Part shown: positions 1 through 64,000 of the stretch, one piece after another
How positions within the stretch are numbered: the stretch's first letter is position 1
Layout of the letters: each line of letters begins with the position of its first letter
Source of the DNA: a virus
Direction: 5' to 3' (one strand)
IMG/VR virus record: IMGVR_UViG_3300012985_000006
Span: 1 to 64,000 of that record
Length of the DNA stretch: 64,000 bases
The notes under the pieces: generated by a model
The model's input: the letters and a program-made list of their open reading frames with translations, nothing else
Told to the model about the DNA's origin: nothing
Database searches by the model: none
Program-made: the position numbers and the translations under genes

Positions 1-1895
1 ATCTGGCAGTAGATGTCGAGGGCCGTGTCGAAGGAGAAGGCGAAACGTTCCACTACTGTGCGTTCTCTCAAGCCCTGCACCCATACATCGACCTTACCCC
101 CAATGTGCTTGTGCCGTACCTCGTCATAATCTCGCATCATCAGAGGGTCGCCTGATTTGACGATCTTGTTTTTGACGATACCAATCTGTGCTGCGGCAGT
201 GGCGGTGTATCCTCCCTCGGTTCCAGTATCAACCGACACGAAACCCAACATTGCTCTGGCGGCCAGGTCGGCATTGCTTTCCCGATCGGTACCGAAGACT
301 GTCGCTTCAGTATTGGTTACCTGCATACCCCCTACAGAGGAGGACACATTTGTGATTTCTCCCGCGGGACGGTTACCCTCATCACCAATCGTTTCAGCCG
401 TGATGTCTACCGTTATCTCATAGCGCCTCGTGCTAAAGTTGTAGAAGGCGTCCGCTTGAGCGGCAGGTAGGGTGTAGGTGCCTCCCACCAAATAGCGGAT
501 GGAAGGGATGCCGTTCGCAGCATCAGCATCAGTTGAAACGATAGTCCCAGATGCGATATTGACGTCAAGGATCGGCTTGATGGTAGTATAGAAGACCACT
601 TGACCGACAGCAGGTCGCCCTGGCAACCTGGGCTTCATGAAATTGTTGGCCAGCTTGTCGAACTGAGTGTCGATCAGCTGTTGAACTGAAGTATCGGTCT
701 GAAGACCTAGAGCGGATCTCAGAGCCTGCTTGTAGTGACTGCCAGCTACTGGGTCTGACACCCCATCATTGTTGGTGTCGTCAATCTGCAAAAGAGTCAG
801 GAAGCTAGAGGATTTGTGGACAAAATCGATGATGAACCAGATTCGATCTGCTTCGCTGGCGAACGGATTGATCGACACATCTCTAGTGGTAGACCCTGGG
901 ATCAAGGAAATGAGGGAATCAGCCGCCTGTACGGCACCCACGTAGTCAAGTAGGATTTGGAATTGTGTTCTACCCGGCAGATCTTTGATCGAGGTGTCGA
1001 TGATCAGCGGGGTACCAAGGATCTCTTGGCTGTAAGGAGTCTCCAACTCTTGATCCAGACTGGAATCATAGAAAACTCCAGTTACAACGTAATAGAGCGG
1101 AGCTGTTGAATCGACATCGATGAATTGGTCTGCATTCGGGCCAGATGAACGAACGTGATTCAGGTAAATGAACTGTACGAGACTACGACTCTGAACCGAA
1201 CTAACGAACTTAAGATCCCCCGTAAAGCCGAAGGTGTCGGTAGTTTTTGTATAGATGGGGGTGGAATTTCCGTCGATGTCTTGGGTCGACACATTGACCG
1301 TCACCGACTTCTGTACAGGGAACACCACATTGGCGTCCGACACATCGATCAGATCTTCTTGATACTGAGTAGCCTGATTGGTAACGGGTGTGGTGTTGAT
1401 TTTGAAGTACCCTGTCGTACCGCCAGGACTGGAAGAAGCGTAGAAGTTGAAGCCTATGAACTGAAATTCTCCGCTAGTCGATACTGGGATGTTGGCCAAG
1501 ATATCGACAGAGTCTCGTTTACGGTTCACCCGAATGCCCGTTGGAATCAGGGCGTCCACACCACTGATTTGAGTGACTCTCGTGATAGAAGCCAACGAGA
1601 CAGGGCTCACCCCACCCACGATATCGATGGCTCGAATGGCGACGGTGTTTAGCCCCAAATCTAGCGGCAAACCGTCAGGATAAGAAGCTGGATTGGGGAT
1701 CGTGAAGACAGAGCCATTCAGGCCAACCAAACTGGAATCAGAGACGAAGGCTGCCCCGTTGATTGAGACCTGAATATCAACCGTGTTGATGTCCACCGTA
1801 CCAGTGATGGTGATGAACTCCAGATTGGTAGTCAGGACCAAGTTCTGAGTAAACCCAACCCCATCGCGTAGGGCTATTTGTGGTGCTGTTGCCAT
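1..1895 (-). CDS. Baseplate J-like wedge protein (gp6/gp47 type), 3' part off the window
   Basis: The reading frame starts at ATG 1895 and stays open to base 1, giving the first 631 residues; the C terminus is outside the window. The first ~110 residues look like an Ig-type beta domain (a run of short strands ending in a TVAIRAID segment). Around residues 500-555 the sequence has the signature of the baseplate J family: GDEGNRPAGEI, then GGMQVTN, then DRESNADLAARAM followed by a TGTEGGY turn. Proteins of this family (P2 gpJ, Mu gp47, T4 gp6) form the baseplate wedge that joins the hub to the tail fibres and switches on contraction. It begins 2 bases after the gp25-like gene stops; W-then-J is the usual order in contractile tails. 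The SD is weak (GGCGGA inside the end of the upstream gene), so translation is probably coupled. The family call is from recognised motifs, not a search. Confidence 0.85.
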   Translation of the reverse strand, partial: MATAPQIALRDGVGFTQNLVLTTNLEFITITGTVDINTVDIQVSINGAAFVSDSSLVGLNGSVFTIPNPASYPDGLPLDLGLNTVAIRAIDIVGGVSPVSLASITRVTQISGVDALIPTGIRVNRKRDSVDILANIPVSTSGEFQFIGFNFYASSSPGGTTGYFKINTTPVTNQATQYQEDLIDVSDANVVFPVQKSVTVNVSTQDIDGNSTPIYTKTTDTFGFTGDLKFVSSVQSRSLVQFIYLNHVRSSGPNADQFIDVDSTAPLYYVVTGVFYDSSLDQELETPYSQEILGTPLIIDTSIKDLPGRTQFQILLDYVGAVQAADSLISLIPGSTTRDVSINPFASEADRIWFIIDFVHKSSSFLTLLQIDDTNNDGVSDPVAGSHYKQALRSALGLQTDTSVQQLIDTQFDKLANNFMKPRLPGRPAVGQVVFYTTIKPILDVNIASGTIVSTDADAANGIPSIRYLVGGTYTLPAAQADAFYNFSTRRYEITVDITAETIGDEGNRPAGEITNVSSSVGGMQVTNTEATVFGTDRESNADLAARAMLGFVSVDTGTEGGYTATAAAQIGIVKNKIVKSGDPLMMRDYDEVRHKHIGGKVDVWVQGLRERTVVERFAFSFDTALDIYCQ

Positions 1896-1897
1896 AG

Positions 1898-3046
1898 TTA
1901 TCCGCCGAATAGCTTGTTGTTAGGGATGGGTTGCTGAAACATTTCCGCCTGCTGAGAGGAACCCAACAGATTTACAGGACCTGGGACACGAATCCCACGA
2001 TCGATCTGAATCGGTTTACTGGAGCGACTCTGAATGGTAGCATTGAGAAAGACGATCGTCTCATCTTGCTCACTAGGCTGAAGAATGACCTCCAAGATAC
2101 GGAAAGGGTACTCCTCATCTGTCACTACCTGTCCGACCTTCTCTTCTTGCTCACGCTTGATCTGTTGCCAGCGTTGAAAAGCGTTGTAGACCTCTGACAA
2201 GATCAGATTTTGAGTCACCCCACCCGACGCCAATTTGGTACCTATTGAATTGACGATGTTGGTCCCATACAAGGGGAAAAACGGGTTAGATCCTTGGATG
2301 GTGTAGGTAGCTTTGAGCATCTCCTGGATCAGAAGAGTCTCATTCTCAGCCTTGACGATTTTACCTCGGCCATCATAGGACCAGTCGTTCTCCACTCCCA
2401 ATCCACCACATCGACGGCATTCTTCTCGGACGGTTGTGTAGTCGATTTCTACGTAATCGCTGTAACCCTTCAAAGGTTCGTCGAAAACGATCAGCCTGGT
2501 AGGCCGGTCGCTCAAGGTGTTGGGATCGTTAATTAGCGACCAGCCAGGAGTAGTGGTTCGACCAATCCACCCCCTGTTGGTCGCATAACCCAACGTGGCG
2601 GCTGCTGTGCTGCCCGCAGTATTGATGAAAATCTTACTGCTAGGACCTTGAGAAGCCGTCACCAGGCGAAGCTGATTCTTAGGGGTAACCGTAAAGGAGG
2701 CGCCCCTAATCTGACGGTTTACCACATTAACGATCTGAGTGACCGAGAGTTTGTTTCCAGAAGGGATCGATACCGTCTGATCCTGCAAGTCATCAATGCG
2801 AATCACCAATTGATCATTAACCCCTCCCTGGATCGTAAAGGGACTAGACTTCAAGGTAGTGGATTGGGCAGGGAGATAGACCCCTTGCGAAGGGATCAGG
2901 TCTAGACCGTTGGAACGGACTTTGACCGATACCGCCGCCGCAATTGGACGTAATGGGCGTACAGTTCTGCGATCAGGATTTAGATACAGGGCCTCTTCAC
3001 GGACCATGTGTGGGCAAATTTTGTCGATACGGCGATCATAACTCAT
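1898..3046 (-). CDS. Probable gp25-like baseplate wedge protein with extra beta module
   Basis: 382 aa, ATG start with SD AGGAGG nine bases upstream and an ATGA overlap with the gene before it. Residues ~65-160 form a beta module opening with SPFTIQGGVNDQLVIRI and closing with a TLGYAT segment; it resembles flagellar hook-IN-type modules and recurs in the sheath protein of this window. A CxxC pair (ECRRCGGLG, about residues 211-215) follows. The C-terminal third (LLIQEML, then NPFFPLYGTNIVNSIG, then EYPFRILEVIL) resembles T4 gp25/P2 W-type wedge proteins, which form the inner wedge core. Its position directly before the J-like gene supports this. The gp25 assignment is inference from motif shape and order; the extra N-terminal half makes it much longer than the usual 110-140 residues. 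Confidence 0.6.
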   Translation of the reverse strand: MSYDRRIDKICPHMVREEALYLNPDRRTVRPLRPIAAAVSVKVRSNGLDLIPSQGVYLPAQSTTLKSSPFTIQGGVNDQLVIRIDDLQDQTVSIPSGNKLSVTQIVNVVNRQIRGASFTVTPKNQLRLVTASQGPSSKIFINTAGSTAAATLGYATNRGWIGRTTTPGWSLINDPNTLSDRPTRLIVFDEPLKGYSDYVEIDYTTVREECRRCGGLGVENDWSYDGRGKIVKAENETLLIQEMLKATYTIQGSNPFFPLYGTNIVNSIGTKLASGGVTQNLILSEVYNAFQRWQQIKREQEEKVGQVVTDEEYPFRILEVILQPSEQDETIVFLNATIQSRSSKPIQIDRGIRVPGPVNLLGSSQQAEMFQQPIPNNKLFGG

Positions 3047-3774
3047 GTCCCACTACCTCCTGGACCCACAAAGCCTGAATTCTGACGTTGTGCTGAAGTG
3101 GCCTGACCGTTCAACACGTCATAGCTGCTGAAGGGGGCGTAGACATTGAAACCAAATCGGTCTCCCCCATTGTCGTCAAAAACGGCTCGATAGTTCTGAT
3201 CGACCAAAAATTGGTTGATCTGAGAGGCGATGTACTCCAGGCTACCAACCACAGTGGCAGCTAGCTGAATGGTCTTGAGATTGGCTATCTCTAGCTGCAA
3301 TTGGTCTGAGTAGTCGACCGCTCGACGAATTTTACGTTCCAGATTGCCAAATCGAGCCTGTAGCGTACCATCAACCCAACTCTGAGCCTGGCGCATCAAC
3401 TCTGCGGTCGGGCTGTCTGACAACCCCTTGGCCCCAATCACCTCCCCATTGCTCATGTATTGGGGGCTGTCAACCTCAGTCCCACGAATCAAATAGATAG
3501 GGTCAGTTCGAAGTCTCACCCTCAAGTCTACGAAGGGGTTGCCTCCCAGTACCTCGTAGGCCTGAAGGAGTTTTCCCAAGTAGGAAGCAGGTGGGTCGGC
3601 TGAGAAGCCCTGAGGAACGCCATTACTGTAACGAAACGTAATGGTTCCGATCCTATCTGCCTCGGCCTGAAGGTGTAGGATTCGTTCATTGGCTAACCCA
3701 ACCTGAGATCTTGCAAAAGCAAGAAAGCGCTCAAATTGACTGCGGTTGAATGTGCCTAGGAACTCGAAACTCAT
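3043..3774 (-). CDS. Conserved baseplate-region protein, function unknown
   Basis: 243 aa, ATG at 3774 with SD GAGGA. I do not recognise the family. The protein is mixed alpha/beta: helical segments at residues 10-40 and 125-185 (the second containing ERKIRRAVDYSDQLQLEI), a middle part with strands (ITFRYSNGVPQGF, DPIYLIRG), and a Gly/Ser-rich C-terminal tail ending GGSGT. It lies between the 729-aa structural protein and the gp25-like gene, so it is probably part of the baseplate or its assembly. Its start region is covered by the long inverted repeat at 3778-3840, which could limit initiation independent of the upstream gene. Confidence 0.6.
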   Translation of the reverse strand: MSFEFLGTFNRSQFERFLAFARSQVGLANERILHLQAEADRIGTITFRYSNGVPQGFSADPPASYLGKLLQAYEVLGGNPFVDLRVRLRTDPIYLIRGTEVDSPQYMSNGEVIGAKGLSDSPTAELMRQAQSWVDGTLQARFGNLERKIRRAVDYSDQLQLEIANLKTIQLAATVVGSLEYIASQINQFLVDQNYRAVFDDNGGDRFGFNVYAPFSSYDVLNGQATSAQRQNSGFVGPGGSGT

Positions 3775-3777
3775 GAA

Positions 3778-3840
3778 GGTTTCCTCTACATCTTATTGAA
3801 GGCACCTAAGGCCCTTCAAAAGAGAAGTATGGAGGAAACC
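3778..3840 (-). promoter_or_regulatory. Inverted repeat that can mask the RBS of the 243-aa gene
   Basis: GGTTTCCTC at 3778-3786 pairs perfectly with GAGGAAACC at 3832-3840. A second perfect repeat, TTGAAGG (3796-3802) with CCTTCAA (3813-3819), lies inside. In the minus-strand RNA the SD (GAGGA) of the 243-aa gene forms one arm of the outer stem, so the fold would hide it. There is no run of U after the stem, so it is not a typical Rho-independent terminator. Confidence 0.55.
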
Positions 3841-3842
3841 CC

Positions 3843-6032
3843 TCACCCAAAGATTATCGAGAAAGCTGCCTTGAAAGCTGTGATGTCGGTGCCCACATAG
3901 GCTAACCCCACTCCAGCCGAATAGCCTCCAGGACCGCTTGGAGGCTTGGTCCCACCAGCCGTATCGATAGCATTGATCCACGATTGAGCCGAACCCGTCA
4001 GCTCAGGCACACTTAGCACGTAGGCCCCAATCTTCAATTGAGCGATAAAGTCAAGGATGTTGATCAAAAATTCAATGAACCGCTCCAAAGCAGCTATCTT
4101 TCGCTCCAATTGATCGATATAGGCCTTGATTTCAGCCATCACACCACTGAAAGCGTCCAACAAGGCCTGGATCTTATCCAACATGTCGTAGATGATCTGA
4201 CCAGACCAGGGAATGATGTCCCTCAAAGGTACAACCGAGATCCAATCCACTGGAGAACCGCCCAAAGAGTAGACTTTGACGTACTCTATCCCTGCCAAGA
4301 CATTTAGGCGTAGACTGGTATCTCGGTAGCCAAAAGCAAACGTCTGTGCCCCTCTAACCGTCACCTCACCATCTTCATCCAACTTGGTGAAGGCCTGCAC
4401 TACTTTTTCAAGAGTGTCGGCCCCAGTGAGCTCATATTGGGTATCAATCCCCCCTGCAGGTAATCCTCCCTGCATCAAGTTACGGAAGCCATTCAAGGCG
4501 TCCTCACCCGCTTGAAGCATTGCTGAAGCGATCGATTCTGCCAATTTGGCAGATTGTCGACGAAGGGTGGTGCTCTGCCACGGTAATCTTGGGCTCAACC
4601 CTGTGATAGGGTCTGGCTTAAATGCTTCCGCAATTGTCGTATGCCCCAGCAGTCTGCCCACAATGGGAAACGCCTCATAGGCTGCCATCTGAGCTGCCAG
4701 ACTAGTAAGAGAGCCCCTCCCCACCTGAATGGGGGAAGTTGAACCAGTAGGACCTCCGTCCGGACCAAAAGTAGCGGCGCTGTCGACCTGGAGCTGGAAG
4801 TCCAATGAGAAAGCGGTTTGAATCAGATGGTTCAAATCCCCCAAAATATCGAAAGTCTTAGGATTGATCGAGATAGGGACCGTCGCCGAAAGAACCCCCG
4901 ACGGTTTCCCCATGATGACCGATTCGTTGGGGATTGAGGAAGGCCAGTGCATCACTCTACTGTCAGACTCAATACTGAAGTCCAGCTGCTTGTAGGTTGT
5001 TGGGAACACAAGCTGATCCCCCGCCTTTTTCAAGTCCCCACTAAAGGCACGCACACGGTAGTAATATGTAGTACCTGGAACTACATCTAGGTCGACGTAG
5101 TGAATCACACCCAATTGACTTAGAAGAAGTTGGATGGCAGTCGAATCCAGGAAGATGTATTGCTGGAATTTGACCACTGGCTCACCGTACTCATCCCTCA
5201 ACGTTTGGCGACGTAGAACGGGCTCTGATGACTGATCGATGTTTGTGTAGGTGGAGTTATTGAATTCCACCGTACCACAAGCTGTTGAATCCCCCATCGC
5301 ACTCAGATCGATCTTTTGGGCCGCTGGGTTGACAACCGACTTTTCGATCAAGTAGTTGGGAGGTACGAACTCCTTCGCCATCTTGGTCACGATATCGGAA
5401 TAGCCTGGATCAGGGGTCTCGGTGGAAGAAGGGAGACTCCACTGCAATCCTAAACCATTAACCGCTTCACCACCGAAGATGGAGGCCACTCGAAGGATTG
5501 GGTCTCCTTTTGAATTGGTGGGGAGTAACTTGAAGTTGACTGGAGCTTCGTATCGTGGCGACGTGAATTCTTTACCAAAGAATCTGAGAAGTTGCTTGAC
5601 TCGGGCGATCAGAGCGTAGGGTGAAGAAGCGTCCACCACCAGAAGAACGAAACCACTTTGGGTGGATCCCACTCTTGGCTGAGGACGGTTGAAGTCCTTG
5701 GAATCGTACAGGCTTGCCTTAAATCGCTCTGTGAATGCTTTGAAGCCTCCCACATTACGATCGAATCCAGGATCGGTCGTTGGGTCGGGTACATCAAAGT
5801 AGGCAAAGATGCCCGACACTTTGAGGGATAGGAACAGTTCTTCAATCAGTCGAATCAGGGCTTCGACCAAAGCTTTGATGGGATTGCCGAAGTCGATGAG
5901 GAAGGTCTTGATGGTGTCTAGGATGGCTTTCAGCACGTCAAGAAACACCAGCAACGTCTCAAGGACGTTCCGTACAGGCTCAATCAGATCTTCGCCTGGT
6001 ACTTGTATTTCAAATGACTGCCAGTTCGCCAT
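3843..6032 (-). CDS. Large virion structural protein of the baseplate region
   Basis: 729 aa, ATG at 6032 with SD GGGAG eight bases upstream. Family not recognised. The N terminus (residues ~15-75) holds long hydrophobic amphipathic helices (VRNVLETLLVFLDVLKAIL, then LVEALIRLIEELF), and a similar helical block lies near residues 590-670 (DMLDKIQALLDAF, LERFIEFLINILDFI). Between them is a beta-rich body with a fibronectin-III-like stretch, VVPGTTYYYRVRAFSGD, near residue 310. Paired helical segments around a beta body suggest a trimeric or ring-forming structural part rather than an enzyme. It lies between the 1960-aa modular protein and the wedge genes, so a baseplate role is likely. No catalytic motif was seen. 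Confidence 0.7.
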   Translation of the reverse strand: MANWQSFEIQVPGEDLIEPVRNVLETLLVFLDVLKAILDTIKTFLIDFGNPIKALVEALIRLIEELFLSLKVSGIFAYFDVPDPTTDPGFDRNVGGFKAFTERFKASLYDSKDFNRPQPRVGSTQSGFVLLVVDASSPYALIARVKQLLRFFGKEFTSPRYEAPVNFKLLPTNSKGDPILRVASIFGGEAVNGLGLQWSLPSSTETPDPGYSDIVTKMAKEFVPPNYLIEKSVVNPAAQKIDLSAMGDSTACGTVEFNNSTYTNIDQSSEPVLRRQTLRDEYGEPVVKFQQYIFLDSTAIQLLLSQLGVIHYVDLDVVPGTTYYYRVRAFSGDLKKAGDQLVFPTTYKQLDFSIESDSRVMHWPSSIPNESVIMGKPSGVLSATVPISINPKTFDILGDLNHLIQTAFSLDFQLQVDSAATFGPDGGPTGSTSPIQVGRGSLTSLAAQMAAYEAFPIVGRLLGHTTIAEAFKPDPITGLSPRLPWQSTTLRRQSAKLAESIASAMLQAGEDALNGFRNLMQGGLPAGGIDTQYELTGADTLEKVVQAFTKLDEDGEVTVRGAQTFAFGYRDTSLRLNVLAGIEYVKVYSLGGSPVDWISVVPLRDIIPWSGQIIYDMLDKIQALLDAFSGVMAEIKAYIDQLERKIAALERFIEFLINILDFIAQLKIGAYVLSVPELTGSAQSWINAIDTAGGTKPPSGPGGYSAGVGLAYVGTDITAFKAAFSIIFG

Positions 6033-6035
6033 ACA

Positions 6036-6170
6036 TCAGCTCCCGTATTGCAACTTCCTCAACTTTTTCCTAGTGGCTTCCAACTCCGCTTTAGCGGCAT
6101 CCAACGACAATTTGACAACCTCTGTCATCCGATCGTGGATTCCCAGTTTCTCTCGATAGTCCCATTTCAA
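6036..6170 (-). CDS. Small helical protein, probable TTG start overlapping the previous stop
   Basis: 44 aa. TTG at 6168-6170 overlaps the TGA of the 1960-aa gene (6167-6169) as TTGA, a typical coupling junction. The same frame is open up to an ATG at 6296, but those 42 extra residues read antitypically (Asp/Gln/Ser-rich) and lie entirely inside the end of the upstream gene in another frame, so I reject the long form. An ATG at 6128 is a second choice. The product is a basic amphipathic helix (VVKLSLDAAKAELEATRKKL) ending in KLQYGS. No function is recognised; it could be a small baseplate adaptor. The SD is poor. Confidence 0.4.
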   Translation of the reverse strand: MKWDYREKLGIHDRMTEVVKLSLDAAKAELEATRKKLRKLQYGS

Positions 6171-9100
6171 TTCTGGACCGACAGAAGCTTGGTCAGCTGG
6201 TTCAGCACATCCGCCTGTTGCTTGATCCGATTGGCTTTGGCCAGACTTTTTTTGACCAATATCCCGTTCGTCAGATTGATCCTCGTGTCGATCCATGTGA
6301 ACCTCCTATCGTAAAGTCTATCACCAGATGACAATTCTGCCTCCAAAGAAGCGACATATCCGGTAGGCGCGGAAAGAGCGGCACTTCTGGCTGATACGAT
6401 CGTCTCTCTGGAGTTCAGATCTTCAGTGGTGGTCCTGACCGCGAACGCTCCCGCATCCCCTGTGACGGCAACCTGCGTCGAAATGAGGCTCAAGAAGGGG
6501 GCGATGGTTGGGTAGAAAGTCTCTGCCGCCAAAGCGGTAGTCAGGATGGCCTGCAACGGTTCAGCCGTCAAACCCACCGTTGACACGATCTTGTAGCTGA
6601 TGCCGGTGCTGTTGACCGGAAACGTACCTTCGATCAATAGGGACGTCTGGCTCAGCACCTGCTGAATCTTGTACACCCCAGCGTTGGTACCGTTCCGAAT
6701 GAAAAGAAGGTGTGAGGTCGTCACTCCAGAGGTAACGAAGGTGTGTCCCACAGAAGTAAAGGTAGAGGTTGAAGAGGCCCCATTCGTATCTGAGATCAGA
6801 GTGGTGGTAGCGGTGTTGAAGAAAGCGTCAATCGAGGTCACCTGATTGGCGACAATCGGGCCTTCCCCCGTCACAGCCGGAATCAGACTGGCGGTCACAA
6901 GATCGTTCACCGCCCCACCAAAGGTCTCAAGAGCAGTGGCTAGACGATAGTTTTGACTAGCATTGGTGCTTGGGAATGCTGTGACGGTCAAAACATGTTG
7001 AGCCACACTCACTACTTGCCGGCGAAGTCCTACATGTGGCCCAGACGTAATGACGACTGTATGCCCAGGCACCACCCCAAAGACAAGGAAATCGACCGTA
7101 TTGTCGGTCAATGTAGTGGTGGTGAGGATAGCCCCTGTGCTGGCCACCAAGTCGTTCGAGATTGTGACACTAAATCCAAATCCACTGTCTACTGAAGCGA
7201 ATGGGGAATTGACCGTAATGGTGTTGCCAGTAACGCCAGTGATGCGGCGATATCCAGATAGAGCGTTCAATCCTGTACGGATCTCAACCAGTTCATGGAT
7301 CTTTGGAACAGGCAATGGCCAAGCCACCGAATTGGTGATAATCGTTCGGGTGGCGTCCAAACTGCCTGTGCCGGTAAAGCTAAAGGTGGTGACAGCTCGC
7401 AGCGTTCCCGTAGAAGTGTTGATGATCCCCAGCTCGGTTGTCAAGAAGCCTGCCGCCCCTCCCTCAGCACTCACGTTCGGGTTAAGGATTGGGAACTGTC
7501 TGTTGTGATCGTCATCCTCCGTCCCACCATCCAGGGCTGGAAATCGATCAGGGGTGGTGAGGGTGTTGAGCAGAGTGACTGTTGCATCCAGCACCTCTCC
7601 CCCACCAGAGTTCGGTGGTGATGGCTGTAGGACGGTCGGCACTGAAGGATCGTTCCAAGGAGCCGAAGGAGCCTGATAGGTGAGAAGGCCGTTTTCCAAA
7701 TCGATCCCTATGTCGATCCCCAGCCGATACTGTTTGAGGTAAGAAGTGTCGGCTGTTGACAAGCGGATGGTAGCTCCCACAGGGATGTTTACCCCCAAAG
7801 CAGAGGTGAGAGTGATACTGGTGGAGGTGGCAGATTGCACCGTCAAACCAGGACTGTCGGCCACCAAGATGGTGCCGTTCTGAGCTGTTATGGCGACCTG
7901 CATGCCTGCTACGAATGCTGGTCTCAACAGATCTGTGGAACCTAGCGCGGCGTCTACCTGCAGAACTGTTGAACTGGAGACAGCATACCCAGTCACAACT
8001 GCCCATGGGTAGCGTCTCTGAATCAATTCAGCCGTCTTCAGATTCTTTTGCCCCAAGTCTGCAATCGGATCTCCCGTCGACAAGCCTGAGGTCGGGACAG
8101 TCACCCCATAGAGTGCTCGCTTGGTAGGGTAGAAGCGACTGGTGGGGGCGGGCTTGTAGACTTCCTGATAGGTCCCTATTGAGGTCACGACAAAGGGCGG
8201 CCCCGACACCGAGTAGGGGGCAGGGCTGATCTTGAAACGATCGTCAATCTGGTTCGTGACCGAGGTGAATGTGTTTCTGGCAGGATTGTCTATGTTGCCG
8301 TCAAACAAGAATCGTCCATCATGATCCCCCACCACACGCCCATCCATCGACTGTAGGGCATCTTCAAGAGAGTTTACCGAATCGTTGTAATACTTGAGGG
8401 TTGGTCTGGCCACCAAGTCTTCGTTCGCCAGATGCCCTTCTTGGAAGAAGACCGACTCCCGCCCCTGCTCGAACAGTTTGGGGGAGGACGAATTCTCCAG
8501 AATGGGGCCGCCAGATGGGACACTCGATTGAGCTTCCGATTCATACTGTTGGGCCAATTCCCCACGAAAATTGGTGAAGGTCTCGACTCTCCAAAAGAAC
8601 GTATCAGGAGCGTAGGTGGTGTAGTCTGCCCTCAGAGTCTGATTGAGCAGGCCATTCTGCACTGATGGGACAATGTTGAACGTGTAGCTGGCCCGTAGTG
8701 AACGACCAGCCTCGATGATCCTATCTCCTGTATAGAAGATCCCGATCTCTTCATCAAGGCCCAAGGGTTGGGTGACCGTCACCGATCCAGAGGCGTCAAT
8801 CGTGTACTGGTCTGGACTAGACAGGATGATTCCCACCTGTCCCAGAACTTTGCGAAATACCGTGTAGCCTAGATCCAGTTCTGGGCTCTTTTGAGTCTGA
8901 ACCTTAACAGCAGGGGTAGATAGAATGGGGCGAACCGAACGCTTGAGCGTCACACCAGAGTATTGCCTTGCCCCATTGGCGATCATTACTACTGTCGTCT
9001 TGTTGGTAGCCTGATCATAGGTCGAGCCGGAAACGATATTCAGATCCAGGAAAGTGCTATTGTCGGTAAACAGCACAGCCGTTCCAGAGACGTACTGTTT

Positions 9101-12049
9101 GGTCACATCTCCAGTTAGCGTAACTCTAGGGCCGCCTCTAGGAACTGGATCGTAAGGAGTCAGTTCAGTCGTGAAATAGGCCGCTCCTGTGACGGCTGTG
9201 GGGCCCGATGTTACAGCCAACACTGGGTTGGTAAAGTCGGACCTGAACAGCTGAGGGCCAGCCAACGTGACGGTGGTGGTGTTGGACCCGCCATCGTAAG
9301 TCGAACCTCCTATCAGGTAAGTCTCGGTGCGATCCACCAATAGCAGGTAGTTGGCTTTGAAGTCTGAGGTTCTGTTGCCCACCAAATCTAGGCTGTTGGT
9401 GTCGGAGTTGACAATGACTGGGATTGTCTGAATGGGGGGTTGCAGTACGGTGATGTTCTGTTCCCCACCCATCGCCTGGTAGATGTAGTAGTCTATGTAG
9501 ACGTTCTCATTGGGCTTGACCACGGGGCCAGACGGGAGGGCGTCTGTGGCGGTTTGAGCCCCAAAGAACGTCACTGTGGAGGCGTCAACATCGAAGGTGA
9601 CTTGATCTGAGGTTTGAGGCCGGCCTCCACGGAAAGCCTTGGGGGTGGGGATTGAGGCCACTTCTCTTCCCAAAGGATTGAAGTGGAGGGTTGAAGTCTC
9701 AACAGGGTGAGGCTGGCACAGCTCCTTGCGAACCAGAAACGTGGCTCGTTCGGTAACCAGAACCCCATCCGAATTCTTGTACGTTATCTGCGCCTCTTCC
9801 AACTCCAGGAAACGTTCTGCAAACTGAATGAACCCTAGAGGGGGTTGCAACGTGTACTCTGACCCCAAGACCAATGTCCTGGATCCAAATACCAAGCCAC
9901 CAAGCGCAACATCTGCTTGACTGAAGTTGAGATGTCCAGTTGACATCGACACTTCAACAATACCAGCGGGTATCAAGCCAGGGGCTGTAAAGTTTGCGTC
10001 CGTCGCCACCACCACAGTTGAGGTAGAGAAGTGGCCGTTCGAATACTTGAAGCGATACGAATTAGCTTGACTTGGATTGATCGATAGACGAGGCGAGTTG
10101 GTGATCGTACCCAAAGACCTGACTCGTTCAACCTTGGTGTTGGGGTCTACTGGGGGAACTTCTCGAAAGTACCGGTCAGCCAGGATCTCAACACCCTCCA
10201 ATACACGATAGGTGAAGCCCGAAGAAGTGGCCCCCACCACATCTAGCGTTAGAGTGGCGGTGCTGACAGCTGTCACTTGGTACACCCCCTTGGCAGGGCC
10301 ACTGTCGACAACCAGGAAGTACCCTGGTTGCACCCCCGCAAGAGTGAAGTTCTGAGTAGTATCCGTCAAGACGTTGCCTGCGATCGAACCGTTGGATCCG
10401 TCCACCACATTGGCGCCGTCTGTCTCCACCATCGTCACCAGACCAGAGCCAGGATCCAACAGGGCATCTTCACCTACTGTCAGTTGGGTGTAGACCCCAC
10501 TCCCAGGTGTGGTTTCTAGCTCAAGTTTCAGACCTGAGCTGAATACCAATGGGTCAGGCAGCTGAACCCCACCATAAGGAACAGGGGCAGGCAGCACAAC
10601 ATTGGACTTGTGTTGAGCATACAACAGCGATTTGTTGTCGTAGTCAAGAATGTACCCGATACCAGTAGGAGGTGAAGCCACGTCCATTCTAGGCAAGGTG
10701 CCAACGAAGGTTCCTGTGCCTTGCTCCACTCGAATGGTCAAAGGTTGAGTGTCAACCGGTATGGCCGGCAAGTTGACGGTGGGGGAAGCGATGATGGGTT
10801 GAGCCCAAATGGCTCCCGCACTGACGTAGAAGGCCGAAACATCTTTCAGGGTGGGGTCGGCATCATCTAGATTGACAGGATTCCTAAACATCCTGAGTGA
10901 GATGCCACGTTCAATCAGCAGGTCAGCTGTGATAACTTGTGCCTGTTGAGATCCGTAACGTCCCACATCAGAATCGGAAAATCTAACCTGACCATCACTT
11001 CGACGGATCTGTACCACCCCTTTCTTGCCAGGGGTGGTGAGGGTGTCGACCCATTGTGTTTGACCGAACTGAACCACCCCCGACACACGGAAGAAAGTGT
11101 CGCTCTCTTCTGGAGGGATGGGAGCTAGGGCTGTAGGACTGGCGATCGTCCCTATGCTGATTGGGGCCAGATTCTGACCAAAAGAGAACGCTACCCCATC
11201 ATAATAGATAGCTCGGCCGGTGTTGGCCGACACATCAGCCGAATTTAGCTTCAATCGACCAGTACTGACGGCCCATTCAACCGTCCCAGCGGTTGGGTTG
11301 ACGGAAAAGCCAGCCTCTGACGCTTTCTCGATTGGTGTCAGGTATTCAGCGTATCCGATTCGGATCAGAGGGAATTGCCCTGTGGCGGGCAATGGGCTGA
11401 GCAACAACACGTCCCCCACCACTCCAATGCGGCCAGTCGAATCAGCAAAGGCATAGAATGTCTGACGCTGAAAGTGTACCGACTGTCCAGCAAAAGTCGT
11501 CAAGTCTCCAGCATTCCAATTGAGGTTGCCGGTTGCGAGTGAGATTTGAACCGTCCCAGCAGGAGGTGGGCTGAACCCACCGTCTGTCAAGACCAGAACA
11601 ACCGTAAAGGCTGTTCCTGAACCGGTATCACCCACATACAGTCGAACCGGATAGGCCCCCAAGTTTAGACTGATGGGGGCCACCACCTGAAGCCGTGTCG
11701 TGTTGGCGGTGGCCGTCAGCTTTCCAACCAGAGTAGGGGCCGAGCCAGGCAAGGTCTTGAACCGCCCGTCAGCCCCTTGGTAGTCAAATCGCTGCAACAC
11801 CTCGTTCTTGGTCCAACCAAACTTAGCCTCAACGAAGGAGGATTGGTTGTTTGGACCAGTGCCTGGCAGTTGAGCATCATCCAAAACGAATACATGGTAT
11901 TCCGTCCTAGGTACCGACTCATCTGAGGGATAGGCCGTGTTGAAGGCCGACGGGTTGGACAAATACACGTTGGGCGTGTAGGTGAACGGAGAATTCGCCT
12001 GACCGACTCGCGGAGGTTCTAGGACGTAGCCTTGTATCGAGAGGCCCAA
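6167..12049 (-). CDS. Giant modular beta-rich structural protein, 1960 aa
   Basis: The start is TTG 12049 with SD GGGGAG eight bases upstream; no ATG fits better. The protein is almost entirely beta-strand and made of repeated modules of at least two types. Type 1 carries G(T/I)V(Q/E)xSxxTGxLNxxxxDV and occurs near residues 155-200, 250-300 and 690-730. Type 2 carries GVxPGxxLxVxSGPxxGxYxV followed by strands ending in YRL or YKIV; it occurs near residues 570-630 and twice or more after residue 1600. The C-terminal 40 residues are helical and basic (KSLAKANRIKQQADVLNQL). Giant beta-modular proteins next to the spike and wedge genes are usually baseplate or tail-fibre parts. No enzyme motif was seen. 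At close to 5.9 kb it is the longest gene of the window. Confidence 0.8.
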   Translation of the reverse strand: MGLSIQGYVLEPPRVGQANSPFTYTPNVYLSNPSAFNTAYPSDESVPRTEYHVFVLDDAQLPGTGPNNQSSFVEAKFGWTKNEVLQRFDYQGADGRFKTLPGSAPTLVGKLTATANTTRLQVVAPISLNLGAYPVRLYVGDTGSGTAFTVVLVLTDGGFSPPPAGTVQISLATGNLNWNAGDLTTFAGQSVHFQRQTFYAFADSTGRIGVVGDVLLLSPLPATGQFPLIRIGYAEYLTPIEKASEAGFSVNPTAGTVEWAVSTGRLKLNSADVSANTGRAIYYDGVAFSFGQNLAPISIGTIASPTALAPIPPEESDTFFRVSGVVQFGQTQWVDTLTTPGKKGVVQIRRSDGQVRFSDSDVGRYGSQQAQVITADLLIERGISLRMFRNPVNLDDADPTLKDVSAFYVSAGAIWAQPIIASPTVNLPAIPVDTQPLTIRVEQGTGTFVGTLPRMDVASPPTGIGYILDYDNKSLLYAQHKSNVVLPAPVPYGGVQLPDPLVFSSGLKLELETTPGSGVYTQLTVGEDALLDPGSGLVTMVETDGANVVDGSNGSIAGNVLTDTTQNFTLAGVQPGYFLVVDSGPAKGVYQVTAVSTATLTLDVVGATSSGFTYRVLEGVEILADRYFREVPPVDPNTKVERVRSLGTITNSPRLSINPSQANSYRFKYSNGHFSTSTVVVATDANFTAPGLIPAGIVEVSMSTGHLNFSQADVALGGLVFGSRTLVLGSEYTLQPPLGFIQFAERFLELEEAQITYKNSDGVLVTERATFLVRKELCQPHPVETSTLHFNPLGREVASIPTPKAFRGGRPQTSDQVTFDVDASTVTFFGAQTATDALPSGPVVKPNENVYIDYYIYQAMGGEQNITVLQPPIQTIPVIVNSDTNSLDLVGNRTSDFKANYLLLVDRTETYLIGGSTYDGGSNTTTVTLAGPQLFRSDFTNPVLAVTSGPTAVTGAAYFTTELTPYDPVPRGGPRVTLTGDVTKQYVSGTAVLFTDNSTFLDLNIVSGSTYDQATNKTTVVMIANGARQYSGVTLKRSVRPILSTPAVKVQTQKSPELDLGYTVFRKVLGQVGIILSSPDQYTIDASGSVTVTQPLGLDEEIGIFYTGDRIIEAGRSLRASYTFNIVPSVQNGLLNQTLRADYTTYAPDTFFWRVETFTNFRGELAQQYESEAQSSVPSGGPILENSSSPKLFEQGRESVFFQEGHLANEDLVARPTLKYYNDSVNSLEDALQSMDGRVVGDHDGRFLFDGNIDNPARNTFTSVTNQIDDRFKISPAPYSVSGPPFVVTSIGTYQEVYKPAPTSRFYPTKRALYGVTVPTSGLSTGDPIADLGQKNLKTAELIQRRYPWAVVTGYAVSSSTVLQVDAALGSTDLLRPAFVAGMQVAITAQNGTILVADSPGLTVQSATSTSITLTSALGVNIPVGATIRLSTADTSYLKQYRLGIDIGIDLENGLLTYQAPSAPWNDPSVPTVLQPSPPNSGGGEVLDATVTLLNTLTTPDRFPALDGGTEDDDHNRQFPILNPNVSAEGGAAGFLTTELGIINTSTGTLRAVTTFSFTGTGSLDATRTIITNSVAWPLPVPKIHELVEIRTGLNALSGYRRITGVTGNTITVNSPFASVDSGFGFSVTISNDLVASTGAILTTTTLTDNTVDFLVFGVVPGHTVVITSGPHVGLRRQVVSVAQHVLTVTAFPSTNASQNYRLATALETFGGAVNDLVTASLIPAVTGEGPIVANQVTSIDAFFNTATTTLISDTNGASSTSTFTSVGHTFVTSGVTTSHLLFIRNGTNAGVYKIQQVLSQTSLLIEGTFPVNSTGISYKIVSTVGLTAEPLQAILTTALAAETFYPTIAPFLSLISTQVAVTGDAGAFAVRTTTEDLNSRETIVSARSAALSAPTGYVASLEAELSSGDRLYDRRFTWIDTRINLTNGILVKKSLAKANRIKQQADVLNQLTKLLSVQN

Positions 12050-12052
12050 AGA

Positions 12053-12475
12053 TCACTCCCCTGACTTCAGTCTTGACTCGAAAGCTTCCTGACGCTCAAA
12101 AGATTCTGGATTTCCAGCATAGACCGCACCTTGCTCGTGTGCATCCACCACTTTATCGTGATCGTCTTTGACCCCCTTCAAGTCGTTCTCAAACTGATTC
12201 AGCAATTCTTGCACAGACCTGGGGACCATAGCGTACTCTTCCAGCAATTGAGAGATTTCCTGAGGGGCATCCACCCAGAATTCAATGGAACGCCCAGAAG
12301 CCAGAGGCATCTGTAGTTTCAGTCTCAAAGTTATGGGGTCGTTTTTCAACGGCCGCAGCTCAGCCACATTGCCTAACGTATCTTTGATGGTCAGCAAGTC
12401 CCTGGACTCGCTCATACCTACGATGTAGCCCAGAAGCTGTGGAGTCTGGCGCTTCTTCCTAGCACGCTTGCTCAT
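12053..12475 (-). CDS. Small baseplate-region protein with chaperone-like C-terminal motif
   Basis: 140 aa, ATGA overlap with the 67-aa gene before it and SD GAGG. Residues ~48-76 (LRLKLQMPLASGRSIEF then WVDAPQEI) match the 67-aa neighbour (VRLKLNLKNTL then EVWVDAPTEV), so the two share a small beta domain by duplication. Residues ~85-114 hold DLKGVKDDHDKVVDAHE, which closely matches a segment of the 420-aa chaperone-type protein at 24200-25462. The C terminus is charged. The function is unknown; the shared motif suggests a common binding partner. The protein could be a small baseplate adaptor near the spike. Confidence 0.7.
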   Translation of the reverse strand: MSKRARKKRQTPQLLGYIVGMSESRDLLTIKDTLGNVAELRPLKNDPITLRLKLQMPLASGRSIEFWVDAPQEISQLLEEYAMVPRSVQELLNQFENDLKGVKDDHDKVVDAHEQGAVYAGNPESFERQEAFESRLKSGE

Positions 12476-12675
12476 TTGGCCTCAGGCAGGCCATTGGCCG
12501 GTGCGAAGAAATCGTTTACCTCTGTGGGGGCGTCCACCCAAACTTCCAGGGTCTGATTCAGGGTGTTCTTGAGATTTAGTTTCAGCCGAACTTTCAGATC
12601 GCCGATATTGCCCTCGGCGTCTATTTCGCGCTTCTCCACCACCTCAGACACTACTCCAAACGTCGCTCTTGCCAT
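12472..12675 (-). CDS. Small baseplate-region protein, paralogue of its downstream neighbour
   Basis: 67 aa, ATG at 12675 with SD GGAG eight bases upstream. It is one small beta domain (KVRLKLNLKNTL, then LEVWVDAPTEV) with a short tail. The same WVDAP(T/Q)E signature occurs in the 140-aa product encoded next, which indicates a local duplication. It lies between the hydrophobic 190-aa gene and the 140-aa gene in the spike-proximal cluster. No known family is recognised. The conserved Trp-Val-Asp-Ala-Pro turn may be a contact surface. Confidence 0.7.
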   Translation of the reverse strand: MARATFGVVSEVVEKREIDAEGNIGDLKVRLKLNLKNTLNQTLEVWVDAPTEVNDFFAPANGLPEAK

Positions 12676-12690
12676 GATGCTATCTCCATT

Positions 12691-13263
12691 TCATATTATG
12701 GTACCAAAGCCGGTACTGGATGCCCCTATCGTAGAGGGACTTCCTACAATGGCCACGGGAATCAGCAAACTAGCGAAAGTTATATCTAGCCCTGTCGCCA
12801 ACGCTCGGGCGGCCTGCAGGGAGGCTGGCCCGTTCATCCCCGCAGTTGCAAATCCTGAGCTGATAGAGGCAAAAGCAGGCGGAGCTCTGAACGAAGCAAC
12901 CCCCGTCCCCACCCCCACTCCAGGATGGGTGGTCTTGATCAGCATTTGAGCAAAGGCCGTCGTCAGACCGGTCGATAGGCCAGACACAAAAGCTGACATC
13001 AAAAGGCCGTTCAGGCCATTGCTTAACATTCCAGACAAGATGTTGGCATACAAGACAGGGGTCTGTACCACCAACGGGAGTGGAATGTTGCTCCCCACGC
13101 CGGCCGTTCCTCCGTCGATCGTCTGAATCTTGATAAGGGGAACCCACCTGACCAGCCCTTGGGCTACCCCATTAGCATACTTGGGCACACTGGTCCCCAA
13201 GAAAGAACAGCTAACCAGGCTGGGAACGATCGCCCCAATGATTCCAGGGGGTGTGACGGGCAT
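12691..13263 (-). CDS. Hydrophobic Gly/Ala-rich spike-adjacent protein
   Basis: 190 aa, starting at a TGATG junction with the spike gene, with no own SD, so coupled translation is likely. The sequence is rich in Gly, Ala, Ser and Leu with long apolar stretches (ANILSGMLSNGLNGLLMSAF, IPVAIVGSPSTIG) but no clear signal peptide. Its first half includes a THPGVGVGTGVA turn. The gene directly after the spike often encodes a PAAR-type tip protein; I do not see the conserved His/Cys pattern of PAAR here, so that identity is only a position-based possibility. It may instead be a membrane-active or packing protein at the spike or hub. Confidence 0.6.
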   Translation of the reverse strand: MPVTPPGIIGAIVPSLVSCSFLGTSVPKYANGVAQGLVRWVPLIKIQTIDGGTAGVGSNIPLPLVVQTPVLYANILSGMLSNGLNGLLMSAFVSGLSTGLTTAFAQMLIKTTHPGVGVGTGVASFRAPPAFASISSGFATAGMNGPASLQAARALATGLDITFASLLIPVAIVGSPSTIGASSTGFGTII

Positions 13264-15440
13264 CAGATGGATCGCACAAGAGCGCTCCCTAGCAAAGGGG
13301 TGCCGGTGATGGGGTCTAAGGTGGGGGCCCCTGGAGGCAAAGAAGCTATTCCTCGAAGGACACCAAAGGTAGCGGTTGGGCCCCCCAACAGTATTTGAGG
13401 AGCCACCATCGAGATATTGGTCGAGGCGGCTAGATTCATAGCCAATCCGGCCGTCAATGACATAGCCCCCGCTCCTGCCGCTAACGACATCGCCCCTGAG
13501 GCGGTTGAGATCGTAACCGCACCCGCGGCGGTTGTCATCGACATGGCTCCTGTGCCGACTGTCACCGAGTAGGCACCAGCTGGTGCGTTGAAGCTGATGG
13601 CGCCCGCCAGGGCACTGTAAGAGATCGCCCCTGCCACCACATTCTGGGTCAAACCTCCAGCTAGGATGGTCGACACTTTGCCGCCCAAAGCGATGTTTTC
13701 CAACACCTGCAAGGCATAGTTCAGCTGAGTCTTCCCGTTCACCATCTGGTTGACTTCGCCAAAATTGAACGAAGCCCCTTGGAAAGCGTTCAGGTTGATG
13801 CGATCCGCACTCAACTTGTACTGCCCACTCACAATGGTCTTTTTCGACCCCTCGATGGTCTTCAGTTCTGCGCCAGTAATGGCCGACTGTTTGACACCTC
13901 GCACCTGAAGATCGGCCGTCACATCGTCTTCGTTGGGGTTGCCCTCATAGATAGTTCGAGTCCCAGAGTGGTAGCGGGTCGTGATCGCATTGCCGGCCGC
14001 ATCTCTGCCGATGTCCAGGTGCAACCCACCTTCTAAGGTGATGTGGGCCGAAATACGATCTGGATTGGAAGCCCCAATGAACGCTTTCAAAGCGCCTTCC
14101 AGGTTCATTTCCACCGATACCTTTTTGGAGCCGCTAGTGTAGTCCTCAACGGTTGAGGCCGGCACATTCAGAAACAATTTCCCTTGTTTGCTGACCGCTG
14201 CTACGAAAGCATTGTCACCAGTCGATCTTGGCGGCCTCATTCGAAAGAAGAACGCCGCCGCCGAGGTGGTGGCCTCAATGTCTGGAACCGTAGGGTTACG
14301 GTCCACCTCTTCTAGTGTGAATTTACCCAAACCTTGAGCCAAGAAGTCGGGGAATATCCTGGGTTTCAAGATTTTGGCGTATTGACGTTGACCTCTAGTA
14401 GTAGAGGCATCGTTCCCAACCATCGTCCCCAATACCCGTTCGATGTAGGGAGTTCGGCGGTCCATCGAAAATCCGTCAATCTCCTCAATGACATCTTGAG
14501 TCAAGTCGGAGGTGTGGTTTAGTTCCAAACGATCTTCAACGAAGGCGTCAGCTGCTGTGTTGGGGTCCTCAATGCTGACCGCGGGAGAGGTTGGGGGGTA
14601 ATGCACCCGACGACCATTGGAGTACGTGACCGGAGGGAACTGGTTCGTATCGTTGAACAGTGGGAGCAGTTTGCCGTTCTGATTGGAGAACTTGGCATTA
14701 GATCCAGACCCTACACCAGGGCCGGCTAGTTGCAGCGTATCCCTTCCGTAGTATTCAGTATCGGTGTCTCTAAGGGTTCCGTCTGCTTTGAGAAGATCGT
14801 TGGGGATGAAGAAGGTCCCTCGACGGATCGGTCCTGAGATACGCTTCACCCCCGCTTCAGACTCCACACGGTGAATCGCTTGAGAGATGATGGTTCTATC
14901 GGCGTCCCGCAGCTCGAACAAGTCGCCTGCCCGATTGACCAACTTCACATCTTTAGTGAGGGTCAATTCAGCGCCAGAGGACGACATGCCGCCCACATCA
15001 CCAGGCCGTAGATTTAGACGTTTGATACGCCTGGTGGTGCCGATGACTCGCTCGAATGATTCCCTATCCGCATCACTGATTTCTGCAGGATTATCAGGCG
15101 AGAAAGGATCGAACCGCAAACCGCTACGATTGCCCGTGGGGATGTAGCCCAAAATGACCGCATCCGTCAAGTGCTTCTGGATACGACGGTACCCTACCAC
15201 CACCATACTGTTGACTTCAGGGATACCGCCCCAAAAGCTTCGGGGGCCAGACATCGATTGAGTCAAGTCTATTTCATAACGCTCACTGCTCCCGCTAAGG
15301 ATCTTGATATCTGCCTTCAAGTTCACTTCGTCTACACGAGTGATCATGCCGATCTTGATACCATTGGCGTCATGAGTGTCTACGAAGTCTTTACCTGGAA
15401 TCGTACCAGGCAAATGTTTGGGATTACGTGGCATAGGCAT
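13263..15440 (-). CDS. Baseplate central spike protein (gpV/gp5 type)
   Basis: 725 aa, ATG at 15440 with SD GGAGG seven bases upstream and a TGATG overlap with the hub gene. Residues ~25-100 look like the OB-fold of phage spikes (IGMITRVDEVNLKADIKI, then a GGIPEVNSMVVVGY segment). The C-terminal part, residues ~600-680, is a run of short strands with AGAxS-type steps every 8-9 residues (VVAGAISYSALAGAISF, TAAGAVTISTASGAM), as in trimeric beta-helix spikes. Known spikes of this type sit on the hub and pierce the outer membrane or cell surface after contraction. Its place between hub and small baseplate genes agrees. No lysozyme domain is visible inside it. Confidence 0.88.
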   Translation of the reverse strand: MPMPRNPKHLPGTIPGKDFVDTHDANGIKIGMITRVDEVNLKADIKILSGSSERYEIDLTQSMSGPRSFWGGIPEVNSMVVVGYRRIQKHLTDAVILGYIPTGNRSGLRFDPFSPDNPAEISDADRESFERVIGTTRRIKRLNLRPGDVGGMSSSGAELTLTKDVKLVNRAGDLFELRDADRTIISQAIHRVESEAGVKRISGPIRRGTFFIPNDLLKADGTLRDTDTEYYGRDTLQLAGPGVGSGSNAKFSNQNGKLLPLFNDTNQFPPVTYSNGRRVHYPPTSPAVSIEDPNTAADAFVEDRLELNHTSDLTQDVIEEIDGFSMDRRTPYIERVLGTMVGNDASTTRGQRQYAKILKPRIFPDFLAQGLGKFTLEEVDRNPTVPDIEATTSAAAFFFRMRPPRSTGDNAFVAAVSKQGKLFLNVPASTVEDYTSGSKKVSVEMNLEGALKAFIGASNPDRISAHITLEGGLHLDIGRDAAGNAITTRYHSGTRTIYEGNPNEDDVTADLQVRGVKQSAITGAELKTIEGSKKTIVSGQYKLSADRINLNAFQGASFNFGEVNQMVNGKTQLNYALQVLENIALGGKVSTILAGGLTQNVVAGAISYSALAGAISFNAPAGAYSVTVGTGAMSMTTAAGAVTISTASGAMSLAAGAGAMSLTAGLAMNLAASTNISMVAPQILLGGPTATFGVLRGIASLPPGAPTLDPITGTPLLGSALVRSI

Positions 15441-18400
15441 CAGCCGGCCTCCACAAGATTAAGCTTGCCTTGATGGTTAGCCAAACTTTGCTCTGCTTTG
15501 GCCAAATCCTCAGTAACAGTCTTCAAAGCGGCCGCTGTATCACCGTTGATGATGCTGTGATTGTCCACCGCTTCTTGCAAACGTTGCTGTTCTTCCTGAA
15601 GCCGCGTTATATCGGCCATGTCTTTATCAATCAAGCCTTGTAGTTCGGCCTTTTGAGCGTTGGATTTCAACTTACCACTAAATTGACTCCAAGCCGAACT
15701 CGCCTGATTGAGCGCCGTTTCAGCTTGGACGGCCAAAGCAGCTGGATCGCCGCCAGCCGCTCTGTTGGGCGTAGAGTATGGGGGTGCGAAGTCGTCCACC
15801 GAAGTAGGGTTCTGTCCAAATCGGATATCCCCAGGGGCGGCTGTTGGCACTTTGATCAACTCTCCACGAAGCTCTTTCTCATATTGCTGATGAGGATCGT
15901 CCAATGCTCGGTACAGGTCCGATAGGAAGGCCTCGACCCTGTTGATCAGCTGGTCTCTGCTGGGCGTGGCGGCCGAATCGCTAACAGGGGTCCCGTCATT
16001 CAAAGCTTCTTCCAACAAGCTGTTAGATGCAGGAATTTTGGTGTCGTCTAGAGTGGTGGGTCGAATAACTTTGATCTGATACCCGACATTGAGGAAAGCC
16101 AAATCGGCTCGACCCGTTAGACAGATACAGTCTTTCGATGCGGGTGCATAGCTGTCCTTTACCTGCATTTCTGCCAAGGTCAAAGCTTTACTCAGCTGAC
16201 TGGCCTCAACATCGACAACAGCTCCTTTCTGCTCAGCAGAATTAAGAGTGGCGGTGTCGGTGAATGTGGTGTCGGTATTGGTGAACTCAGGTTTTTGAGT
16301 CTCCGGATTGATCATTCCTGCAGTCTGGAGGGCTTCTTGACCCATCCTTGCCACCGCATCAGCAGGATTCGTGTAGGCGGTACTGACGGTCGTCAAACCT
16401 TGCGATTGAGCCTGGAGGGTTTCATACAGTCCGCCGCCCAAAGCCAGCTGAGTGCCTATGTTGGCTTTGGTGTTGCCCCCATCTAGGCTCAGTACCAAAG
16501 AACCGTCCCTCAACGAGACTCCTCGGCCGTATCGATGATGACCGATCACCTCGAACCCTCTCTCGTCAGAGACAGGGCGGATCATTCCTGTAGCGCCTTG
16601 GAACTTCAACGAGCTGTTGCCAAAGTCGATGTTCTTGCTAGGTAGGAGCAACATCTCCTTCACCACTTTGGACTGATCGTGTAGATAGGTGTAGACACCT
16701 GCCGAATTCAGGCCGTAACTATAACGGTTGGTCAGATGTTTCTCTCTGAGCTGATCATCTGCTGTGGCCGTATGGTTGTATTGATTGAAGCTATTGAGCA
16801 AATCAGGGGCAGCTTTATTGAATGCCTGCACTTTGCTCTGAGCTGTCCTGGGATCGGTCGATGGCTTCTGACCTGCCAACTTGGCTAATGTCTCTGGGGT
16901 GGCTTGGAAGGGTCTGGTGTAGGCCAACACCACATTAGGGTACCCCACCACCCTCCCAGTCTTAGGATGTCGGAGTATCAAGGGGGCGTAAGGATCGTCG
17001 TCCCCGGGATTGACAGCGTAATTGGAAGGAGGAATCTCGGCCGCCCGCCCAACGTCTGCCTTGAATTGACCGCCTGTTGACAATTGCCTGGTGGTCAAAC
17101 TAGCCCCTTCCGAGGCAAGCAGAGTTTTTGGCTTTTGCTCCTTGGGTCCCTTGTATCCCACAAGCTTGATGGCACCAATACCAGAAGGGGCTTTGAACTT
17201 CTCCCGCTTAGCCGTCAAAGTTAGGGTTGTGGTGGCACGACTTCCAAACGCAACATTGTGGCTTATCCCTTGGATGTACCACATCTGATCTTCCGGAGCT
17301 AGATAGATAGGGAAGCCGAGGCGAAGCTCCGGACGATGGGGGATTGTGATGTTGGCTCTGAATCGTTTGGAATTCATACGATCCAACAGGTCCAACCCTA
17401 CGTAGAACATCTGAAGAGGGTTGGCCATGAACTCAGAATTGTAAGTGTGGGATCTCCATCCATACTTGCGAAGCAGATGGTAGTCTGTCACTGACGTGTA
17501 GGGGACAGTTTCCTCTGGGAAGCCGTAGTCCACATTGCCCCCGTAGTTCCCTTGTAGCTGAATCTGGGTCACCACCTCGGCTTCAGATTCAGACAGATCC
17601 CAATCGATGATATCGATCGCTTGAATCCAGCTGATCGGCTTGTTTGAAAGGGTGTCCAGATTGTAGAAAGGAGGTTTGAATACGATCTCCCCCGTCACAT
17701 CCATATAGAACTCAAAGCCAATCGCTTCTTTGGCGGCATTTGCTAGTTCTAGTTTGGTCTGATACTCACTCTGCCAAAAATTCACCTGACCGGCCTGAGA
17801 GAATTGAGTCCTGTAGGCCACCACTGCAGGGTCGGTAGGATCGAAATCCAACTGAGCCGAGTCATTACCATTTGCTTGCCTGACCAGCTGCGAGACGAAA
17901 GGCTTGCCAAACTGCGGCTTCTTAGACTGGTAGGCCGCCTGAATGACATCACCTCTAACAGCCGTTCCCGTGGTACCGTAAAGCAACAGATTGGAACGGA
18001 TCTTACTGAAACGCTTGTTCCAGTATTGCATAATGTCGCCCAAAGCTGAATTGAATGTGGCCTTCTGTTGAGGTTCCTTGTACACACTAACTAGAGACCC
18101 AGTGCCAACGATCACATCTCCGAACGACTGTTGAGCAAGGGTCCAGATAACGTCATAGGGATTCATTCCGAAGAAGACGTTCCCAAAGATGCTCCGTCCT
18201 GCTTGTCCTGTCGTTTGAGTGAAAGCGGGGTTGATGTTCATCTTGCAGATTTCCCACCATTTGAGAATATCGGCGCAATTGATCGAAAGGGTGTGCTCTC
18301 CGTTAGAAAACCCTTTACTGACATCTGTCACCAATCCCCAGAAGATGGGGTAGTATTGGGGAACCCCTTCAACAGTGTAGTAACCCTTAGAGTAGATCTC

Positions 18401-18682
18401 CACTTCCATCATTGGGGAGATCAGAGGGGTACCGTCGAAGTACAGGTCATCAATCGCATGCCTTGGAACCGAGAGATTGATGGATGCCGACCCTGGGGAA
18501 CTCTCGACTGAGGCTTCGGTAGTTATCGAGGTAATGTACTTGTTCCAATCGAAACGCCGACGACAGGACGGACACCCCACAATGTCGGTCTCACCATTGA
18601 TATACACGAGCGCATCAGGAGCCGTCACCACAGTGGGGCGGACACCTTGTTGCCATGTTCCTTGAAAAGGGCCTCTTGCCAT
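15440..18682 (-). CDS. Baseplate hub protein (gp27/gpD type), long form
   Basis: 1080 aa, ATG at 18682 overlapping the stop of the previous gene (TGATG). Residues ~25-220 have the look of the hub family: strands around PGSASINLSVPRHAIDDLYF and a PMMEVEIYSKGYY strand, then FWGLVTDVSKGFSNGEHTLS, then helices. This matches the gp27/late-control-D arrangement, in which a trimer adapts the sixfold tail to the threefold spike. A CPSC pair lies at residues 37-40 and a CIC pair near 850. Residues ~980-1080 form a long coiled coil (LQEEQQRLQEAV, KTVTEDLAKAEQSLANH). The protein is two to three times longer than typical hubs. The spike gene follows directly, which supports the call. Confidence 0.75.
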   Translation of the reverse strand: MARGPFQGTWQQGVRPTVVTAPDALVYINGETDIVGCPSCRRRFDWNKYITSITTEASVESSPGSASINLSVPRHAIDDLYFDGTPLISPMMEVEIYSKGYYTVEGVPQYYPIFWGLVTDVSKGFSNGEHTLSINCADILKWWEICKMNINPAFTQTTGQAGRSIFGNVFFGMNPYDVIWTLAQQSFGDVIVGTGSLVSVYKEPQQKATFNSALGDIMQYWNKRFSKIRSNLLLYGTTGTAVRGDVIQAAYQSKKPQFGKPFVSQLVRQANGNDSAQLDFDPTDPAVVAYRTQFSQAGQVNFWQSEYQTKLELANAAKEAIGFEFYMDVTGEIVFKPPFYNLDTLSNKPISWIQAIDIIDWDLSESEAEVVTQIQLQGNYGGNVDYGFPEETVPYTSVTDYHLLRKYGWRSHTYNSEFMANPLQMFYVGLDLLDRMNSKRFRANITIPHRPELRLGFPIYLAPEDQMWYIQGISHNVAFGSRATTTLTLTAKREKFKAPSGIGAIKLVGYKGPKEQKPKTLLASEGASLTTRQLSTGGQFKADVGRAAEIPPSNYAVNPGDDDPYAPLILRHPKTGRVVGYPNVVLAYTRPFQATPETLAKLAGQKPSTDPRTAQSKVQAFNKAAPDLLNSFNQYNHTATADDQLREKHLTNRYSYGLNSAGVYTYLHDQSKVVKEMLLLPSKNIDFGNSSLKFQGATGMIRPVSDERGFEVIGHHRYGRGVSLRDGSLVLSLDGGNTKANIGTQLALGGGLYETLQAQSQGLTTVSTAYTNPADAVARMGQEALQTAGMINPETQKPEFTNTDTTFTDTATLNSAEQKGAVVDVEASQLSKALTLAEMQVKDSYAPASKDCICLTGRADLAFLNVGYQIKVIRPTTLDDTKIPASNSLLEEALNDGTPVSDSAATPSRDQLINRVEAFLSDLYRALDDPHQQYEKELRGELIKVPTAAPGDIRFGQNPTSVDDFAPPYSTPNRAAGGDPAALAVQAETALNQASSAWSQFSGKLKSNAQKAELQGLIDKDMADITRLQEEQQRLQEAVDNHSIINGDTAAALKTVTEDLAKAEQSLANHQGKLNLVEAG

Positions 18683-20313
18683 CAGAAAGGTCCGTTCGCT
18701 CCGTCTAGTATTTGGGGTGGGGCAGAAGTTTGGAGGGCAGCCGCCGAGTTGGGGACATTGACTCTACCATAAGTCTGTGCAGTGTCTGGCTGATCCATCA
18801 AAAATGCAGCTCTAATGGTGAAGTCGTAGCTGTATTCCACCGAGAATGGGCCGGTATCCGCCTCAGAAAGGTTGAAGTTGTCGAAAGACCCTATGTACAG
18901 GATGTTGTCGTAGTAGATGTAGATCGAACCCATCAAAGCAAGATTGGTCTGACCTGTCCCAGGAGCAGCGTAATCTTGGGTATAGAGGGCCCCATTGTTC
19001 TTGTAGAACAGATACAGGCTCTGCAGATTTTGCCACGATTGAGAATAGTTACGAGCCATTCTGGTCAAACCAGGCCCACCCGCTTGCATGATATCTATGG
19101 CGTAATAGCCCGCCACTTTACCAGAAGCGGAGATCTTGTCCTGGTTGTCGCCCCAATGCTCGATGATCGGCCCATTTCGCCCCCAATTACCATCAGAGGC
19201 GATCTTGTCCCCTTTGATTGAGAAAGATTTGGGGTTGACCAGCATACGCAAAGGTGGGGTGTTGGCCATCGCGTCGAGGGTCGCTTTGATGGCTGATATT
19301 TGAGCCTGCTGAGCGGCCAAGAATGCTTTACCCACCTCATCTGGAGTCAATGGGGTGTTGGCCAACTTCTGCTGTTGTTTACGAGCCGTATCTGCCAAAT
19401 CTCCGTCCCACTTACTAGTAGGACCGTCAGCTTTGACTGATGTCAGAACCCCGTTGGGAAGACGAACGTCTCCCAATTGACCTTTCGATTCTGCATCAGC
19501 CAATACATCCTTCAATGGGAGTATTTTTTGCATCTGGCGCTTGCCCATATAGGGCACACCATCTTTCAAAGTGACGGTGCGATTACGAATCGCTCCTCCA
19601 GGTTGGCCGTATTCGGCAGTCTCCAGCTTATTGCCCTGCTGACTTATCACCACCAAAGCATGGGCGTCGCTTCCGTTGGCCTCACTGTAAATCACCACTG
19701 TGTCTCCAGCACTATACTGAGTGTCTGGAGTGATTTGGGCTGCTACTGGGCTGAAGGCCAATTTGCTGATATTCTGCCCTTCTTTCCAACCACCATTCTC
19801 AGCTCGATTGACGTAATCGGTTCTAACTCCTAGGCTGTAAAGCATCCAATTGGGCAGGTCTCCACACGAACTGTAGGACTTTTGACTAGCCCCCTGATCC
19901 CTTCCTTCCACCACCTCTTGATAGATGGGGTCGTTTTCACTACGGCCTTGAGGAGGGCTACAGGCCCATTCCAACAGTTCTCTCACATAGGTGCTACGAT
20001 CCGCGGAAATTCCACTGACAGTACCAGTGTATGTCGGATCTGCCGATAGGATCGAATTGATCGTACTACTGCGATCCAACAAATTACCCGTCAGACTCAC
20101 CGAAGGTGGGATGACGCCTATGGCGAAGATCTTAGGATTCAGAGACCTTTGGGCAACCGTTGATAGTGGGATGAAGTATGCAGCCAACGGATCTTGAGCT
20201 AGCGTCAAATCGTTGTAGTAGGTGAGAAACGAAGTTGGGCTAAAGCTGTAGGTTCCAGGAGGATTGAGGGCAGCCGTACTCTCTATTTGCTTGTAAATCT
20301 TCGAATCAGCCAT
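18682..20313 (-). CDS. Hub-proximal tail protein with cysteine-peptidase (NlpC/CHAP-like) domain
   Basis: 543 aa from ATG 20313, which has SD AGAGG and an 8-base overlap with the upstream gene; a longer frame to 20415 adds 34 residues inside that gene and is unlikely. Residues ~145-225 resemble a cell-wall peptidase of the papain fold: SSCGDLPNWMLYSLGVR (Cys150), then SAGDTVVIYS and SDAHALVVISQQ (His218). The C-terminal ~170 residues (MLVNPKSFSIKG, IIEHWGDNQDKISASG, FYKNNGALY, YIGSFDNFNLSEADTGPFSV) are a second copy of the domain that makes up the 210-aa neighbour. The likely role is local peptidoglycan cleavage during DNA injection by a protein seated next to the hub. The peptidase family is inferred from motif spacing only. 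Confidence 0.7.
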   Translation of the reverse strand: MADSKIYKQIESTAALNPPGTYSFSPTSFLTYYNDLTLAQDPLAAYFIPLSTVAQRSLNPKIFAIGVIPPSVSLTGNLLDRSSTINSILSADPTYTGTVSGISADRSTYVRELLEWACSPPQGRSENDPIYQEVVEGRDQGASQKSYSSCGDLPNWMLYSLGVRTDYVNRAENGGWKEGQNISKLAFSPVAAQITPDTQYSAGDTVVIYSEANGSDAHALVVISQQGNKLETAEYGQPGGAIRNRTVTLKDGVPYMGKRQMQKILPLKDVLADAESKGQLGDVRLPNGVLTSVKADGPTSKWDGDLADTARKQQQKLANTPLTPDEVGKAFLAAQQAQISAIKATLDAMANTPPLRMLVNPKSFSIKGDKIASDGNWGRNGPIIEHWGDNQDKISASGKVAGYYAIDIMQAGGPGLTRMARNYSQSWQNLQSLYLFYKNNGALYTQDYAAPGTGQTNLALMGSIYIYYDNILYIGSFDNFNLSEADTGPFSVEYSYDFTIRAAFLMDQPDTAQTYGRVNVPNSAAALQTSAPPQILDGANGPF

Positions 20314-20938
20314 TGTTCTGCCTCTGGAAATTAGGGGATGGCCGGAGGTTGTACTGCGGTGAGATAGAGAGTAACGTACGCTCAACCTTGAAGTTCCAAC
20401 TAATGTGGAAAGCAAACGGAGAGTCGTCCGTCTCCTCTACTTCAAAGCTTCTAAAGGTCCCCAGATAGTTGCCACGATCGTACATCAGCAAAATATGCCC
20501 CTGAAGAACGATGTTGCCGTAGGGGTCGTATACCGACCCGTTGTTCCGATACAGATCATGAAGATCTCGATACCTGTCCCACGCGATCGTCTTCTGTCGA
20601 AGAGCCGAGGTAAGACCTGTGTAGATATTCATGAACGCCCCTGTAGTTCCGTCTGCAGAGAGTTCAGCAAGATCTGTCCCCCAGTGCTGCTCGACAAATC
20701 CACCCATGGTCTGAATTCGTTCCACTTTTTGGTTGGAGTTCTCCTGTAGTGAGGCTGGGTTGACGTGCATCACAAGTGCATGAGGCATCAGCAAAGTGTT
20801 CTGATTGAACGGACTAGTGACCTGAAATGCCATCGGAATAGCCCCTTGTCTGGATGTCGCCGGATGGACGTAAGCATCCTCCGAAGAAGGGGCGTTGATC
20901 CTCTTAAAATCAGGGTTGGCTGAAGCTATTCTAGGCAT
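20306..20938 (-). CDS. Tail/hub connector protein, paralogue of the next gene's C-terminal domain
   Basis: 210 aa, starting at a TAATG junction with the tape measure gene and lacking a clear SD. Motifs MHVNPASLQENSNQ, FVEQHWGTDLAELSADG, LYRNNGSVYDPYGN, YLGTFRSFEVEETDDSPF and ISWNFKVERTL match, in order, the C-terminal domain of the 543-aa protein. The domain is typical of proteins that follow the tape measure in contractile tails and connect tube to hub (gp53/LysM-type region), but I cannot name the exact family. The order tape measure, connector, connector plus peptidase, hub is coherent. Confidence 0.7.
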   Translation of the reverse strand: MPRIASANPDFKRINAPSSEDAYVHPATSRQGAIPMAFQVTSPFNQNTLLMPHALVMHVNPASLQENSNQKVERIQTMGGFVEQHWGTDLAELSADGTTGAFMNIYTGLTSALRQKTIAWDRYRDLHDLYRNNGSVYDPYGNIVLQGHILLMYDRGNYLGTFRSFEVEETDDSPFAFHISWNFKVERTLLSISPQYNLRPSPNFQRQNNG

Positions 20939-23900
20939 TAGGTGAAGCGCTCACGTCGCTTGTATTCGTAGATCCCGTCAATCACCTTGGCCTCGATCAC
21001 CTTGGCCAAATCGGCTCCGCCCACACCATTTATGTTGAAGGTGAGATTCCCTCCACCCCCCTTACCTGCAGGGACGATCCGTTCCCCCTTACCAACAGAG
21101 GCCAACCCCTCTCCCGCCGCAGCTGTGACGGCCATACCGTTGGCAATACCGGTCACCATACCGCCTCCCGCGTGTCCAGGCAGCTTGTTGCTCATGACTC
21201 TAAGAGCAATGTCGCCACCGTACCCCTGTCCGGCTGTCTCTCCGATGTTTTGGCTGAAAGACCTTCCTGTCATGCCAAGACCGCCAATAGCGGCCGCCAC
21301 GTCAGTCTGATTCAAGTCCTTGTACATGTAGTACTCAAACAGGGCAGTTCGCACAGCCGCCAACACTGAGCTCTCAACCGCCTTAGAGTACGGTCCTGAA
21401 AGGAAACCAGTGTCCATCTTGAAGCGATCCATCTGATTGTCGATGGATTGCATAGTCTCAGCTTGGTCTTTACTTAGAGCCAGACTGTCAGATGAGTTGG
21501 TTTCCATCGTCTTGCTGGCAGGTGTTGGAGCGGAAGGGGTGCTGACTCCAGGAGTGGTGGGGTGGACCGCAGCACTTTGAGTCGAACTCCCCCCACCCAT
21601 CTTGCTGATCAGCTTGGGAAGCAATGCAGGATCCAACTGCCCGACCAACTGATGCATCAAAGCTGCCCGCTGTTCGCCAGTGATCCCCTGCTTGTCCAGC
21701 TGACCCGTCAGACTACCGTCCCAAGGCCCACCCAGGTTTTTTACCTTATCTTCCGACACGCCCGCCGCCCTTGCCGCACTGGTGAGAGATTTGGTCCTAT
21801 CTGCGTCCGTCATCTTGAAGAACTGGCTCTGAATAGCTTCCTCAGCCTTGTCCTTGTCTTTGCCGTGAAGGGCGTCTGCCAAGTTCTTGCTGAAAGGCGA
21901 ACCCTGCTTCATCATCTCCCCACGGAACTTGTAGATGTCCCCACCCACCTCTTTGAGCAGTCTAGACTGCTCGGGGTCTCGGACTTCAAGGACTGCTTTC
22001 TTCAGATCTAAGCCCTTCTTGTCCCCACCGAAGACCGTCAAAGAAGTGACGGCATCCCAAATATCAATCATGACATCATAGAGTTTGTTCATGATGAAGT
22101 CGACCAGCATCCCAAGCTTGTCCAACATGGATGTCTGTAGGTCAGCCTGCTTCTTGGCCCAATCTTCTGTCTTGGCCGCCCCTTCCAACGTCTTCTTGGT
22201 GTCAGCGTCCAGCGTGTCCATGATCTGATCGTAGCCCGCCCCGTCGATCTTCTTCTTGAGCTCTTCATCCGTCTTAGCGTACAGACCAGCCTTCTTGAGG
22301 GCCTTGCGAGCGTCTTCTTTCTCTTGCTCGGTGCCACTCTCAAGCAGCTTCTTCAGATCATCCCGCTGAGCATCGATGGTGGATTCGAATTTGATCATCT
22401 GATCGAGCTGCTCCTCAGAGATACCCAGATTCTCCGCCATCATCTCACCACCAATATCCCCCGCAGCGTCCGATAGTTTACCCTTACCGGTCAACCTAAG
22501 GATCGCTTTCTGCATGATCTCCAAAGCTCCGCCTGGGCCCACATTCCTAGCGGCGGTCGACATCCCAAACGTACCCTTGTTACGACGTTTGTTCTGGAGG
22601 TTCATGTCCTGCAGGGCACTACGCATTGCCCCCTGGGCTTCTTTCGGAAGTTGACTGACCGCATCCTCCAAGCCTTTGGGGCCTTTCTCATTCATCTTCT
22701 TGATCAGTTCGTCCCCCGACATGTTGAGCTGTTCGGCCAAACTATCGGCCTTACGCTTGTAGTCTCGATCAACAATCCCCTTGGTGGCCCCACCACCAGC
22801 CAGCAAGGTGGCTCGAAGACGTTCTGTGCGGCCCATGTTCTTCAGTCCTTGGACCGCCACATTCATGAACTTCTGAGCCTCTCTGGGATTCATCACCTTC
22901 CCCAAGCGGCCCAATAGTTTGACTGCATCTTCCATGCGGGTGCCCCACAACGACAGATCAGCCGACACTCCACGAATCATGCTGAAAAACTTGTTGGCCT
23001 TGATGCCTGATTCATCGGCCGCTCGCTCCATCTGCTGGAACGCCACAGTAGTACCCTGTAGGTTGGCCGACATCTCGGTCATCATCTCAGCTTGAAGCTG
23101 ATTGATTTCTTGGAGCGGCACCCCGAATGCTCGACTGTACGCCACACTCACGTGAGCCAAATCAAGCTGGAACTCTTTGACCGACTTACCAGCCAAATCA
23201 GCTTCTTCTTTGATGCGACTGATGCTGACACCTTCCTGATTCAAGACATTGAGGATGGCCTTGTGTTCATCTGAGGAGATCCCCCAAGTGATGTTGCTCA
23301 GATCATAGCTAGCGTCTCGCATTTCCCGCAACGTATCCGACATGTTCGAGAACGCCACCTCAGCATCGTCCCCCGATCGGGCCAACACGTCAGCACTGCC
23401 TGCACTGGCAAGGATGTCCTTGTTGAAGGCTTTGGCCTTGGCATCCAGGTCTAGAAACAATTTGACCAAACCAACGATCGCCGTCCCTGCCATAGCCAGA
23501 ATGGGGCCCATCTTCTCCAAACTGGCAAACAGGTCGTTCAGCTTAGCGCCGGCCGCTCCTGCCCCCTTGAGAGCCGTCCCAGCCGCATTCATCACCCCAC
23601 CACGCACGCCACCCTTTACAGTACCCTTTTGCTGCAAGTCCATCCCCTTGTAGCGCATCTTTTCTGCCAAGGGGCCACCCATCTTGAGACTCTTGACCAA
23701 GCTCTTCAACCCAGACTCAGAGGCTCGTTTGAAATCCTTGCCAAAGAAGGAGCTGAACGCATCCTTCATCTCTGATCGAAGGTCCTCAGCCCCTCTAGAG
23801 AACTTCTGGTCATTTCCGGCCCTAGCTTTGAGGTTTTTGACCTTCTCAGACCGCATTTTCTTGAGCTGCTGGATCTGCTGATTGAGTTGTTTCAACTCAG

Positions 23901-24195
23901 CAGCATTGGCTTTGGCGGTCTTCTTGTGGAGAGCCACAATCAACTTTTCAAGCTTGGTGATTTCATGCCCTTCAGACTTGTAGGCGTCCTTCAGGTCATC
24001 AACACTGTCGGTCCAAAGCTCAGTGTCTTCTACCGCTTGTCGGCTGACCTCCTCATTCTTTTGACCCATCGAGGCAACCGCATTGGCCACCTCTTTGAGA
24101 CCAGCTGTCAGGGCTCGCTCGAACTTGTCAAAGTCAGAGATCGCCCCTTTGGCGTCAACACCAATCTGAAGGACTTCTTTATTCTGATCGACCAT
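20938..24195 (-). CDS. Tail tape measure protein
   Basis: 1085 aa, ATG at 24195. The N-terminal ~190 residues are coiled coil (LIVALHKKTAKANAAEL, IQQLKKMRSEKVKNL). A hydrophobic segment lies at ~228-250 (ILAMAGTAIVGLVKLFL), the middle is helical, and the C terminus carries Gly-rich GHAGGGMVTGIANGMAV, then SVGKGERIVPAGKGGGG and LTFNINGVGGADL, a pattern common at tape measure C termini. This family sets tail length and is expelled at DNA injection. By the usual rule of about 0.15 nm per residue the tail would be near 160 nm (inference). The gene follows two chaperone-type genes, as expected. Confidence 0.9.
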   Translation of the reverse strand: MVDQNKEVLQIGVDAKGAISDFDKFERALTAGLKEVANAVASMGQKNEEVSRQAVEDTELWTDSVDDLKDAYKSEGHEITKLEKLIVALHKKTAKANAAELKQLNQQIQQLKKMRSEKVKNLKARAGNDQKFSRGAEDLRSEMKDAFSSFFGKDFKRASESGLKSLVKSLKMGGPLAEKMRYKGMDLQQKGTVKGGVRGGVMNAAGTALKGAGAAGAKLNDLFASLEKMGPILAMAGTAIVGLVKLFLDLDAKAKAFNKDILASAGSADVLARSGDDAEVAFSNMSDTLREMRDASYDLSNITWGISSDEHKAILNVLNQEGVSISRIKEEADLAGKSVKEFQLDLAHVSVAYSRAFGVPLQEINQLQAEMMTEMSANLQGTTVAFQQMERAADESGIKANKFFSMIRGVSADLSLWGTRMEDAVKLLGRLGKVMNPREAQKFMNVAVQGLKNMGRTERLRATLLAGGGATKGIVDRDYKRKADSLAEQLNMSGDELIKKMNEKGPKGLEDAVSQLPKEAQGAMRSALQDMNLQNKRRNKGTFGMSTAARNVGPGGALEIMQKAILRLTGKGKLSDAAGDIGGEMMAENLGISEEQLDQMIKFESTIDAQRDDLKKLLESGTEQEKEDARKALKKAGLYAKTDEELKKKIDGAGYDQIMDTLDADTKKTLEGAAKTEDWAKKQADLQTSMLDKLGMLVDFIMNKLYDVMIDIWDAVTSLTVFGGDKKGLDLKKAVLEVRDPEQSRLLKEVGGDIYKFRGEMMKQGSPFSKNLADALHGKDKDKAEEAIQSQFFKMTDADRTKSLTSAARAAGVSEDKVKNLGGPWDGSLTGQLDKQGITGEQRAALMHQLVGQLDPALLPKLISKMGGGSSTQSAAVHPTTPGVSTPSAPTPASKTMETNSSDSLALSKDQAETMQSIDNQMDRFKMDTGFLSGPYSKAVESSVLAAVRTALFEYYMYKDLNQTDVAAAIGGLGMTGRSFSQNIGETAGQGYGGDIALRVMSNKLPGHAGGGMVTGIANGMAVTAAAGEGLASVGKGERIVPAGKGGGGNLTFNINGVGGADLAKVIEAKVIDGIYEYKRRERFT

Positions 24196-24199
24196 GGGC

Positions 24200-25462
24200 T
24201 CACTTCTTCAGGTTGAATGGGGATCCGGGGGCTCTATTGACAGTTGGTACTAATTGAATCTTCTGAGGATCTTGATCCGATCTGGGTCTTACGTTGGCCC
24301 ACTTGTCCGCAAATTCTGCGTATTTAGGGTCCAGCAGTTCCGGGGGTACTTGCTGTGAGGACAGCTTTTGTGCCACCAATTGTCGTTTTCTTTCGATTTG
24401 GAACCTGGCTTCCTCGGCAGTCAAACCTTCCAAGCGGGTGGACGACCCGACCAGACTCTGAGTGCCGTAGGTTTCCTCATACGTTCTTTGCATCTGTTGC
24501 AGCTGTTCCATCCGCTGCCGACTTTGCTCGCGTACTTGAGCTTCATGGGCGTCGACCACTGTGTCGTGCCAATCCTTTTCCCCTCTCAAGTCGTGTTGAA
24601 GTTGTCGGTTCAATTCCTCAACCGTCCTAGCTACCTTGATAGGCCCCAGTTGAGACCCTTTGGTGTCCATAGACTCCCCTAAGAGGGCGAAACGAATGAT
24701 CTTATCTCTACGTTCTATCTGGTCTTTGGCTTCTTGTTCTCGACGCCTCTTGTCTTGATTATGAATCCGTACCATCCCTTTTCCGGCCATCGAGCTAGCG
24801 ATAAATTTGGCGTTCTCCCATTCTCTTTCTGCCTGTTCTTTGAGATCGGCGTAATGATTGATTGCCCGCCAAGTGAGTTGTGCCCAGTTCATCCCCAAAC
24901 TGTTGGTGCCCAACACGCCGGTCACTGAGGTGCTGGTCAGGTCAGAACCCTTGAGTTGTGCCCAACGCAATCTTGAGAAGGTATCCATCGAAAAGGCTTC
25001 GGTCAGAACGGTGGCTTGGGTGGCACGGCGATTGATCTCACTAAGGTACCGAATTACCTTGATTTTCGGACCTTCCTCCATATTGGTAAAGACCTCCACC
25101 AATCGTGGGATCCAGCGATCTCTGTCAAGCAATATGTTGTCTTGACCGATCATCATCACCCCATACGCCAGGAACATGGCGTAGAACCTCTGAAGGTTCT
25201 TGTGGTTCATCTCATCCTTGGGATTCATCAGACTGAGCATCGAAAACTCATGATGATTCAAGGACTTGAATATGAATCTCACATCATTGATTTCACCCGA
25301 AACGTGGAGGAATCCACGAAACAACAAGGGTTCGACGTCCTTGTAGATCTCGGGATTGATCTCCGGCAGCTTCGGAATCTCTGCTTGAAATTCTTCATCA
25401 GAGTCTCCTTCTTGCTGTGCACGGAGGCGGGCTTGATCCTGATCGTAATCGGGATCTGCCAT
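24200..25462 (-). CDS. Tail assembly chaperone-type protein
   Basis: 420 aa, ATG at 25462, three bases after the previous stop; SD AAGG. It is mostly helical and charged: residues ~45-150 contain HVSGEINDVRFIFKSLNHHE and FYAMFLAYGVMMIG, followed by helical DRWIPRLVEVF and KIKVIRYLSEINRRA. The C-terminal third is rich in Gln/Arg/Glu (EQSRQRMEQLQQMQ). Near residues 287-303 lies DLRGEKDWHDTVVDAHE, shared with the 140-aa baseplate protein. Its place between the 390-aa gene and the tape measure is where tail chaperones (lambda G/GT, T4-like equivalents) lie. I saw no slippery heptamer at the junction with the upstream gene, so the two appear to be separate products. Confidence 0.55.
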   Translation of the reverse strand: MADPDYDQDQARLRAQQEGDSDEEFQAEIPKLPEINPEIYKDVEPLLFRGFLHVSGEINDVRFIFKSLNHHEFSMLSLMNPKDEMNHKNLQRFYAMFLAYGVMMIGQDNILLDRDRWIPRLVEVFTNMEEGPKIKVIRYLSEINRRATQATVLTEAFSMDTFSRLRWAQLKGSDLTSTSVTGVLGTNSLGMNWAQLTWRAINHYADLKEQAEREWENAKFIASSMAGKGMVRIHNQDKRRREQEAKDQIERRDKIIRFALLGESMDTKGSQLGPIKVARTVEELNRQLQHDLRGEKDWHDTVVDAHEAQVREQSRQRMEQLQQMQRTYEETYGTQSLVGSSTRLEGLTAEEARFQIERKRQLVAQKLSSQQVPPELLDPKYAEFADKWANVRPRSDQDPQKIQLVPTVNRAPGSPFNLKK

Positions 25463-25465
25463 GGG

Positions 25466-26638
25466 TCAGACCTTCTGAATGGGGCGGAATTTTGGATTCA
25501 GACCAACAACAGGGGGTTGGTTGAGGATGGTGTTGACTCCCTTGCCATCAACAGGTTTCTGTTTCATCAGATCCATCGGGGCATTGGCCTGTACGGCTTG
25601 ATCGAGGGTTTGAATCAAGGCAGGGTCTATCTGACCTTCTAATGCTGATATCTCAGCCGTCCGATCCGATGGGACAGCAGCTCCACGAATTTGGGGAGGT
25701 ACTCTAGGGGTTGCGACATACTCTGATACGGGAGTAGGAGCCGTGAAGTCCCCTTGATTGAGGGGTTGACGGCTTTGCATCAATTCCGCAGCAATCTGTC
25801 TGGAGGTAGCAGCTCTTGACGCTACCTCAGGATCAGGCTGTAACTCGACTGGGGGCTTTGGCAATGGTCGGATAGAGGGCGCCGGTTCCCTCTCTTCAAT
25901 CGCTTGTTCGGTCGCTCGTTCATCATCAAAGGCTAGGGCCGACTGATGAATTTCGTCCAACTCCTTTTGAGACGATTGTTGCATATATCCGACATCACTT
26001 AGGATTTTACCCAACAAGTCATCGGGCATCTCTACCTCAAGTTCTTTCGCCTCAACAAGCAAACGTCTGAACTTGTCCGCCGCACTCTCATCAGGAATAT
26101 TGAATTGAACACCCTCTCTGGCATGGACGTTAGCCTTGTCAACCACCTCAGAGAATTTCAATCTAGCAACCAGAATGGCTTCTCGACCCCAGCTCACTAG
26201 CTTCCGCTTGAGCCACTCCGACTTCTCTAACTTGACTGTCTTGACCTCACTAGTATCATCTGGAGGTTCGATTGTCAGTTTGATGCCCGTCTCGGCCAAC
26301 AACAACTCTTGGGCTTTCTTGGCCTTCGCCTCATTACTGACCACAGCCGACAAGGTATAGGCCCCAACCGGTATTTCGTCTTCGATGAACTGAACATCAC
26401 GAAGATCGACACCCTCGATCTCAACTATCGACCGGCTCAAATGAGAGACCATGTGAGTATGTAGATACTCTTCCCCATCCAAGTCTTTGAGCTCTGGTAC
26501 GATCTGATCGTACTCTTTGGAAGACAGGTTCTGTAAGACAAGAGAGCAGCCACTAATGGTGACGCTTTCTTCTACTCGTCCTACATTCTGTACCTTCTGA
26601 AGGGCGCTATTGAGCCGCTTCGCTTTCAATGTCGTCAT
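25466..26638 (-). CDS. Tail assembly chaperone-type protein
   Basis: 390 aa, ATG at 26638 with SD GAGGAG. The N-terminal 100 residues have the form seen in tail chaperones: a beta start (VTISGCSLVLQNLSSKEYDQI) followed by helices. Residues 110-230 are charged helices. The C-terminal 130 residues are Pro/Gln-rich and look disordered (IRPLPKPPVELQPDPEV). It comes after the tail tube gene and a hairpin, and before the second chaperone-type gene and the tape measure. Chaperones of this place coat the tape measure protein during tail assembly and are absent from mature virions. The assignment rests on position and overall shape. Confidence 0.55.
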   Translation of the reverse strand: MTTLKAKRLNSALQKVQNVGRVEESVTISGCSLVLQNLSSKEYDQIVPELKDLDGEEYLHTHMVSHLSRSIVEIEGVDLRDVQFIEDEIPVGAYTLSAVVSNEAKAKKAQELLLAETGIKLTIEPPDDTSEVKTVKLEKSEWLKRKLVSWGREAILVARLKFSEVVDKANVHAREGVQFNIPDESAADKFRRLLVEAKELEVEMPDDLLGKILSDVGYMQQSSQKELDEIHQSALAFDDERATEQAIEEREPAPSIRPLPKPPVELQPDPEVASRAATSRQIAAELMQSRQPLNQGDFTAPTPVSEYVATPRVPPQIRGAAVPSDRTAEISALEGQIDPALIQTLDQAVQANAPMDLMKQKPVDGKGVNTILNQPPVVGLNPKFRPIQKV

Positions 26639-26667
26639 ATCTAATCTCCTCTAATCTGGGTATGGTG

Positions 26668-26700
26668 AAGGCCTCCTGAGGATCACCCCAAGAGGCCCTT
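26668..26700 (-). terminator. Hairpin after the tail tube gene
   Basis: GAAGGCCTCC on the plus strand pairs with the AGAGGCCCTT end across the region, giving a GC-rich stem with one bulge in the minus-strand RNA. It lies between the tube stop and the chaperone SD. There is no clear U run, so it may only weaken read-through or protect the tube mRNA end, which would match the need for far more tube than chaperone. Confidence 0.5.
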
Positions 26701-26717
26701 GTCGGCTAGGTCTCTGA

Positions 26718-27440
26718 TCAGATGTTTGGCGTGCCGACCGTCGCACTGTTACCAGCGAAACGGAGGGAGAAACCAGAACCTGCAGTGCCGTTAGCCTGCA
26801 CGGGCGATAGCCCCGTGTCGACGAATTCACCATATTGGCTACGTCCATCGAGGATGTCGGTCACCGTAACACTTGAGTTCTCGGTGATGATAGCGGCATC
26901 CGAGGTCGAAGATTTTGAATAGCTGTTGAACCAACAGCCTTCAAAGAAGGTGAACAGAGCTCTGACGGGGGTCAAGAACTGCTCGCCATTCGCCTGCTTG
27001 GACGCATTGGGGGCCGCCTGAATGGTCACACCATCCATATCCTGCTTGGACGAGATCTCAGAGATGACCATCTCTTGCTTGATATCGAACGGCCAACGGT
27101 GGTGCTTGAGAGAGCGGACCAAACCGCTCACGCCACCACGATATCCCATTGACTGAAACAGGTCCATTGTGTTCATCAATGTCTTGTTGACCGTTAGAGT
27201 CATGGGCTCTGTGACGGAGGGCACCAACTCAGCAATCTGATCTCCGAAACCCACACCACGAACCGGATCAATCGTACGGCTTTCGTCCTGACCGAATTCC
27301 GACAAGACACCTATTTGCTTGAATTCCTTGGTGCCTACGATGTAGGAGAACACTTTGTTCTTCTGGGAAATTGCAGCCCTAGTATTAGGGGCTGTACCCA
27401 TTCTGTATATGTAGTTTGCGGCATCAGACGGCTTGGCCAT
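26718..27440 (-). CDS. Tail tube protein
   Basis: 240 aa, ATG at 27440 with SD AAGGAG. A moderate-size beta-rich protein with no membrane or enzyme motif: KNKVFSYIVGTKEFKQIG, then VPSVTEPMTLTVNKTLMN and DIKQEMVISEIS, typical of gp19-like/XkdM-like tube subunits. The usual length is 130-240 residues. The position before two chaperone-type genes and the tape measure is the standard tube position. The tube lies inside the sheath and guides DNA. The sheath gene lies about 6 kb upstream instead of directly before the tube, because a non-structural island separates them. Hairpins flank the gene on both sides. Confidence 0.75.
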   Translation of the reverse strand: MAKPSDAANYIYRMGTAPNTRAAISQKNKVFSYIVGTKEFKQIGVLSEFGQDESRTIDPVRGVGFGDQIAELVPSVTEPMTLTVNKTLMNTMDLFQSMGYRGGVSGLVRSLKHHRWPFDIKQEMVISEISSKQDMDGVTIQAAPNASKQANGEQFLTPVRALFTFFEGCWFNSYSKSSTSDAAIITENSSVTVTDILDGRSQYGEFVDTGLSPVQANGTAGSGFSLRFAGNSATVGTPNI

Positions 27441-27463
27441 AACTCATCTCCTTCACATTGACC

Positions 27464-27482
27464 ACCACCCAGATTGGGTGGT
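27464..27482 (-). promoter_or_regulatory. Hairpin upstream of the tail tube gene
   Basis: ACCACCCA (27464-27471) and TGGGTGGT (27475-27482) form a perfect 8-bp stem with a 3-base loop, just after the stop of the 257-aa gene and about 24 bases before the tube start. There is no U run, so a role in mRNA processing or stability of the tube message is as likely as termination. Confidence 0.5.
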
Positions 27483-27485
27483 TAT

Positions 27486-28259
27486 TCATTTAGCGTTCAC
27501 AAACAAACCATGGAGTTCGTCAGCGCGAGCTGCGAGTTTGGTCAAATCAGCCTTGACCCAAGAAGCAGTCAAATCGGCCTTGAGGATTCCCGCCACCTTA
27601 TCGGCAACAGTCCGTACATCCGATTGAGCCTTAGAAGCGTTGAACTTACGACCCGCTTTGGCCAAACTAGCAATCTTCTGCGAGGTTTCTTCCGACTTGG
27701 CAATAATCTGATTGGCAAGATCGGTGTTGGCTTGATAGGTGTCGAAGGTCAAACCATCGGTAGCCACCTTGTCACCCACCTCATGAACCTTGGGGGCTCC
27801 CAGATTGTAGTAGGTGGTATTCTTTGATTGATTGGGGGACTTGATCTTACCCGCCAGCTTGAACAGCACCTTCACGCCGTCCTGGAGGTTCGATGCCTTG
27901 CGGCTGCCGGCTTCTTTCAGGGCGGCCAAGTGACTCTCAAAAACGCTCAGATCTTCAGAAATAGTGCTCATGGTGGGATTCCTTGTGTTCTCTTCTTGGG
28001 AAACCATAGAAGGACTAACGGCAGACCATCGGGCTCGATGTGGTGCCAATAGCTCCCACATCCGATCCATGTCCACCGACAGTTTGGCCTCTTTCCCAGA
28101 CAGAAAGGTGTCCAGGACTCGCTTGGCTTGGCGCCTATCTACCAAACTAGATACGAATCGTAGAGCCGATATCGGCCCTAGATTGTACCGCTGCCCGTCT
28201 GTTTTGATCCAATCGGTAACGCCATCGCTACCGATCACAACAGTAGTTAGTGTGCCCAT
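27486..28259 (-). CDS. Unknown protein with a strong internal start
   Basis: 257 aa from ATG 28259, whose SD is poor. The same frame contains ATG 27971 (residue 97) preceded by AAGGA with an eight-base gap, a much better initiation site. The full form has an N-terminal part with strands (TVVIGSDGVTDWIKTDG) and helices. The part from residue 97 on is helical (EDLSVFESHLAALKEAG, ADLTKLAARADELHGLF) with a basic middle. Either two forms are made from one frame or only the 161-aa form is the main product. Family not recognised. It is the last gene of the small non-structural island before the tail tube. Confidence 0.6.
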   Translation of the reverse strand: MGTLTTVVIGSDGVTDWIKTDGQRYNLGPISALRFVSSLVDRRQAKRVLDTFLSGKEAKLSVDMDRMWELLAPHRARWSAVSPSMVSQEENTRNPTMSTISEDLSVFESHLAALKEAGSRKASNLQDGVKVLFKLAGKIKSPNQSKNTTYYNLGAPKVHEVGDKVATDGLTFDTYQANTDLANQIIAKSEETSQKIASLAKAGRKFNASKAQSDVRTVADKVAGILKADLTASWVKADLTKLAARADELHGLFVNAK

Positions 28260-28307
28260 GCCTACTTGTGGCGGGGCACGAAAGCTCTATTGGGGGATCA
28301 CAGACAA

Positions 28308-28454
28308 TCAGAACGGAAAGTCGTCTTCATCCAGCTCGATATCGGGAGTTTTGGATTCCGACACCAGCCAAATGCACGGACGAGGGTCTTCACCCATTTC
28401 CTCGATGCTGACCTTCTCAATCAACTGTTCCATGTCAGGTAGAACGGAAACCAT
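28308..28454 (-). CDS. 48-aa acidic protein with an SSB-like C-terminal tip
   Basis: ATG 28454 to TGA 28308, 15 bases after the stop of the 277-aa gene. The N terminus is a short helix (MEQLIEKVSIEEMG), followed by CIWLVSESK and an acidic end, DIELDEDDFPF. The last residues closely resemble the conserved C-terminal tip of bacterial single-stranded DNA-binding proteins (DDDIPF in E. coli), which binds RecQ, PriA, exonuclease I and other repair partners. No OB-fold is present, so it cannot itself be SSB. The nearby helicase gene makes a role in recruiting or blocking SSB partners conceivable (inference). The SD is weak. The internal ATG at 28433 is an alternative start. Confidence 0.5.
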   Translation of the reverse strand: MVSVLPDMEQLIEKVSIEEMGEDPRPCIWLVSESKTPDIELDEDDFPF

Positions 28455-28469
28455 GGAGATAAGTTAACC

Positions 28470-29303
28470 CTACAGGCGAATCAACAACTGGGTCAAGGCC
28501 GAGATGGGGATCAGCGTCCCATTAGGAGGGGATCTGAGCCATAAGCCATCGGAGACCCATTCTGCGGGCTCCCCCATCGAGTCTTCCGCATCATTGAGGG
28601 CTTGGGCCGCCATCAGTAGGTTGAACGTCAGATACCCGCTCTTGCGAGCTCCTAACACCATCCTACGCCCAGTCTCTTTATGCATGGGGCTAAAAACGGC
28701 TCCTCTTAGATACCCCTCCCGATACAGTTCTTCCCAACCGGCTTCCAAAGAGCCCTGCCCCCAACGCTCAACTTCCGCCAAAACGAAGCCGTTCGTACCT
28801 CGGTCGATGATGTTCGGGTGAGCGTCGTCTGCTGTCAGAGCTGGAAGGCCCCCATCACCTACATACTGGTAGATCCACTCCAACACCGTATTGAGACGCA
28901 CCTCAAGACTGCTTTGAGGAGTGTCAGATAGATAGGCCCTAAGGAGTCGAAAGAATCGTGCCAAATCTCGGTCGATGTGGGCCATTCCACCCACACCATA
29001 TTGGTCCACCAAGTCGACTGCCGCCACCAGGCCAGGGATCGACGGATTGATGGCAATCTCTCTTTTGAGAAAGAGAGCGATGGCAAAAATGGTCCCTAGG
29101 TTGGCCAACCCTCTTGACACGAACACCAGGGGGAAGGGCCGCCCCAAGATCAAGTCTCGATGGAATCTAGGCAGTTCGAGTAGTTGGTAGAGAGCTGTCT
29201 CAGTAGTGGGGTCCTCAGTTGTGAATTCCCCAAACCCCACCACCGAATTGACCACCTGAGGTAGATTTGGATCCAGAACTACCTTAAGGTCTATAGATTC
29301 CAC
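28470..29303 (-). CDS. Conserved phage protein of unknown function
   Basis: 277 aa, GTG start with SD AGGTG. A globular alpha/beta protein; segments such as RPFPLVFVSRGLANLGTIF, NIIDRGTNGFVLAEVERWG, REGYLRGAVFSPMH and RRMVLGARKSGYLTFNLLMA look well ordered. I cannot name the family and see no certain catalytic motif. It lies downstream of the helicase and the 218-aa gene in a non-structural island inside the tail cluster, so a link to DNA or nucleotide metabolism is possible but not shown. Confidence 0.65.
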   Translation of the reverse strand: MESIDLKVVLDPNLPQVVNSVVGFGEFTTEDPTTETALYQLLELPRFHRDLILGRPFPLVFVSRGLANLGTIFAIALFLKREIAINPSIPGLVAAVDLVDQYGVGGMAHIDRDLARFFRLLRAYLSDTPQSSLEVRLNTVLEWIYQYVGDGGLPALTADDAHPNIIDRGTNGFVLAEVERWGQGSLEAGWEELYREGYLRGAVFSPMHKETGRRMVLGARKSGYLTFNLLMAAQALNDAEDSMGEPAEWVSDGLWLRSPPNGTLIPISALTQLLIRL

Positions 29304-29321
29304 CTCTGCACCTACACCAGA

Positions 29322-29978
29322 TCAACGGCTGTAGTCGTAATCATCGGCATAGCGGCTGCCCCCGCTGTTCTTCAGAAGATCAATCAAAGTGGCGGCTTGA
29401 CGGATCGACAGTTTGCGAAGATCGTCTCGCGTGAACGGCCACTTCAAATCAGGGAACATCTTGGCGTAGGGTGCCCACTGTTCTGCACTACGAATCCTTG
29501 AAGTGAGGAACCCCAAATATTTGAGCTGAGGATCAGTCGCTCGGGGGCCGCCAGAAGGAACCGGTGCACTGGTGGACGGTTCGGTCGTCTTGGGGGTCTC
29601 TGGAGACTTGCTGCCGCTGGCATCCCAGTACTCAGGCTTTTCCTCATAAGCCTCAATTGCGTCTTCAATGCGGTTCTGAAGAGAGTTTTTCCAGCCCTGC
29701 GTTCGCTTGACGATGGGAGCCTTGCCTTTCATCAAAGGCCTGTTGGACTTGACACCCATCATCTGCACACGGATCGCGTCTTCCCCCACCCCGGCTCCCA
29801 TATCGGAGGACTTACGGATTGAGGTCCAAATCCTCAGATGGACCGCATCACTTAGTTGGAGGTCGTAATAGTACTCCCCTCCATTTGAGTGTCCTTTCTG
29901 AGGACGGAGCGCACGGAAGCCCCGCTTGAGAAAGGTTTCCATGTCTTGGAGAGTGACTTCAGTGTATTGAGCGGCCAT
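29322..29978 (-). CDS. Conserved protein coupled to the helicase, function unknown
   Basis: 218 aa, ATG overlapping the helicase stop (TGATG), so the two are translated together. Residues 1-115 form one domain with FLKRGFRALRPQKGH, a LRIWTSIRK strand, GVGEDAIRVQMMG and KAPIVKRTQGWKNSLQNRI. A Pro/Ser/Thr-rich linker (residues ~120-145) leads to a small helical C-terminal domain (DPQLKYLGFL, DLRKLSIRQAATLIDLL). The coupling to the helicase suggests that the product helps it, for example in DNA binding or loading. No direct evidence of enzyme activity was seen. Confidence 0.6.
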   Translation of the reverse strand: MAAQYTEVTLQDMETFLKRGFRALRPQKGHSNGGEYYYDLQLSDAVHLRIWTSIRKSSDMGAGVGEDAIRVQMMGVKSNRPLMKGKAPIVKRTQGWKNSLQNRIEDAIEAYEEKPEYWDASGSKSPETPKTTEPSTSAPVPSGGPRATDPQLKYLGFLTSRIRSAEQWAPYAKMFPDLKWPFTRDDLRKLSIRQAATLIDLLKNSGGSRYADDYDYSR

Positions 29979-32900
29979 CAGGCATCCATCCCATCATGAG
30001 GTTGCCAATCAACATTGCTTACGTCGAAAGCTTGCTTTTCATTAGGCTCTGCCGGCTTGATATTTTGACCCAAGTTGAGGCCGGCCTCGTACACGAATTC
30101 GCTAACTCCGCCTGCCTTGCCACCCACACTACTGGGGCAGACGATCGTCAAGTTCTTCGCTGCCCTCGTGATCGCCACGTAAGCCAGACGACGCTCGTCT
30201 TCCAACTTTTGCTCCACTTCCTCTGGAGGTGGTGGTTCTTCCCCTGGTTTGACGATCGGCACCATGGGGAATTTGCCGGCCGGCATAGCCACGAACACGG
30301 TAGGCCACTGAGCTCCCTTGGTCGAGTGACACGTGCCCAGATAGACACCTGGTGGAGGAGAACGCTTTTCTGGCGGCAAGGCGGACTGTTCCTTGTACCA
30401 CTTGGTGATGTCGGTACGTAGATCCTTCATCTTGGAAGCGTAGCGTTCCATCTTCTGCTTGAACCCCATGGGGGTGGTGGGCGGGTTCAGTTCATCGTCC
30501 TCATCCGTCGGATCGGGCAACGCCAACTGGTAGAGGAACGAAATGTTACCCAACCCTTGGGTGCTGTCTTCCTCGTCATCCTCATCTACCGCCTCGTCAT
30601 CGTCTGCAGAGGTGGAGTTTTTCAAGTCAGCCTGAAGAGACTCACGGAACGACTGTTCGACGAACGCCCCACCAACGATGCCCGTGCCTTTGAGACCCAA
30701 GATATCGTCAAACAGATTCTTGGTAGTGTAATCTGGGTCAGTAGTCAGGGCCTTCATTTCCTGCAAAGATTGGGCCAAGTCTTCGATCTTTTCTTCGAAC
30801 TTGAAGGCTTTTCCAGAACGGGTCAGTTTGGCCAAAGCGTCCACCAAGTGACGCACAAAGGACCGATCCTGAAGGGCCGTCATCGGATTGATCGACTTCA
30901 CGTCAACGTCTCGTTGACGTGCATAGGCAGAGAGTGCCGCTTCAACCGCCTCAGGCGCTTTCTTGGGGTCGGTCAAGAAGAATCGGCGAGGCTTGTTGAT
31001 CGCATTGCCCAACGCCTTCTGCATTTTGGTGAAGTCAGAACCAGTCACCAACTGCACGTACCCCAGCAAAGCAGTCGTCTCTGGAGACCCCAAGAAAGAT
31101 GATGCACCCTTACGGGCATACGGAACTCCTCGAATGATGCAAGCAGTCTCGTAGGCGTGAAGTTCCTTGTTGGTTCGGGTCAATACCGCGTGGTCTGTCA
31201 CATTGGCACCCAAGACGAGGTTCTGTTTGATGCCCTCTACGACTCCCAGAGCCGCCCCCGCCTCATCCATAGGAGTGACTACCTGAATGCTACCGGAACC
31301 ACGAACCTTCTGAGGGTTAGGCACCGATTCCATCTCAATCTGGCCCTTATTGTGAGCGATCAGCTTGTTGGCAGCATCCACCAATTCAGGTTCGCAACGG
31401 TAGTTGGTGCGGATTGAGCGGGTCTTCCAACCATCTTCCTCACCCATATTGATGAACAATTCGGAGCGAGCCCCTTGGAAGCTATTGATGGCCTGCTTAT
31501 CGTCGCCCACCACCCAGTAGGATTTGCCGTCAGATCCATCGGTCACGTGTCCAGCACACAGATCCAAAACCTCTTTCATGACCGAATTACGGTCCTGGGC
31601 TTCATCCACAATGATGTGGTCGTACATCTTCTGGATGGTGATTTGGACCCTGGGTTCACGCTTCAGGATCTTGAGAAAGGTAGACAACATGTCGGAGAAG
31701 TCGCCCAACGGGATGTTGTTTGGGCGCACCTTTGTCATGAAAGATTCGTAGCTCTTTGAATGGCAAACGGGTTTCCAACCAGGAATCGAACCTTTGAGGC
31801 CTTCGTACATCTCATACCAAAGAGCTGCATCCCTTTCTGAGGAGGATCGTGCTTTTGCGGCCGCTTCGAGGGGCGTAACGTGGTTTCCCGCCCATTGAGC
31901 TTTCAGCAATAAAACAGATTGAAGCTTCGGAATTGGTTTCTGTTTCCCGTAGCAATCCTCCCAAATATTCTGGACCGCATAACCGATCTTCTTACCGTCC
32001 CCAATGAAGCCGTTGGGGCCGTTCTTCAACTGTCCCATGGTGACCTTCTCAGCATTGGTGCCGTACTCACCAATGAAGCGTTTGAACAGAGAGTGCATGG
32101 TCCCTACACTCATCTGTTGGAGCGACTCACCGCCCACCGCTTTTCCAAGACGCTCTTTCAGCTCCTCAGAAGCCTTATTGTTGAAGCTTGTCACCAAGAT
32201 TCGGCTAGGTAGAACTCGACGTTCTTTGATCAGGTATTCGACACGAGCCACAACCGTAGAAGTCTTACCGCTACCCGCACCGGCCGCCACCCTCACTTTG
32301 CCATCCGTCAAAGCGGCGGCACGTTGCTCGTCGTCCAAGCGGCGCAAAGGAGTGGGGATGTTCTGTGGTTTGGACGGGTCACTCATCGCCGCAGTAGCGG
32401 CCGCTACCGCCACGCCAACCACTTCCGAACGAGTGGGAGGCTCATCAGATTGAGAATTGATCTCAAGCGATCGTCTGGCTGCGTTGGTGGCCTCTCGCTC
32501 AACCGTATCCAACAGTTCTGCTTGAGCCTCTTGAGATTTGAGCGATTCATCCGCGCCAGAAGCGGCGATCTGTTGCACCTGATGAATCACCAGTTCGGTG
32601 GAGGTTTCTCCAGCCTCTCTTGAGCCAGCGTCTACCGCACTAGGAGCGGCCTCTCCCGAACCTGCCACCTTGGCCGCCAGATCTATCCAAGCCCGCATAC
32701 GAGTATTTCGCATCGGCAAAGCGGCAAAAATATCGAGCGCACGATCGGCATCTTCCAACATCGACGCACTGATGGCTTCACGCACCTGACGGATGTATTT
32801 GGTGGTATCGAAGATACCCTTCATGGTCGAGGGACCGCCACGAGAAAGCAAGGTCCGGAACTGGAGGGCTCGTCTCGCCACTCCATTCGCGGTAGAGATC

Positions 32901-33169
32901 GAGATATTGATCGCCCGATTGAGCATCATCTTGTGGGTGGGCGAGGGCAAGTGATTGTCAAGGTAAGACTTGATCGAATCTAACGAATGATCGGCCAGAC
33001 GAAGGATGGTGACCCCTTTCCGGATCGTATCCCCTTCCAACTGGTCTTGGCCCGTCGTTTCCTCCGAATACCTCAGATAGGTATCCAGTGCGAACAGAAA
33101 GATCAAATACTCGGCTACTTGGAATTCGCCAATCAGCTCGTCTTCGCTCGTTTCAGCCCAACGTTCCAT
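29978..33169 (-). CDS. UvrD/PcrA-type superfamily 1 helicase with long N-terminal extension
   Basis: 1063 aa, ATG at 33169. Helicase motifs in order: Q-motif LDDEQRAAA (~278), motif I AGAGSGKTSTV (~296), motif Ia LVTSFNNKASEELKERL, motif II IIVDEAQD (~525), motif III VVGDDKQAINSFQGA, motif IV SIRTNYRCEPELV, motif V CHSTKGAQWPTVFV, motif VI LAYVAITRAAKNL (~1010). These are the ATP-binding and translocation residues of 3'-5' UvrD-like helicases. Residues 1-265 are an extra helical, Ala/Ser-rich region with no recognised fold. Residues ~835-935 include an acidic insert (STSADDDEAVDEDDEED). A strong terminator and its own upstream element separate the gene from the sheath gene, so it is probably expressed independently, for replication or repair. 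Confidence 0.93.
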   Translation of the reverse strand: MERWAETSEDELIGEFQVAEYLIFLFALDTYLRYSEETTGQDQLEGDTIRKGVTILRLADHSLDSIKSYLDNHLPSPTHKMMLNRAINISISTANGVARRALQFRTLLSRGGPSTMKGIFDTTKYIRQVREAISASMLEDADRALDIFAALPMRNTRMRAWIDLAAKVAGSGEAAPSAVDAGSREAGETSTELVIHQVQQIAASGADESLKSQEAQAELLDTVEREATNAARRSLEINSQSDEPPTRSEVVGVAVAAATAAMSDPSKPQNIPTPLRRLDDEQRAAALTDGKVRVAAGAGSGKTSTVVARVEYLIKERRVLPSRILVTSFNNKASEELKERLGKAVGGESLQQMSVGTMHSLFKRFIGEYGTNAEKVTMGQLKNGPNGFIGDGKKIGYAVQNIWEDCYGKQKPIPKLQSVLLLKAQWAGNHVTPLEAAAKARSSSERDAALWYEMYEGLKGSIPGWKPVCHSKSYESFMTKVRPNNIPLGDFSDMLSTFLKILKREPRVQITIQKMYDHIIVDEAQDRNSVMKEVLDLCAGHVTDGSDGKSYWVVGDDKQAINSFQGARSELFINMGEEDGWKTRSIRTNYRCEPELVDAANKLIAHNKGQIEMESVPNPQKVRGSGSIQVVTPMDEAGAALGVVEGIKQNLVLGANVTDHAVLTRTNKELHAYETACIIRGVPYARKGASSFLGSPETTALLGYVQLVTGSDFTKMQKALGNAINKPRRFFLTDPKKAPEAVEAALSAYARQRDVDVKSINPMTALQDRSFVRHLVDALAKLTRSGKAFKFEEKIEDLAQSLQEMKALTTDPDYTTKNLFDDILGLKGTGIVGGAFVEQSFRESLQADLKNSTSADDDEAVDEDDEEDSTQGLGNISFLYQLALPDPTDEDDELNPPTTPMGFKQKMERYASKMKDLRTDITKWYKEQSALPPEKRSPPPGVYLGTCHSTKGAQWPTVFVAMPAGKFPMVPIVKPGEEPPPPEEVEQKLEDERRLAYVAITRAAKNLTIVCPSSVGGKAGGVSEFVYEAGLNLGQNIKPAEPNEKQAFDVSNVDWQPHDGMDA

Positions 33170-33174
33170 GCTTG

Positions 33175-33187
33175 TCCTATAACGGCT
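33175..33187 (-). promoter_or_regulatory. 13-base element at the helicase start, shared with the 215-aa gene
   Basis: The minus strand reads AGCCGTTATAGGA, ending five bases before the helicase ATG. The identical 13-mer ends two bases before the ATG of the gene at 63073-63720. Its 3' end supplies an SD (AGGA); the rest may be a phage promoter core or an mRNA leader signal. No convincing -35 box was seen at either place. Confidence 0.4.
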
Positions 33188-33248
33188 AAGAATTCCGAAA
33201 CTTTAGCCTCGCAAGCTAGATTTCAGATAATAGAAATACACCAAAAGC

Positions 33249-33283
33249 AAAGGGTCGGATACTCGTTTGAGCACCGACCCTTT
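33249..33283 (-). terminator. Rho-independent terminator of the sheath gene
   Basis: AAAGGGTCGG (33249-33258) and CCGACCCTTT (33274-33283) form a perfect 10-bp stem; CTC/GAG pairing can extend it into the loop. In the minus-strand RNA the stem ends in CCCUUU followed by GCUUUUGG. It begins 22 bases after the sheath stop codon and separates the sheath from the helicase. Confidence 0.8.
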
Positions 33284-33305
33284 GGCCTAATCAGACGCTA
33301 TCTTC

Positions 33306-36300
33306 TCAGATGCGAGCTCTGAGGTAGAACGTCATCTGGATGTACAAGAGCGGGAAGATTGGCTGGTACCAAGCTTCGAAGTCCATAACCGTCGGGTCGA
33401 TGGGGTTGATGGTGGCCGAGATCCCCATCCAACCACCGACGATCTCAGCTTGAACCAACTGCTTGAACAGGGCCGTCATCGAGACCTCAACCTCACTAGT
33501 GCGGCTAGCGAGGAACTTGGTACCGATGAAGCTGTCCAGAGCTACGCGGCTTTGCTGCTGAACGTAGTCGCCAATCTGAGTGACGGTCGGCAGACGCTTC
33601 AAGATGTCCGACATATCGGTCGTCAAACCTTGGCGGATACGGATCAAAGGATCCAAGTCCTCCAAGAGAGTGATGCCAGCGACCGCCGTTTGATTGGCCG
33701 TAATCGGATCCAAAATCCGAGGAATACGGGTGAACCCTTGGATGCGACGACGGGTGTAGGGAGTCGCCACATCGACGGCTGGTGAACAAGCCGCGCCCGC
33801 AATAGCGGCCGCGATGAACGAACCATCCACCAAAGTCTCGTAGCTGGCACCCAACTGATCCGAAAGCGTGATGACCGCACTGTCGGGGTAGAAAGCCATC
33901 ATACGCTTCGAGAGCAAGCTCCTGGCCACCGATTGAGCAGTGGTTGGAGTGGTGCCCGACGAGAACCCGACGAAGCCCATGCGTTCTGACTGGTTGCGCT
34001 CATTAGACTGAATTTCACAGTGCTGCATGAGGGCCGCGAAAACCGTGCTGCTTCCCGTTAGAGGCACCAACACATCCGGCTTGACGTTACCAGGCAGAGG
34101 GATCGAAAGCTCACTGATCGCTTCAATGAAGTCTTGATCGCTAGCTTGATTGGTGTTTTGAACCTTCAGCACCTGCTTGATACCCACCAACACGGCTCCG
34201 TTGAGGATCATCAGGTAGGCACCCAACGTTACCTTGTTCTCAGCCGAGAGAGGCCCGAAATTGGCCTCCACAGTCTTGAACTGTTGATAAAGTTTGGTCG
34301 AAAAGTCCTGCTTCCTGAAATTGTAGGTGACGAAGTAGAAGTCGCCTATCGCTGGTTCCAGTCCAGAAGGATTGAAAGTGTTGACAGTAGCGGTGTCGTT
34401 CACCCCAATACCAACCGTGTCGGTAACCACCGTTTCCAAACCTGGAAGCGACAAGTACGGAACTGCTGGATTGACCTTCCAGGTTGGGGACACTTCCAAG
34501 GTAAAGAAGCCTGAAGAAGTGTAGCTGCCGTCTGTGGCAGGCAGTACGGTGAAACGTAGCCCCGTCCTTGCATCTGTGTAGGTCTGACCTGGGATACCAG
34601 AACCAGCCGAACCGCTTGCATTGTTCGAGCTGACAGTGAACTTGTCCTGAGCATCAGCACCATTGTCACCGCTAGTTCCTGGAACGATTCCAGTTCCAGT
34701 AGTGGGGTTGAAGGCCGAGGCCGAACCACTGACAAATACGATGCTTGATGTTGCAGCACCGACCGTCAGAGACTCAATGGTCACATACTGTGAGCCATTG
34801 ATGGTGCTGACGTACGCCACACCGCGGGCCGAGAAGCCTGAGGTAGCGTTTAGGGCATCCACCACCTCAGAAGCCGCAACTAGTGTTTGGCTAGCTGTCG
34901 CATCATCAAGGAAGCCCAACACATCGTTGGCCGAACCATCCAACATCACAATGCTGGAGCTTGGATCCGCCACTGTGCTGGTTAGACGAATCTTGTTCAG
35001 GTTGCCCAAAGTACCCGCTGAAGCAACACCTGTCAAACCAGGGGTGCTGTTGATGGCGGTCACCACTGAAGAAGCCGTAACCGCGGCACCTGCTGGCAAG
35101 GTCGTGGTGTAGTCGATTCCGTTTAGACGGAAGGTCAACACATCGTTGACACCAGAGGTGATGTTGAACGGCCCTGCAATACCACCCAACATGGTGGCTG
35201 GCTTGTTGGTGGCTGTGGGAGTGCCTTGAGCCGATTGGAAGGTGCTGAATCCAAGCACATTCTCGACCGTACCTTGACGAATCGCCACAGTAGATGCGTT
35301 ATCAAAACCACCAGGCAGTGCGCCAGGAGTAGTGTACGATTTGATAACGAAGAACACATCACCGTTTGTACCGTTCACCTGAACAAAACTTGCCAAGGTG
35401 TTGGGAGCGGTGCCGCTGAAAGCGCCGTTGGCATCAATCGCTGCATTGATTTCACCAACAATTTGTGTTGGTGTTCTAGCGCCAGCCGTCAATGTCACCG
35501 CCACATTCACGCCATCGACCGTAATGTTGAAAACATTGGCGGGAGAGGCTGGAATGGTGATCGAATTCGATCCGCTGGTGGGGGTTCTGGCTGACACCAA
35601 GTAAGCCGGCACAGCTGTGGTCAAGTTGGTAACTAGGGCGTTACCATTGATGGTGGTTCTCCAGTTATTGCTGTAGGTCTGGAAGAACGAGTAAGGAGCT
35701 GCTCCTAGGTTGGTATAGATGGCATTTTCGGCCAAAGTAGACCCAAACGTCACAGTGACTGTTTCAGCAACAGGAGTGCCGGCGCCCGTGTGGAAGCCGT
35801 CCGTCACTTGTTCTGAACCGCGAGGCCATTGAACAATCTCAGAAAGGCCAGACTTGGTTCCGAAGCGAACCTGATAAAGGTTCTTGCCTGTTGTGGTATC
35901 AAGCACTTCGAACTGACCCGTACCAACCGGACCCGTCACCTTGTTGGTCAGGATGAACGTGTCATCCGTCAAACGGCTGTACCAGAAAGTCGCATACGCC
36001 TTGTGATCCGGGGGAACAGGGTTCTTGAGAGTGATCTTGCGATTCTCCCCATCAACCACCGTCACCACCGCCGCCGCACGGCCCAGCGCATCTACCAAAT
36101 CTCGGCCAGTGTGAACCGTCACCAAGTCAGGACGATTGGTATCCAGACCATTGCGGCCGTTCGATACTGCACCATAGACCGTTGCCCCAAGGGGCGTGTC
36201 ACGTCCGTTACCTGTGGTCGGCACCTCAGGTAGGAGGAATTGGTTCGAAGACACCAAAGCAGGGATGACCGTCGTATCCACGACACGTGTGGCTTCCACC

Positions 36301-37571
36301 GAGAAGAGACGATCATCCACCAAGGTGGGGAGGATCTGAACCTCATTGAAGGGGGTAGTGCCACTGGTGTGTTGAGCCGAAGAAACAACGAAGCTGCTGC
36401 CCCAGTGGATGATCGACACGTCCGGGCTCGGATTCGAGACCACGAAGTCTTGGCCTTGAATGTAGTCGTTACGACCTGCCGCGAAACCGCAACGGATCAC
36501 GTCCGTCACCAGTGTGTTGGGCAAGTAGTCGAATGTGTCCTGCCAGGTGTTGGCGAAGTAGGTCAATTTCACCGTCGACCCAGCTGCTGGAGCGAAAGGC
36601 AGGGTGACCAAACCGTTCGTACCGTCGACAGCCGACACCACCACTTGGACATTGTTGACCACCGCCACAACCTTAGTCGGGTCTGTGGTGGTGATACCGC
36701 CGTCCGTACCGTCTACGATTGGACGCTGAAATACGCGGAAGGTAGCGTTACGGTTCGTGTTCGTGTTGGGCGAGAAACCCAGCACACCGTTCGCGTTACC
36801 ACCACCGATCGACAATGAGCGGGCAGCTGTGAAGGTGAGGTGGTCACGTCCCTGACCGTCAGTCGAAACCGACACAGCCAAGCCTGACACGGCCGCAGCA
36901 TCGATCACACTCTTGAGGCCAACGGCTGTGTAGCTACCTGCCCCAAAGACCAACGTCTTGGGCGTACCATCTACCGAGAACACGAAAGTATCGGTCAAAC
37001 CAGTCACAACCTGGAAAGGAGCGTAACCTGGTGTGGTCAATGACGCGGCTACTGTGGTTACCTGGTTCGACACATCATCCGTGAAACTCGTGTCCGAACG
37101 ATGGAACCAATAGGTGCAACGAACGTTGTCTCCTGGTTGGGGCGGGATCTGGAGAAACACCGATCCACTTGCACCCTGAACCGACCCTACCGCTACTGGG
37201 ACGCCGTTGATCGTCACCGAGAGGGTCTTGATGTCGTTAGAGATCTTCCCAATCCCTTGCCCCGTCACAATGGGAGCGTTTCTGACGATGAACTGTGTTG
37301 ATGTCCCATTCGCCAAACCCAAGATAGGGTGGTTGGGGTTCGAGTCATCCACAACGAAGCTGGCGCTCACATCCTCATTGATGATCTGCTGATCCAGTCC
37401 TGCGCTAGAACCACGCACCAATTCGTAATCGGATTGAGTCAATTCCTCTTGACCCACCCCAACTTCCACTGGGATCTTAAGACCAACTACCAGATTTGCA
37501 GCATTGGCATCCGACAATGTACGGGTGTAGACGCCAGGGGGAACGTAAGTTGAGTAGGGGCCGATCGCCAT
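33306..37571 (-). CDS. Tail sheath protein, expanded to 1421 aa
   Basis: ATG 37571 with SD GAGG. The N terminus (PYSTYVPPGVYTRTLSD) is typical of contractile tail sheaths. The C-terminal ~320 residues carry the conserved core: GFVGFSSGTTPTTAQ, RMMAFYPDSAVITLSDQLG, GSFIAAAIAGAACSP, RRIQGFTRIPRILDP, LLEDLDPLIRIRQGLTTD and a C-terminal FPLLYIQMTFYLRARI. Residues ~60-1090 are inserted beta domains: three copies with a (T/A)(Y/F)WF/Y...DTF...NxVT pattern (~160, ~350, ~520) and at least three hook-IN-like modules ending in NGVLGF, ENVLGF and NDVLGF (~187-270, ~680-780, ~800-890). Known sheaths are about 350-950 aa (T4 gp18: 659), so this is exceptional; the inserts should project outward. The gene has a promoter-like sequence and its own terminator, fitting high expression. 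Confidence 0.93.
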   Translation of the reverse strand: MAIGPYSTYVPPGVYTRTLSDANAANLVVGLKIPVEVGVGQEELTQSDYELVRGSSAGLDQQIINEDVSASFVVDDSNPNHPILGLANGTSTQFIVRNAPIVTGQGIGKISNDIKTLSVTINGVPVAVGSVQGASGSVFLQIPPQPGDNVRCTYWFHRSDTSFTDDVSNQVTTVAASLTTPGYAPFQVVTGLTDTFVFSVDGTPKTLVFGAGSYTAVGLKSVIDAAAVSGLAVSVSTDGQGRDHLTFTAARSLSIGGGNANGVLGFSPNTNTNRNATFRVFQRPIVDGTDGGITTTDPTKVVAVVNNVQVVVSAVDGTNGLVTLPFAPAAGSTVKLTYFANTWQDTFDYLPNTLVTDVIRCGFAAGRNDYIQGQDFVVSNPSPDVSIIHWGSSFVVSSAQHTSGTTPFNEVQILPTLVDDRLFSVEATRVVDTTVIPALVSSNQFLLPEVPTTGNGRDTPLGATVYGAVSNGRNGLDTNRPDLVTVHTGRDLVDALGRAAAVVTVVDGENRKITLKNPVPPDHKAYATFWYSRLTDDTFILTNKVTGPVGTGQFEVLDTTTGKNLYQVRFGTKSGLSEIVQWPRGSEQVTDGFHTGAGTPVAETVTVTFGSTLAENAIYTNLGAAPYSFFQTYSNNWRTTINGNALVTNLTTAVPAYLVSARTPTSGSNSITIPASPANVFNITVDGVNVAVTLTAGARTPTQIVGEINAAIDANGAFSGTAPNTLASFVQVNGTNGDVFFVIKSYTTPGALPGGFDNASTVAIRQGTVENVLGFSTFQSAQGTPTATNKPATMLGGIAGPFNITSGVNDVLTFRLNGIDYTTTLPAGAAVTASSVVTAINSTPGLTGVASAGTLGNLNKIRLTSTVADPSSSIVMLDGSANDVLGFLDDATASQTLVAASEVVDALNATSGFSARGVAYVSTINGSQYVTIESLTVGAATSSIVFVSGSASAFNPTTGTGIVPGTSGDNGADAQDKFTVSSNNASGSAGSGIPGQTYTDARTGLRFTVLPATDGSYTSSGFFTLEVSPTWKVNPAVPYLSLPGLETVVTDTVGIGVNDTATVNTFNPSGLEPAIGDFYFVTYNFRKQDFSTKLYQQFKTVEANFGPLSAENKVTLGAYLMILNGAVLVGIKQVLKVQNTNQASDQDFIEAISELSIPLPGNVKPDVLVPLTGSSTVFAALMQHCEIQSNERNQSERMGFVGFSSGTTPTTAQSVARSLLSKRMMAFYPDSAVITLSDQLGASYETLVDGSFIAAAIAGAACSPAVDVATPYTRRRIQGFTRIPRILDPITANQTAVAGITLLEDLDPLIRIRQGLTTDMSDILKRLPTVTQIGDYVQQQSRVALDSFIGTKFLASRTSEVEVSMTALFKQLVQAEIVGGWMGISATINPIDPTVMDFEAWYQPIFPLLYIQMTFYLRARI

Positions 37572-37605
37572 AAAGCCTCGAATTGATTAGGGTTTTTGTT
37601 TTTAC

Positions 37606-37634
37606 ATCATATCTAGGGGCGCTTTGGGTCTAAA
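37606..37634 (-). promoter_or_regulatory. Candidate sigma70-type promoter for the sheath gene
   Basis: On the minus strand TTTAGA (37629-37634) and TATGAT (37606-37611) are 17 bases apart, with the -10 box 34 bases upstream of the sheath ATG. Matches to consensus are four and five of six. The site lies in one of the longest noncoding gaps (37572-37682), which otherwise holds only an AT-rich leader and a short inverted repeat (GTTCTA/TAGAAC, 37645-37658). Confidence 0.5.
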
Positions 37635-37682
37635 TCTCAATCTGGTTCTACCTAGAACGTGGAAACAAGAGGAGTAGTGAGG

Positions 37683-38102
37683 TCACTCGTCTTTTTGTTT
37701 GGCCTGAATGGTTCTCACCTCTTGAGCCAAATTCTTACGACGTTCGATCAGTTCGGGAGTACCGCCCTCGTAATCGATGAAGTCTTTACCATTCTTTCGA
37801 ATCAAAGCGTGGGTCCCCACCTGTTTCCTGACCTTGGACTTGACCACTTCCCTAGCAGCTTGATCCTTCCACCTGGACTCAGCATCAACTCCTACCACCC
37901 TGTCAGCTGTTGGATAATCGTGCTTCGATACTCCTGAATTGGCAGGTGACTTGCCTCCTTTGGCGAAATCAAACCCAAAGGTTTCCCAAAGTCTAGGGGC
38001 CTCAGCTCCACAAGCAGGGCACTCATGAGTCGCATGGTCCCCCATCTTTAGGGTGCGGGTGAATTGTGTGCTACAGGCACATTCAAAACTGAACTTAGGC
38101 AT
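37683..38102 (-). CDS. FmdB-like zinc-ribbon protein
   Basis: 139 aa, ATG at 38102 (TGATG overlap, SD AGAGGA). Residues 1-45 form a zinc ribbon: FECACSTQF (Cys8, Cys10) and HECPACGAEAPRLW (Cys28, Cys31), as in FmdB-type small regulatory proteins that recur in phage genomes. The remaining ~95 residues are basic and helical (REVVKSKVRKQVGTHALI, ELIERRKNLAQEVR). In phages such proteins often lie beside head or neck genes and their role is not settled; DNA binding or a structural zinc site are both possible. It is the gene just before the sheath promoter. Confidence 0.7.
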   Translation of the reverse strand: MPKFSFECACSTQFTRTLKMGDHATHECPACGAEAPRLWETFGFDFAKGGKSPANSGVSKHDYPTADRVVGVDAESRWKDQAAREVVKSKVRKQVGTHALIRKNGKDFIDYEGGTPELIERRKNLAQEVRTIQAKQKDE

Positions 38103-39241
38103 CAGCCGATCCTCTCATAATCATCATCTCTTCTCTGAAGAATAGGGTGTGTTCTGAACAACACGTCGGAAGCAACAGGAGTGATACCTCCGGAATTAAT
38201 CTTGCTAATCACCAATGGAAGCGGCACGTGCACTTCCCAATCAGCTCTCAATTGCAGCGACATAGAGGCTTGGTAGAAGAAGTTCTCTCCCGTCTCATCT
38301 GCTATTTCCTCAGCCTCGCTGCCCATCGAGACATCTAAGATCTCGATTCCTTCGAATTCCAATTGACTCTTCTTGTCAGCCAACAGATACATGGTGGTCA
38401 GATCTGCGATCTCCTCCATCTGCATCGGATCCCTGGCAATCACATCGAAGTCAAAACTGACTTCGAACTTCCCGCCGTACGCCTCGGCAGCATCGATTCG
38501 ATCCTGGTAGACCACCACCGCCACCTTCTGTTTTGGGGCGGACCTTTTCCCAAAAGCCAACACTACCCCTGGAAGAGTGGTCCAATTGGCTTGATTCCAC
38601 TGAAACGCCACTGGCCCTATCGATTCTCCTGCCCACCTATAGTCCGCCGACACCTGTGTGTTGGCTGGCAAGATGGTGATGAAGGTAACCCTACCGGTAT
38701 CGTAATCTACCGTATAGTCCAACCCCTCTTTGAGAAAGAAAGAGTTGTTGGCATAGAGCCGCAACGTATTCTGAAGCGGCAGGTTTTCCAATTGAGCGTC
38801 TACTGTCATGCCCGCTCTAGTGACGATCAAGGGACGATCGATTACCGTATACATAGGATCGATGACGAAGAAGCCGTCTTCACCGTTGACCGTAGGAGCA
38901 GTCAGGATCTCCATCAAATAGACCCCAGGAGGAGTGGGCATCCCCCCATTCTTGGTCACTACCCTAGAATCCTCTCTTACCCATTCCAAAGGATACTCAG
39001 GTTGCCCCACATAGGCCAACATTACATGGCTTTGAACAGTGCCCACGTAGTTGTCCGCCGCCAGCTGCACCTTATTGGTACTGGACCCCTTGATGACGAT
39101 CCCGAATTGAGGACGTTCCTCAAACGAGAATCGGTTCTGAATGAACGGAACGATCTTGTTGTAGACAGGATGATTCGAAAAGCTGTCCTTCAGTTCAAGG
39201 ATGACTCGCCGCTTCAGGGGTCCTACCAAGTTGTAGTACAC
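38102..39241 (-). CDS. Possible tail terminator or neck protein
   Basis: 379 aa, GTG start with GGGAG-type SD about ten bases upstream. The N-terminal part starts with GPLKRRVILELKDSF; the middle holds beta segments (YTVDYDTGRVTFITILP, PPGVYLMEILTA) and the C-terminal ~120 residues (KFEVSFDFDVIARDPMQM, IADLTTMYLLADKK, YQASMSLQLRADWEVHVPLP) look like a tail terminator fold that measures a ring and caps the tube. Its place between the actin-like gene and the sheath supports a neck or tail-end role. The call is tentative. Confidence 0.5.
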   Translation of the reverse strand: MYYNLVGPLKRRVILELKDSFSNHPVYNKIVPFIQNRFSFEERPQFGIVIKGSSTNKVQLAADNYVGTVQSHVMLAYVGQPEYPLEWVREDSRVVTKNGGMPTPPGVYLMEILTAPTVNGEDGFFVIDPMYTVIDRPLIVTRAGMTVDAQLENLPLQNTLRLYANNSFFLKEGLDYTVDYDTGRVTFITILPANTQVSADYRWAGESIGPVAFQWNQANWTTLPGVVLAFGKRSAPKQKVAVVVYQDRIDAAEAYGGKFEVSFDFDVIARDPMQMEEIADLTTMYLLADKKSQLEFEGIEILDVSMGSEAEEIADETGENFFYQASMSLQLRADWEVHVPLPLVISKINSGGITPVASDVLFRTHPILQRRDDDYERIG

Positions 39242-39255
39242 TGGCCCACTCTCCC

Positions 39256-40284
39256 TTACTTATCTGATTCGTGTTCTTCAGAGGCGAGTACCAGCATGCC
39301 CTCCGCCACAGCGGTCATCGGATCCTTGGCGAGACGGATCTCGCTAATCTGGATCGGGAAGCGCTTCTTGTGAGATTCGAACTCTTCCTTGAAAATATCG
39401 AGGAAGCCGCCCGCTTTGGTGGTGCCGCCAGAAACGACAAACGGAATTGGGTCTGGTAGAGCGATGTCGTTCTTCACCTTCTTGAACTGTGCCGCCACAT
39501 TCTGAAGGGTGTAGTCAATCAGGCTCCTGACGTAGAGAACGATCGCTTGTTCTTCACGACCATTGGGTTTACGGAGGTCGATCCCCTTCTCTTTGATGGT
39601 GCACATCTGAGAAGCTGTCTTTCCAAGCGCCTTGGCCGATTGAGCGTCAATCCAGTCACCACCTCGCGCTAGAGCGAAATCCAAGGCCTTGTTGGCCTGG
39701 TAGGACAGGGCAATGTTCGCCATACCCGCACCGAAACTGACCGCCAAGCCGGAGAAGTTCTCCTCGGCACACTGGCTGTAGATGATTGCCATGGCTTCAT
39801 TCATCGGATGGGCGTGGTAGCCGAAGTCTCGGACGATCTTACGGAAGACTTCTGTGTGGAAAATCACGTCCTGAGAGGGGTCGTCGATCGGGGCCGCTGG
39901 CACGCTGTAGAAGCAGTGCTCACCGTCTTCCTGGGGATCGCCCAGCACTTGATTGATCAGCAGCCCCAACACCTCTTGAGCGTCGATTTCGCCAGCGGCA
40001 ATCAAGCCTCGGCTGAGGGGCCGTCGAGCCTCACGCTTGAACAGATTGGCCATCGTCAATGCCGAATCACCCAGCACCAACAAGGCTCCATCTGTCTCAC
40101 GTTCCACGTAGTCGACTTTGGACATTTTCAAGCTACGCTTTGCAGCTAGTTCTAAGTCCAAAAAGGCGTCACGCACTCGCTTGGTCACCACGCCACCATC
40201 TTTCGATCTGGCGGAAACGATGTTCATGGTACCAATGTCCAGACCGACACCTAGACTGACAGATTTACCTTCATCTTTTTTCAT
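39256..40284 (-). CDS. Actin-fold ATPase (MreB/ParM/DnaK superfamily)
   Basis: 342 aa from ATG 40284, which has SD AAAGGT seven bases upstream; a TTG at 40308 overlapping the previous stop is less likely. Actin-superfamily motifs are in order: phosphate-1 GVGLDIGTMNIVSA (~12), connect-1 NEAMAIIYSQ (~162), phosphate-2 GLAVSFGAGMANIAL (~179), and adenosine motif FVVSGGTTKAGGFLDIF (~284). Length is as for MreB/ParM. Such proteins bind ATP and often polymerise into filaments that position DNA or protein. It follows the Dps-like gene directly within the neck cluster. It could act in phage DNA positioning, capsid movement, or as an assembly chaperone; which one cannot be told from sequence. Confidence 0.85.
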   Translation of the reverse strand: MKKDEGKSVSLGVGLDIGTMNIVSARSKDGGVVTKRVRDAFLDLELAAKRSLKMSKVDYVERETDGALLVLGDSALTMANLFKREARRPLSRGLIAAGEIDAQEVLGLLINQVLGDPQEDGEHCFYSVPAAPIDDPSQDVIFHTEVFRKIVRDFGYHAHPMNEAMAIIYSQCAEENFSGLAVSFGAGMANIALSYQANKALDFALARGGDWIDAQSAKALGKTASQMCTIKEKGIDLRKPNGREEQAIVLYVRSLIDYTLQNVAAQFKKVKNDIALPDPIPFVVSGGTTKAGGFLDIFKEEFESHKKRFPIQISEIRLAKDPMTAVAEGMLVLASEEHESDK

Positions 40285-40304
40285 GTGTTTTACCTTTGGT
40301 TTTT

Positions 40305-40952
40305 TCAACGGAAATCGTAGGTCTCCGTTTGAGAACGTTGCTTGAGCAGATAGACGAAGGTCTCGTGCTTATCTGCAATGTCTTCCAACAGTTTGCTGAT
40401 ACCGTGACTCAGAGTACCGGCTGCCTTCATGGTGGCAATCAGTTGAGAAATGGCAGTCACACACGTGGCCTCGGCCCCCAGACTGATGCGAACCATGTCC
40501 TCGGGAGATTTGACCGGTCCCAACGCAACCAACAAGTCCGCCATAACGGTCGCTTGTTCGAATGCAGTGATGGTGGTTGAATCTCCCGACCCAATGATCC
40601 GTTCAGCCAATTGGTCAATAAGTTCGAGAGACTCGTTGTAGAGTCTCTCGAAAAGCAAGTGGTCCCCACTGAAGCTAACCCCTGAGGTGCTCCAGTGATG
40701 AGTTTGATGAAGCAAAGCCAACGCCTGAAGCATGGCCAACATCGAAAGCATCGTCCCCCCACCAGCCATCTTGACCGCCGAGGTCCTGACGATCTGTTTG
40801 ACTTCGAGTCTTTGATCCTTACCAAGCTTTACAGCCTCATAGGATTTTGGCAGATAGGGAGGGCCGTGCCGCAAATGATCGAATTGCGTAGGTTCGTGCC
40901 AGACTACACGAATGTTCTCCTGATGGGGGTCTTGTGCAATTCGCTTCAGCAT
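40305..40952 (-). CDS. Dps/ferritin-like protein
   Basis: 215 aa, ATG at 40952 with SD AGGGT. Residues ~78-125 match the Dps core: LHQTHHWSTSG, then FSGDHLLFERLYNESLE, then LIDQLAERIIGSGD. Residues that align with the Dps ferroxidase site are present: His86 (His51 of E. coli Dps), His98 (His63), Glu102 (Asp67), Asp113 (Asp78) and Glu117 (Glu82). The following helices (residues 125-205) complete a four-helix pattern. Residues 1-60 are an extension rich in basic and aromatic residues. Dps proteins form 12-mer shells that oxidise iron and bind DNA. The protein may protect phage DNA or serve as a ferritin-like virion component. The alignment was done by eye. Confidence 0.8.
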   Translation of the reverse strand: MLKRIAQDPHQENIRVVWHEPTQFDHLRHGPPYLPKSYEAVKLGKDQRLEVKQIVRTSAVKMAGGGTMLSMLAMLQALALLHQTHHWSTSGVSFSGDHLLFERLYNESLELIDQLAERIIGSGDSTTITAFEQATVMADLLVALGPVKSPEDMVRISLGAEATCVTAISQLIATMKAAGTLSHGISKLLEDIADKHETFVYLLKQRSQTETYDFR

Positions 40953-40987
40953 AGGCTTACCCTAGGCTGATCGAATCAAAAGAAGAA

Positions 40988-41590
40988 TCACTTCTTCTTG
41001 CCGCCACCACGTAGTTGACGGAGCTTAGAAGCTGGTCCAGAGACATCCCCATCACTAACTTGCTCAGTGATTTGGATTCTGGCCTCCCCCAAGTCCTGAC
41101 TCAGGTCTGGGAGAAACATGGGGGCCTCCCCACCCACCGCTTCGCTTACTGGACCAGTATTCTGACTTGCCGGCACATAACCCCCAGGTCCAGATACTTG
41201 TTGCACAATAGTCGTGGTTGGGGCGGCTTCTATGCGCCCCAAAGCAGACAGGACGTTGGTCATCTGTTGCTGGAGATTGGCCATCCCCGAATGTAGGTCT
41301 GAGTTGACCTTATTGGCCCGTTCCAGAGCCTCTTTGAGGCGAGCGTTCTCTAGTTCCAGCTGGGCCATTCTCTCAATATCCACGGCAGACTCCACTGGTT
41401 GACGTACGGTCACCGTGTCTAGTTTAAAAACGATCCCAGAATTGATGGCTCGATGAAGGTCTCTCGATCTGAGGTAGTCCTCCATCTTTATGAAGATCTG
41501 CTCTCGATGGGGGATATCGACCTTGATGTCTGGTACAAAGTGCCCACCCATAGTCAGACACACGACTGAAACTCCGCCTGAATCGCTCAT
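40988..41590 (-). CDS. Coiled-coil protein of the neck cluster, function unknown
   Basis: 200 aa, ATG at 41590 with SD AGAGA. The N-terminal ~65 residues are a small alpha/beta part (VVCLTMGGHFVPDIKVDIPH). Residues ~70-115 form a coiled coil (ERMAQLELENARLKEALERA), and the C terminus is Gly/Pro-rich with a basic end, LRQLRGGGKKK. No family recognised. It lies between the HK97-gp10-like gene and the Dps-like gene. Confidence 0.6.
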   Translation of the reverse strand: MSDSGGVSVVCLTMGGHFVPDIKVDIPHREQIFIKMEDYLRSRDLHRAINSGIVFKLDTVTVRQPVESAVDIERMAQLELENARLKEALERANKVNSDLHSGMANLQQQMTNVLSALGRIEAAPTTTIVQQVSGPGGYVPASQNTGPVSEAVGGEAPMFLPDLSQDLGEARIQITEQVSDGDVSGPASKLRQLRGGGKKK

Positions 41591-41591
41591 T

Positions 41592-42089
41592 TTATCTCTT
41601 TAGGGTATCTTGTAGGGTTTTCTGGAGCGCTCTCACCAGACGTCTCTTGATGACGGTTCGAGCAGCATCTCTCGCTTTGTCGATAATATGGGTAGATTCT
41701 CGTCGAGGGTGATACCATCGACCCCTAGCCATCGATCTGGGGGTGGCGGACCTAAAGATCAGTTCTCCTGTATCGAGGATGATTGGAATGGGCCGCCTAG
41801 CCTTGGTCAGCCAAGTCATTTGTTCCCTCTTGCGCCCCTCCAACAAGGGGAAGAAAGCGGGGTGAGTGGCGGTCACTATGAGGCTGCTCTCGTAGATTCT
41901 GGTCTTCAGACCCTTCTTCAAAGCCCTCTTGGCTCTAGGGGAAAAGGCGTATTCCTCAATCTCTCGTCGTATTTCTTCGAGGATTTGACGTTGAAGGGAC
42001 TTCAATACCTTCTTGGGCTCAAACTTATCGAGTGCTCCTTTGGGTACCAAGGGCTTGTAATTGATACGTATTTTGGGTAGAGCGATCAT
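41592..42089 (-). CDS. HK97-gp10-like neck/tail completion protein
   Basis: 165 aa, TGATG overlap with the upstream gene. It is basic and helical at both ends (KKVLKSLQRQILEEIRREIE; ARTVIKRRLVRALQKTL) with a central beta part (SLIVTATHPAFFPLLEGRKR, PIPIILDTGELIFR). This resembles HK97 gp10-type tail completion proteins, in which a GR-containing loop follows a HPAxxxxLExG-type segment. Such proteins act at the head-tail joint. Its neighbours are also of neck type. Confidence 0.55.
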   Translation of the reverse strand: MIALPKIRINYKPLVPKGALDKFEPKKVLKSLQRQILEEIRREIEEYAFSPRAKRALKKGLKTRIYESSLIVTATHPAFFPLLEGRKREQMTWLTKARRPIPIILDTGELIFRSATPRSMARGRWYHPRRESTHIIDKARDAARTVIKRRLVRALQKTLQDTLKR

Positions 42090-43444
42090 CAGTAAACGAT
42101 GTTAACCCATGTTTTGGTGCGGCCTTTTAGTTCCCGTTCATCCGGAATCTCAGGCTTATCAGTGATCTGAGCGGGAGAGTTTAGAGGAGGCACCAGTTCA
42201 GCCGCCTGGTTGGGCAAGAAGCGATTCGGCCCGTCAATCGGAACTCTGTACTGGATCATCTTCTCGTCCAGATGACCTATGTTGAAATGTTGTTGTAGCA
42301 ACATACCTCGGTTGGAGGGCATCCTGACTGGACCTATACTGTATCGCTCACCGTTGATCTTGACGATGAAGTCTCGCTGAGAAAGCAACGGACTGGATGT
42401 CGTCCAGACCTCGTACGAGTGCTCTACTGTGCGGCCTGTGTCTCGCTGACCTATCTTCCGTTCCGCATCGTCAGGGGCGAGGATGATGTCGTACGGCCCT
42501 TCATACCCGCCTATGACGCCCACCCCATAGCAGATGGTACAGTCACTTACAGGTTGGTGATGGGTGAGGGTATTGAAGCAAGGGCAAACAGGCCCAACCT
42601 GCTTCCGAATGAAAACTTTGACCCGCTCCCCACCCTGGTCAAGAATCCACCGATTCCGACGAACCGCTTCCCGCCACACCCAATCCACCTTCTCTAATTC
42701 GAAGGTGCTGGTGAGAGTGGCTCGGGCAAGTTGCGTCTCCAACAGCTCATGAGGATCTGCTGGGCCAGCAAGTGTGCTAAGCATCGTCCCCACGGTGGTG
42801 ACACGATAGAAGATACGCTGACTCAGGTCTGTTCTAACGAAAGACCTGTTGTACCGATAGGAGACCGTCACCACACTGTCAGGGCCTGGAACGATCCCAG
42901 GGTCCATCAGCTGAGTGGTGACGTTTGGATAGGGATTGGGGTCTATCTCCACCTCCCACGTCTCACCCGTCACTCGGGCCACTCGGGCCACCATCCCATC
43001 AATTCTCACCTCAACGTCAGAGGGTGTGTTGGCGGGGATGTTTTGAGAACCCTCCTTGACGATCGGGCCAAAACTAGTCCTAAAGACGTATCGAGGAGCG
43101 TTTCTTTGCGCGGCTACCGCATCCCCAAACATTACCCAATCGGTAACCTGCTCATCCTGAACCAACACATTGTTGGTCTGATCTCGCCAAAACGTGCCGC
43201 CCAGAGGATAGGGGTTGATCCTATCGTAGGGGCCAAATTCGGAGTCAAAGCTCCGATAAATGTTGACCCCACAGATCTGGAAATTACTGTTGACCGAAAG
43301 TTGGGAAGGGTCCGTCCAAGATAGGTCTACCACCCCCGGCTGATACCCACTCGTCATGAAAAGGTTGAGAGGTGCCGCGGGTTCAGCAACTTTCACCAAT
43401 TCGAGTGTAGGCGGATCGCGGTCTCGATTTGAAGCGTAAGGCAT
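42089..43444 (-). CDS. Head-tail connector-region protein with a cysteine cluster
   Basis: 451 aa from ATG 43444. An ATG at 43465 in frame would add seven residues but has no SD, whereas 43444 follows GGAGAGG. The N-terminal domain is fibronectin-like (PAAPLNLFMTSG, GVVDLSWTDPSQL, ICGVNIYRSFDSEFGPY, and a second part ending in RIFYRVTTVG). Near residues 287-305 lies a zinc-binding-type cluster, CPC then CTICYG, followed by GPYDIILAPDDAERKI. Zinc clusters with an APDDAER segment are seen in neck-type phage proteins, but I cannot name the family. It lies next to the gp10-like gene. A perfect hairpin covers the start region. Confidence 0.6.
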   Translation of the reverse strand: MPYASNRDRDPPTLELVKVAEPAAPLNLFMTSGYQPGVVDLSWTDPSQLSVNSNFQICGVNIYRSFDSEFGPYDRINPYPLGGTFWRDQTNNVLVQDEQVTDWVMFGDAVAAQRNAPRYVFRTSFGPIVKEGSQNIPANTPSDVEVRIDGMVARVARVTGETWEVEIDPNPYPNVTTQLMDPGIVPGPDSVVTVSYRYNRSFVRTDLSQRIFYRVTTVGTMLSTLAGPADPHELLETQLARATLTSTFELEKVDWVWREAVRRNRWILDQGGERVKVFIRKQVGPVCPCFNTLTHHQPVSDCTICYGVGVIGGYEGPYDIILAPDDAERKIGQRDTGRTVEHSYEVWTTSSPLLSQRDFIVKINGERYSIGPVRMPSNRGMLLQQHFNIGHLDEKMIQYRVPIDGPNRFLPNQAAELVPPLNSPAQITDKPEIPDERELKGRTKTWVNIVY

Positions 43445-43473
43445 GGCTGAATGGCACCTCTCCATTCAGCCAT
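43443..43473 (-). promoter_or_regulatory. 12-bp perfect inverted repeat with the SD in its loop
   Basis: ATGGCTGAATGG (43443-43454) and CCATTCAGCCAT (43462-43473) are perfect complements with a 7-base loop. In the minus-strand RNA the loop reads AGAGGUG, which is the SD of the 451-aa gene, and the 3' arm ends on its start codon. CTGAT/ATCAG (43474-43489, A6 loop) forms a further small hairpin just upstream. Confidence 0.65.
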
Positions 43474-43485
43474 CTGATAAAAAAA

Positions 43486-43776
43486 TCAGGTCTTCGGGGG
43501 ACTAGCGGTCGTCTGAATCACCAACAGTTTGCCAGTCTTGGCATCTATCTCGGCAATCGTATTGCTGCTCAGCCCACGATCAATCAAGCATTTCTCGAAA
43601 AGTCGAGTGCGTTGATCGTCAACCTTTCGGGCCGCCGCCAACAACTGGATCCGTTCTTGCTCCAGCGACAGCAAGTTGTCGGCAATCCCTGCTCTAGCCT
43701 CCTGCAAACTACGCAATTCCTCCAAAGTAGAAGGTTCTACAGGGTCCTCTGTCGTCAGATTCTTCTTAGTTGTCAT
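43486..43776 (-). CDS. Small coiled-coil protein, function unknown
   Basis: 96 aa, ATG 43776 inside the end of the preceding gene (11-base overlap). Mostly helical: TLEELRSLQEARAGIADNL and LLSLEQERIQLLAAARKV form heptads, followed by a short strand near the C terminus (GKLLVIQTTAS). Hydrophilic, with no Cys cluster or catalytic motif. It lies between the zinc-finger gene and the connector-type gene, and could be a scaffold or assembly factor. Confidence 0.6.
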   Translation of the reverse strand: MTTKKNLTTEDPVEPSTLEELRSLQEARAGIADNLLSLEQERIQLLAAARKVDDQRTRLFEKCLIDRGLSSNTIAEIDAKTGKLLVIQTTASPPKT

Positions 43777-44056
43777 AGGCTCTCTTTGATTTGAGGCGGC
43801 CGTCCGAGTATTGTTTGTTCAGTTCTCGCAAACAATCCTCGAACAGGCCTTGAGGTATACCATGTTTCTCAATGAGGCGCCGACGATTGCGGTCCTCACC
43901 TTCATTTGGGCAAACCTGTACATGGCGATAGTGGCGCCGCTTACATATTTCACACTGACCCAATTGATCCTGCCACACAGTGCAGTCCTTGTGGTGAGCT
44001 GCCAACACTCTAAAAGAGGAGAACACCTGACCACAAGCACACGTCTTGATGTCCAT
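43766..44056 (-). CDS. Small zinc-finger protein (C2HC type)
   Basis: 96 aa, ATG 44056. The N terminus fits the classical zinc-finger spacing except for the first pair: CAC (Cys6, Cys8), Phe12, Leu18, His21, Cys25, i.e. VFSSFRVLAAHHKDC. A second cluster, CEICKRRHYRHVQVC (Cys35, Cys38, His42/45, Cys49), follows. The C-terminal part is basic and helical (LFEDCLRELNKQYSDGRLK). Such C2H2-like fingers are rare in bacteria and phages. It may bind nucleic acid or act as a small regulator of the late genes; no further assignment is possible. Confidence 0.6.
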   Translation of the reverse strand: MDIKTCACGQVFSSFRVLAAHHKDCTVWQDQLGQCEICKRRHYRHVQVCPNEGEDRNRRRLIEKHGIPQGLFEDCLRELNKQYSDGRLKSKRAYDN

Positions 44057-44095
44057 GGCCGGTAACTTACACCAGCCCCACCTCAGCTAGAAGGC

Positions 44096-44132
44096 ATTCG
44101 CCTTATGAAGCGAATTACATCTAAAGTGTAAT
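44096..44132 (-). terminator. Two overlapping small hairpins after the 296-aa gene
   Basis: ATTCGC/GCGAAT (44096-44115) and ATTACA/TGTAAT (44114-44132) are perfect 6-bp repeats sharing two bases, so only one can fold fully at a time. They occupy the 79-base gap after the stop codon. No U run follows, so a terminator role is uncertain. Confidence 0.35.
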
Positions 44133-44135
44133 AGT

Positions 44136-45026
44136 TCAGAATCCGACGAACTTTCGTGGGCTCAACACACCTGATCCCACATACGGCCCAAACGAGCTCC
44201 GAATACCGATCCCGTATCGGGGCTGCTGCAAACCTTTGATGATCTTGACCGTCGCCTTAGCTTTCTCAAGTTGGCTGTCAAAGGAGTCTTTGACATCCTG
44301 GGAGAGTTGTTGGTATTTGGACGATTTCTCCAGATCTAGAGAGATTCCTCCAATACTGTAGCCAAACTCATCTGCCACCCAATTGATCGCAACTGCCCGC
44401 AAGGCGTACATCATCGCCCCATTGATCACCAAGGTTCGCCAGTCAGGGTAGTCTCGAAACAGGGCGTCAAAAGAAGGAATGGGGGTACGGGGAGGGGCAG
44501 CCGACACCATGTCGAGAGAGCGGAGCAAGTATTCAGCCAGTTCCTCATCTTCCCAAATGTAGCCGAACACTCGATTTAACTGAGTGATCGTCTCCTCATG
44601 GGCAGGCGGTCGAAAGTGGTAATTTCGGTCAGGGTTGTTGTCCCTGAGAAGGATCCGAAGACTCCTCACCAACGCGATCTCTGAACAGGGGACGATCACC
44701 ATCGGTCCGGCCGCCCCGTCGATGACGTTGAATTCTTGCACCACCTGATGAATCTTACCCCCCGCCACTTCCCTGAATACCCAGCGAATTCGGTAATCTC
44801 CGATACGAGCGTCTTTGGGGATCACGATACTGGCATAGTAATGTCCGACCGAATCGTTGGCCGGATCTCTGCGGGGTACTCCCAGCAACACTTCTTTGCC
44901 AGTGGTCAGGTCGTATAGAGCGTAGGATATTTCAGCCGCATTGATAGGGTAGTCCGACGCATTTGCTAGGCAAATGTCAAGGTCCTTGGAACCCAATTGC
45001 TGACCCTTGTAAAATGCTACCGACAT
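44136..45026 (-). CDS. Neck/connector-type protein with N-terminal beta domain shared with the repeat fibre
   Basis: 296 aa, ATG at 45026 with SD AAGGAG. Residues 1-100 are a beta domain (GQQLGSKDLDICLANASDY, HYYASIVIPKDARIGDYRIR, VVQEFNVID) that aligns with the C-terminal domain of the 1378-aa repeat protein encoded just upstream. Residues 110-296 are helical and include ALVRSLRILLRDNNPDRNYH, FGYIWEDEELAEYLLRSLD and DFRTLVI-like MYALRAVAINWVADE segments, of the sort seen in head-tail adaptor proteins. A role in the head-tail joint is inferred from this part and from position. Confidence 0.55.
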   Translation of the reverse strand: MSVAFYKGQQLGSKDLDICLANASDYPINAAEISYALYDLTTGKEVLLGVPRRDPANDSVGHYYASIVIPKDARIGDYRIRWVFREVAGGKIHQVVQEFNVIDGAAGPMVIVPCSEIALVRSLRILLRDNNPDRNYHFRPPAHEETITQLNRVFGYIWEDEELAEYLLRSLDMVSAAPPRTPIPSFDALFRDYPDWRTLVINGAMMYALRAVAINWVADEFGYSIGGISLDLEKSSKYQQLSQDVKDSFDSQLEKAKATVKIIKGLQQPRYGIGIRSSFGPYVGSGVLSPRKFVGF

Positions 45027-45064
45027 CTCTACTCCTTAAGACCACCTAATCAATGAAAGCGCCA

Positions 45065-48000
45065 TCATTCCCAACCATACTTGTTGACTCTAGGCGGAAA
45101 ACCCCCATTGGGATTCAACGCCAAAGCATCCAAAACCAGGAATCGTTGGTCCACCGTCTGGATAGGTGATTGAGCCGAATCTTGGATTTCCCATCTGATC
45201 AACCATTCGCCTGGTTGACCGTGTTCACCCGCCAAACCTATGACGTAGAACTCCCCTACAGCCCCATTGACAGCTTTCTGACGCCCTCCTACCATCATAG
45301 GGGCCCCAGACTTAGAAATCTGGTAGAGCCGGTAATAGACCGCCGCCGGCCCATACGGACCCGTCGCATCTGAAGTCCTGATACAGAGGTCCCCACGCTG
45401 AAGTTGCTGCATGTACCGGAAGCGTTTGACAGCGTTAGTATCCGCCGAGATGCTGGGACCGACCCCATTGTTAAGGATTCTGACGATCGTGTCGTCGAAC
45501 ACCGTAATCCCATCATCTTCGACGATTGAGAAATTGGATTCGGTGAAGATGACGATCTGATCCGAAACCTCAAGGTCATCCAAAAAGTTAAGGAAGGTCT
45601 CGATAGCAGCCTCAGCTCCATCCAGACAGCTGATAGAGTCCGGCTGAGTGTCTCTGACGTACTGGGTCTCCGCTAGCAAGACCTCAGAGATGTCCAAGGC
45701 GTCAAAAGCTGACCTACGGTACGAAGTTTCGGCCAACAGCGCGTCAGAGACGCTGATGGGGGCGTCTTCAACAACTGTCCCCCGCTCATTCTCAACGATC
45801 AACTGCTCAGTGGTGTCGATCAAATCCGTAGCGATGCTTCGGATGTAGTCGGTAGACGGGATCAGCTGTTCAGCTAGCTGGATGCTGTCTTGAAGTACTT
45901 TGACGTATTCAGACGCCAGGGTGCACTGGTCCAGACAGCTGATGACGTCATTGTTTGACCGGTTCTGGTCCAAACTTACGGCACGGCTATCCACAACGAA
46001 GATTGTGTCCAGAATCGTCTTTTCGTAGACCGAGGAGATTGAGCTCTGGTCTGAAACAACGATCGCATCAGAAACAGGGCGAACATAGCTGGTGTCTGGA
46101 ACCAACTGCTCGGACACTGTCACTGAATCAACCAGGAATCGGCCGAACTCTAGCGAGAGTGTATTTTGATCTGTGGCCTGAATCGTATCAGAGGCGGCCT
46201 TTTCAGAAAACAGAGATACAAGGGGAGAATCCGATAGGGTTACCGCATCCGCAGTCAAGCGGATGTAGTCAGTAGACGGGATCAGTTGATCCGTGATGAC
46301 TGCGGAATCGGCAACGAATACCGACAAGCCTTGGAACAGATCAACAATGGAGGAGTCGGTGAGGGAAATCGAATCCGACAGTAGGCGGCCGTACTCCAAA
46401 CTACGCAAGAAGGAGTCAGAGGTGCTGATTGTGTCGGAAGCCGAACGATCTTTATCAATGCTTGGGATCGTCTGATCCGCCAAAACTATCGAATCGATCG
46501 GATTTCTACCGTACTCAAACCCCAACAGGAAACTGTCAGCGGTCGTCACAGAATCTGAAAGAGCCAGGGCCTTCTCTAGACCGGCCGTTACAGCATCTGA
46601 GACACTGATCGTGTCTGAGCTGGTAGATTGAACATCAACAACAGTCGAGTCCAAAATGGCCAGCGAATCAGATATTGTCAGAGAGTAGACGGACGAAAGG
46701 AGCGTCTGATCTGTGACAACGATCGAGTCGTTAAAGAATAGGTCCGTCGCCTGGCTAGCTGTGGCTGAGACGTCATCCAGGATCTGGAGAGTATCGGCCA
46801 AATACCTCTGGTATTGAGAAGACAGGACCAACGAATCAGAGACGAGAATCGCATCTTGGGGGAAGGTTTTCTCCCTAAGGGTCTGATCCGATACTTGGAT
46901 CGTGTCGCTAGCCAGCACCCCAATCTCAAGGCTCGTGCTCTGACTGTCGACGAGCGTCACCACGTCCGAAATGAACGTCTTTTCTACGAGCAGTTGCTCT
47001 GAAGTTAGGATTGAATCTGTGAGGGTGCGGTTGAACGTAACCTCTGTGCTGCCTTGGTCCGTAGCCGCCAACGTATCCGACAAACTCTTGGCGTATTCGG
47101 ATGAGGTGCTGGTCAGATCAGTGACCGTAATACTGTCATTTAGGAACAGGTCTATCGATTGGCTGGTAGTAGCCGAGACATCATCGATAATCGACAATGC
47201 GTCAGAAGCCGTCAGGCTGTAGACGGAAGACAGGGTGGTCTGATCTGTGACTGAAACTGTGTCTTGAGGGAACGTTTTCTCTCTAAGAGTCTGATCTGTA
47301 ATAAGGATCGAATCAGACGTGCTGACCCCGTACTCGATGCTGGTAGCAGAAGTGTCCAGGATCGAGATGACATCCGTTAGAGCGGACTCAATTTCAGGGA
47401 ATGCGAAGTCAGACGTGACGATTGAATCTTGGATTGTCCTATCAAACTGAGAACTAGTCTGAATCGAATCCGACAGGACAATGGCATCCGATCCTATGAC
47501 ACTATACTCTGAGCCAACAATCGTCGAATCGGTGACAGTAACGCTGTCCTGTGGGAACGTCTTCTCTATGAAAGTCTGTTCTGCAATCGAGCAAGTGTCG
47601 GACAGCAGACGGCCGAATTCTGCCGATACCAAGATCGAATCAGAAGTGCTGATTGTGTCGGAGACCAGTCTGCCGTATTCGATAGACAGCAAGGTCGAGT
47701 CAGTCAGGGCCGCACTATCGGTAGATAGTGCGGTGTCGATCGTCTGGCCGATCGACACATTGTCTGTGACCGTTAGAGTATCGTTGGCAGAACGAGAGTA
47801 CTCCAAACTGATGACGGCAGTATCCGATACTGATACGCTGTCCTGAGGGAACGATGTCTCTCTTTGGATTTGATCGCTGACAGCAATAGAATCCGATCCG
47901 GTTCGACCGTATTCGATTGACAGGGCAGCAGAATCGGTGAGAGCGATCGAATCCGATACTCCCTTATCTACCTGATTACTCTCAGCGTCTGTGACCGAGA

Positions 48001-49201
48001 CAGTATCCGAAACACTTCTGCCGTATTCTACACTTAGAGTATTCGCATCAGTCAACGTGATGGTGTCTGCAGGCCTATACAGGTCCCAAACGAGGTCTTC
48101 AGCGACCACAATCGTGTCACTCGGCAGACGTTCGAACACGTTCTGCAGAGTCGCCGAGTCGGTAATAGAGATCGAATCGCTGGCCGATCGATCAATCACA
48201 CCAGTAACGGGGAAATCAGCAACACTGGAATCAGTGATTGTGACCTGGTTGCCGTCATAGAACTCAAGAACAGCTGAGCTGGTGGTGGCGACCGTATCGT
48301 TAGACGCTCGTTCGTACGTAGCCGAGACAACAATAGAGTCGGTGATCGATGCGGTGTCTGAAGCAGCTACCTCTAGGAAGCGCTCTTCAAAGATGCTGTC
48401 AGTGACAGCGATCGAATCGTTGCCCGATCGATCAATCACACTAATGATGAACTCGACGACAGTTGAGTCCGTCGTACTCACAGTGTCGTTCGCCGACACA
48501 TTGAACACCATGGAGGTGTTGGCCGCATCAGTAGTGGCAATCGTGTCGGTCGACAACGAAATGTCGATGAGGGTACCTAGAGTGACCGTGATCGAATCCG
48601 TCAGAGCGATCGAATCTGACACCCCCTTGTCGACCAGATTACTCTCAGCATCTGTGACCGAGACGGTATCTCCTAAGAGGATCGAATACTCACGAGAAGC
48701 TACAGTGGAATCGGTGAGTGTGACCGAATCCGAAAGGGTCTTGTCGACCTGATTGCTCTCAGAATCTGTGACTGAGACGGTATCCGAAACACTCCTGTTG
48801 TACTCAAGGCTTCTTAGAGTAGAATCAGAGGTTGAAATACTGTCAACATTGAAGTACAGGTCCCAGACCACGTCTTCAGTGACTACCAACGTATCGCTCG
48901 AAGAACGATCGAATACGTTTTGAAGAGTAGCGGAATCGGTTACTGCAACGGTGTCGCTGGCGGATCGATCTATCGCTGAGGTGGTTGGAAAATCAGCGAC
49001 GCTCGAATCAGTGATCGCGATCACGTTGCCGTCGAAGAATTCGATGACGGCTGAGCTGGTGACCGCTACTGTGTCGCTGAGTTGGAGATATGGGTTGAAC
49101 CCAATATCGGTGACAGCTATGGAATCAGTAGACGTAACTACATCGATGGTGCTAGGTAAAACACCCTCGCCGAATAGTACGAAACCAAAACTCCAAGACA
49201 T
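45065..49201 (-). CDS. Acidic tandem-repeat fibre or adhesin protein, 1378 aa
   Basis: ATG at 49201 overlapping the previous stop (TAATG). Residues ~24-1240 are about sixty 18-23 residue repeats with consensus (S/N)D(S/T)(I/V)xV(T/S)D(S/Q), followed by a variable part often ending in EYxRS. The composition is dominated by Ser, Thr, Asp and Val with very few basic residues. Each repeat would make a strand-turn unit, so an extended beta-solenoid or ribbon is likely; the Asp pairs could bind calcium. The last ~120 residues (MQQLQRGDLCIRTSDATG, WLIRWEIQDSAQSPIQTV) match the N-terminal domain of the 296-aa neck protein. No signal peptide. It may be a whisker, head fibre or side tail fibre. Confidence 0.75.
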   Translation of the reverse strand: MSWSFGFVLFGEGVLPSTIDVVTSTDSIAVTDIGFNPYLQLSDTVAVTSSAVIEFFDGNVIAITDSSVADFPTTSAIDRSASDTVAVTDSATLQNVFDRSSSDTLVVTEDVVWDLYFNVDSISTSDSTLRSLEYNRSVSDTVSVTDSESNQVDKTLSDSVTLTDSTVASREYSILLGDTVSVTDAESNLVDKGVSDSIALTDSITVTLGTLIDISLSTDTIATTDAANTSMVFNVSANDTVSTTDSTVVEFIISVIDRSGNDSIAVTDSIFEERFLEVAASDTASITDSIVVSATYERASNDTVATTSSAVLEFYDGNQVTITDSSVADFPVTGVIDRSASDSISITDSATLQNVFERLPSDTIVVAEDLVWDLYRPADTITLTDANTLSVEYGRSVSDTVSVTDAESNQVDKGVSDSIALTDSAALSIEYGRTGSDSIAVSDQIQRETSFPQDSVSVSDTAVISLEYSRSANDTLTVTDNVSIGQTIDTALSTDSAALTDSTLLSIEYGRLVSDTISTSDSILVSAEFGRLLSDTCSIAEQTFIEKTFPQDSVTVTDSTIVGSEYSVIGSDAIVLSDSIQTSSQFDRTIQDSIVTSDFAFPEIESALTDVISILDTSATSIEYGVSTSDSILITDQTLREKTFPQDTVSVTDQTTLSSVYSLTASDALSIIDDVSATTSQSIDLFLNDSITVTDLTSTSSEYAKSLSDTLAATDQGSTEVTFNRTLTDSILTSEQLLVEKTFISDVVTLVDSQSTSLEIGVLASDTIQVSDQTLREKTFPQDAILVSDSLVLSSQYQRYLADTLQILDDVSATASQATDLFFNDSIVVTDQTLLSSVYSLTISDSLAILDSTVVDVQSTSSDTISVSDAVTAGLEKALALSDSVTTADSFLLGFEYGRNPIDSIVLADQTIPSIDKDRSASDTISTSDSFLRSLEYGRLLSDSISLTDSSIVDLFQGLSVFVADSAVITDQLIPSTDYIRLTADAVTLSDSPLVSLFSEKAASDTIQATDQNTLSLEFGRFLVDSVTVSEQLVPDTSYVRPVSDAIVVSDQSSISSVYEKTILDTIFVVDSRAVSLDQNRSNNDVISCLDQCTLASEYVKVLQDSIQLAEQLIPSTDYIRSIATDLIDTTEQLIVENERGTVVEDAPISVSDALLAETSYRRSAFDALDISEVLLAETQYVRDTQPDSISCLDGAEAAIETFLNFLDDLEVSDQIVIFTESNFSIVEDDGITVFDDTIVRILNNGVGPSISADTNAVKRFRYMQQLQRGDLCIRTSDATGPYGPAAVYYRLYQISKSGAPMMVGGRQKAVNGAVGEFYVIGLAGEHGQPGEWLIRWEIQDSAQSPIQTVDQRFLVLDALALNPNGGFPPRVNKYGWE
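45480..49130 (-). repeat. Degenerate ~60-base coding repeats with larger duplications
   Basis: The repeat block of the 1378-aa gene. Besides the basic unit, two larger duplications are visible: about 110 codons at 49078-48745 and again at 48300-47965 (both with FxDGNxxxITDSSVADFP and SATLQNVF), and about 78 codons at 47320-47085 and 46905-46670 (both with DQTLREKTFPQD and DDVSAT). This shows stepwise growth by unequal duplication. Confidence 0.8.
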
Positions 49202-49554
49202 TAGCTAATCGATCGTATTGTCCAAGAAAAGGCGCGGTCAGTTCCAGCAATCTTCTTCAGAGTGACGTCCCAACCTACTCCCACCTGCCACCCTGCTGTG
49301 ACGAACAGGGGGTCAGCTTGAGCCCCCACCAAAGTGGCAATGACCATTCTTCTCTGGGTGCCGCCGCTTACAGCCTTTTCAAGTATAGCTAGTTCAAATT
49401 CATCACCAGCTGCTAAAGCATTGACATCGATCCACACAGATATCACTGCTACAGTTGTGACCGTAGCTAAAGAGGTAGAGTTGGCGGTTAGGCTGTACTC
49501 AGTAGAAGAGATCGTCTGAGCAGATTGAGAGTAAAGAGCATTATTTAAGGCCAT
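49201..49554 (-). CDS. Small beta-rich surface protein
   Basis: 117 aa, ATG 49554 with SD GGAG. Strands fill the chain (SLATVTTVAVISVWIDVNAL, FELAILEKAV, RRMVIATLVGAQADPLFVTA, WQVGVGWDVTLKKIAG, RAFSWTIRSI). It looks like a compact jelly-roll or Ig-type domain of the kind used in decoration or fibre-base proteins. It lies between the 286-aa beta-rich gene and the repeat fibre gene, and its stop overlaps the start of the latter. No family recognised. Confidence 0.6.
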   Translation of the reverse strand: MALNNALYSQSAQTISSTEYSLTANSTSLATVTTVAVISVWIDVNALAAGDEFELAILEKAVSGGTQRRMVIATLVGAQADPLFVTAGWQVGVGWDVTLKKIAGTDRAFSWTIRSIS

Positions 49555-49557
49555 TGT

Positions 49558-50418
49558 TCATTTCACTCCATAGGCGCCCATTGAGATACCAGACACTGCG
49601 GTACCACTACATTGGAGGCGCCCGTACACAATATCCCCTGCTTTGGCTTGGTAGAGGCTTCCCACAGCGATACCGTTGTCGTACCACTGTTCGGTTGTAG
49701 TGCCTTGCCAGACCCTATCTTCTCCGACTATGACCTTATTCGAAGCGTCCCCGATTCCCAGATCCCCCGTATAGGCCACAGCTGTAATGGTGCCTTGATT
49801 TATACCTACACCATATTGCCAAAACCACGGATTGTCTCCAGAAGCAATGGTCCCCAACGAAGTCCAAGTGCCCTCGGAGGTTGTTCCTGGAGTCACTGCG
49901 GTACCTGTCGAGCTACCGGTACTGATCCCGTAGGCAATAACTTTGGAACCTACCAAGACGTTTCTACGGTCTCTAGGAGCCCCGTATACCCGAATACCGC
50001 ATCGAAGGGTTCCGACTGTTGCATTGTTGACCGACGCTCGGACAGCGACCGTAGACCCAGCTTTGATGTAAAGTGGGAAGAAGTAGTTCAGGCCAGAACC
50101 AGTTGCTCCCAATGAAGGAGCTGCACTGGAAGCTAACAAGGACGGAATGAGAACCGTGTACGAGGTACCGCCAGCGGCATCAATACCTATGTCACAAATC
50201 GTATCCCTAGCGGCTGTAGAAACAGCATTTGAGCTAAATTGGATCTGAAGTCCGAAAACATCCTTCGATACGTTGCCGGAAGTCAAAACCTGGGCATACG
50301 ACCCCATCGTATTATTGCCAGGAGTCACAGAAGTGCCCCAGGAGGCGGCAATACGAGTACTACCCGTAGAAGAGAAACTCCAACCGTATCCAGTCAATCC
50401 TTTGGGCGTCCAGAGCAT
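49558..50418 (-). CDS. Beta-rich virion surface protein
   Basis: 286 aa from ATG 50418, which has AAGGAG seven bases upstream; an upstream in-frame start at 50442 would put that SD inside the gene and is rejected. The sequence is Gly/Ser/Thr-rich beta structure (SSTGSTRIAASWGTSVTPG, FGLQIQFSSNAVSTAARD, LNYFFPLYIKAGSTVAVRAS, TLRCGIRVYGAPRD, KAGDIVYGRLQCSGTAVSGI). No enzyme motif. It probably forms a fibre or decoration protein. It follows the terminator region at 50419-50650 and may begin a new transcript. Confidence 0.6.
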   Translation of the reverse strand: MLWTPKGLTGYGWSFSSTGSTRIAASWGTSVTPGNNTMGSYAQVLTSGNVSKDVFGLQIQFSSNAVSTAARDTICDIGIDAAGGTSYTVLIPSLLASSAAPSLGATGSGLNYFFPLYIKAGSTVAVRASVNNATVGTLRCGIRVYGAPRDRRNVLVGSKVIAYGISTGSSTGTAVTPGTTSEGTWTSLGTIASGDNPWFWQYGVGINQGTITAVAYTGDLGIGDASNKVIVGEDRVWQGTTTEQWYDNGIAVGSLYQAKAGDIVYGRLQCSGTAVSGISMGAYGVK

Positions 50419-50568
50419 CTCAAAACTCCTTGTAGGGGGCAACCTAGAACGCCCAATAAGGGTTCTTATGGGTTGGAGACTGTCTGATTAGATCGCCTCA
50501 CAAAGGTGCGCTAATAAGAAGGCTAAGTAGTTAGTCATCTCATTGGAACAGACAATACCCCTTTAAAC

Positions 50569-50611
50569 AGAAATGCCGTACCGAAGCAAAAGCATCGAGT
50601 ACGGCATTTCT
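50569..50611. terminator. Bidirectional Rho-independent terminator
   Basis: AGAAATGCCGTAC (50569-50581) and GTACGGCATTTCT (50599-50611) are perfect 13-bp complements; the 17-base loop can form an inner stem (CGA/TCG, GC/GC). T-rich stretches lie on both sides (TTCTTTTTG on plus, TTTCTGTTTAAA on minus). It ends transcription of the 160-aa gene. The whole gap 50419-50650 (232 bases) holds this, the hairpin at 50614-50638, and a leader before the SD of the 286-aa gene; I saw no convincing promoter in it. Confidence 0.8.
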
Positions 50612-50613
50612 TT

Positions 50614-50638
50614 TTGACAACTTCCGATATGTTGTCAA
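50614..50638. repeat. Second perfect hairpin beside the terminator
   Basis: TTGACAAC (50614-50621) and GTTGTCAA (50631-50638) form a perfect 8-bp stem with a 9-base loop, 12 bases after the stop of the 160-aa gene. It has no U run of its own and may support termination or protect the mRNA end. Confidence 0.55.
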
Positions 50639-50650
50639 GTCGTAGAAGAA

Positions 50651-51133
50651 TCAGGTCACACGGGCGCGGTAGGTGATACGTAGTTTATCCGCCGTGGTCT
50701 TGTTGACGGCTGTGAACGTCGAACGAGACAAGGCCGAACCACCAGGGCTGGTGGGCGAGTTCATCACAACTACTTCACGGATGTTGGTGGCCGACTTGGT
50801 ACCAGCACCAGAAGCGTACGAGACGATCCACTGCATGGTGCGGGTGCCGCTCAACAGAGTGACGGCAGCGGCCGCCAAAGTGCCGGTCACAGGGGTGATG
50901 AGATTGGTTTGAGCGGAAGAGGCAGCCACACCAGAGGTGCCGATACGCATCCTGGTGAATGAGTGCGTGTTGAGACCCGTGCTCATACGCCAAATCTGGC
51001 GCTTGCCGGTGTTGACCACGAGATTCGGAACAACGCGCCGTTCCAACACCTCAGGGCCAGTCTTACCGTCACGAATCACTTCGATGATGTATACGCCCGA
51101 GGCGTTCAGTTCGTCATTCAGATTGTCTGACAT
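50651..51133 (-). CDS. Beta-rich virion protein
   Basis: 160 aa from ATG 51133 with a strong GGAGGAGA SD; a longer frame to 51199 only adds 22 residues inside the preceding gene. The N-terminal part has SGVYIIEVIRDGKTGPEVLE and RRVVPNLVVNTGKRQIWRM, a pattern common in small phage head or fibre proteins that bind at a surface. The C-terminal part has strands (RTMQWIVSYASGAGTKSATN, IREVVVMNS, KLRITYRARVT). The gene is the last before the strong terminator at 50569. Family name not certain. Confidence 0.65.
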   Translation of the reverse strand: MSDNLNDELNASGVYIIEVIRDGKTGPEVLERRVVPNLVVNTGKRQIWRMSTGLNTHSFTRMRIGTSGVAASSAQTNLITPVTGTLAAAAVTLLSGTRTMQWIVSYASGAGTKSATNIREVVVMNSPTSPGGSALSRSTFTAVNKTTADKLRITYRARVT

Positions 51134-52985
51134 TCTCGATAGTCTCCTCCAACAGATTGATGTTGGCTTGCGCCTCTTCGAATGCCCAAGCAGCAGCATT
51201 ATCCGGAAGCAGTTCTAGTACTTTACGTGCCCAATAAAGAGAATCTTTAAGCCTCCCTAGCTCTCCAAAACACATCGCCAGTCGTTGGCAAGGCATCCAA
51301 GAGTAGCAGGACAGATCTACCCACCAAAGGGTGAAGGGGGGCTCTCCTACTTTAGTTCCCGCATACAAGTAGAATTGAAGGGCTTCCTCGTATTTCTCTT
51401 CATTGAAGGCCAGATCCCCCAACCAAACCCAATGCTCAGTGCGACTCCAGTCATCGCCCGAACAACCCATCAAGGTTTCCCTAGCCTGGGCTAGTATTTC
51501 CTTGACCTTGGCCTGCTCACCCTTCTTGGCGGCCTCTTCTGCCTCTTGGGCGTACAGTTTGGCCAGTTGGAGGCGAGTATGATACCGCATTGCCCCATTC
51601 TTTCTGGGCAAACGGATGTATTCCTCCATGTAGGATCTGGCCCTTACAGGGTCGTATTCCCGCCATTCAGTACCCAAGTAGTGCAGCGAATTCTCGTTGC
51701 GGTTGGCTCTCCAATCTTCCAAGAGAGTCAGACGGTTCTGGGTCTTTCGTTGCTCGGCTCTTGAGAGCTCACGGTCATGCACCCTATCATGTAGGGTTCG
51801 GATGGTCGGTAGTTGGACCACATAAGACCCATCTGGGTAGTCCAGAACATTGTGGGTCTTACGCTTGTATCGGATATCCTTCTGGTTTTTGCACAACCAG
51901 GGGAACGCCCATTGCTGATCATGACCCGTCCGGAGGACGAATCCGACCTTGATAGCTTGATTCAGGTTATTGAGAGAGAGGAGGGTTTCCCAACCACTGA
52001 TCAGACGCTCATGCCCCTCGGTCATGAAGATCCATTGGCCAGTGCAACGGTCCATGCATTGGTTGCGAATCCAACCAAAGTGGACTCCACCATCTGGAGT
52101 CTCATCATCCTTTGGTCCCTCAGGATCTTTGAGATCAAAGATCACATCGGCGTACTTCTCAGCCACTTCCCTGGTGTTGTCGACCGTCCTAGGGTCGATA
52201 CCAATCACTATTTCGTCCGCCACTCCACGGAAGCTGGCCAGAGTGGCCTCCAGGTCGGCACCCTCATCACGGCAGGGCATCGTCACCGACAAGGTGAAAC
52301 CTTTGGGATACCCACATACGCCCAACAGATAGGGCCCCAGCACCTCAATCCGCACGTCGTTGAAGTGCTGCTGCAAGTCCCGTTTGAAGGACATGGCCGT
52401 GTATTTGATGGTGTGTTGCGGTTCTTCGTCCGGTCCCAAACGATCGTTGGGAACAGAGAGCAGCGCTTTACCTATTTTGGCCGCTGTGCTGAACAGTAGA
52501 TGTCGAGTGGCGGCGCTCAGGTGCTCCACCACCTCAGTCGCCACCACTACATCGCGGCCAGTAACGACTCGCTGAAGATCGGCTTCGTTCTCCAGGTCAG
52601 CAATAGCTGTTTCCAGGCCTTCTTCAGCCGCTTTCTTGAGAGCTTCTTCACTGTGATCCACCACCAGGACGTTGGCTTTTTTCGTATCGCGGAGGCGTCG
52701 TCCCAATGCACCTACACCGCCGCCCAGGTCTACCACATTAGCCCCCTCAGGCAAAATTCTTTCGACACGAGTGTACACTTGCCGCAAAGCATTGACCCGC
52801 CACTCTTCCTCCCCCTTCTCTGCCCACAGGCGATTCCAAAGGTCAGGGCTATTGGCAGATCGGGCCGCCCTCTCAGCTGCTCTCGATTCAGCCATATCCG
52901 CAGCGGAGGCTTGGAGCATCATATCTGGCTTCCTAGGGCCAGTGGGAGGTTTTTCGGTCAGGTTGTGTAGATCTTCATTTTGCAT
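51114..52985 (-). CDS. Fusion of SAM methyltransferase, family-2 glycosyltransferase and TPR repeats
   Basis: 623 aa, ATG at 52985. Residues ~80-215: class I methyltransferase, with motif I ANVVDLGGGVGALGRRL, acidic strand NVLVVDHSEEAL and motif IV VVVATEVVEHL. Residues ~230-400: GT2-type domain, LSVTMPCRDEGADLEATLAS then ADEIVIGIDPRTVDNT; the usual DxD site is replaced by WIFMTEGHE (~318-326). Residues ~450-610: TPR-like helices (YHTRLQLAKLYAQEAEEAA, YEEALQFYLYAGTKVGE, LYWARKVLELLPDNAAAWAF). Similar GT-TPR proteins modify protein surfaces. The gene lies between Ser/Thr-rich repeat proteins, which are plausible targets (inference). The order of domains is seen directly; the acceptor and the methylated group are unknown. 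Confidence 0.8.
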   Translation of the reverse strand: MQNEDLHNLTEKPPTGPRKPDMMLQASAADMAESRAAERAARSANSPDLWNRLWAEKGEEEWRVNALRQVYTRVERILPEGANVVDLGGGVGALGRRLRDTKKANVLVVDHSEEALKKAAEEGLETAIADLENEADLQRVVTGRDVVVATEVVEHLSAATRHLLFSTAAKIGKALLSVPNDRLGPDEEPQHTIKYTAMSFKRDLQQHFNDVRIEVLGPYLLGVCGYPKGFTLSVTMPCRDEGADLEATLASFRGVADEIVIGIDPRTVDNTREVAEKYADVIFDLKDPEGPKDDETPDGGVHFGWIRNQCMDRCTGQWIFMTEGHERLISGWETLLSLNNLNQAIKVGFVLRTGHDQQWAFPWLCKNQKDIRYKRKTHNVLDYPDGSYVVQLPTIRTLHDRVHDRELSRAEQRKTQNRLTLLEDWRANRNENSLHYLGTEWREYDPVRARSYMEEYIRLPRKNGAMRYHTRLQLAKLYAQEAEEAAKKGEQAKVKEILAQARETLMGCSGDDWSRTEHWVWLGDLAFNEEKYEEALQFYLYAGTKVGEPPFTLWWVDLSCYSWMPCQRLAMCFGELGRLKDSLYWARKVLELLPDNAAAWAFEEAQANINLLEETIENVRQSE

Positions 52986-53003
52986 CTTATCTGGGGTCCT
53001 CTA

Positions 53004-53615
53004 CTACTCACGTTTGCGAATAGGGTGTGGGTCTATGATGTAACTACGAATCTCTTCTGGGGGAAGCTTGGGAAGCTGCTTGGTCTTTGGGGGTATGGCG
53101 GGCTGTAGGGATGGTAGGGGCTCTTGGAATGTTGGTATAGCGCTCAGCAAACCATCCCCTTGAAAAGCGATTTGTAGCACACCATCAATCCATGGGTATA
53201 CCTCATCGGTGGTCTCCAGACCATCCAAAGATACACGATTGTACTGGAATTCCAACCCTGTCGTCTCAGTCAGGGTCAGTAGATCGGTACCGAACGCATC
53301 TTGTACTCTACCTGATTGGATAGCATCCACAACGGACATCAAATCCGAAGGAGCCACCCCGTAGAACATCGCCACCAAGACTTGATCCGTAAGGTTGGAA
53401 CCATCGAACGGCTTGCGTTCATAACCGTTGCTAGTCAGGGCACTGTCCTGGGTCGAAACTGCATCAATCGCACCAGCACTCAAGTTGGACTCGACATTGA
53501 CCTGATCCGAATATCCCACCGAATCGGCTAGGGCAAATTGATACGCCATCGCCAGTGCGATAGCATCTGCCGAGATCGATAGAGTGTCAGCCAAAACCTC
53601 ATCAATCTGAGTCAT
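53004..53615 (-). CDS. Short degenerate repeat protein related to the 1378-aa fibre
   Basis: 203 aa, ATG 53615 with SD GAGAGA. Residues ~5-150 contain about seven weak repeats of the same plan as the 1378-aa protein (ADTLSISADAIAL, ADSVGYSDQVNVES, IDAVSTQDSALTS, GTDLLTLTETTGLEFQYNR). The C-terminal ~45 residues are Pro-rich and basic (LPSLQPAIPPKTKQLPKL, IIDPHPIRKRE). It directly precedes the methyltransferase/glycosyltransferase gene. It may be a short fibre or the base of the large one. Confidence 0.6.
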   Translation of the reverse strand: MTQIDEVLADTLSISADAIALAMAYQFALADSVGYSDQVNVESNLSAGAIDAVSTQDSALTSNGYERKPFDGSNLTDQVLVAMFYGVAPSDLMSVVDAIQSGRVQDAFGTDLLTLTETTGLEFQYNRVSLDGLETTDEVYPWIDGVLQIAFQGDGLLSAIPTFQEPLPSLQPAIPPKTKQLPKLPPEEIRSYIIDPHPIRKRE

Positions 53616-53624
53616 CTGATTCTC

Positions 53625-54014
53625 TCAACAGGAGCCAGTCTTGATGAAAGAGGCTTGGCTTGCGGCCGGTTGGTTGACGACATCGTAGTCAATCACAATC
53701 AGCTGTGGGATAGGAGCGTAGCTGAAAGTCAGGTTCCAATGACCCAACTGGTTAGCATAGAAGCGTATCCCGTAAGCTCCACCAGTCAACTGATTCCAAT
53801 AGATGCTTCCCGAAACCACCTGGCTGTCTTGGACGGTCGTACCATCCACCAACGGCCAAGATACGGTCTGATTGTTGAGCGTGAGGATTAGCCCGACATT
53901 GGACGGAATCAAACCCGTTACGGGGTTGTATTGGTCCGACTGAAAGATGTTGACCTGATCGAACGTGATCCGGTTCACCTGCACTTGTCGATTACGAAAG
54001 GTAGCGGCCATCAT
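53625..54014 (-). CDS. Small beta-rich virion protein
   Basis: 129 aa, starting at ATG 54014 or the next codon, also ATG. Strand-rich: RNRQVQVNRITFDQVNIF, SNVGLILTLNNQTVSWPLVD, WNQLTGGAYGIRFYANQLG, HWNLTFSYAPIPQLIVIDY. It looks like an Ig or jelly-roll domain with a C-terminal Cys. The surrounding genes encode fibre or decoration-type proteins, so it probably belongs to the same structure. SD poor; 9 bases separate it from the 203-aa gene. Confidence 0.55.
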   Translation of the reverse strand: MMAATFRNRQVQVNRITFDQVNIFQSDQYNPVTGLIPSNVGLILTLNNQTVSWPLVDGTTVQDSQVVSGSIYWNQLTGGAYGIRFYANQLGHWNLTFSYAPIPQLIVIDYDVVNQPAASQASFIKTGSC

Positions 54015-54036
54015 CTAACCATTTCGTAAAAGGAAA

Positions 54037-54417
54037 TCACAGCTCTTGAACGGTCAGGTAACCGACTGGGAAATAGACTGGTTTGGTGTCAACGTTCTTG
54101 GTTGTCTGCACTGCCTTGAAATACAGCATGTTGCCTGCCGTCAAAGCGTCAAAAATGCCTACCGCCACCACCGAACCCCACGCAGAAGTAGGTGTTGGGA
54201 AATTGATCGCCCCTGTGTTGGCCACCATCTTCCCTGAAGGTGCTCCAAACACAACCGTCTGACGCTGATACGCCCCACCCACCACCTCGACCCCACCTCC
54301 AGCACTCGTAGGCTCTACCGTGTAGAGCGCCACATACAGGGCACTTGGGAGGGTAGGCGTGATTCCTCTCAACCATCCGTTGAGTATCTGGTTTGCTAGG
54401 TAATCACTCTTGTTCAT
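54037..54417 (-). CDS. Gp80-like small phage virion protein
   Basis: 126 aa, starting at a TGATG junction with the HNH gene. The opening KSDYLANQILNGWLRG followed by LPSALYVALYTVEPTSAGGG, GGAYQRQTVVFG and WGSVVAVGIFDALTAGNMLY matches a widespread small phage protein (Gp80-type) found near tail-fibre or decoration genes. It is probably a structural subunit. The role in other phages is not well defined. No own SD; coupling to the HNH gene is likely. Confidence 0.7.
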   Translation of the reverse strand: MNKSDYLANQILNGWLRGITPTLPSALYVALYTVEPTSAGGGVEVVGGAYQRQTVVFGAPSGKMVANTGAINFPTPTSAWGSVVAVGIFDALTAGNMLYFKAVQTTKNVDTKPVYFPVGYLTVQEL

Positions 54418-55100
54418 CAGAGGTACCGTGCCATCAAAGCTATATGTCGGGACCCTTTTCGAGAGTTACAAGGCTTGCAGCAGGGAACCACATTGTCTGC
54501 CGTGTTGGATCCCCCATGAATAAGGGGCTGCAAGTGATCCAATGTACGTTTCTCGATAGCCAGTGTCCTGAGGTCTACCAGGCAATACCCGCAACGATGG
54601 TCAAAGACCTCTAGTATTTGGTCAACCTCAATCGCAGTCAGCGTGTTTTCAGCCTTTGAACGACGCATCCTGTACTTGGCCCCTTGTAGACGGGCTGCAT
54701 GACGGTTCCGTCGAAACCAATCTCGAACGCCAGCTCGCAGTTTCTCACGATTGGCCGCCACATAGACAGCTCGACGCTTGCGGACCTTTTCCTTGTCTTG
54801 GTTGGCCGCATAACCAACCCACTGTTCCTTGTTCTGCTGGTAGTAGTTGGCCAGATAGGTTTTGTAGTACTCTTGATGTTCTTCGCGGAACTTCTTGGAA
54901 ATGGCTCTGTGGGTAACCGGATCAGCGTCGTACTTGGCTTTGGCCTTCTTACGAACCGATTCACGATTCTTGGCGTAGGAAGTCTTCGTCAGAGGGCTAC
55001 GACAGAGCTTGCAGACTGGATATCGACCGTCCTTCTTACTCTTGTCCTTCTGGAAGTCGTCCAGCTCTTTCGCTTCCCCACACTTACTACATTTTTTCAT
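54417..55100 (-). CDS. HNH endonuclease with N-terminal zinc ribbon
   Basis: 227 aa, ATG 55100. Residues 1-35: zinc ribbon MKKCSKCGEAKELDDF and YPVCKLC (Cys4, 7, 30, 33). Residues ~40-150: basic Lys/Arg/Tyr-rich linker suited to DNA contact. Residues ~170-215: HNH fold, CGYC, then LDHLQPLIHGG (Asp188-His189 catalytic pair), SNTADNVVPCCKPCNSRKG. Free-standing HNH genes are common in phages and often mobile (homing type). Here it overlaps the following virion gene by TGATG, so it is fully set into the operon. Confidence 0.85.
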   Translation of the reverse strand: MKKCSKCGEAKELDDFQKDKSKKDGRYPVCKLCRSPLTKTSYAKNRESVRKKAKAKYDADPVTHRAISKKFREEHQEYYKTYLANYYQQNKEQWVGYAANQDKEKVRKRRAVYVAANREKLRAGVRDWFRRNRHAARLQGAKYRMRRSKAENTLTAIEVDQILEVFDHRCGYCLVDLRTLAIEKRTLDHLQPLIHGGSNTADNVVPCCKPCNSRKGSRHIALMARYL

Positions 55101-55121
55101 GTCTGGTAATGTAGGTAAATG

Positions 55122-55385
55122 TCAGGGCATGTGGCAGATGCTCTTGAGAGTTTTCACGGCGTTTGCGTACGGCAGTGCTGCCACCTTGCCAGTTTGACTG
55201 AACCAGGCGTTCTTTAGTTCGTCCATATTCGATATCGAGGTGTCGAATATGAAGCTAACCTTGCCAGTGCCGTTCCGATCGTGGCGAGTCATCGTGACCC
55301 CAGCAACCTGCAAATAGGCTGCGAAATAGAGGTCGGACGTACGGAACTCGTTATCAGGAGTAGATGATTTCATTTTGGATTCCAA
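55122..55385 (-). CDS. DUF5659-type small protein
   Basis: 87 aa from a TTG at 55385 with AAGGG six bases upstream; ATG 55373 is an alternative. The core FRTSDLYFAAYLQVAGV, the strand GTGKVSFIFDT and the C-terminal AALPYANAVKTLKSICH are the pattern of DUF5659 proteins, found in many phages and bacteria with no known function. It lies between the 366-aa structural gene and the HNH endonuclease. Confidence 0.7.
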   Translation of the reverse strand: MESKMKSSTPDNEFRTSDLYFAAYLQVAGVTMTRHDRNGTGKVSFIFDTSISNMDELKNAWFSQTGKVAALPYANAVKTLKSICHMP

Positions 55386-55444
55386 TCTCGACCCTTCTAG
55401 GGATCGTTAGGTCATCTGGATCTAGGATTTGGGTCTATATCTGA

Positions 55445-55463
55445 GCCCCCTCATGGAGGGGGC
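55445..55463. terminator. GC-rich hairpin after the 366-aa gene
   Basis: GCCCCCTC (55445-55452) and GAGGGGGC (55456-55463), loop of three bases, 14 bases after the stop codon. A very stable stem but no U run; it could pause or partly end transcription between the 366-aa gene and the DUF5659 gene. Confidence 0.55.
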
Positions 55464-55476
55464 CCTCATGTAGCTA

Positions 55477-56577
55477 TCAGGCTACTGCACGCTTGGTAGA
55501 GACACGTTGACGAACCTTCACCTGAACGAAGGTGGTGACGGTCGTCAGACCAGCCAGCAATGAAGCAGGGATGACGATCGAAGTAGCGGTCACGGAACCG
55601 CCGGCCTTCTCAATCACCACTTGATGCAAGGTCTTGTTGATCTTACCGGTCAGCTGAACGGTCGTCTCTTTGCGATCGTAGACACCCAAACCGGTTCCCG
55701 CGATCGTCAGAGCGCCAGAGGTGGGGCTGTCTTTGGTGGCTGAGCTGGTGACTGGCAATGTGGTGGTGAAGGTGGTTGAACCATCATCTGCCACAACCGC
55801 AATTGCGGCTCCACTGACAAGCCCTCGACGAGAGTCTGGATTGTAGCTAGCTGAACGGTATTCAGCAATCATACCAACCAGCCAACTGTCAATCACCACC
55901 GGAGTCTCAGCAAACTTCGGAGCAATCGCATCAGCAATCGCCGTCTGGGTGCCGCGAGCTGCGGGAACCAACGACAAGGCGTTTGCGTTATTGCCAGAGC
56001 CCACCGCATTGATGGCAGTATTCGACACATTGAGAGTGCCGCTAATTGGGTTCAAGGCAGTGATGAAGGTCGCCGAAGAAGGGGTGGTCCGGATGGTGGC
56101 CGTCAAGCCCAAAGCGGTGTAGGCAGAGTTGGCGATAGTGGCGGTTTCGACGTATGCAGAAGAACCTTTGGGACCTTCAAACGACACACGTTGACCAGAA
56201 CCGACACCTGTGAAAGCTGAGACGCCAGAGCCCAACAGGGCCGCGTTGATGGCGGCAATCAGGTTGGTGATGTTGGCGTAGGCCGCGTTGGCAATCGTCA
56301 CTGTGCTGTACGCTGCCGAGGACGTGGTACGTACCTTCAGGACGTTGTTGGTGCCGTTGATGGTCAACGGGAACGAACCAGAGATATCGCTACCCTGGAT
56401 GATCGCCCCTGCTCCGGTAGAACCGGACAACACAACGTCCAACTTGGCCGTTGTGGGGCGGCCGATATTCCGCTCCTGGCCCTTAGCTTCGACTGGTGGA
56501 TTGAATTGAGAAACGGGCTCCAGATCCATCAAGTGAATCGGACCTGGAAGATCCCCTCTGATTACGCCAATACGCAT
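55477..56577 (-). CDS. Modular beta-rich virion protein (hook-IN-like plus IPT/TIG-like domains)
   Basis: 366 aa, ATG 56577 with SD AGGAG. Residues ~65-160 form a module (SGSFPLTINGTNNVLKVRTT, LIAAINAALLGSGVSAFTG, SAYTALGLT) of the same type as those in the sheath and the gp25-like protein. The C-terminal ~85 residues (SGALTIAGTGLGVYDRKETT, VIPASLLAGLTTVTTFVQV) match the end of the 200-aa protein at 56987-57589 and have the GTGL turn of IPT/TIG-type Ig domains. Probably a surface or decoration protein. Confidence 0.65.
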   Translation of the reverse strand: MRIGVIRGDLPGPIHLMDLEPVSQFNPPVEAKGQERNIGRPTTAKLDVVLSGSTGAGAIIQGSDISGSFPLTINGTNNVLKVRTTSSAAYSTVTIANAAYANITNLIAAINAALLGSGVSAFTGVGSGQRVSFEGPKGSSAYVETATIANSAYTALGLTATIRTTPSSATFITALNPISGTLNVSNTAINAVGSGNNANALSLVPAARGTQTAIADAIAPKFAETPVVIDSWLVGMIAEYRSASYNPDSRRGLVSGAAIAVVADDGSTTFTTTLPVTSSATKDSPTSGALTIAGTGLGVYDRKETTVQLTGKINKTLHQVVIEKAGGSVTATSIVIPASLLAGLTTVTTFVQVKVRQRVSTKRAVA

Positions 56578-56612
56578 GGTATGCTCCTATGATGGATCGT
56601 GAAACAAGTCAG

Positions 56613-56972
56613 TTATGCCGAGAACCGTCCTCGGGCTTGGTCAATCTTGAGGTTCTGGAGAACAACCCCGTAATCTGCGAAAAAGTCTGAGATTGAAGTG
56701 AGGAAGGACAGATCATCAGTTCTCCAGGCAAACTGAGCTTTTTTGATCTGGATTCGCATTCTAGCAAGGCGTTTGATGTAAAGTGGGTAACGATCCAAGC
56801 TTTGGAGTTCTTCCAATGCATCTTCCAACCGATTGAGTCGGCCCAAGGCATCTTTGAGCAAGTTCCGTCTATACGGATCAGGGATAAGGCTCTTAGGTTG
56901 CCAGCGATGGTCAACCTTGTAGAACCCAGTCCCCTCTTGCTCAAGGATACTTGGTAAGATACGATACTGCAC
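56613..56972 (-). CDS. Small helical protein, function unknown
   Basis: 119 aa from GTG 56972. Another frame on the same strand (56609-56977) is also open, but this one has the charged amphipathic pattern of a true helical protein (NLLKDALGRLNRLEDALEEL, LYIKRLARMRIQIKKAQF, SDFFADYGVVLQNLKIDQA). It lies between two related beta-rich genes. It might be an assembly factor or a helical partner of those. The SD is weak. Confidence 0.55.
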   Translation of the reverse strand: MQYRILPSILEQEGTGFYKVDHRWQPKSLIPDPYRRNLLKDALGRLNRLEDALEELQSLDRYPLYIKRLARMRIQIKKAQFAWRTDDLSFLTSISDFFADYGVVLQNLKIDQARGRFSA

Positions 56973-56986
56973 TTCACAGGCTTGCT

Positions 56987-57589
56987 TCAGAAGGTTTTGG
57001 TGTTGCTATCTTTGGCGTCAGCTCGAATGATCATCGTATTGCCGGTCGTCAGACCTGCAATCAAAGACGCCTTGATCACCATACCGGTGTCGGAGGCTGA
57101 ACCACCACCAGCGCCAGTAATTTGAGCCAATGTCAAAGTCTTGCTGCCAACGCCAGTTCCAGCAAATCGGACCGTTGTCACTTCTGGAGCAACCGAGGCC
57201 AAACCAGTACCTACTACCGTCACGTCACCAGCCGAGGGTGAGTTGAGGGTGGCGGTTGTGATGACGGGAGCGGCCAAGCTAGCTGGTGTGACAGTAGCTT
57301 GGGTGATAAGACCCGCTCGAACCAATTTCGAGATCTTACCGGAAGCGGCCGAAAGGATTACCTTCTCGGTCTCCAACACGTCAATGTAGCCAGCAATGGT
57401 GGCATCCCCAATCTTGGTGCGAGGGATGTAACAAGGCTGCTTGGGCGAATTGGCGTAACCATCCCGCCTGTATGCCTTCGGGTCCCCTCGGCTGCCTAGA
57501 CGATGAACGCTCTTATTGGGAAGACCGTCGTCAATGTCGTCAACACGAATGGCGCCCGAAACTGTCTGGTTGTGTGTAAGCCTCAGCAT
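56987..57589 (-). CDS. Beta-rich virion protein with IPT/TIG-like C-terminal domain
   Basis: 200 aa, ATG 57589 with SD GAGGAG. Residues 1-115 have a basic segment (HRLGSRGDPKAYRRDGYA) and then AGYIDVLETEKVILSAASGK. The C-terminal ~85 residues (GDVTVVGTGLASVAPEVTT, VIKASLIAGLTTGNTMIIRA) align with the C-terminal domain of the 366-aa protein encoded two genes downstream, showing domain duplication. Likely part of the virion surface. Confidence 0.6.
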   Translation of the reverse strand: MLRLTHNQTVSGAIRVDDIDDGLPNKSVHRLGSRGDPKAYRRDGYANSPKQPCYIPRTKIGDATIAGYIDVLETEKVILSAASGKISKLVRAGLITQATVTPASLAAPVITTATLNSPSAGDVTVVGTGLASVAPEVTTVRFAGTGVGSKTLTLAQITGAGGGSASDTGMVIKASLIAGLTTGNTMIIRADAKDSNTKTF

Positions 57590-57631
57590 GCAATACTCCT
57601 CGCTTGTGGATCAAAAGCGATAAAAGGAACC

Positions 57632-58279
57632 TTAGAGTGGTAGATAGTTGGTGAAAGAGGCCGAAAATGCTACCGTACCTCCGACACCTCGAACCAATAG
57701 GGTGTCGGTAGGGCCGTGGAAGATGGTGAGTGTCTCTTGAGGAGCTACCTGCTGTTCACCACCGCTAGCCAGAACTGCAATGTATAGATTGCGACCGCCA
57801 GTGGCCTCCTCATTCTTGATATACAGGTCTTGAGTTGTGAACGGCAGGTCCAATTGTTGGGCGTTGGCCAAAGCCGCCCCCTGAGGAGCCGTCCCAGAAA
57901 TCAGGATTCGGCTGGTGCCGTAATGCTCTGAATCGGTCAACACAAGGGTTGCTGGACTGGGCGTCCCAGGAGTGCCTGAAAAGTCCAGGGGCACGAATTT
58001 CAGCCAGAAATTCTTGGAGTCAAACACACCTGCCCCATTGTAGGTGTCCGGATTGAAGACAATTCGGATATGGTCCCTGTTGTTGACGCTATGCAATACA
58101 GCAGGGTTGATGGTTGGATCAAGAAAGCCAGAACTGATGTCGGCTGTCATCAAAGTGGTGAAGGAACCATCGAAATTTGCAGCTCCTTGAAGGCGGTAAC
58201 CCTTTACATTGGGTTGTTTCGGAGTAAGCAAGTCCACAATGCCCTTACGACGCCGAATGATACTGAAACTTCTAGCCAT
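57632..58279 (-). CDS. Beta-rich virion protein
   Basis: 215 aa, ATG 58279 in a TAATG overlap, SD GGAG. The N terminus is basic (SFSIIRRRKGIVDLL). The main body is strand-rich: YRLQGAANFDGSFTTLMTA, HIRIVFNPDTYNGAGVFDS, ATLVLTDSEHYGTSRILISG, QDLYIKNEEATGGRNLYIAV, and a C-terminal TLLVRGVGGTVAFSASFTNY. No enzyme motif; likely a decoration or fibre-base protein. The family is not recognised. Confidence 0.6.
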   Translation of the reverse strand: MARSFSIIRRRKGIVDLLTPKQPNVKGYRLQGAANFDGSFTTLMTADISSGFLDPTINPAVLHSVNNRDHIRIVFNPDTYNGAGVFDSKNFWLKFVPLDFSGTPGTPSPATLVLTDSEHYGTSRILISGTAPQGAALANAQQLDLPFTTQDLYIKNEEATGGRNLYIAVLASGGEQQVAPQETLTIFHGPTDTLLVRGVGGTVAFSASFTNYLPL

Positions 58280-58695
58280 TAGGATGTGCTCCGTTCCTTA
58301 GAAACAAGCGGCTGATAAGTGCTAGCTGAATCCTCCCCTTTGGTGGTCCGGACGTGATCCTGTACATCCGACCAAGAATGAGCCTCCTGACCCTGGTAAT
58401 TGGGAATCAACCTAGACTTGAATACATGGTCCTTCTCTCGTTTGGCCATGTCGACATTCCGTCCAGCCCGATATTTCTTCTCTTTCCCTACCTTAGAAGC
58501 CCAACCACCACTTGCCCCATCCTTCATGACAAATCCTATGTCCCCAGGATTGAACACTAGTTCGAGGGGGGCTCCGTCAGCATCGAGCAACACTTGAGTT
58601 CCCGCCTTGACTTCTTCGTATGTGGAGAAAGTGAGGCGTCTAGTTACGAGGGTACCATCAACCGTATTCTTGAGAGTGTAGGTAGGCATTTTCAT
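58279..58695 (-). CDS. Small charged protein of the virion cluster
   Basis: 138 aa, ATG 58695 in an ATGA overlap (ATG 58689 is also possible). The N-terminal half is beta (YTLKNTVDGTLVTRRLTFST, LELVFNPGDIGFVMKDGASG) and ends in GGWASKVGKEKKYRAGRN, an exposed basic segment; the remainder is polar and probably disordered. The TYTLKNTVDG opening looks like a small zinc-free relative of FmdB-like phage proteins, but this is weak. Function unknown. Confidence 0.55.
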   Translation of the reverse strand: MKMPTYTLKNTVDGTLVTRRLTFSTYEEVKAGTQVLLDADGAPLELVFNPGDIGFVMKDGASGGWASKVGKEKKYRAGRNVDMAKREKDHVFKSRLIPNYQGQEAHSWSDVQDHVRTTKGEDSASTYQPLVSKERSTS

Positions 58696-59549
58696 TCTTT
58701 CTGGGTTTTGAGGGCTTTCTTGACCGCCCTCTGAGCTTTAGCTTTGGGGATTTCCCAGCTCTTGGTGAAGCTGAGGACCGATGCCACGTGTTTGCAGACT
58801 CGGTTGTCCCGTTCAGGATCTTTGATGTCCGGGGTAGAGGCAGTGCCCACCAAGGGACCTAGCTGATACCCTTCCTGCTTGGCGTGGAACTCTGGTCCCA
58901 ACCATTGCCAAGCTGGACACGAACACGACATCTCAAGATCCAGTTTCCCGAAGGCAATCACATTGCCAGGTCGAGACGCCTTGATTTTGACCGCCTTAGG
59001 GCCGTTCCCACAGTCAACTGCGAAGATCCATCTGAGATTGCCCAGATCAGCCCTTTTGAGGGTGGTGGAGCAGCTGGTGGCTCGCTGCTTGAACTGTGAG
59101 TCCAAGCCCTCAAGGATTTGCTCTGGCACAGCCGCAAGCTTGACCCCATTGGCAGGTTTCAGTGTTTTGGAGTGGGCTGACCCCAATTTCCACAGCTCAG
59201 CGATAAAACTAGCGTTGTGGGTGTTTGGGATACCATCTCGGTAAGGGTAAGGACTAGTATCTCTAGGCTCCGGTTTTCCTAACCCATTATAACTAGGTTT
59301 TGCTTGAGAATGATCGATCTGATCGGGATTAGTTTGGTCTTTGGTCAGATCGTCAGGACTTTCTACCCGATAGATGGACTCGTCTTTATTCTCAGGCTTA
59401 CGAATGTCATCTACAGGTTTTGAAAATGTTGACGAGCCAGGGATCCCAGGGTCAAGGGAGATCCCCTTTTGCGCAGGTTCGCCTCCTGGCAGCTCAGCTA
59501 CTGCAAGAGTTTCGCCGTAAGGCGGACGAGACACAAGGGGTTGGGCCAA
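58692..59549 (-). CDS. SWIM-type zinc-finger protein
   Basis: 285 aa from TTG 59549 (AAGG ten bases upstream; no ATG is available before residue 207). Residues 1-110 are Pro/Asp/Lys-rich and look disordered. Residues ~115-205 have mixed structure (NLRWIFAVDCGNGPKAVKIK, IAFGKLDLEMSC). The SWIM pattern CxCx(n)CxH is present: Cys209, Cys211, then Cys252 and His254 (MSCSCPAWQW and RVCKHVASVL). SWIM fingers bind DNA or protein. The end is a basic helix (KAKAQRAVKKALK). It could handle DNA or regulate late assembly. Confidence 0.75.
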   Translation of the reverse strand: MAQPLVSRPPYGETLAVAELPGGEPAQKGISLDPGIPGSSTFSKPVDDIRKPENKDESIYRVESPDDLTKDQTNPDQIDHSQAKPSYNGLGKPEPRDTSPYPYRDGIPNTHNASFIAELWKLGSAHSKTLKPANGVKLAAVPEQILEGLDSQFKQRATSCSTTLKRADLGNLRWIFAVDCGNGPKAVKIKASRPGNVIAFGKLDLEMSCSCPAWQWLGPEFHAKQEGYQLGPLVGTASTPDIKDPERDNRVCKHVASVLSFTKSWEIPKAKAQRAVKKALKTQKE

Positions 59550-59551
59550 CG

Positions 59552-59848
59552 TTATTTGGCCTTCTTTTTCAGATTTCGTTCCAAACTCTCAACAGCATTG
59601 AAGGCTGTGCCTATCTCGTGATCCATCTCATACAGTATCTTCTGTACGCGACGTACATCTGGGTCATCGTAATTATCGGTGTACGACACACCAGAAGCAT
59701 CGTTGCCCACATCAGACAGCATCTGATGAACTTTCCGGATCTTGACTCGTGTCTCAATCAAGCTATCGACGCTTTCCTTCATGGCCTTTGAGAGCTTGTC
59801 GAAAGAAGGGGCCGCCGCAGTGAGGTCGTAGGAGTATTTGTTAGACAT
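59552..59848 (-). CDS. Small helical protein, function unknown
   Basis: 98 aa from ATG 59848 (SD AAGG in the end of the preceding gene; a TTG one codon upstream is not needed). Helical with heptads: SFDKLSKAMKESVDSLIETR, KIRKVHQMLSDVG, VRRVQKILYEMDHEIGTAF, VESLERNLKKK. It lies directly after the 498-aa helical protein and overlaps its stop region. The pair may form a helical complex. No family recognised. Confidence 0.6.
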   Translation of the reverse strand: MSNKYSYDLTAAAPSFDKLSKAMKESVDSLIETRVKIRKVHQMLSDVGNDASGVSYTDNYDDPDVRRVQKILYEMDHEIGTAFNAVESLERNLKKKAK

Positions 59849-59851
59849 CAA

Positions 59852-61348
59852 TCAGGCCTTCCAGATCAGATCATCGACAGAGGCCGTCTTTGCAGTCAGC
59901 CCGTCCTTGATGGCTTGAAACATAGACGGCTTGACCCAATCTTTGGCCTTCCGATCCGCCTGTTCTTTGGGCAGTTTACCTTCGATCTGAAACAACTTGC
60001 TGGCCATCTCTCTTACAGATTCTTGCCAACCACTCTTCTGCATCAAAGCCGACAAGCTCCCCATACCGATCTCTTTTTCGTGCTTCTTGAGACGCCGAAC
60101 GAACGAGTCTTCAACTCCACCCGCTTGCTTGAAGTTGTCCTTGTTCTGTTCGTTCTGTTCTTCCCACTCTTTGGCATCCTCCGGACTCATGTTCTGAGTA
60201 GGGTCGGCCGACTCCCCTTCTTGGAAACGGGCTGCCTTGAACTTGTCACCATACTGGTCAGTGTTGTCTTTCCACTTGGCAGCATCGTCCTTGTCCATGT
60301 TTTCAGTAGGGTCAGCTGGCTTGCCTTCCTCAAACTTGGTCCGCTTCTCCTCGGTGGCTTCCACGTCCCAAGCAAGCCCTTCTGAGGCCATGTGAGCCAT
60401 TTCAGCGGGGTCCCCTTTTCCATGACTAATGGTGGGGAGCGCCTGACGAATCTCTCGTTTGAGAGCTTCCGATTTGGTGGTGTCCAAGCCACCCATCTGA
60501 ACCAAGAGTGTCCCAATGTCGTCAACGATGAAGAAGAGTTGCATGAAAGCGGGGCGCCAATGCTCCGAATTAGCAGCCCTCATGGCCCTCATGGCCTTGT
60601 CCTTGATACCTTCAAACAAGGCAGGAATAGATGGGGAGAGTTGAAGAGCTGTCTTGGACTGCCCTTCCTCATCCGGCTGTTGGGCCGCCAAGCGTACCGC
60701 ATCATCAACCGTAGCTTCCATCGCTACCCGACGAACCACCGCCGCCAAACGAACCCTGCTCAACGGCTCTTGGTTGGGATCTTCCAACATCTCAGCCAGC
60801 TTCTCCAACTTATCAGCTGCCGTTATCTCTTGAGAGGCGGTGACGCCTGGCGGGTCAAGTTTGGTCAAGAAAGCGGCAACCTCGTGTACAGGTATTTGAC
60901 CTTCTTCACGGGCAATACGGACGAATTCTCGGAGCTGTTGAGCGGCTTGTTTGGGGTGCATAGCAATATCCTGGGTTGGAAACGAACGATGTGGGACGGT
61001 CCGAATCCTAACCTCTTGTAGGACCCGTTCTAACTCTTCTACCTTTTCAGGGCGTAACTCTTGCTTGAGTTCTTCGTAATCGATACGATCCGCCGCCAAT
61101 GCTACAGCCTGCAAAGCCTTCTGTAGTTTGAATGCCGACTCAGGGATCCCCCTGATCAGATGGCCCGCCACCTCGAACAGATGATCCTTTTGATCGGACC
61201 GTTCGACCAGTTTCACAGCCTCATCCACGTATCGAACCAACTGATCGCAACGCAAACGAGCGTCCCCAAGCTCCTCTTGAAGATAGAGAATAGGGGACGC
61301 TGTTTTTGAATGACCTCGATTGAGGCACCTGTCAGTAGGATCAGTCAT
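59852..61348 (-). CDS. Helical protein with internal tandem duplication
   Basis: 498 aa, ATG 61348 with SD AAGGG six bases upstream, which lies in the stem of the hairpin at 61350-61381. Mostly helical, charged (LRPEKVEELERVLQEVRIR, KQAAQQLREFVRIAREEG, AADKLEKLAEMLEDP). Residues ~345-420 hold a duplicated ~36-residue unit: EEGKPADPTENMDKDDAAKW then QEGESADPTQNMSPEDAKEW, each followed by a DxFK(A/Q)A segment. The C terminus contains LSALMQKSGWQESVREMASK. Family unknown; it may be an internal virion or scaffold-type protein. Confidence 0.6.
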   Translation of the reverse strand: MTDPTDRCLNRGHSKTASPILYLQEELGDARLRCDQLVRYVDEAVKLVERSDQKDHLFEVAGHLIRGIPESAFKLQKALQAVALAADRIDYEELKQELRPEKVEELERVLQEVRIRTVPHRSFPTQDIAMHPKQAAQQLREFVRIAREEGQIPVHEVAAFLTKLDPPGVTASQEITAADKLEKLAEMLEDPNQEPLSRVRLAAVVRRVAMEATVDDAVRLAAQQPDEEGQSKTALQLSPSIPALFEGIKDKAMRAMRAANSEHWRPAFMQLFFIVDDIGTLLVQMGGLDTTKSEALKREIRQALPTISHGKGDPAEMAHMASEGLAWDVEATEEKRTKFEEGKPADPTENMDKDDAAKWKDNTDQYGDKFKAARFQEGESADPTQNMSPEDAKEWEEQNEQNKDNFKQAGGVEDSFVRRLKKHEKEIGMGSLSALMQKSGWQESVREMASKLFQIEGKLPKEQADRKAKDWVKPSMFQAIKDGLTAKTASVDDLIWKA

Positions 61349-61349
61349 A

Positions 61350-61381
61350 CACGCCCTTTTAGGATTCGCCTAAAGGGCGTG
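61350..61381 (-). promoter_or_regulatory. Hairpin that covers the RBS of the 498-aa gene
   Basis: CACGCCCTTTTAGG (61350-61363) pairs with CCTAAAGGGCGTG (61369-61381), 13 bp with one bulged base and a 5-base loop. In the minus-strand RNA the SD AAAAGGG of the 498-aa gene is in the 3' arm, which ends two bases before the ATG. There is no U run, so RBS masking is more likely than termination. Confidence 0.65.
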
Positions 61382-61406
61382 CACAAGAAGACTAGGGAAA
61401 TTCGGG

Positions 61407-62567
61407 TTATCCGACGAACGCCTCTGGGAACTCCTCAACCAACCGATTACGGACCTCTAGATCTGTCTCGGCCGCTGCTACTGCCCGAATCACGTCCGGA
61501 CGATCCTCATAATCGGCCTGTAGACGGGCAACTTTCTTACGAGGAGCGTCGTCAAAGTTGTAATTATCCGGAAAGTCTGGGCAAATCGACTTAGCGATGC
61601 GACGCCTAGAGTCTGTAGCTGGAGGATTTACGGTCGCCACTACCCTGGTGGGGGCTGGGGCCGTCTGTTTGGCAGCTACCTTTTTGCGTGGACCATTGGT
61701 ATTGGTGATCTTGATACCATCAATCTCAACCACTTCGACATGATCGGCACCAGCTCCACCGGTACCTCCCAGGTCGAAAGTCTCAATCCCATTCCCCACC
61801 GTATTGGTGATGTTGAAGCCGTCCTTGTCCTGATTTTTCAAAGCCGGAGCCCGTCCGACCACTCGACGTTCCAGGATCGCCTGATTGGCGGCACGCTCCC
61901 GCAATGCCCTAGGGTCCTCTTCAACCTCCCTAGCTGATCGAAATGCCTCAACTTCAGCCAAATAAGCTTCTCGCTCACCCTCTGGCAAACTATTGGCCAG
62001 ATCTTCACGGGTACGGCCCACGCCTGGCTGGACCTTGATCTTCTCAGCCTCTCGAATGGCCGCCCCAGCATCATCAAGATTGGTTCTGTGGACAGTAGCT
62101 GAAGAAAGTGTCCGAACCGGAATCCCTTCTTGTGAGTCAGCCGCACTGGCGTGACGTTGCCCACGAGGTGCGGTATTGAGTTGTCGAGTCTTTTGAGCGT
62201 GAGCCTGGACGTTGCGAACCTCTCGTTCCTCAGCGTCTACAGTCGTGACCGCTATTCTGGGCTTTTGAGGATCCATCGGATTGCCACCATCAGGATTCCG
62301 CATCGAGATCCCAGCCGAGATGGGTTGTAACGTGATGTTCGGATCGTATTCAGCTTCTGGGACAATCCAACCCATAGATATGGTACCGCGCAACTTAGGG
62401 ACTGGCACTGGAGGGTACCCGTCCAGCGTTACGCTCGTACCATCGAAGTCCAACTCCATACCTTTGGAGATGTTGAAACTCTGATTGTTAGGCAACCCCA
62501 CAGAGAAAGTACGGGTTGCAATGAAGCGAATCGGAGTGCCAGGTGTGAATTTGATTGGTTGACTCAT
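61407..62567 (-). CDS. Conserved large-phage protein, probably virion-associated
   Basis: 386 aa, ATG 62567 with SD GGGAG. Residues 1-75 are a small beta domain (IKFTPGTPIRFIATRTFSVG, GMELDFDGTSVTLDGYPPV, LRGTISMGWIV). Residues ~95-230 are polar and charged, probably flexible, with helical parts (GEREAYLAEVEAFRSAREV). Residues ~235-290 repeat strand motifs GFNITNTVG and GIKITNTNG. The C-terminal end is helical (DRPDVIRAVAAAETDLEVR, RLVEEFPEAFVG). I have the impression of a type found near virion genes in large phages but cannot name it. Confidence 0.55.
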   Translation of the reverse strand: MSQPIKFTPGTPIRFIATRTFSVGLPNNQSFNISKGMELDFDGTSVTLDGYPPVPVPKLRGTISMGWIVPEAEYDPNITLQPISAGISMRNPDGGNPMDPQKPRIAVTTVDAEEREVRNVQAHAQKTRQLNTAPRGQRHASAADSQEGIPVRTLSSATVHRTNLDDAGAAIREAEKIKVQPGVGRTREDLANSLPEGEREAYLAEVEAFRSAREVEEDPRALRERAANQAILERRVVGRAPALKNQDKDGFNITNTVGNGIETFDLGGTGGAGADHVEVVEIDGIKITNTNGPRKKVAAKQTAPAPTRVVATVNPPATDSRRRIAKSICPDFPDNYNFDDAPRKKVARLQADYEDRPDVIRAVAAAETDLEVRNRLVEEFPEAFVG

Positions 62568-62634
62568 TTAGATACATCTCCCAGAAGCCAAAGACGAAGC
62601 AGGCCTCTAAAGGAGAGTGTAGATAAATGGATAA

Positions 62635-62853
62635 TCAGGCGGGAGGGTAACGCCAGCTACCTGGTTTACCGTCCTCATCGTAGTCCAAGGGTGGGCTAAA
62701 GAAGATGCCGGTTGGGTTTAGGATACAGAGTCGCACCTTCCCATCTGGCAAGACTTCTGTGACGATGGCCGCTCGGGGGACCGACAGGTATTCTCCCCCT
62801 GGAGTCCCATAGGCCTGATAGTGTACCGAATCGCTTATTTGAGGCTGACGCAT
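62635..62853 (-). CDS. Small conserved phage protein (GTPGGEY type)
   Basis: 72 aa, ATG 62853. The sequence YQAYGTPGGEYLSVPRAAIV, then VRLCILNPTGIFFSPPL and a C-terminal SWRYPPA matches a small protein common in tailed phages and prophages, usually next to structural or lysis-region genes. It is a compact beta protein; its function is unknown. The SD is modest (GGTAG). Confidence 0.7.
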   Translation of the reverse strand: MRQPQISDSVHYQAYGTPGGEYLSVPRAAIVTEVLPDGKVRLCILNPTGIFFSPPLDYDEDGKPGSWRYPPA

Positions 62854-62892
62854 CTACCAATGCTAGTAGATTGCGGGCAGGAAATCAAATCA

Positions 62893-63066
62893 TCACTTAT
62901 GCTTGAACCATTCGACTTGTTCCAAGCGCTTCTCGGCTTCACCCTTCGAATCGTAGCAACCGCCGCTCCAAGAACCGTTGTCAGGCGAGCGCACGCAGTA
63001 TTGACCCTTTTCTTTGCGGATCACGGCCTCTTTGAAGCGGGCTACAACGGAACGGGGCGAGATCAC
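62893..63066 (-). CDS. 57-aa conserved small protein (AEKRLxQVEWFK type)
   Basis: GTG 63066 to TGA 62893, six bases after the stop of the preceding gene, with SD GAGG four bases upstream. The sequence has VVARFKEAVIRKEKGQYCV, RSPDNGSWSGGCYDS, and a C-terminal AEKRLEQVEWFKHK. This pattern (a strand pair with GQYCVRS, then a Gly/Ser turn, then a helix ending QVE(Y/W)FKH) recurs in many phage and environmental small proteins of unknown function. Confidence 0.7.
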   Translation of the reverse strand: MISPRSVVARFKEAVIRKEKGQYCVRSPDNGSWSGGCYDSKGEAEKRLEQVEWFKHK

Positions 63067-63072
63067 AAGGCC

Positions 63073-63720
63073 TCAGTGCCCCCAACCAGAAGACGTCTCA
63101 TACTTCTCTTTGCCATCCCATTTGCTGGCATGATGACCGTCGATCTTAGTCCCATTGGGGCCAGGAATCGAACGTTCCGCGGGACCATGGAAGCTGTTTG
63201 GCACAGCAACAACATAGCTAGCTCCCTGGGACTCACGAACGACCTTTGAACCAATCGGCCTCGTGACGATCACTTTACCCTTGACTTCGACCACCTGAAA
63301 GAAGTTCACGTTCGTTTGGTCGTAACCCCACGTGCTATACAGGATGTCGCCCACCACAAAGCCGTGAACGTGGTTCTTACGGTCATCCACACGCTTCTGC
63401 TTGAATTCCAAGCTCAGCTTACGAGATTTGACCGTTTCATCGATCTGACGTTGACGATTGGCGTCGCTCTTGAAAGAGTAGTTCCAAAGAGGCTTGTTCT
63501 GCTTGGCCGCAAACGCAATCGCGTAGAACTTGCCTTGACCTTCCCACTGCCAGATCGCCAAATCCGTGCCCTCTGGGGTGAGCGGAGCTTGATCCCTCAC
63601 CTCTGCAGGTAGGTAGATCGACCTAGGCATCGTGAAGTTGGCTGCCGCCTTAAACCTAGCTGCCACGCCTTTGGCAGAGGCTTCTTTCGGAGACTTTTCT
63701 GTCGCGTTGATTTCAGCCAT
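63073..63720 (-). CDS. Conserved protein of unknown function
   Basis: 215 aa from ATG 63720; a TTG at 63738 would add six residues but overlaps the leader element at 63723-63735. A mainly beta protein: LAIWQWEGQGKFYAIAFAAK, HVHGFVVGDILYSTWGYDQT, VNFFQVVEVKGKVIVTRPIG, and a C-terminal SIPGPNGTKIDGHHASKWDG. A helical basic part (RQIDETVKSRKLSLEFKQKR) precedes the second beta group. No family named; similar small globular proteins occur in other phages. Confidence 0.65.
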   Translation of the reverse strand: MAEINATEKSPKEASAKGVAARFKAAANFTMPRSIYLPAEVRDQAPLTPEGTDLAIWQWEGQGKFYAIAFAAKQNKPLWNYSFKSDANRQRQIDETVKSRKLSLEFKQKRVDDRKNHVHGFVVGDILYSTWGYDQTNVNFFQVVEVKGKVIVTRPIGSKVVRESQGASYVVAVPNSFHGPAERSIPGPNGTKIDGHHASKWDGKEKYETSSGWGH

Positions 63721-63722
63721 GT

Positions 63723-63735
63723 TCCTATAACGGCT
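63723..63735 (-). promoter_or_regulatory. 13-base element identical to the one before the helicase gene
   Basis: The minus strand reads AGCCGTTATAGGA and ends two bases before ATG 63720. It is identical to 33175-33187. It may be a phage promoter core or leader signal. It lies in the short gap between the uracil-DNA glycosylase stop and this gene. Confidence 0.4.
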
Positions 63736-63780
63736 CAAATCATAAAGGATTAAGGAGGTTGAAAAAGATAGGCCAGTCGG

Positions 63781-64000
63781 TCAAATAGCCCAGTCGATAG
63801 GAGCCTCCCCGATCTGCTGAAGGGCCGCATTCACTTTCGAAAAAGGCTTGGATCCAAAGAACCCGCTAGAGGCCGACATAGGGGAAGGGTGGGCCGACTC
63901 GATGATGGTATGCCTGGAGTCAATCAGGTCCTTCTTGGCCCTCGCATGACGGCCCCAAAGGACGAAGATGACCGGTTTCTCTCTGGAGCTGAGGGTTCGA
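63781..64000 (-). CDS. ung: Uracil-DNA glycosylase, C-terminal part (5' end off the window)
   Basis: Only the last ~72 residues are present; the start is beyond base 64000. The frame reads [20 protein letters not shown], then [16 protein letters not shown], then [16 protein letters not shown] and GEAPIDWAI before TGA. The HPSPxS loop and the GFFGxxxFSxxN segment are signatures of family 1 uracil-DNA glycosylases; the His of HPSP is the catalytic residue. Such enzymes remove uracil from DNA. Its presence indicates the phage DNA uses thymine and that the phage repairs uracil during replication. Confidence 0.92.

Follow-up and report, generated by a model that had tools for sequence, protein, structure and literature searches.

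The window (the whole stretch of DNA analysed, 64,000 nucleotides, part of a 142,489-base virus record) contains at 39,256–40,952, on the minus strand, a gene for a Dps-type mini-ferritin (DPS) and, next to it, a gene for a volactin-family actin-like protein (ACT). The minus-strand order is g296, two 96-aa genes, g458, g165, g200, DPS, ACT, g379, Zn139 and a 1421-aa sheath-like protein; coordinates are collected in Table 1. Read from the TTG at 40308, ACT overlaps DPS by 4 bases; an in-frame ATG at 40284, with AAAGG upstream, gives a protein of 342 aa and is the likelier start, and for this start the 20-base gap given in the first-pass annotation holds. A promoter and terminator scan gave no site between DPS and ACT, the counts being close to those of shuffles. 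Of the window proteins tried, 16/18 are encoded at 100% identity (one in part) on a 308,895-base contig (L002), the other two lying beyond that locus.

Table 1. Features of the DPS/ACT locus (window coordinates; residue numbers refer to the encoded protein)
Feature	Position	Strand	Evidence
1421-aa sheath-like protein	33306..37571	-	phrog_2839 (tail sheath) in 1 of 16 relatives, 3.9e-23; conserved order
Zn139, small protein with zinc-ribbon-like N-terminus	37683..38102	-	Zn_ribbon_8 1.2e-6, under its cut-off; conserved order
g379, possible tail terminator, the gene next downstream of ACT	38102..39241	-	phrog_123 in 1 of 20 relatives, E 0.003; conserved order
ACT, volactin-family actin-like protein, 350 aa from TTG	39256..40308	-	PF25216, 248.3 bits; model resembles MamK, BeeR, MreB
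ACT adenosine motif, residues 292-296	39421..39435	-	G294, G295 in 59/59 rows
ACT phosphate-2 motif, residues 190-198	39715..39741	-	Ser191 in 59/59 rows, cellular volactins too; MamK has Asp there
ACT phosphate-1 motif, residues 22-29	40222..40245	-	D24, G26, T27 in 59/59 rows
DPS, Dps-type mini-ferritin, 215 aa	40305..40952	-	Pfam Ferritin above cut-off; model resembles Dps structures
DPS residues 86-117 with presumed ferroxidase ligands H86, H98, D113, E117	40602..40697	-	all four invariant, 58/58 rows
DPS N-terminal tail, residues 18-35 (W...P...FD...GPPYLP)	40848..40901	-	pattern in cassette Dps
g200, coiled-coil-like cassette protein upstream of DPS	40988..41590	-	conserved order; no informative family match
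g165, possible neck/tail-completion protein (165 aa)	41592..42089	-	phrog_5 (tail completion/Neck1) in 1 of 22 relatives, E 0.019; conserved order
g458, probable virion structural protein	42089..43465	-	phrog_1004 (virion structural), E 2.9e-4; conserved order

Beyond the tabulated matches, g458 also matched phrog_2806 (unknown function; E 1.3e-5), and the window copy of the sheath-like protein gave no match to the sheath family. Profile searches against solved structures gave weak matches without clear meaning for g379 and g165 and nothing for the sheath-like protein and g458; a baseplate hub match (1.3e-6) was obtained at 13263–15440. The placing of the pair between neck genes and the sheath gene stands as to gene order, which is conserved; the names of the neighbours are weaker, those of g379, g165 and the sheath-like protein coming from matches in single relatives. 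Three further genes of the window are recorded here: 45065–49201 encodes a 1378-aa, highly repetitive Ser/Thr/Asp-rich protein with a phrog_321 Neck1 match (8.2e-12), of which no single stretch passes alone and which may stem from the repeats; 29978–33169, directly after the sheath-like gene, encodes a UvrD-type helicase, found in a similar place in several relatives; 51114–52985 encodes one protein with methyltransferase and glycosyltransferase matches, whose relative in L006 follows the sheath-like gene.

DPS was matched by Pfam Ferritin (E 1.4e-10, 41.7 bits; cut-off 24.5) and by phrog_3636 (8.7e-13). Its AlphaFold2 model (pLDDT 87.4) was compared with structure databases; all 35 Foldseek matches with E ≤ 0.001 are Dps-type entries, and in a second structure comparison Dps chains gave the best Z of 17.0 (rmsd 2.2, 139 aligned), mini-bacterioferritin being tied at 16.7. 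The B-C helix of the Dps type is present in the model (130–144, between 94–121 and 150–178). The four invariant residues of Table 1 are presumably the Dps ferroxidase ligands, assigned by Listeria Dps; at the fifth ligand position, E102, E or D was found in 48/58 rows. Values of dN/dS of 0.10–0.22 (6 pairs, synonymous divergence being high in several; the Dps pair of L023/L024, read in a wrong frame, left out) indicate purifying selection. DPS is probably an active mini-ferritin, as judged from its conserved residues. Two related proteins (L007:4509-5417 and L014:5027-5926) carry an extra C-terminal domain of ca. 100 aa.

The N-terminal tail of DPS is of a type confined to cassette Dps; the typical form is W-x-[D/E]-P-x-x-[Y/F]-D-x(4)-GPPYLP. 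The pattern was found in 60/63 distinct cassette Dps (56/63 with a stricter pattern; the window itself, L001, the duplicates L018 and L019 and Dps cut at a locus end not counted) vs 0/15 other phage Dps; it was found in 0/8 Dps lying far from the actin in the sister clade described below (7 distinct) and in 0/15 Dps of a second phage lineage, the last set partly overlapping the 15 other phage Dps. GPPYLP was present neither in other ORFs of the viral loci examined nor elsewhere in the window. The tail is conspicuous in an alignment whose columns average 35% identity and therefore points to a binding, probably docking, function. Its coincidence with the cassette position is no independent proof, since tail and place seem to have been gained together once. 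Only some Dps proteins bind DNA through a basic tail. Here the net charge of the N-terminal part, taken as a whole, is acidic in 30/41 rows, neutral in 5 and basic in 6, the window DPS (net +4) being among the last; gathering of DNA by a basic Dps tail is accordingly somewhat disfavoured.

ACT is a member of the volactin family with an actin fold. Pfam Volactin PF25216 was matched with E 1.7e-73 (cut-off 35 bits) over profile positions 3–321 of 321; the sequence alone gave no match among solved-structure sequences, and a profile of 59 relatives matched MamK at ca. 1e-9. The AlphaFold2 model (pLDDT 93.9) gave in the second comparison the MamK filament 5ljv as best match (Z 28.8, rmsd 2.8, 294 aligned, ca. 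19% identity), followed by BeeR (Z 27.1, rmsd 3.5, 303 aligned) and MreB (Z ca. 25.6). Actin and Hsp70-type chains score Z ca. 24–25 (Hsp70 ca. 24.8), only a few units under MamK, so the actin fold alone does not prove a filament. Structure prediction, proposed in the first-pass annotation as a check, has thus confirmed that an actin-fold protein and a Dps-like protein are encoded side by side.

The nucleotide-binding residues of volactins were all retained in ACT and its relatives: besides those of Table 1, E171, G193, G195 and N198 are present in 59/59 rows, cellular volactins included. By alignment with MamK, the phosphate-2 Asp of the actin superfamily is replaced by Ser191. The Haloferax row carries Ser as well; the Haloferax volactin forms dynamic filaments according to the part of its description available (PMC10869688), so this exchange need not abolish turnover. 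Within the family such filaments in cells are known for H. volcanii only. At the position aligned to MamK A278 a hydrophobic residue was found in 59/59 rows; the structure-database entry for MamK A278D is titled non-polymerising. Values of dN/dS of 0.04–0.12 (7 pairs, synonymous divergence being high in several) indicate purifying selection on ACT.

Conservation of the neighbourhood was read from 82 viral loci, namely the best 80 of 264 viral ACT relatives from a profile search plus two more (other lists of relatives: best 80 of 172, of 256 and of at least 572); profiles of the cassette genes were built from these same loci, and adjacency was taken to mean a DPS that ends no more than 1.5 kb ahead of the actin frame. 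In this set (best 80 of 264 plus two), at least one of g458, g165 and g200 lies upstream of actin in 67/67 loci with more than 2.5 kb upstream, and at least one of g379, Zn139 and the sheath gene downstream in 78/78 loci with more than 2.5 kb downstream. DPS stands directly before actin in 46 of the 67 loci and not in the other 21; after removal of near-copies the figures are 56/56 (upstream), 40/56 (DPS adjacent) and 66/66 (downstream), and with other limits (L015, L164 and L165 included) adjacency was counted in 45/69 loci. Locus L165, outside the 82, is a contig filed under a Thermoplasmata MAG with an actin of the same clade; over 7.8 kb all of the downstream genes are missing. From the DPS stop to the nearest possible actin start, a choice that favours short gaps, ≤50 bases were measured in 54/63 distinct adjacent pairs, Dps-query loci included. 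Gene order kept in related phages indicates more than chance.

In the large records (251–619 kb) ACT was found once in 19/19 and DPS once in 17/19; in the two others (L062, a 412 kb record, and L087, a 308 kb record) the actin cassette is present and Dps was detected nowhere. Among 21 records without adjacency (20 of the 29 loci without Dps, plus L016), Dps lies elsewhere in 8; in LR745208, which looks like the same phage as G009, it is ca. 142 kb from ACT. Both are therefore single-copy genes of most of these phages; only actin is tied to the cassette, since it keeps its place without adjacent Dps and Dps sometimes lies elsewhere. An obligate pair of neighbours was rejected on these counts.

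A quick tree of 105 ACT rows was calculated. It splits 85 cassette-type rows from the cellular and second-lineage rows (SH-aLRT 97) and places the 63 Dps-adjacent rows on one branch (support 99), together with one truncated row and L062, which has no Dps; in the sister clade actin keeps its cassette place without adjacent Dps. Adjacency is thus a trait of a clade; the actin query supplied 48 of these 63 rows and the Dps query, by which adjacent pairs are favoured, the remainder. Two changes of adjacency are needed with truncated rows set aside and three if they are kept; this fits one gain and one loss, although counts of changes cannot tell gain from loss. Long branches were seen for L016, L171, L194 and a few others.

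Relatives of ACT outside the cassette were sought in genome contigs (best 80 of 256): two phage-like ones at 53–54% identity come first, followed by Omnitrophota (40–42%), a Thermoplasmatales MAG (41%) and haloarchaea (36–40%). None of these 80 loci, the two phage-like ones included, gave a DPS profile match beside the volactin; a weak Dps match (24–52 bits) was obtained in 3/8 cellular genomes. One Omnitrophota MAG (L166:9538-12010) has tandem volactin-family genes (276 and 266 bits), of which the second is extended by ca. 150 aa at the N-terminus, and a ParA-like ATPase gene near; the tandem may have some relation to the MamK/Mad28 pairs known from magnetotactic bacteria.

A second phage lineage (L160:13867-14871 and L252–L331) holds a volactin (229 bits) whose neighbours include genes for a DNA methyltransferase and a DNA polymerase; its relatives number at least 572, of which the best 80 were read. 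In these 80 loci g458, g165, g200, g379 and the sheath gene were found in 0/80, and Dps lies 2–6 kb upstream of volactin in 12 of the 34 loci longer than 16 kb. This second meeting of Dps and volactin is the strongest argument left for a functional link between the two. Since volactin stands here among replication genes, ACT may have a task that is not bound to virions. Records with Dps outside the cassette gave an actin match in 5/12, and a collection of 50,697 phage records gave actin in only two, both uncultured.

Known phage cytoskeletons are of two kinds: the tubulins of jumbo phages that form a nucleus, and the actins of a small number of phages and prophages. For comparison, the volactin of Haloferax volcanii (VolA, HVO_2015) shares with ACT the match to PF25216 over the whole length and the phosphate-2 Ser; it acts in cell shape, to follow the accessible part of PMC10869688, whereas ACT is phage-encoded and belongs to a virion cassette. 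MamK of magnetotactic bacteria, the closest structure, is a cellular protein with Asp at phosphate-2. AlpC of the Corynebacterium prophage CGP3 is a phage actin with a co-transcribed partner, AlpA, which links DNA to AlpC filaments, and can be likened to ACT/DPS; AlpAC is induced early and serves replication (PMC4446434, in the passages available), whereas the ACT gene lies among virion genes and its partner is a ferritin whose adjacency is not constant. PhuZ of phiKZ-like jumbo phages forms a cytoskeleton which transports capsids and sets the position of the phage DNA (PMC9067925, text available in part); PhuZ is a tubulin and ACT an actin, and the likeness is a proposed analogy only. A PhuZ spindle in the same phages was considered and set aside: tubulin PF00091 gave 0/21 records at E ≤ 0.001, a search in which a tubulin more divergent than that of phiKZ could be missed, as the phiKZ control itself was found at 2.6e-8, under the family cut-off. 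Dps/ferritin-like enzymes of Gratiaviridae and Lactobacillus phages were read by their authors as oxidative-stress genes; the accessible parts of these papers mention no actin neighbour or such tail (PMC8008677, PMC6669764).

In a full-text literature search, with most subscription papers outside its scope, neither a phage volactin nor a Dps–actin pair was found described. Phage volactin is absent from the accessible text of PMC12619734, PMC10914622, PMC12363816, PMC4870245, PMC7950403 and PMC5348500; PMC7162821 names PhuZ, and the whole word 'actin' is absent from it. Phage actins (AlpC) and phage Dps are each known already; a description of a phage volactin was not found in the literature searched, as far as its text was available.

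The reading preferred here, held tentatively and with doubt slightly outweighing belief, is that ACT serves as a cytoskeletal protein in late virion assembly or positioning, and that DPS is a ferroxidase recruited once to the operon and provided with a docking tail. ACT belongs to the virion-building operon that huge phages of one clade share, and would be produced along with their neck and tail proteins; its late expression is suggested by gene position only. In the infected cell it would polymerise into dynamic filaments driven by ATP, and these may move or hold capsids, tails or packaging sites during head–tail joining. DPS would have come once, in one clade, to the place directly upstream of actin; it would dock to a partner by its tail, oxidise and store Fe(II) and, by removing iron and peroxide, may protect particles or phage DNA, either where assembly takes place or inside the virion. 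For the cytoskeletal part speak the PF25216 score, the closeness of the model to the filament-forming MamK and BeeR, the fixed cassette place (67/67 and 78/78 loci, best 80 of 264 plus two), slow evolution, the hydrophobic residue at MamK A278 and the lack of a tubulin match in the 21 records; for the DPS part, the invariant ligands, the tail, the short gaps and the single tree branch. Against the reading stand the Ser at phosphate-2, the weak neck labels, the 2/19 large records in which DPS is missing and L165, an actin apart from the downstream cassette genes. The assembly motor, or positioning role, which the first-pass annotation had offered for ACT may apply and lies close to this reading.

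A more far-reaching version, in which the volactin of a neck–tail operon would be the actin-based counterpart of the PhuZ spindle and, in one branch, filaments or the nascent neck would bear a ferroxidase cage, docked through a peptide, as a shield of particles or DNA against iron and peroxide while assembly proceeds, is regarded as unlikely. It is also somewhat doubtful that ACT forms no filaments and acts, as a monomer or small assembly, as an actin-fold assembly ATPase or chaperone or as a virion component at the head–tail joint. Its position strictly inside the neck/tail cassette, the fold shared with Hsp70 and a slow evolution like that of the sheath-like protein (relatives 57–75% identical to the window's) would agree with such a role; the volactin family, whose studied member polymerises (PMC10869688, as far as accessible), the filament subunits as closest folds and the volactin kept away from neck genes by the second lineage argue for filaments instead.

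As for DPS, it could be a stress gene placed in the operon by chance and working apart from actin and neck, in line with the sister-clade records that have Dps elsewhere (8/21) and with the oxidative-stress interpretation of other phage Dps-like enzymes in the text available (PMC8008677, PMC6669764); the place before actin, retained across 63 rows of a single branch and lost in one, and a specific tail only in cassette Dps, make this rather improbable. The working pair of the first-pass annotation was partly supported: the two folds and the conserved neighbourhood stand, the obligate adjacency does not, and the mostly acidic Dps tails speak against gathering of phage DNA by a basic tail. Neither of the two results that the annotation had named as refuting (homologues never adjacent in related phages, folds unsupported by structure prediction) was obtained. 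An adaptor–actin pair in the manner of AlpA/AlpC (PMC4446434, in part), with DPS binding phage DNA and ACT filaments gathering or positioning it before packaging, is highly unlikely; the short DPS–ACT gaps and the Dps near volactin in the second lineage would suit it, while it is opposed by the acidic tails, by the actin that keeps its place without adjacent Dps in 21/67 loci and by two large records with actin and no detected Dps. A working link of some kind is favoured by the occurrence of both genes, once each, in 17/19 large records; an obligate DNA-gathering pair is disfavoured.

In many huge phages the operon that builds the virion has as a constant component an actin akin to a cell-shape protein of archaea; another, separate lineage of phages holds a volactin of its own. 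If ACT polymerises, it would make up a widespread phage actin system. The partner of the tail peptide of cassette Dps would reveal by what route a ferritin cage entered phage assembly.
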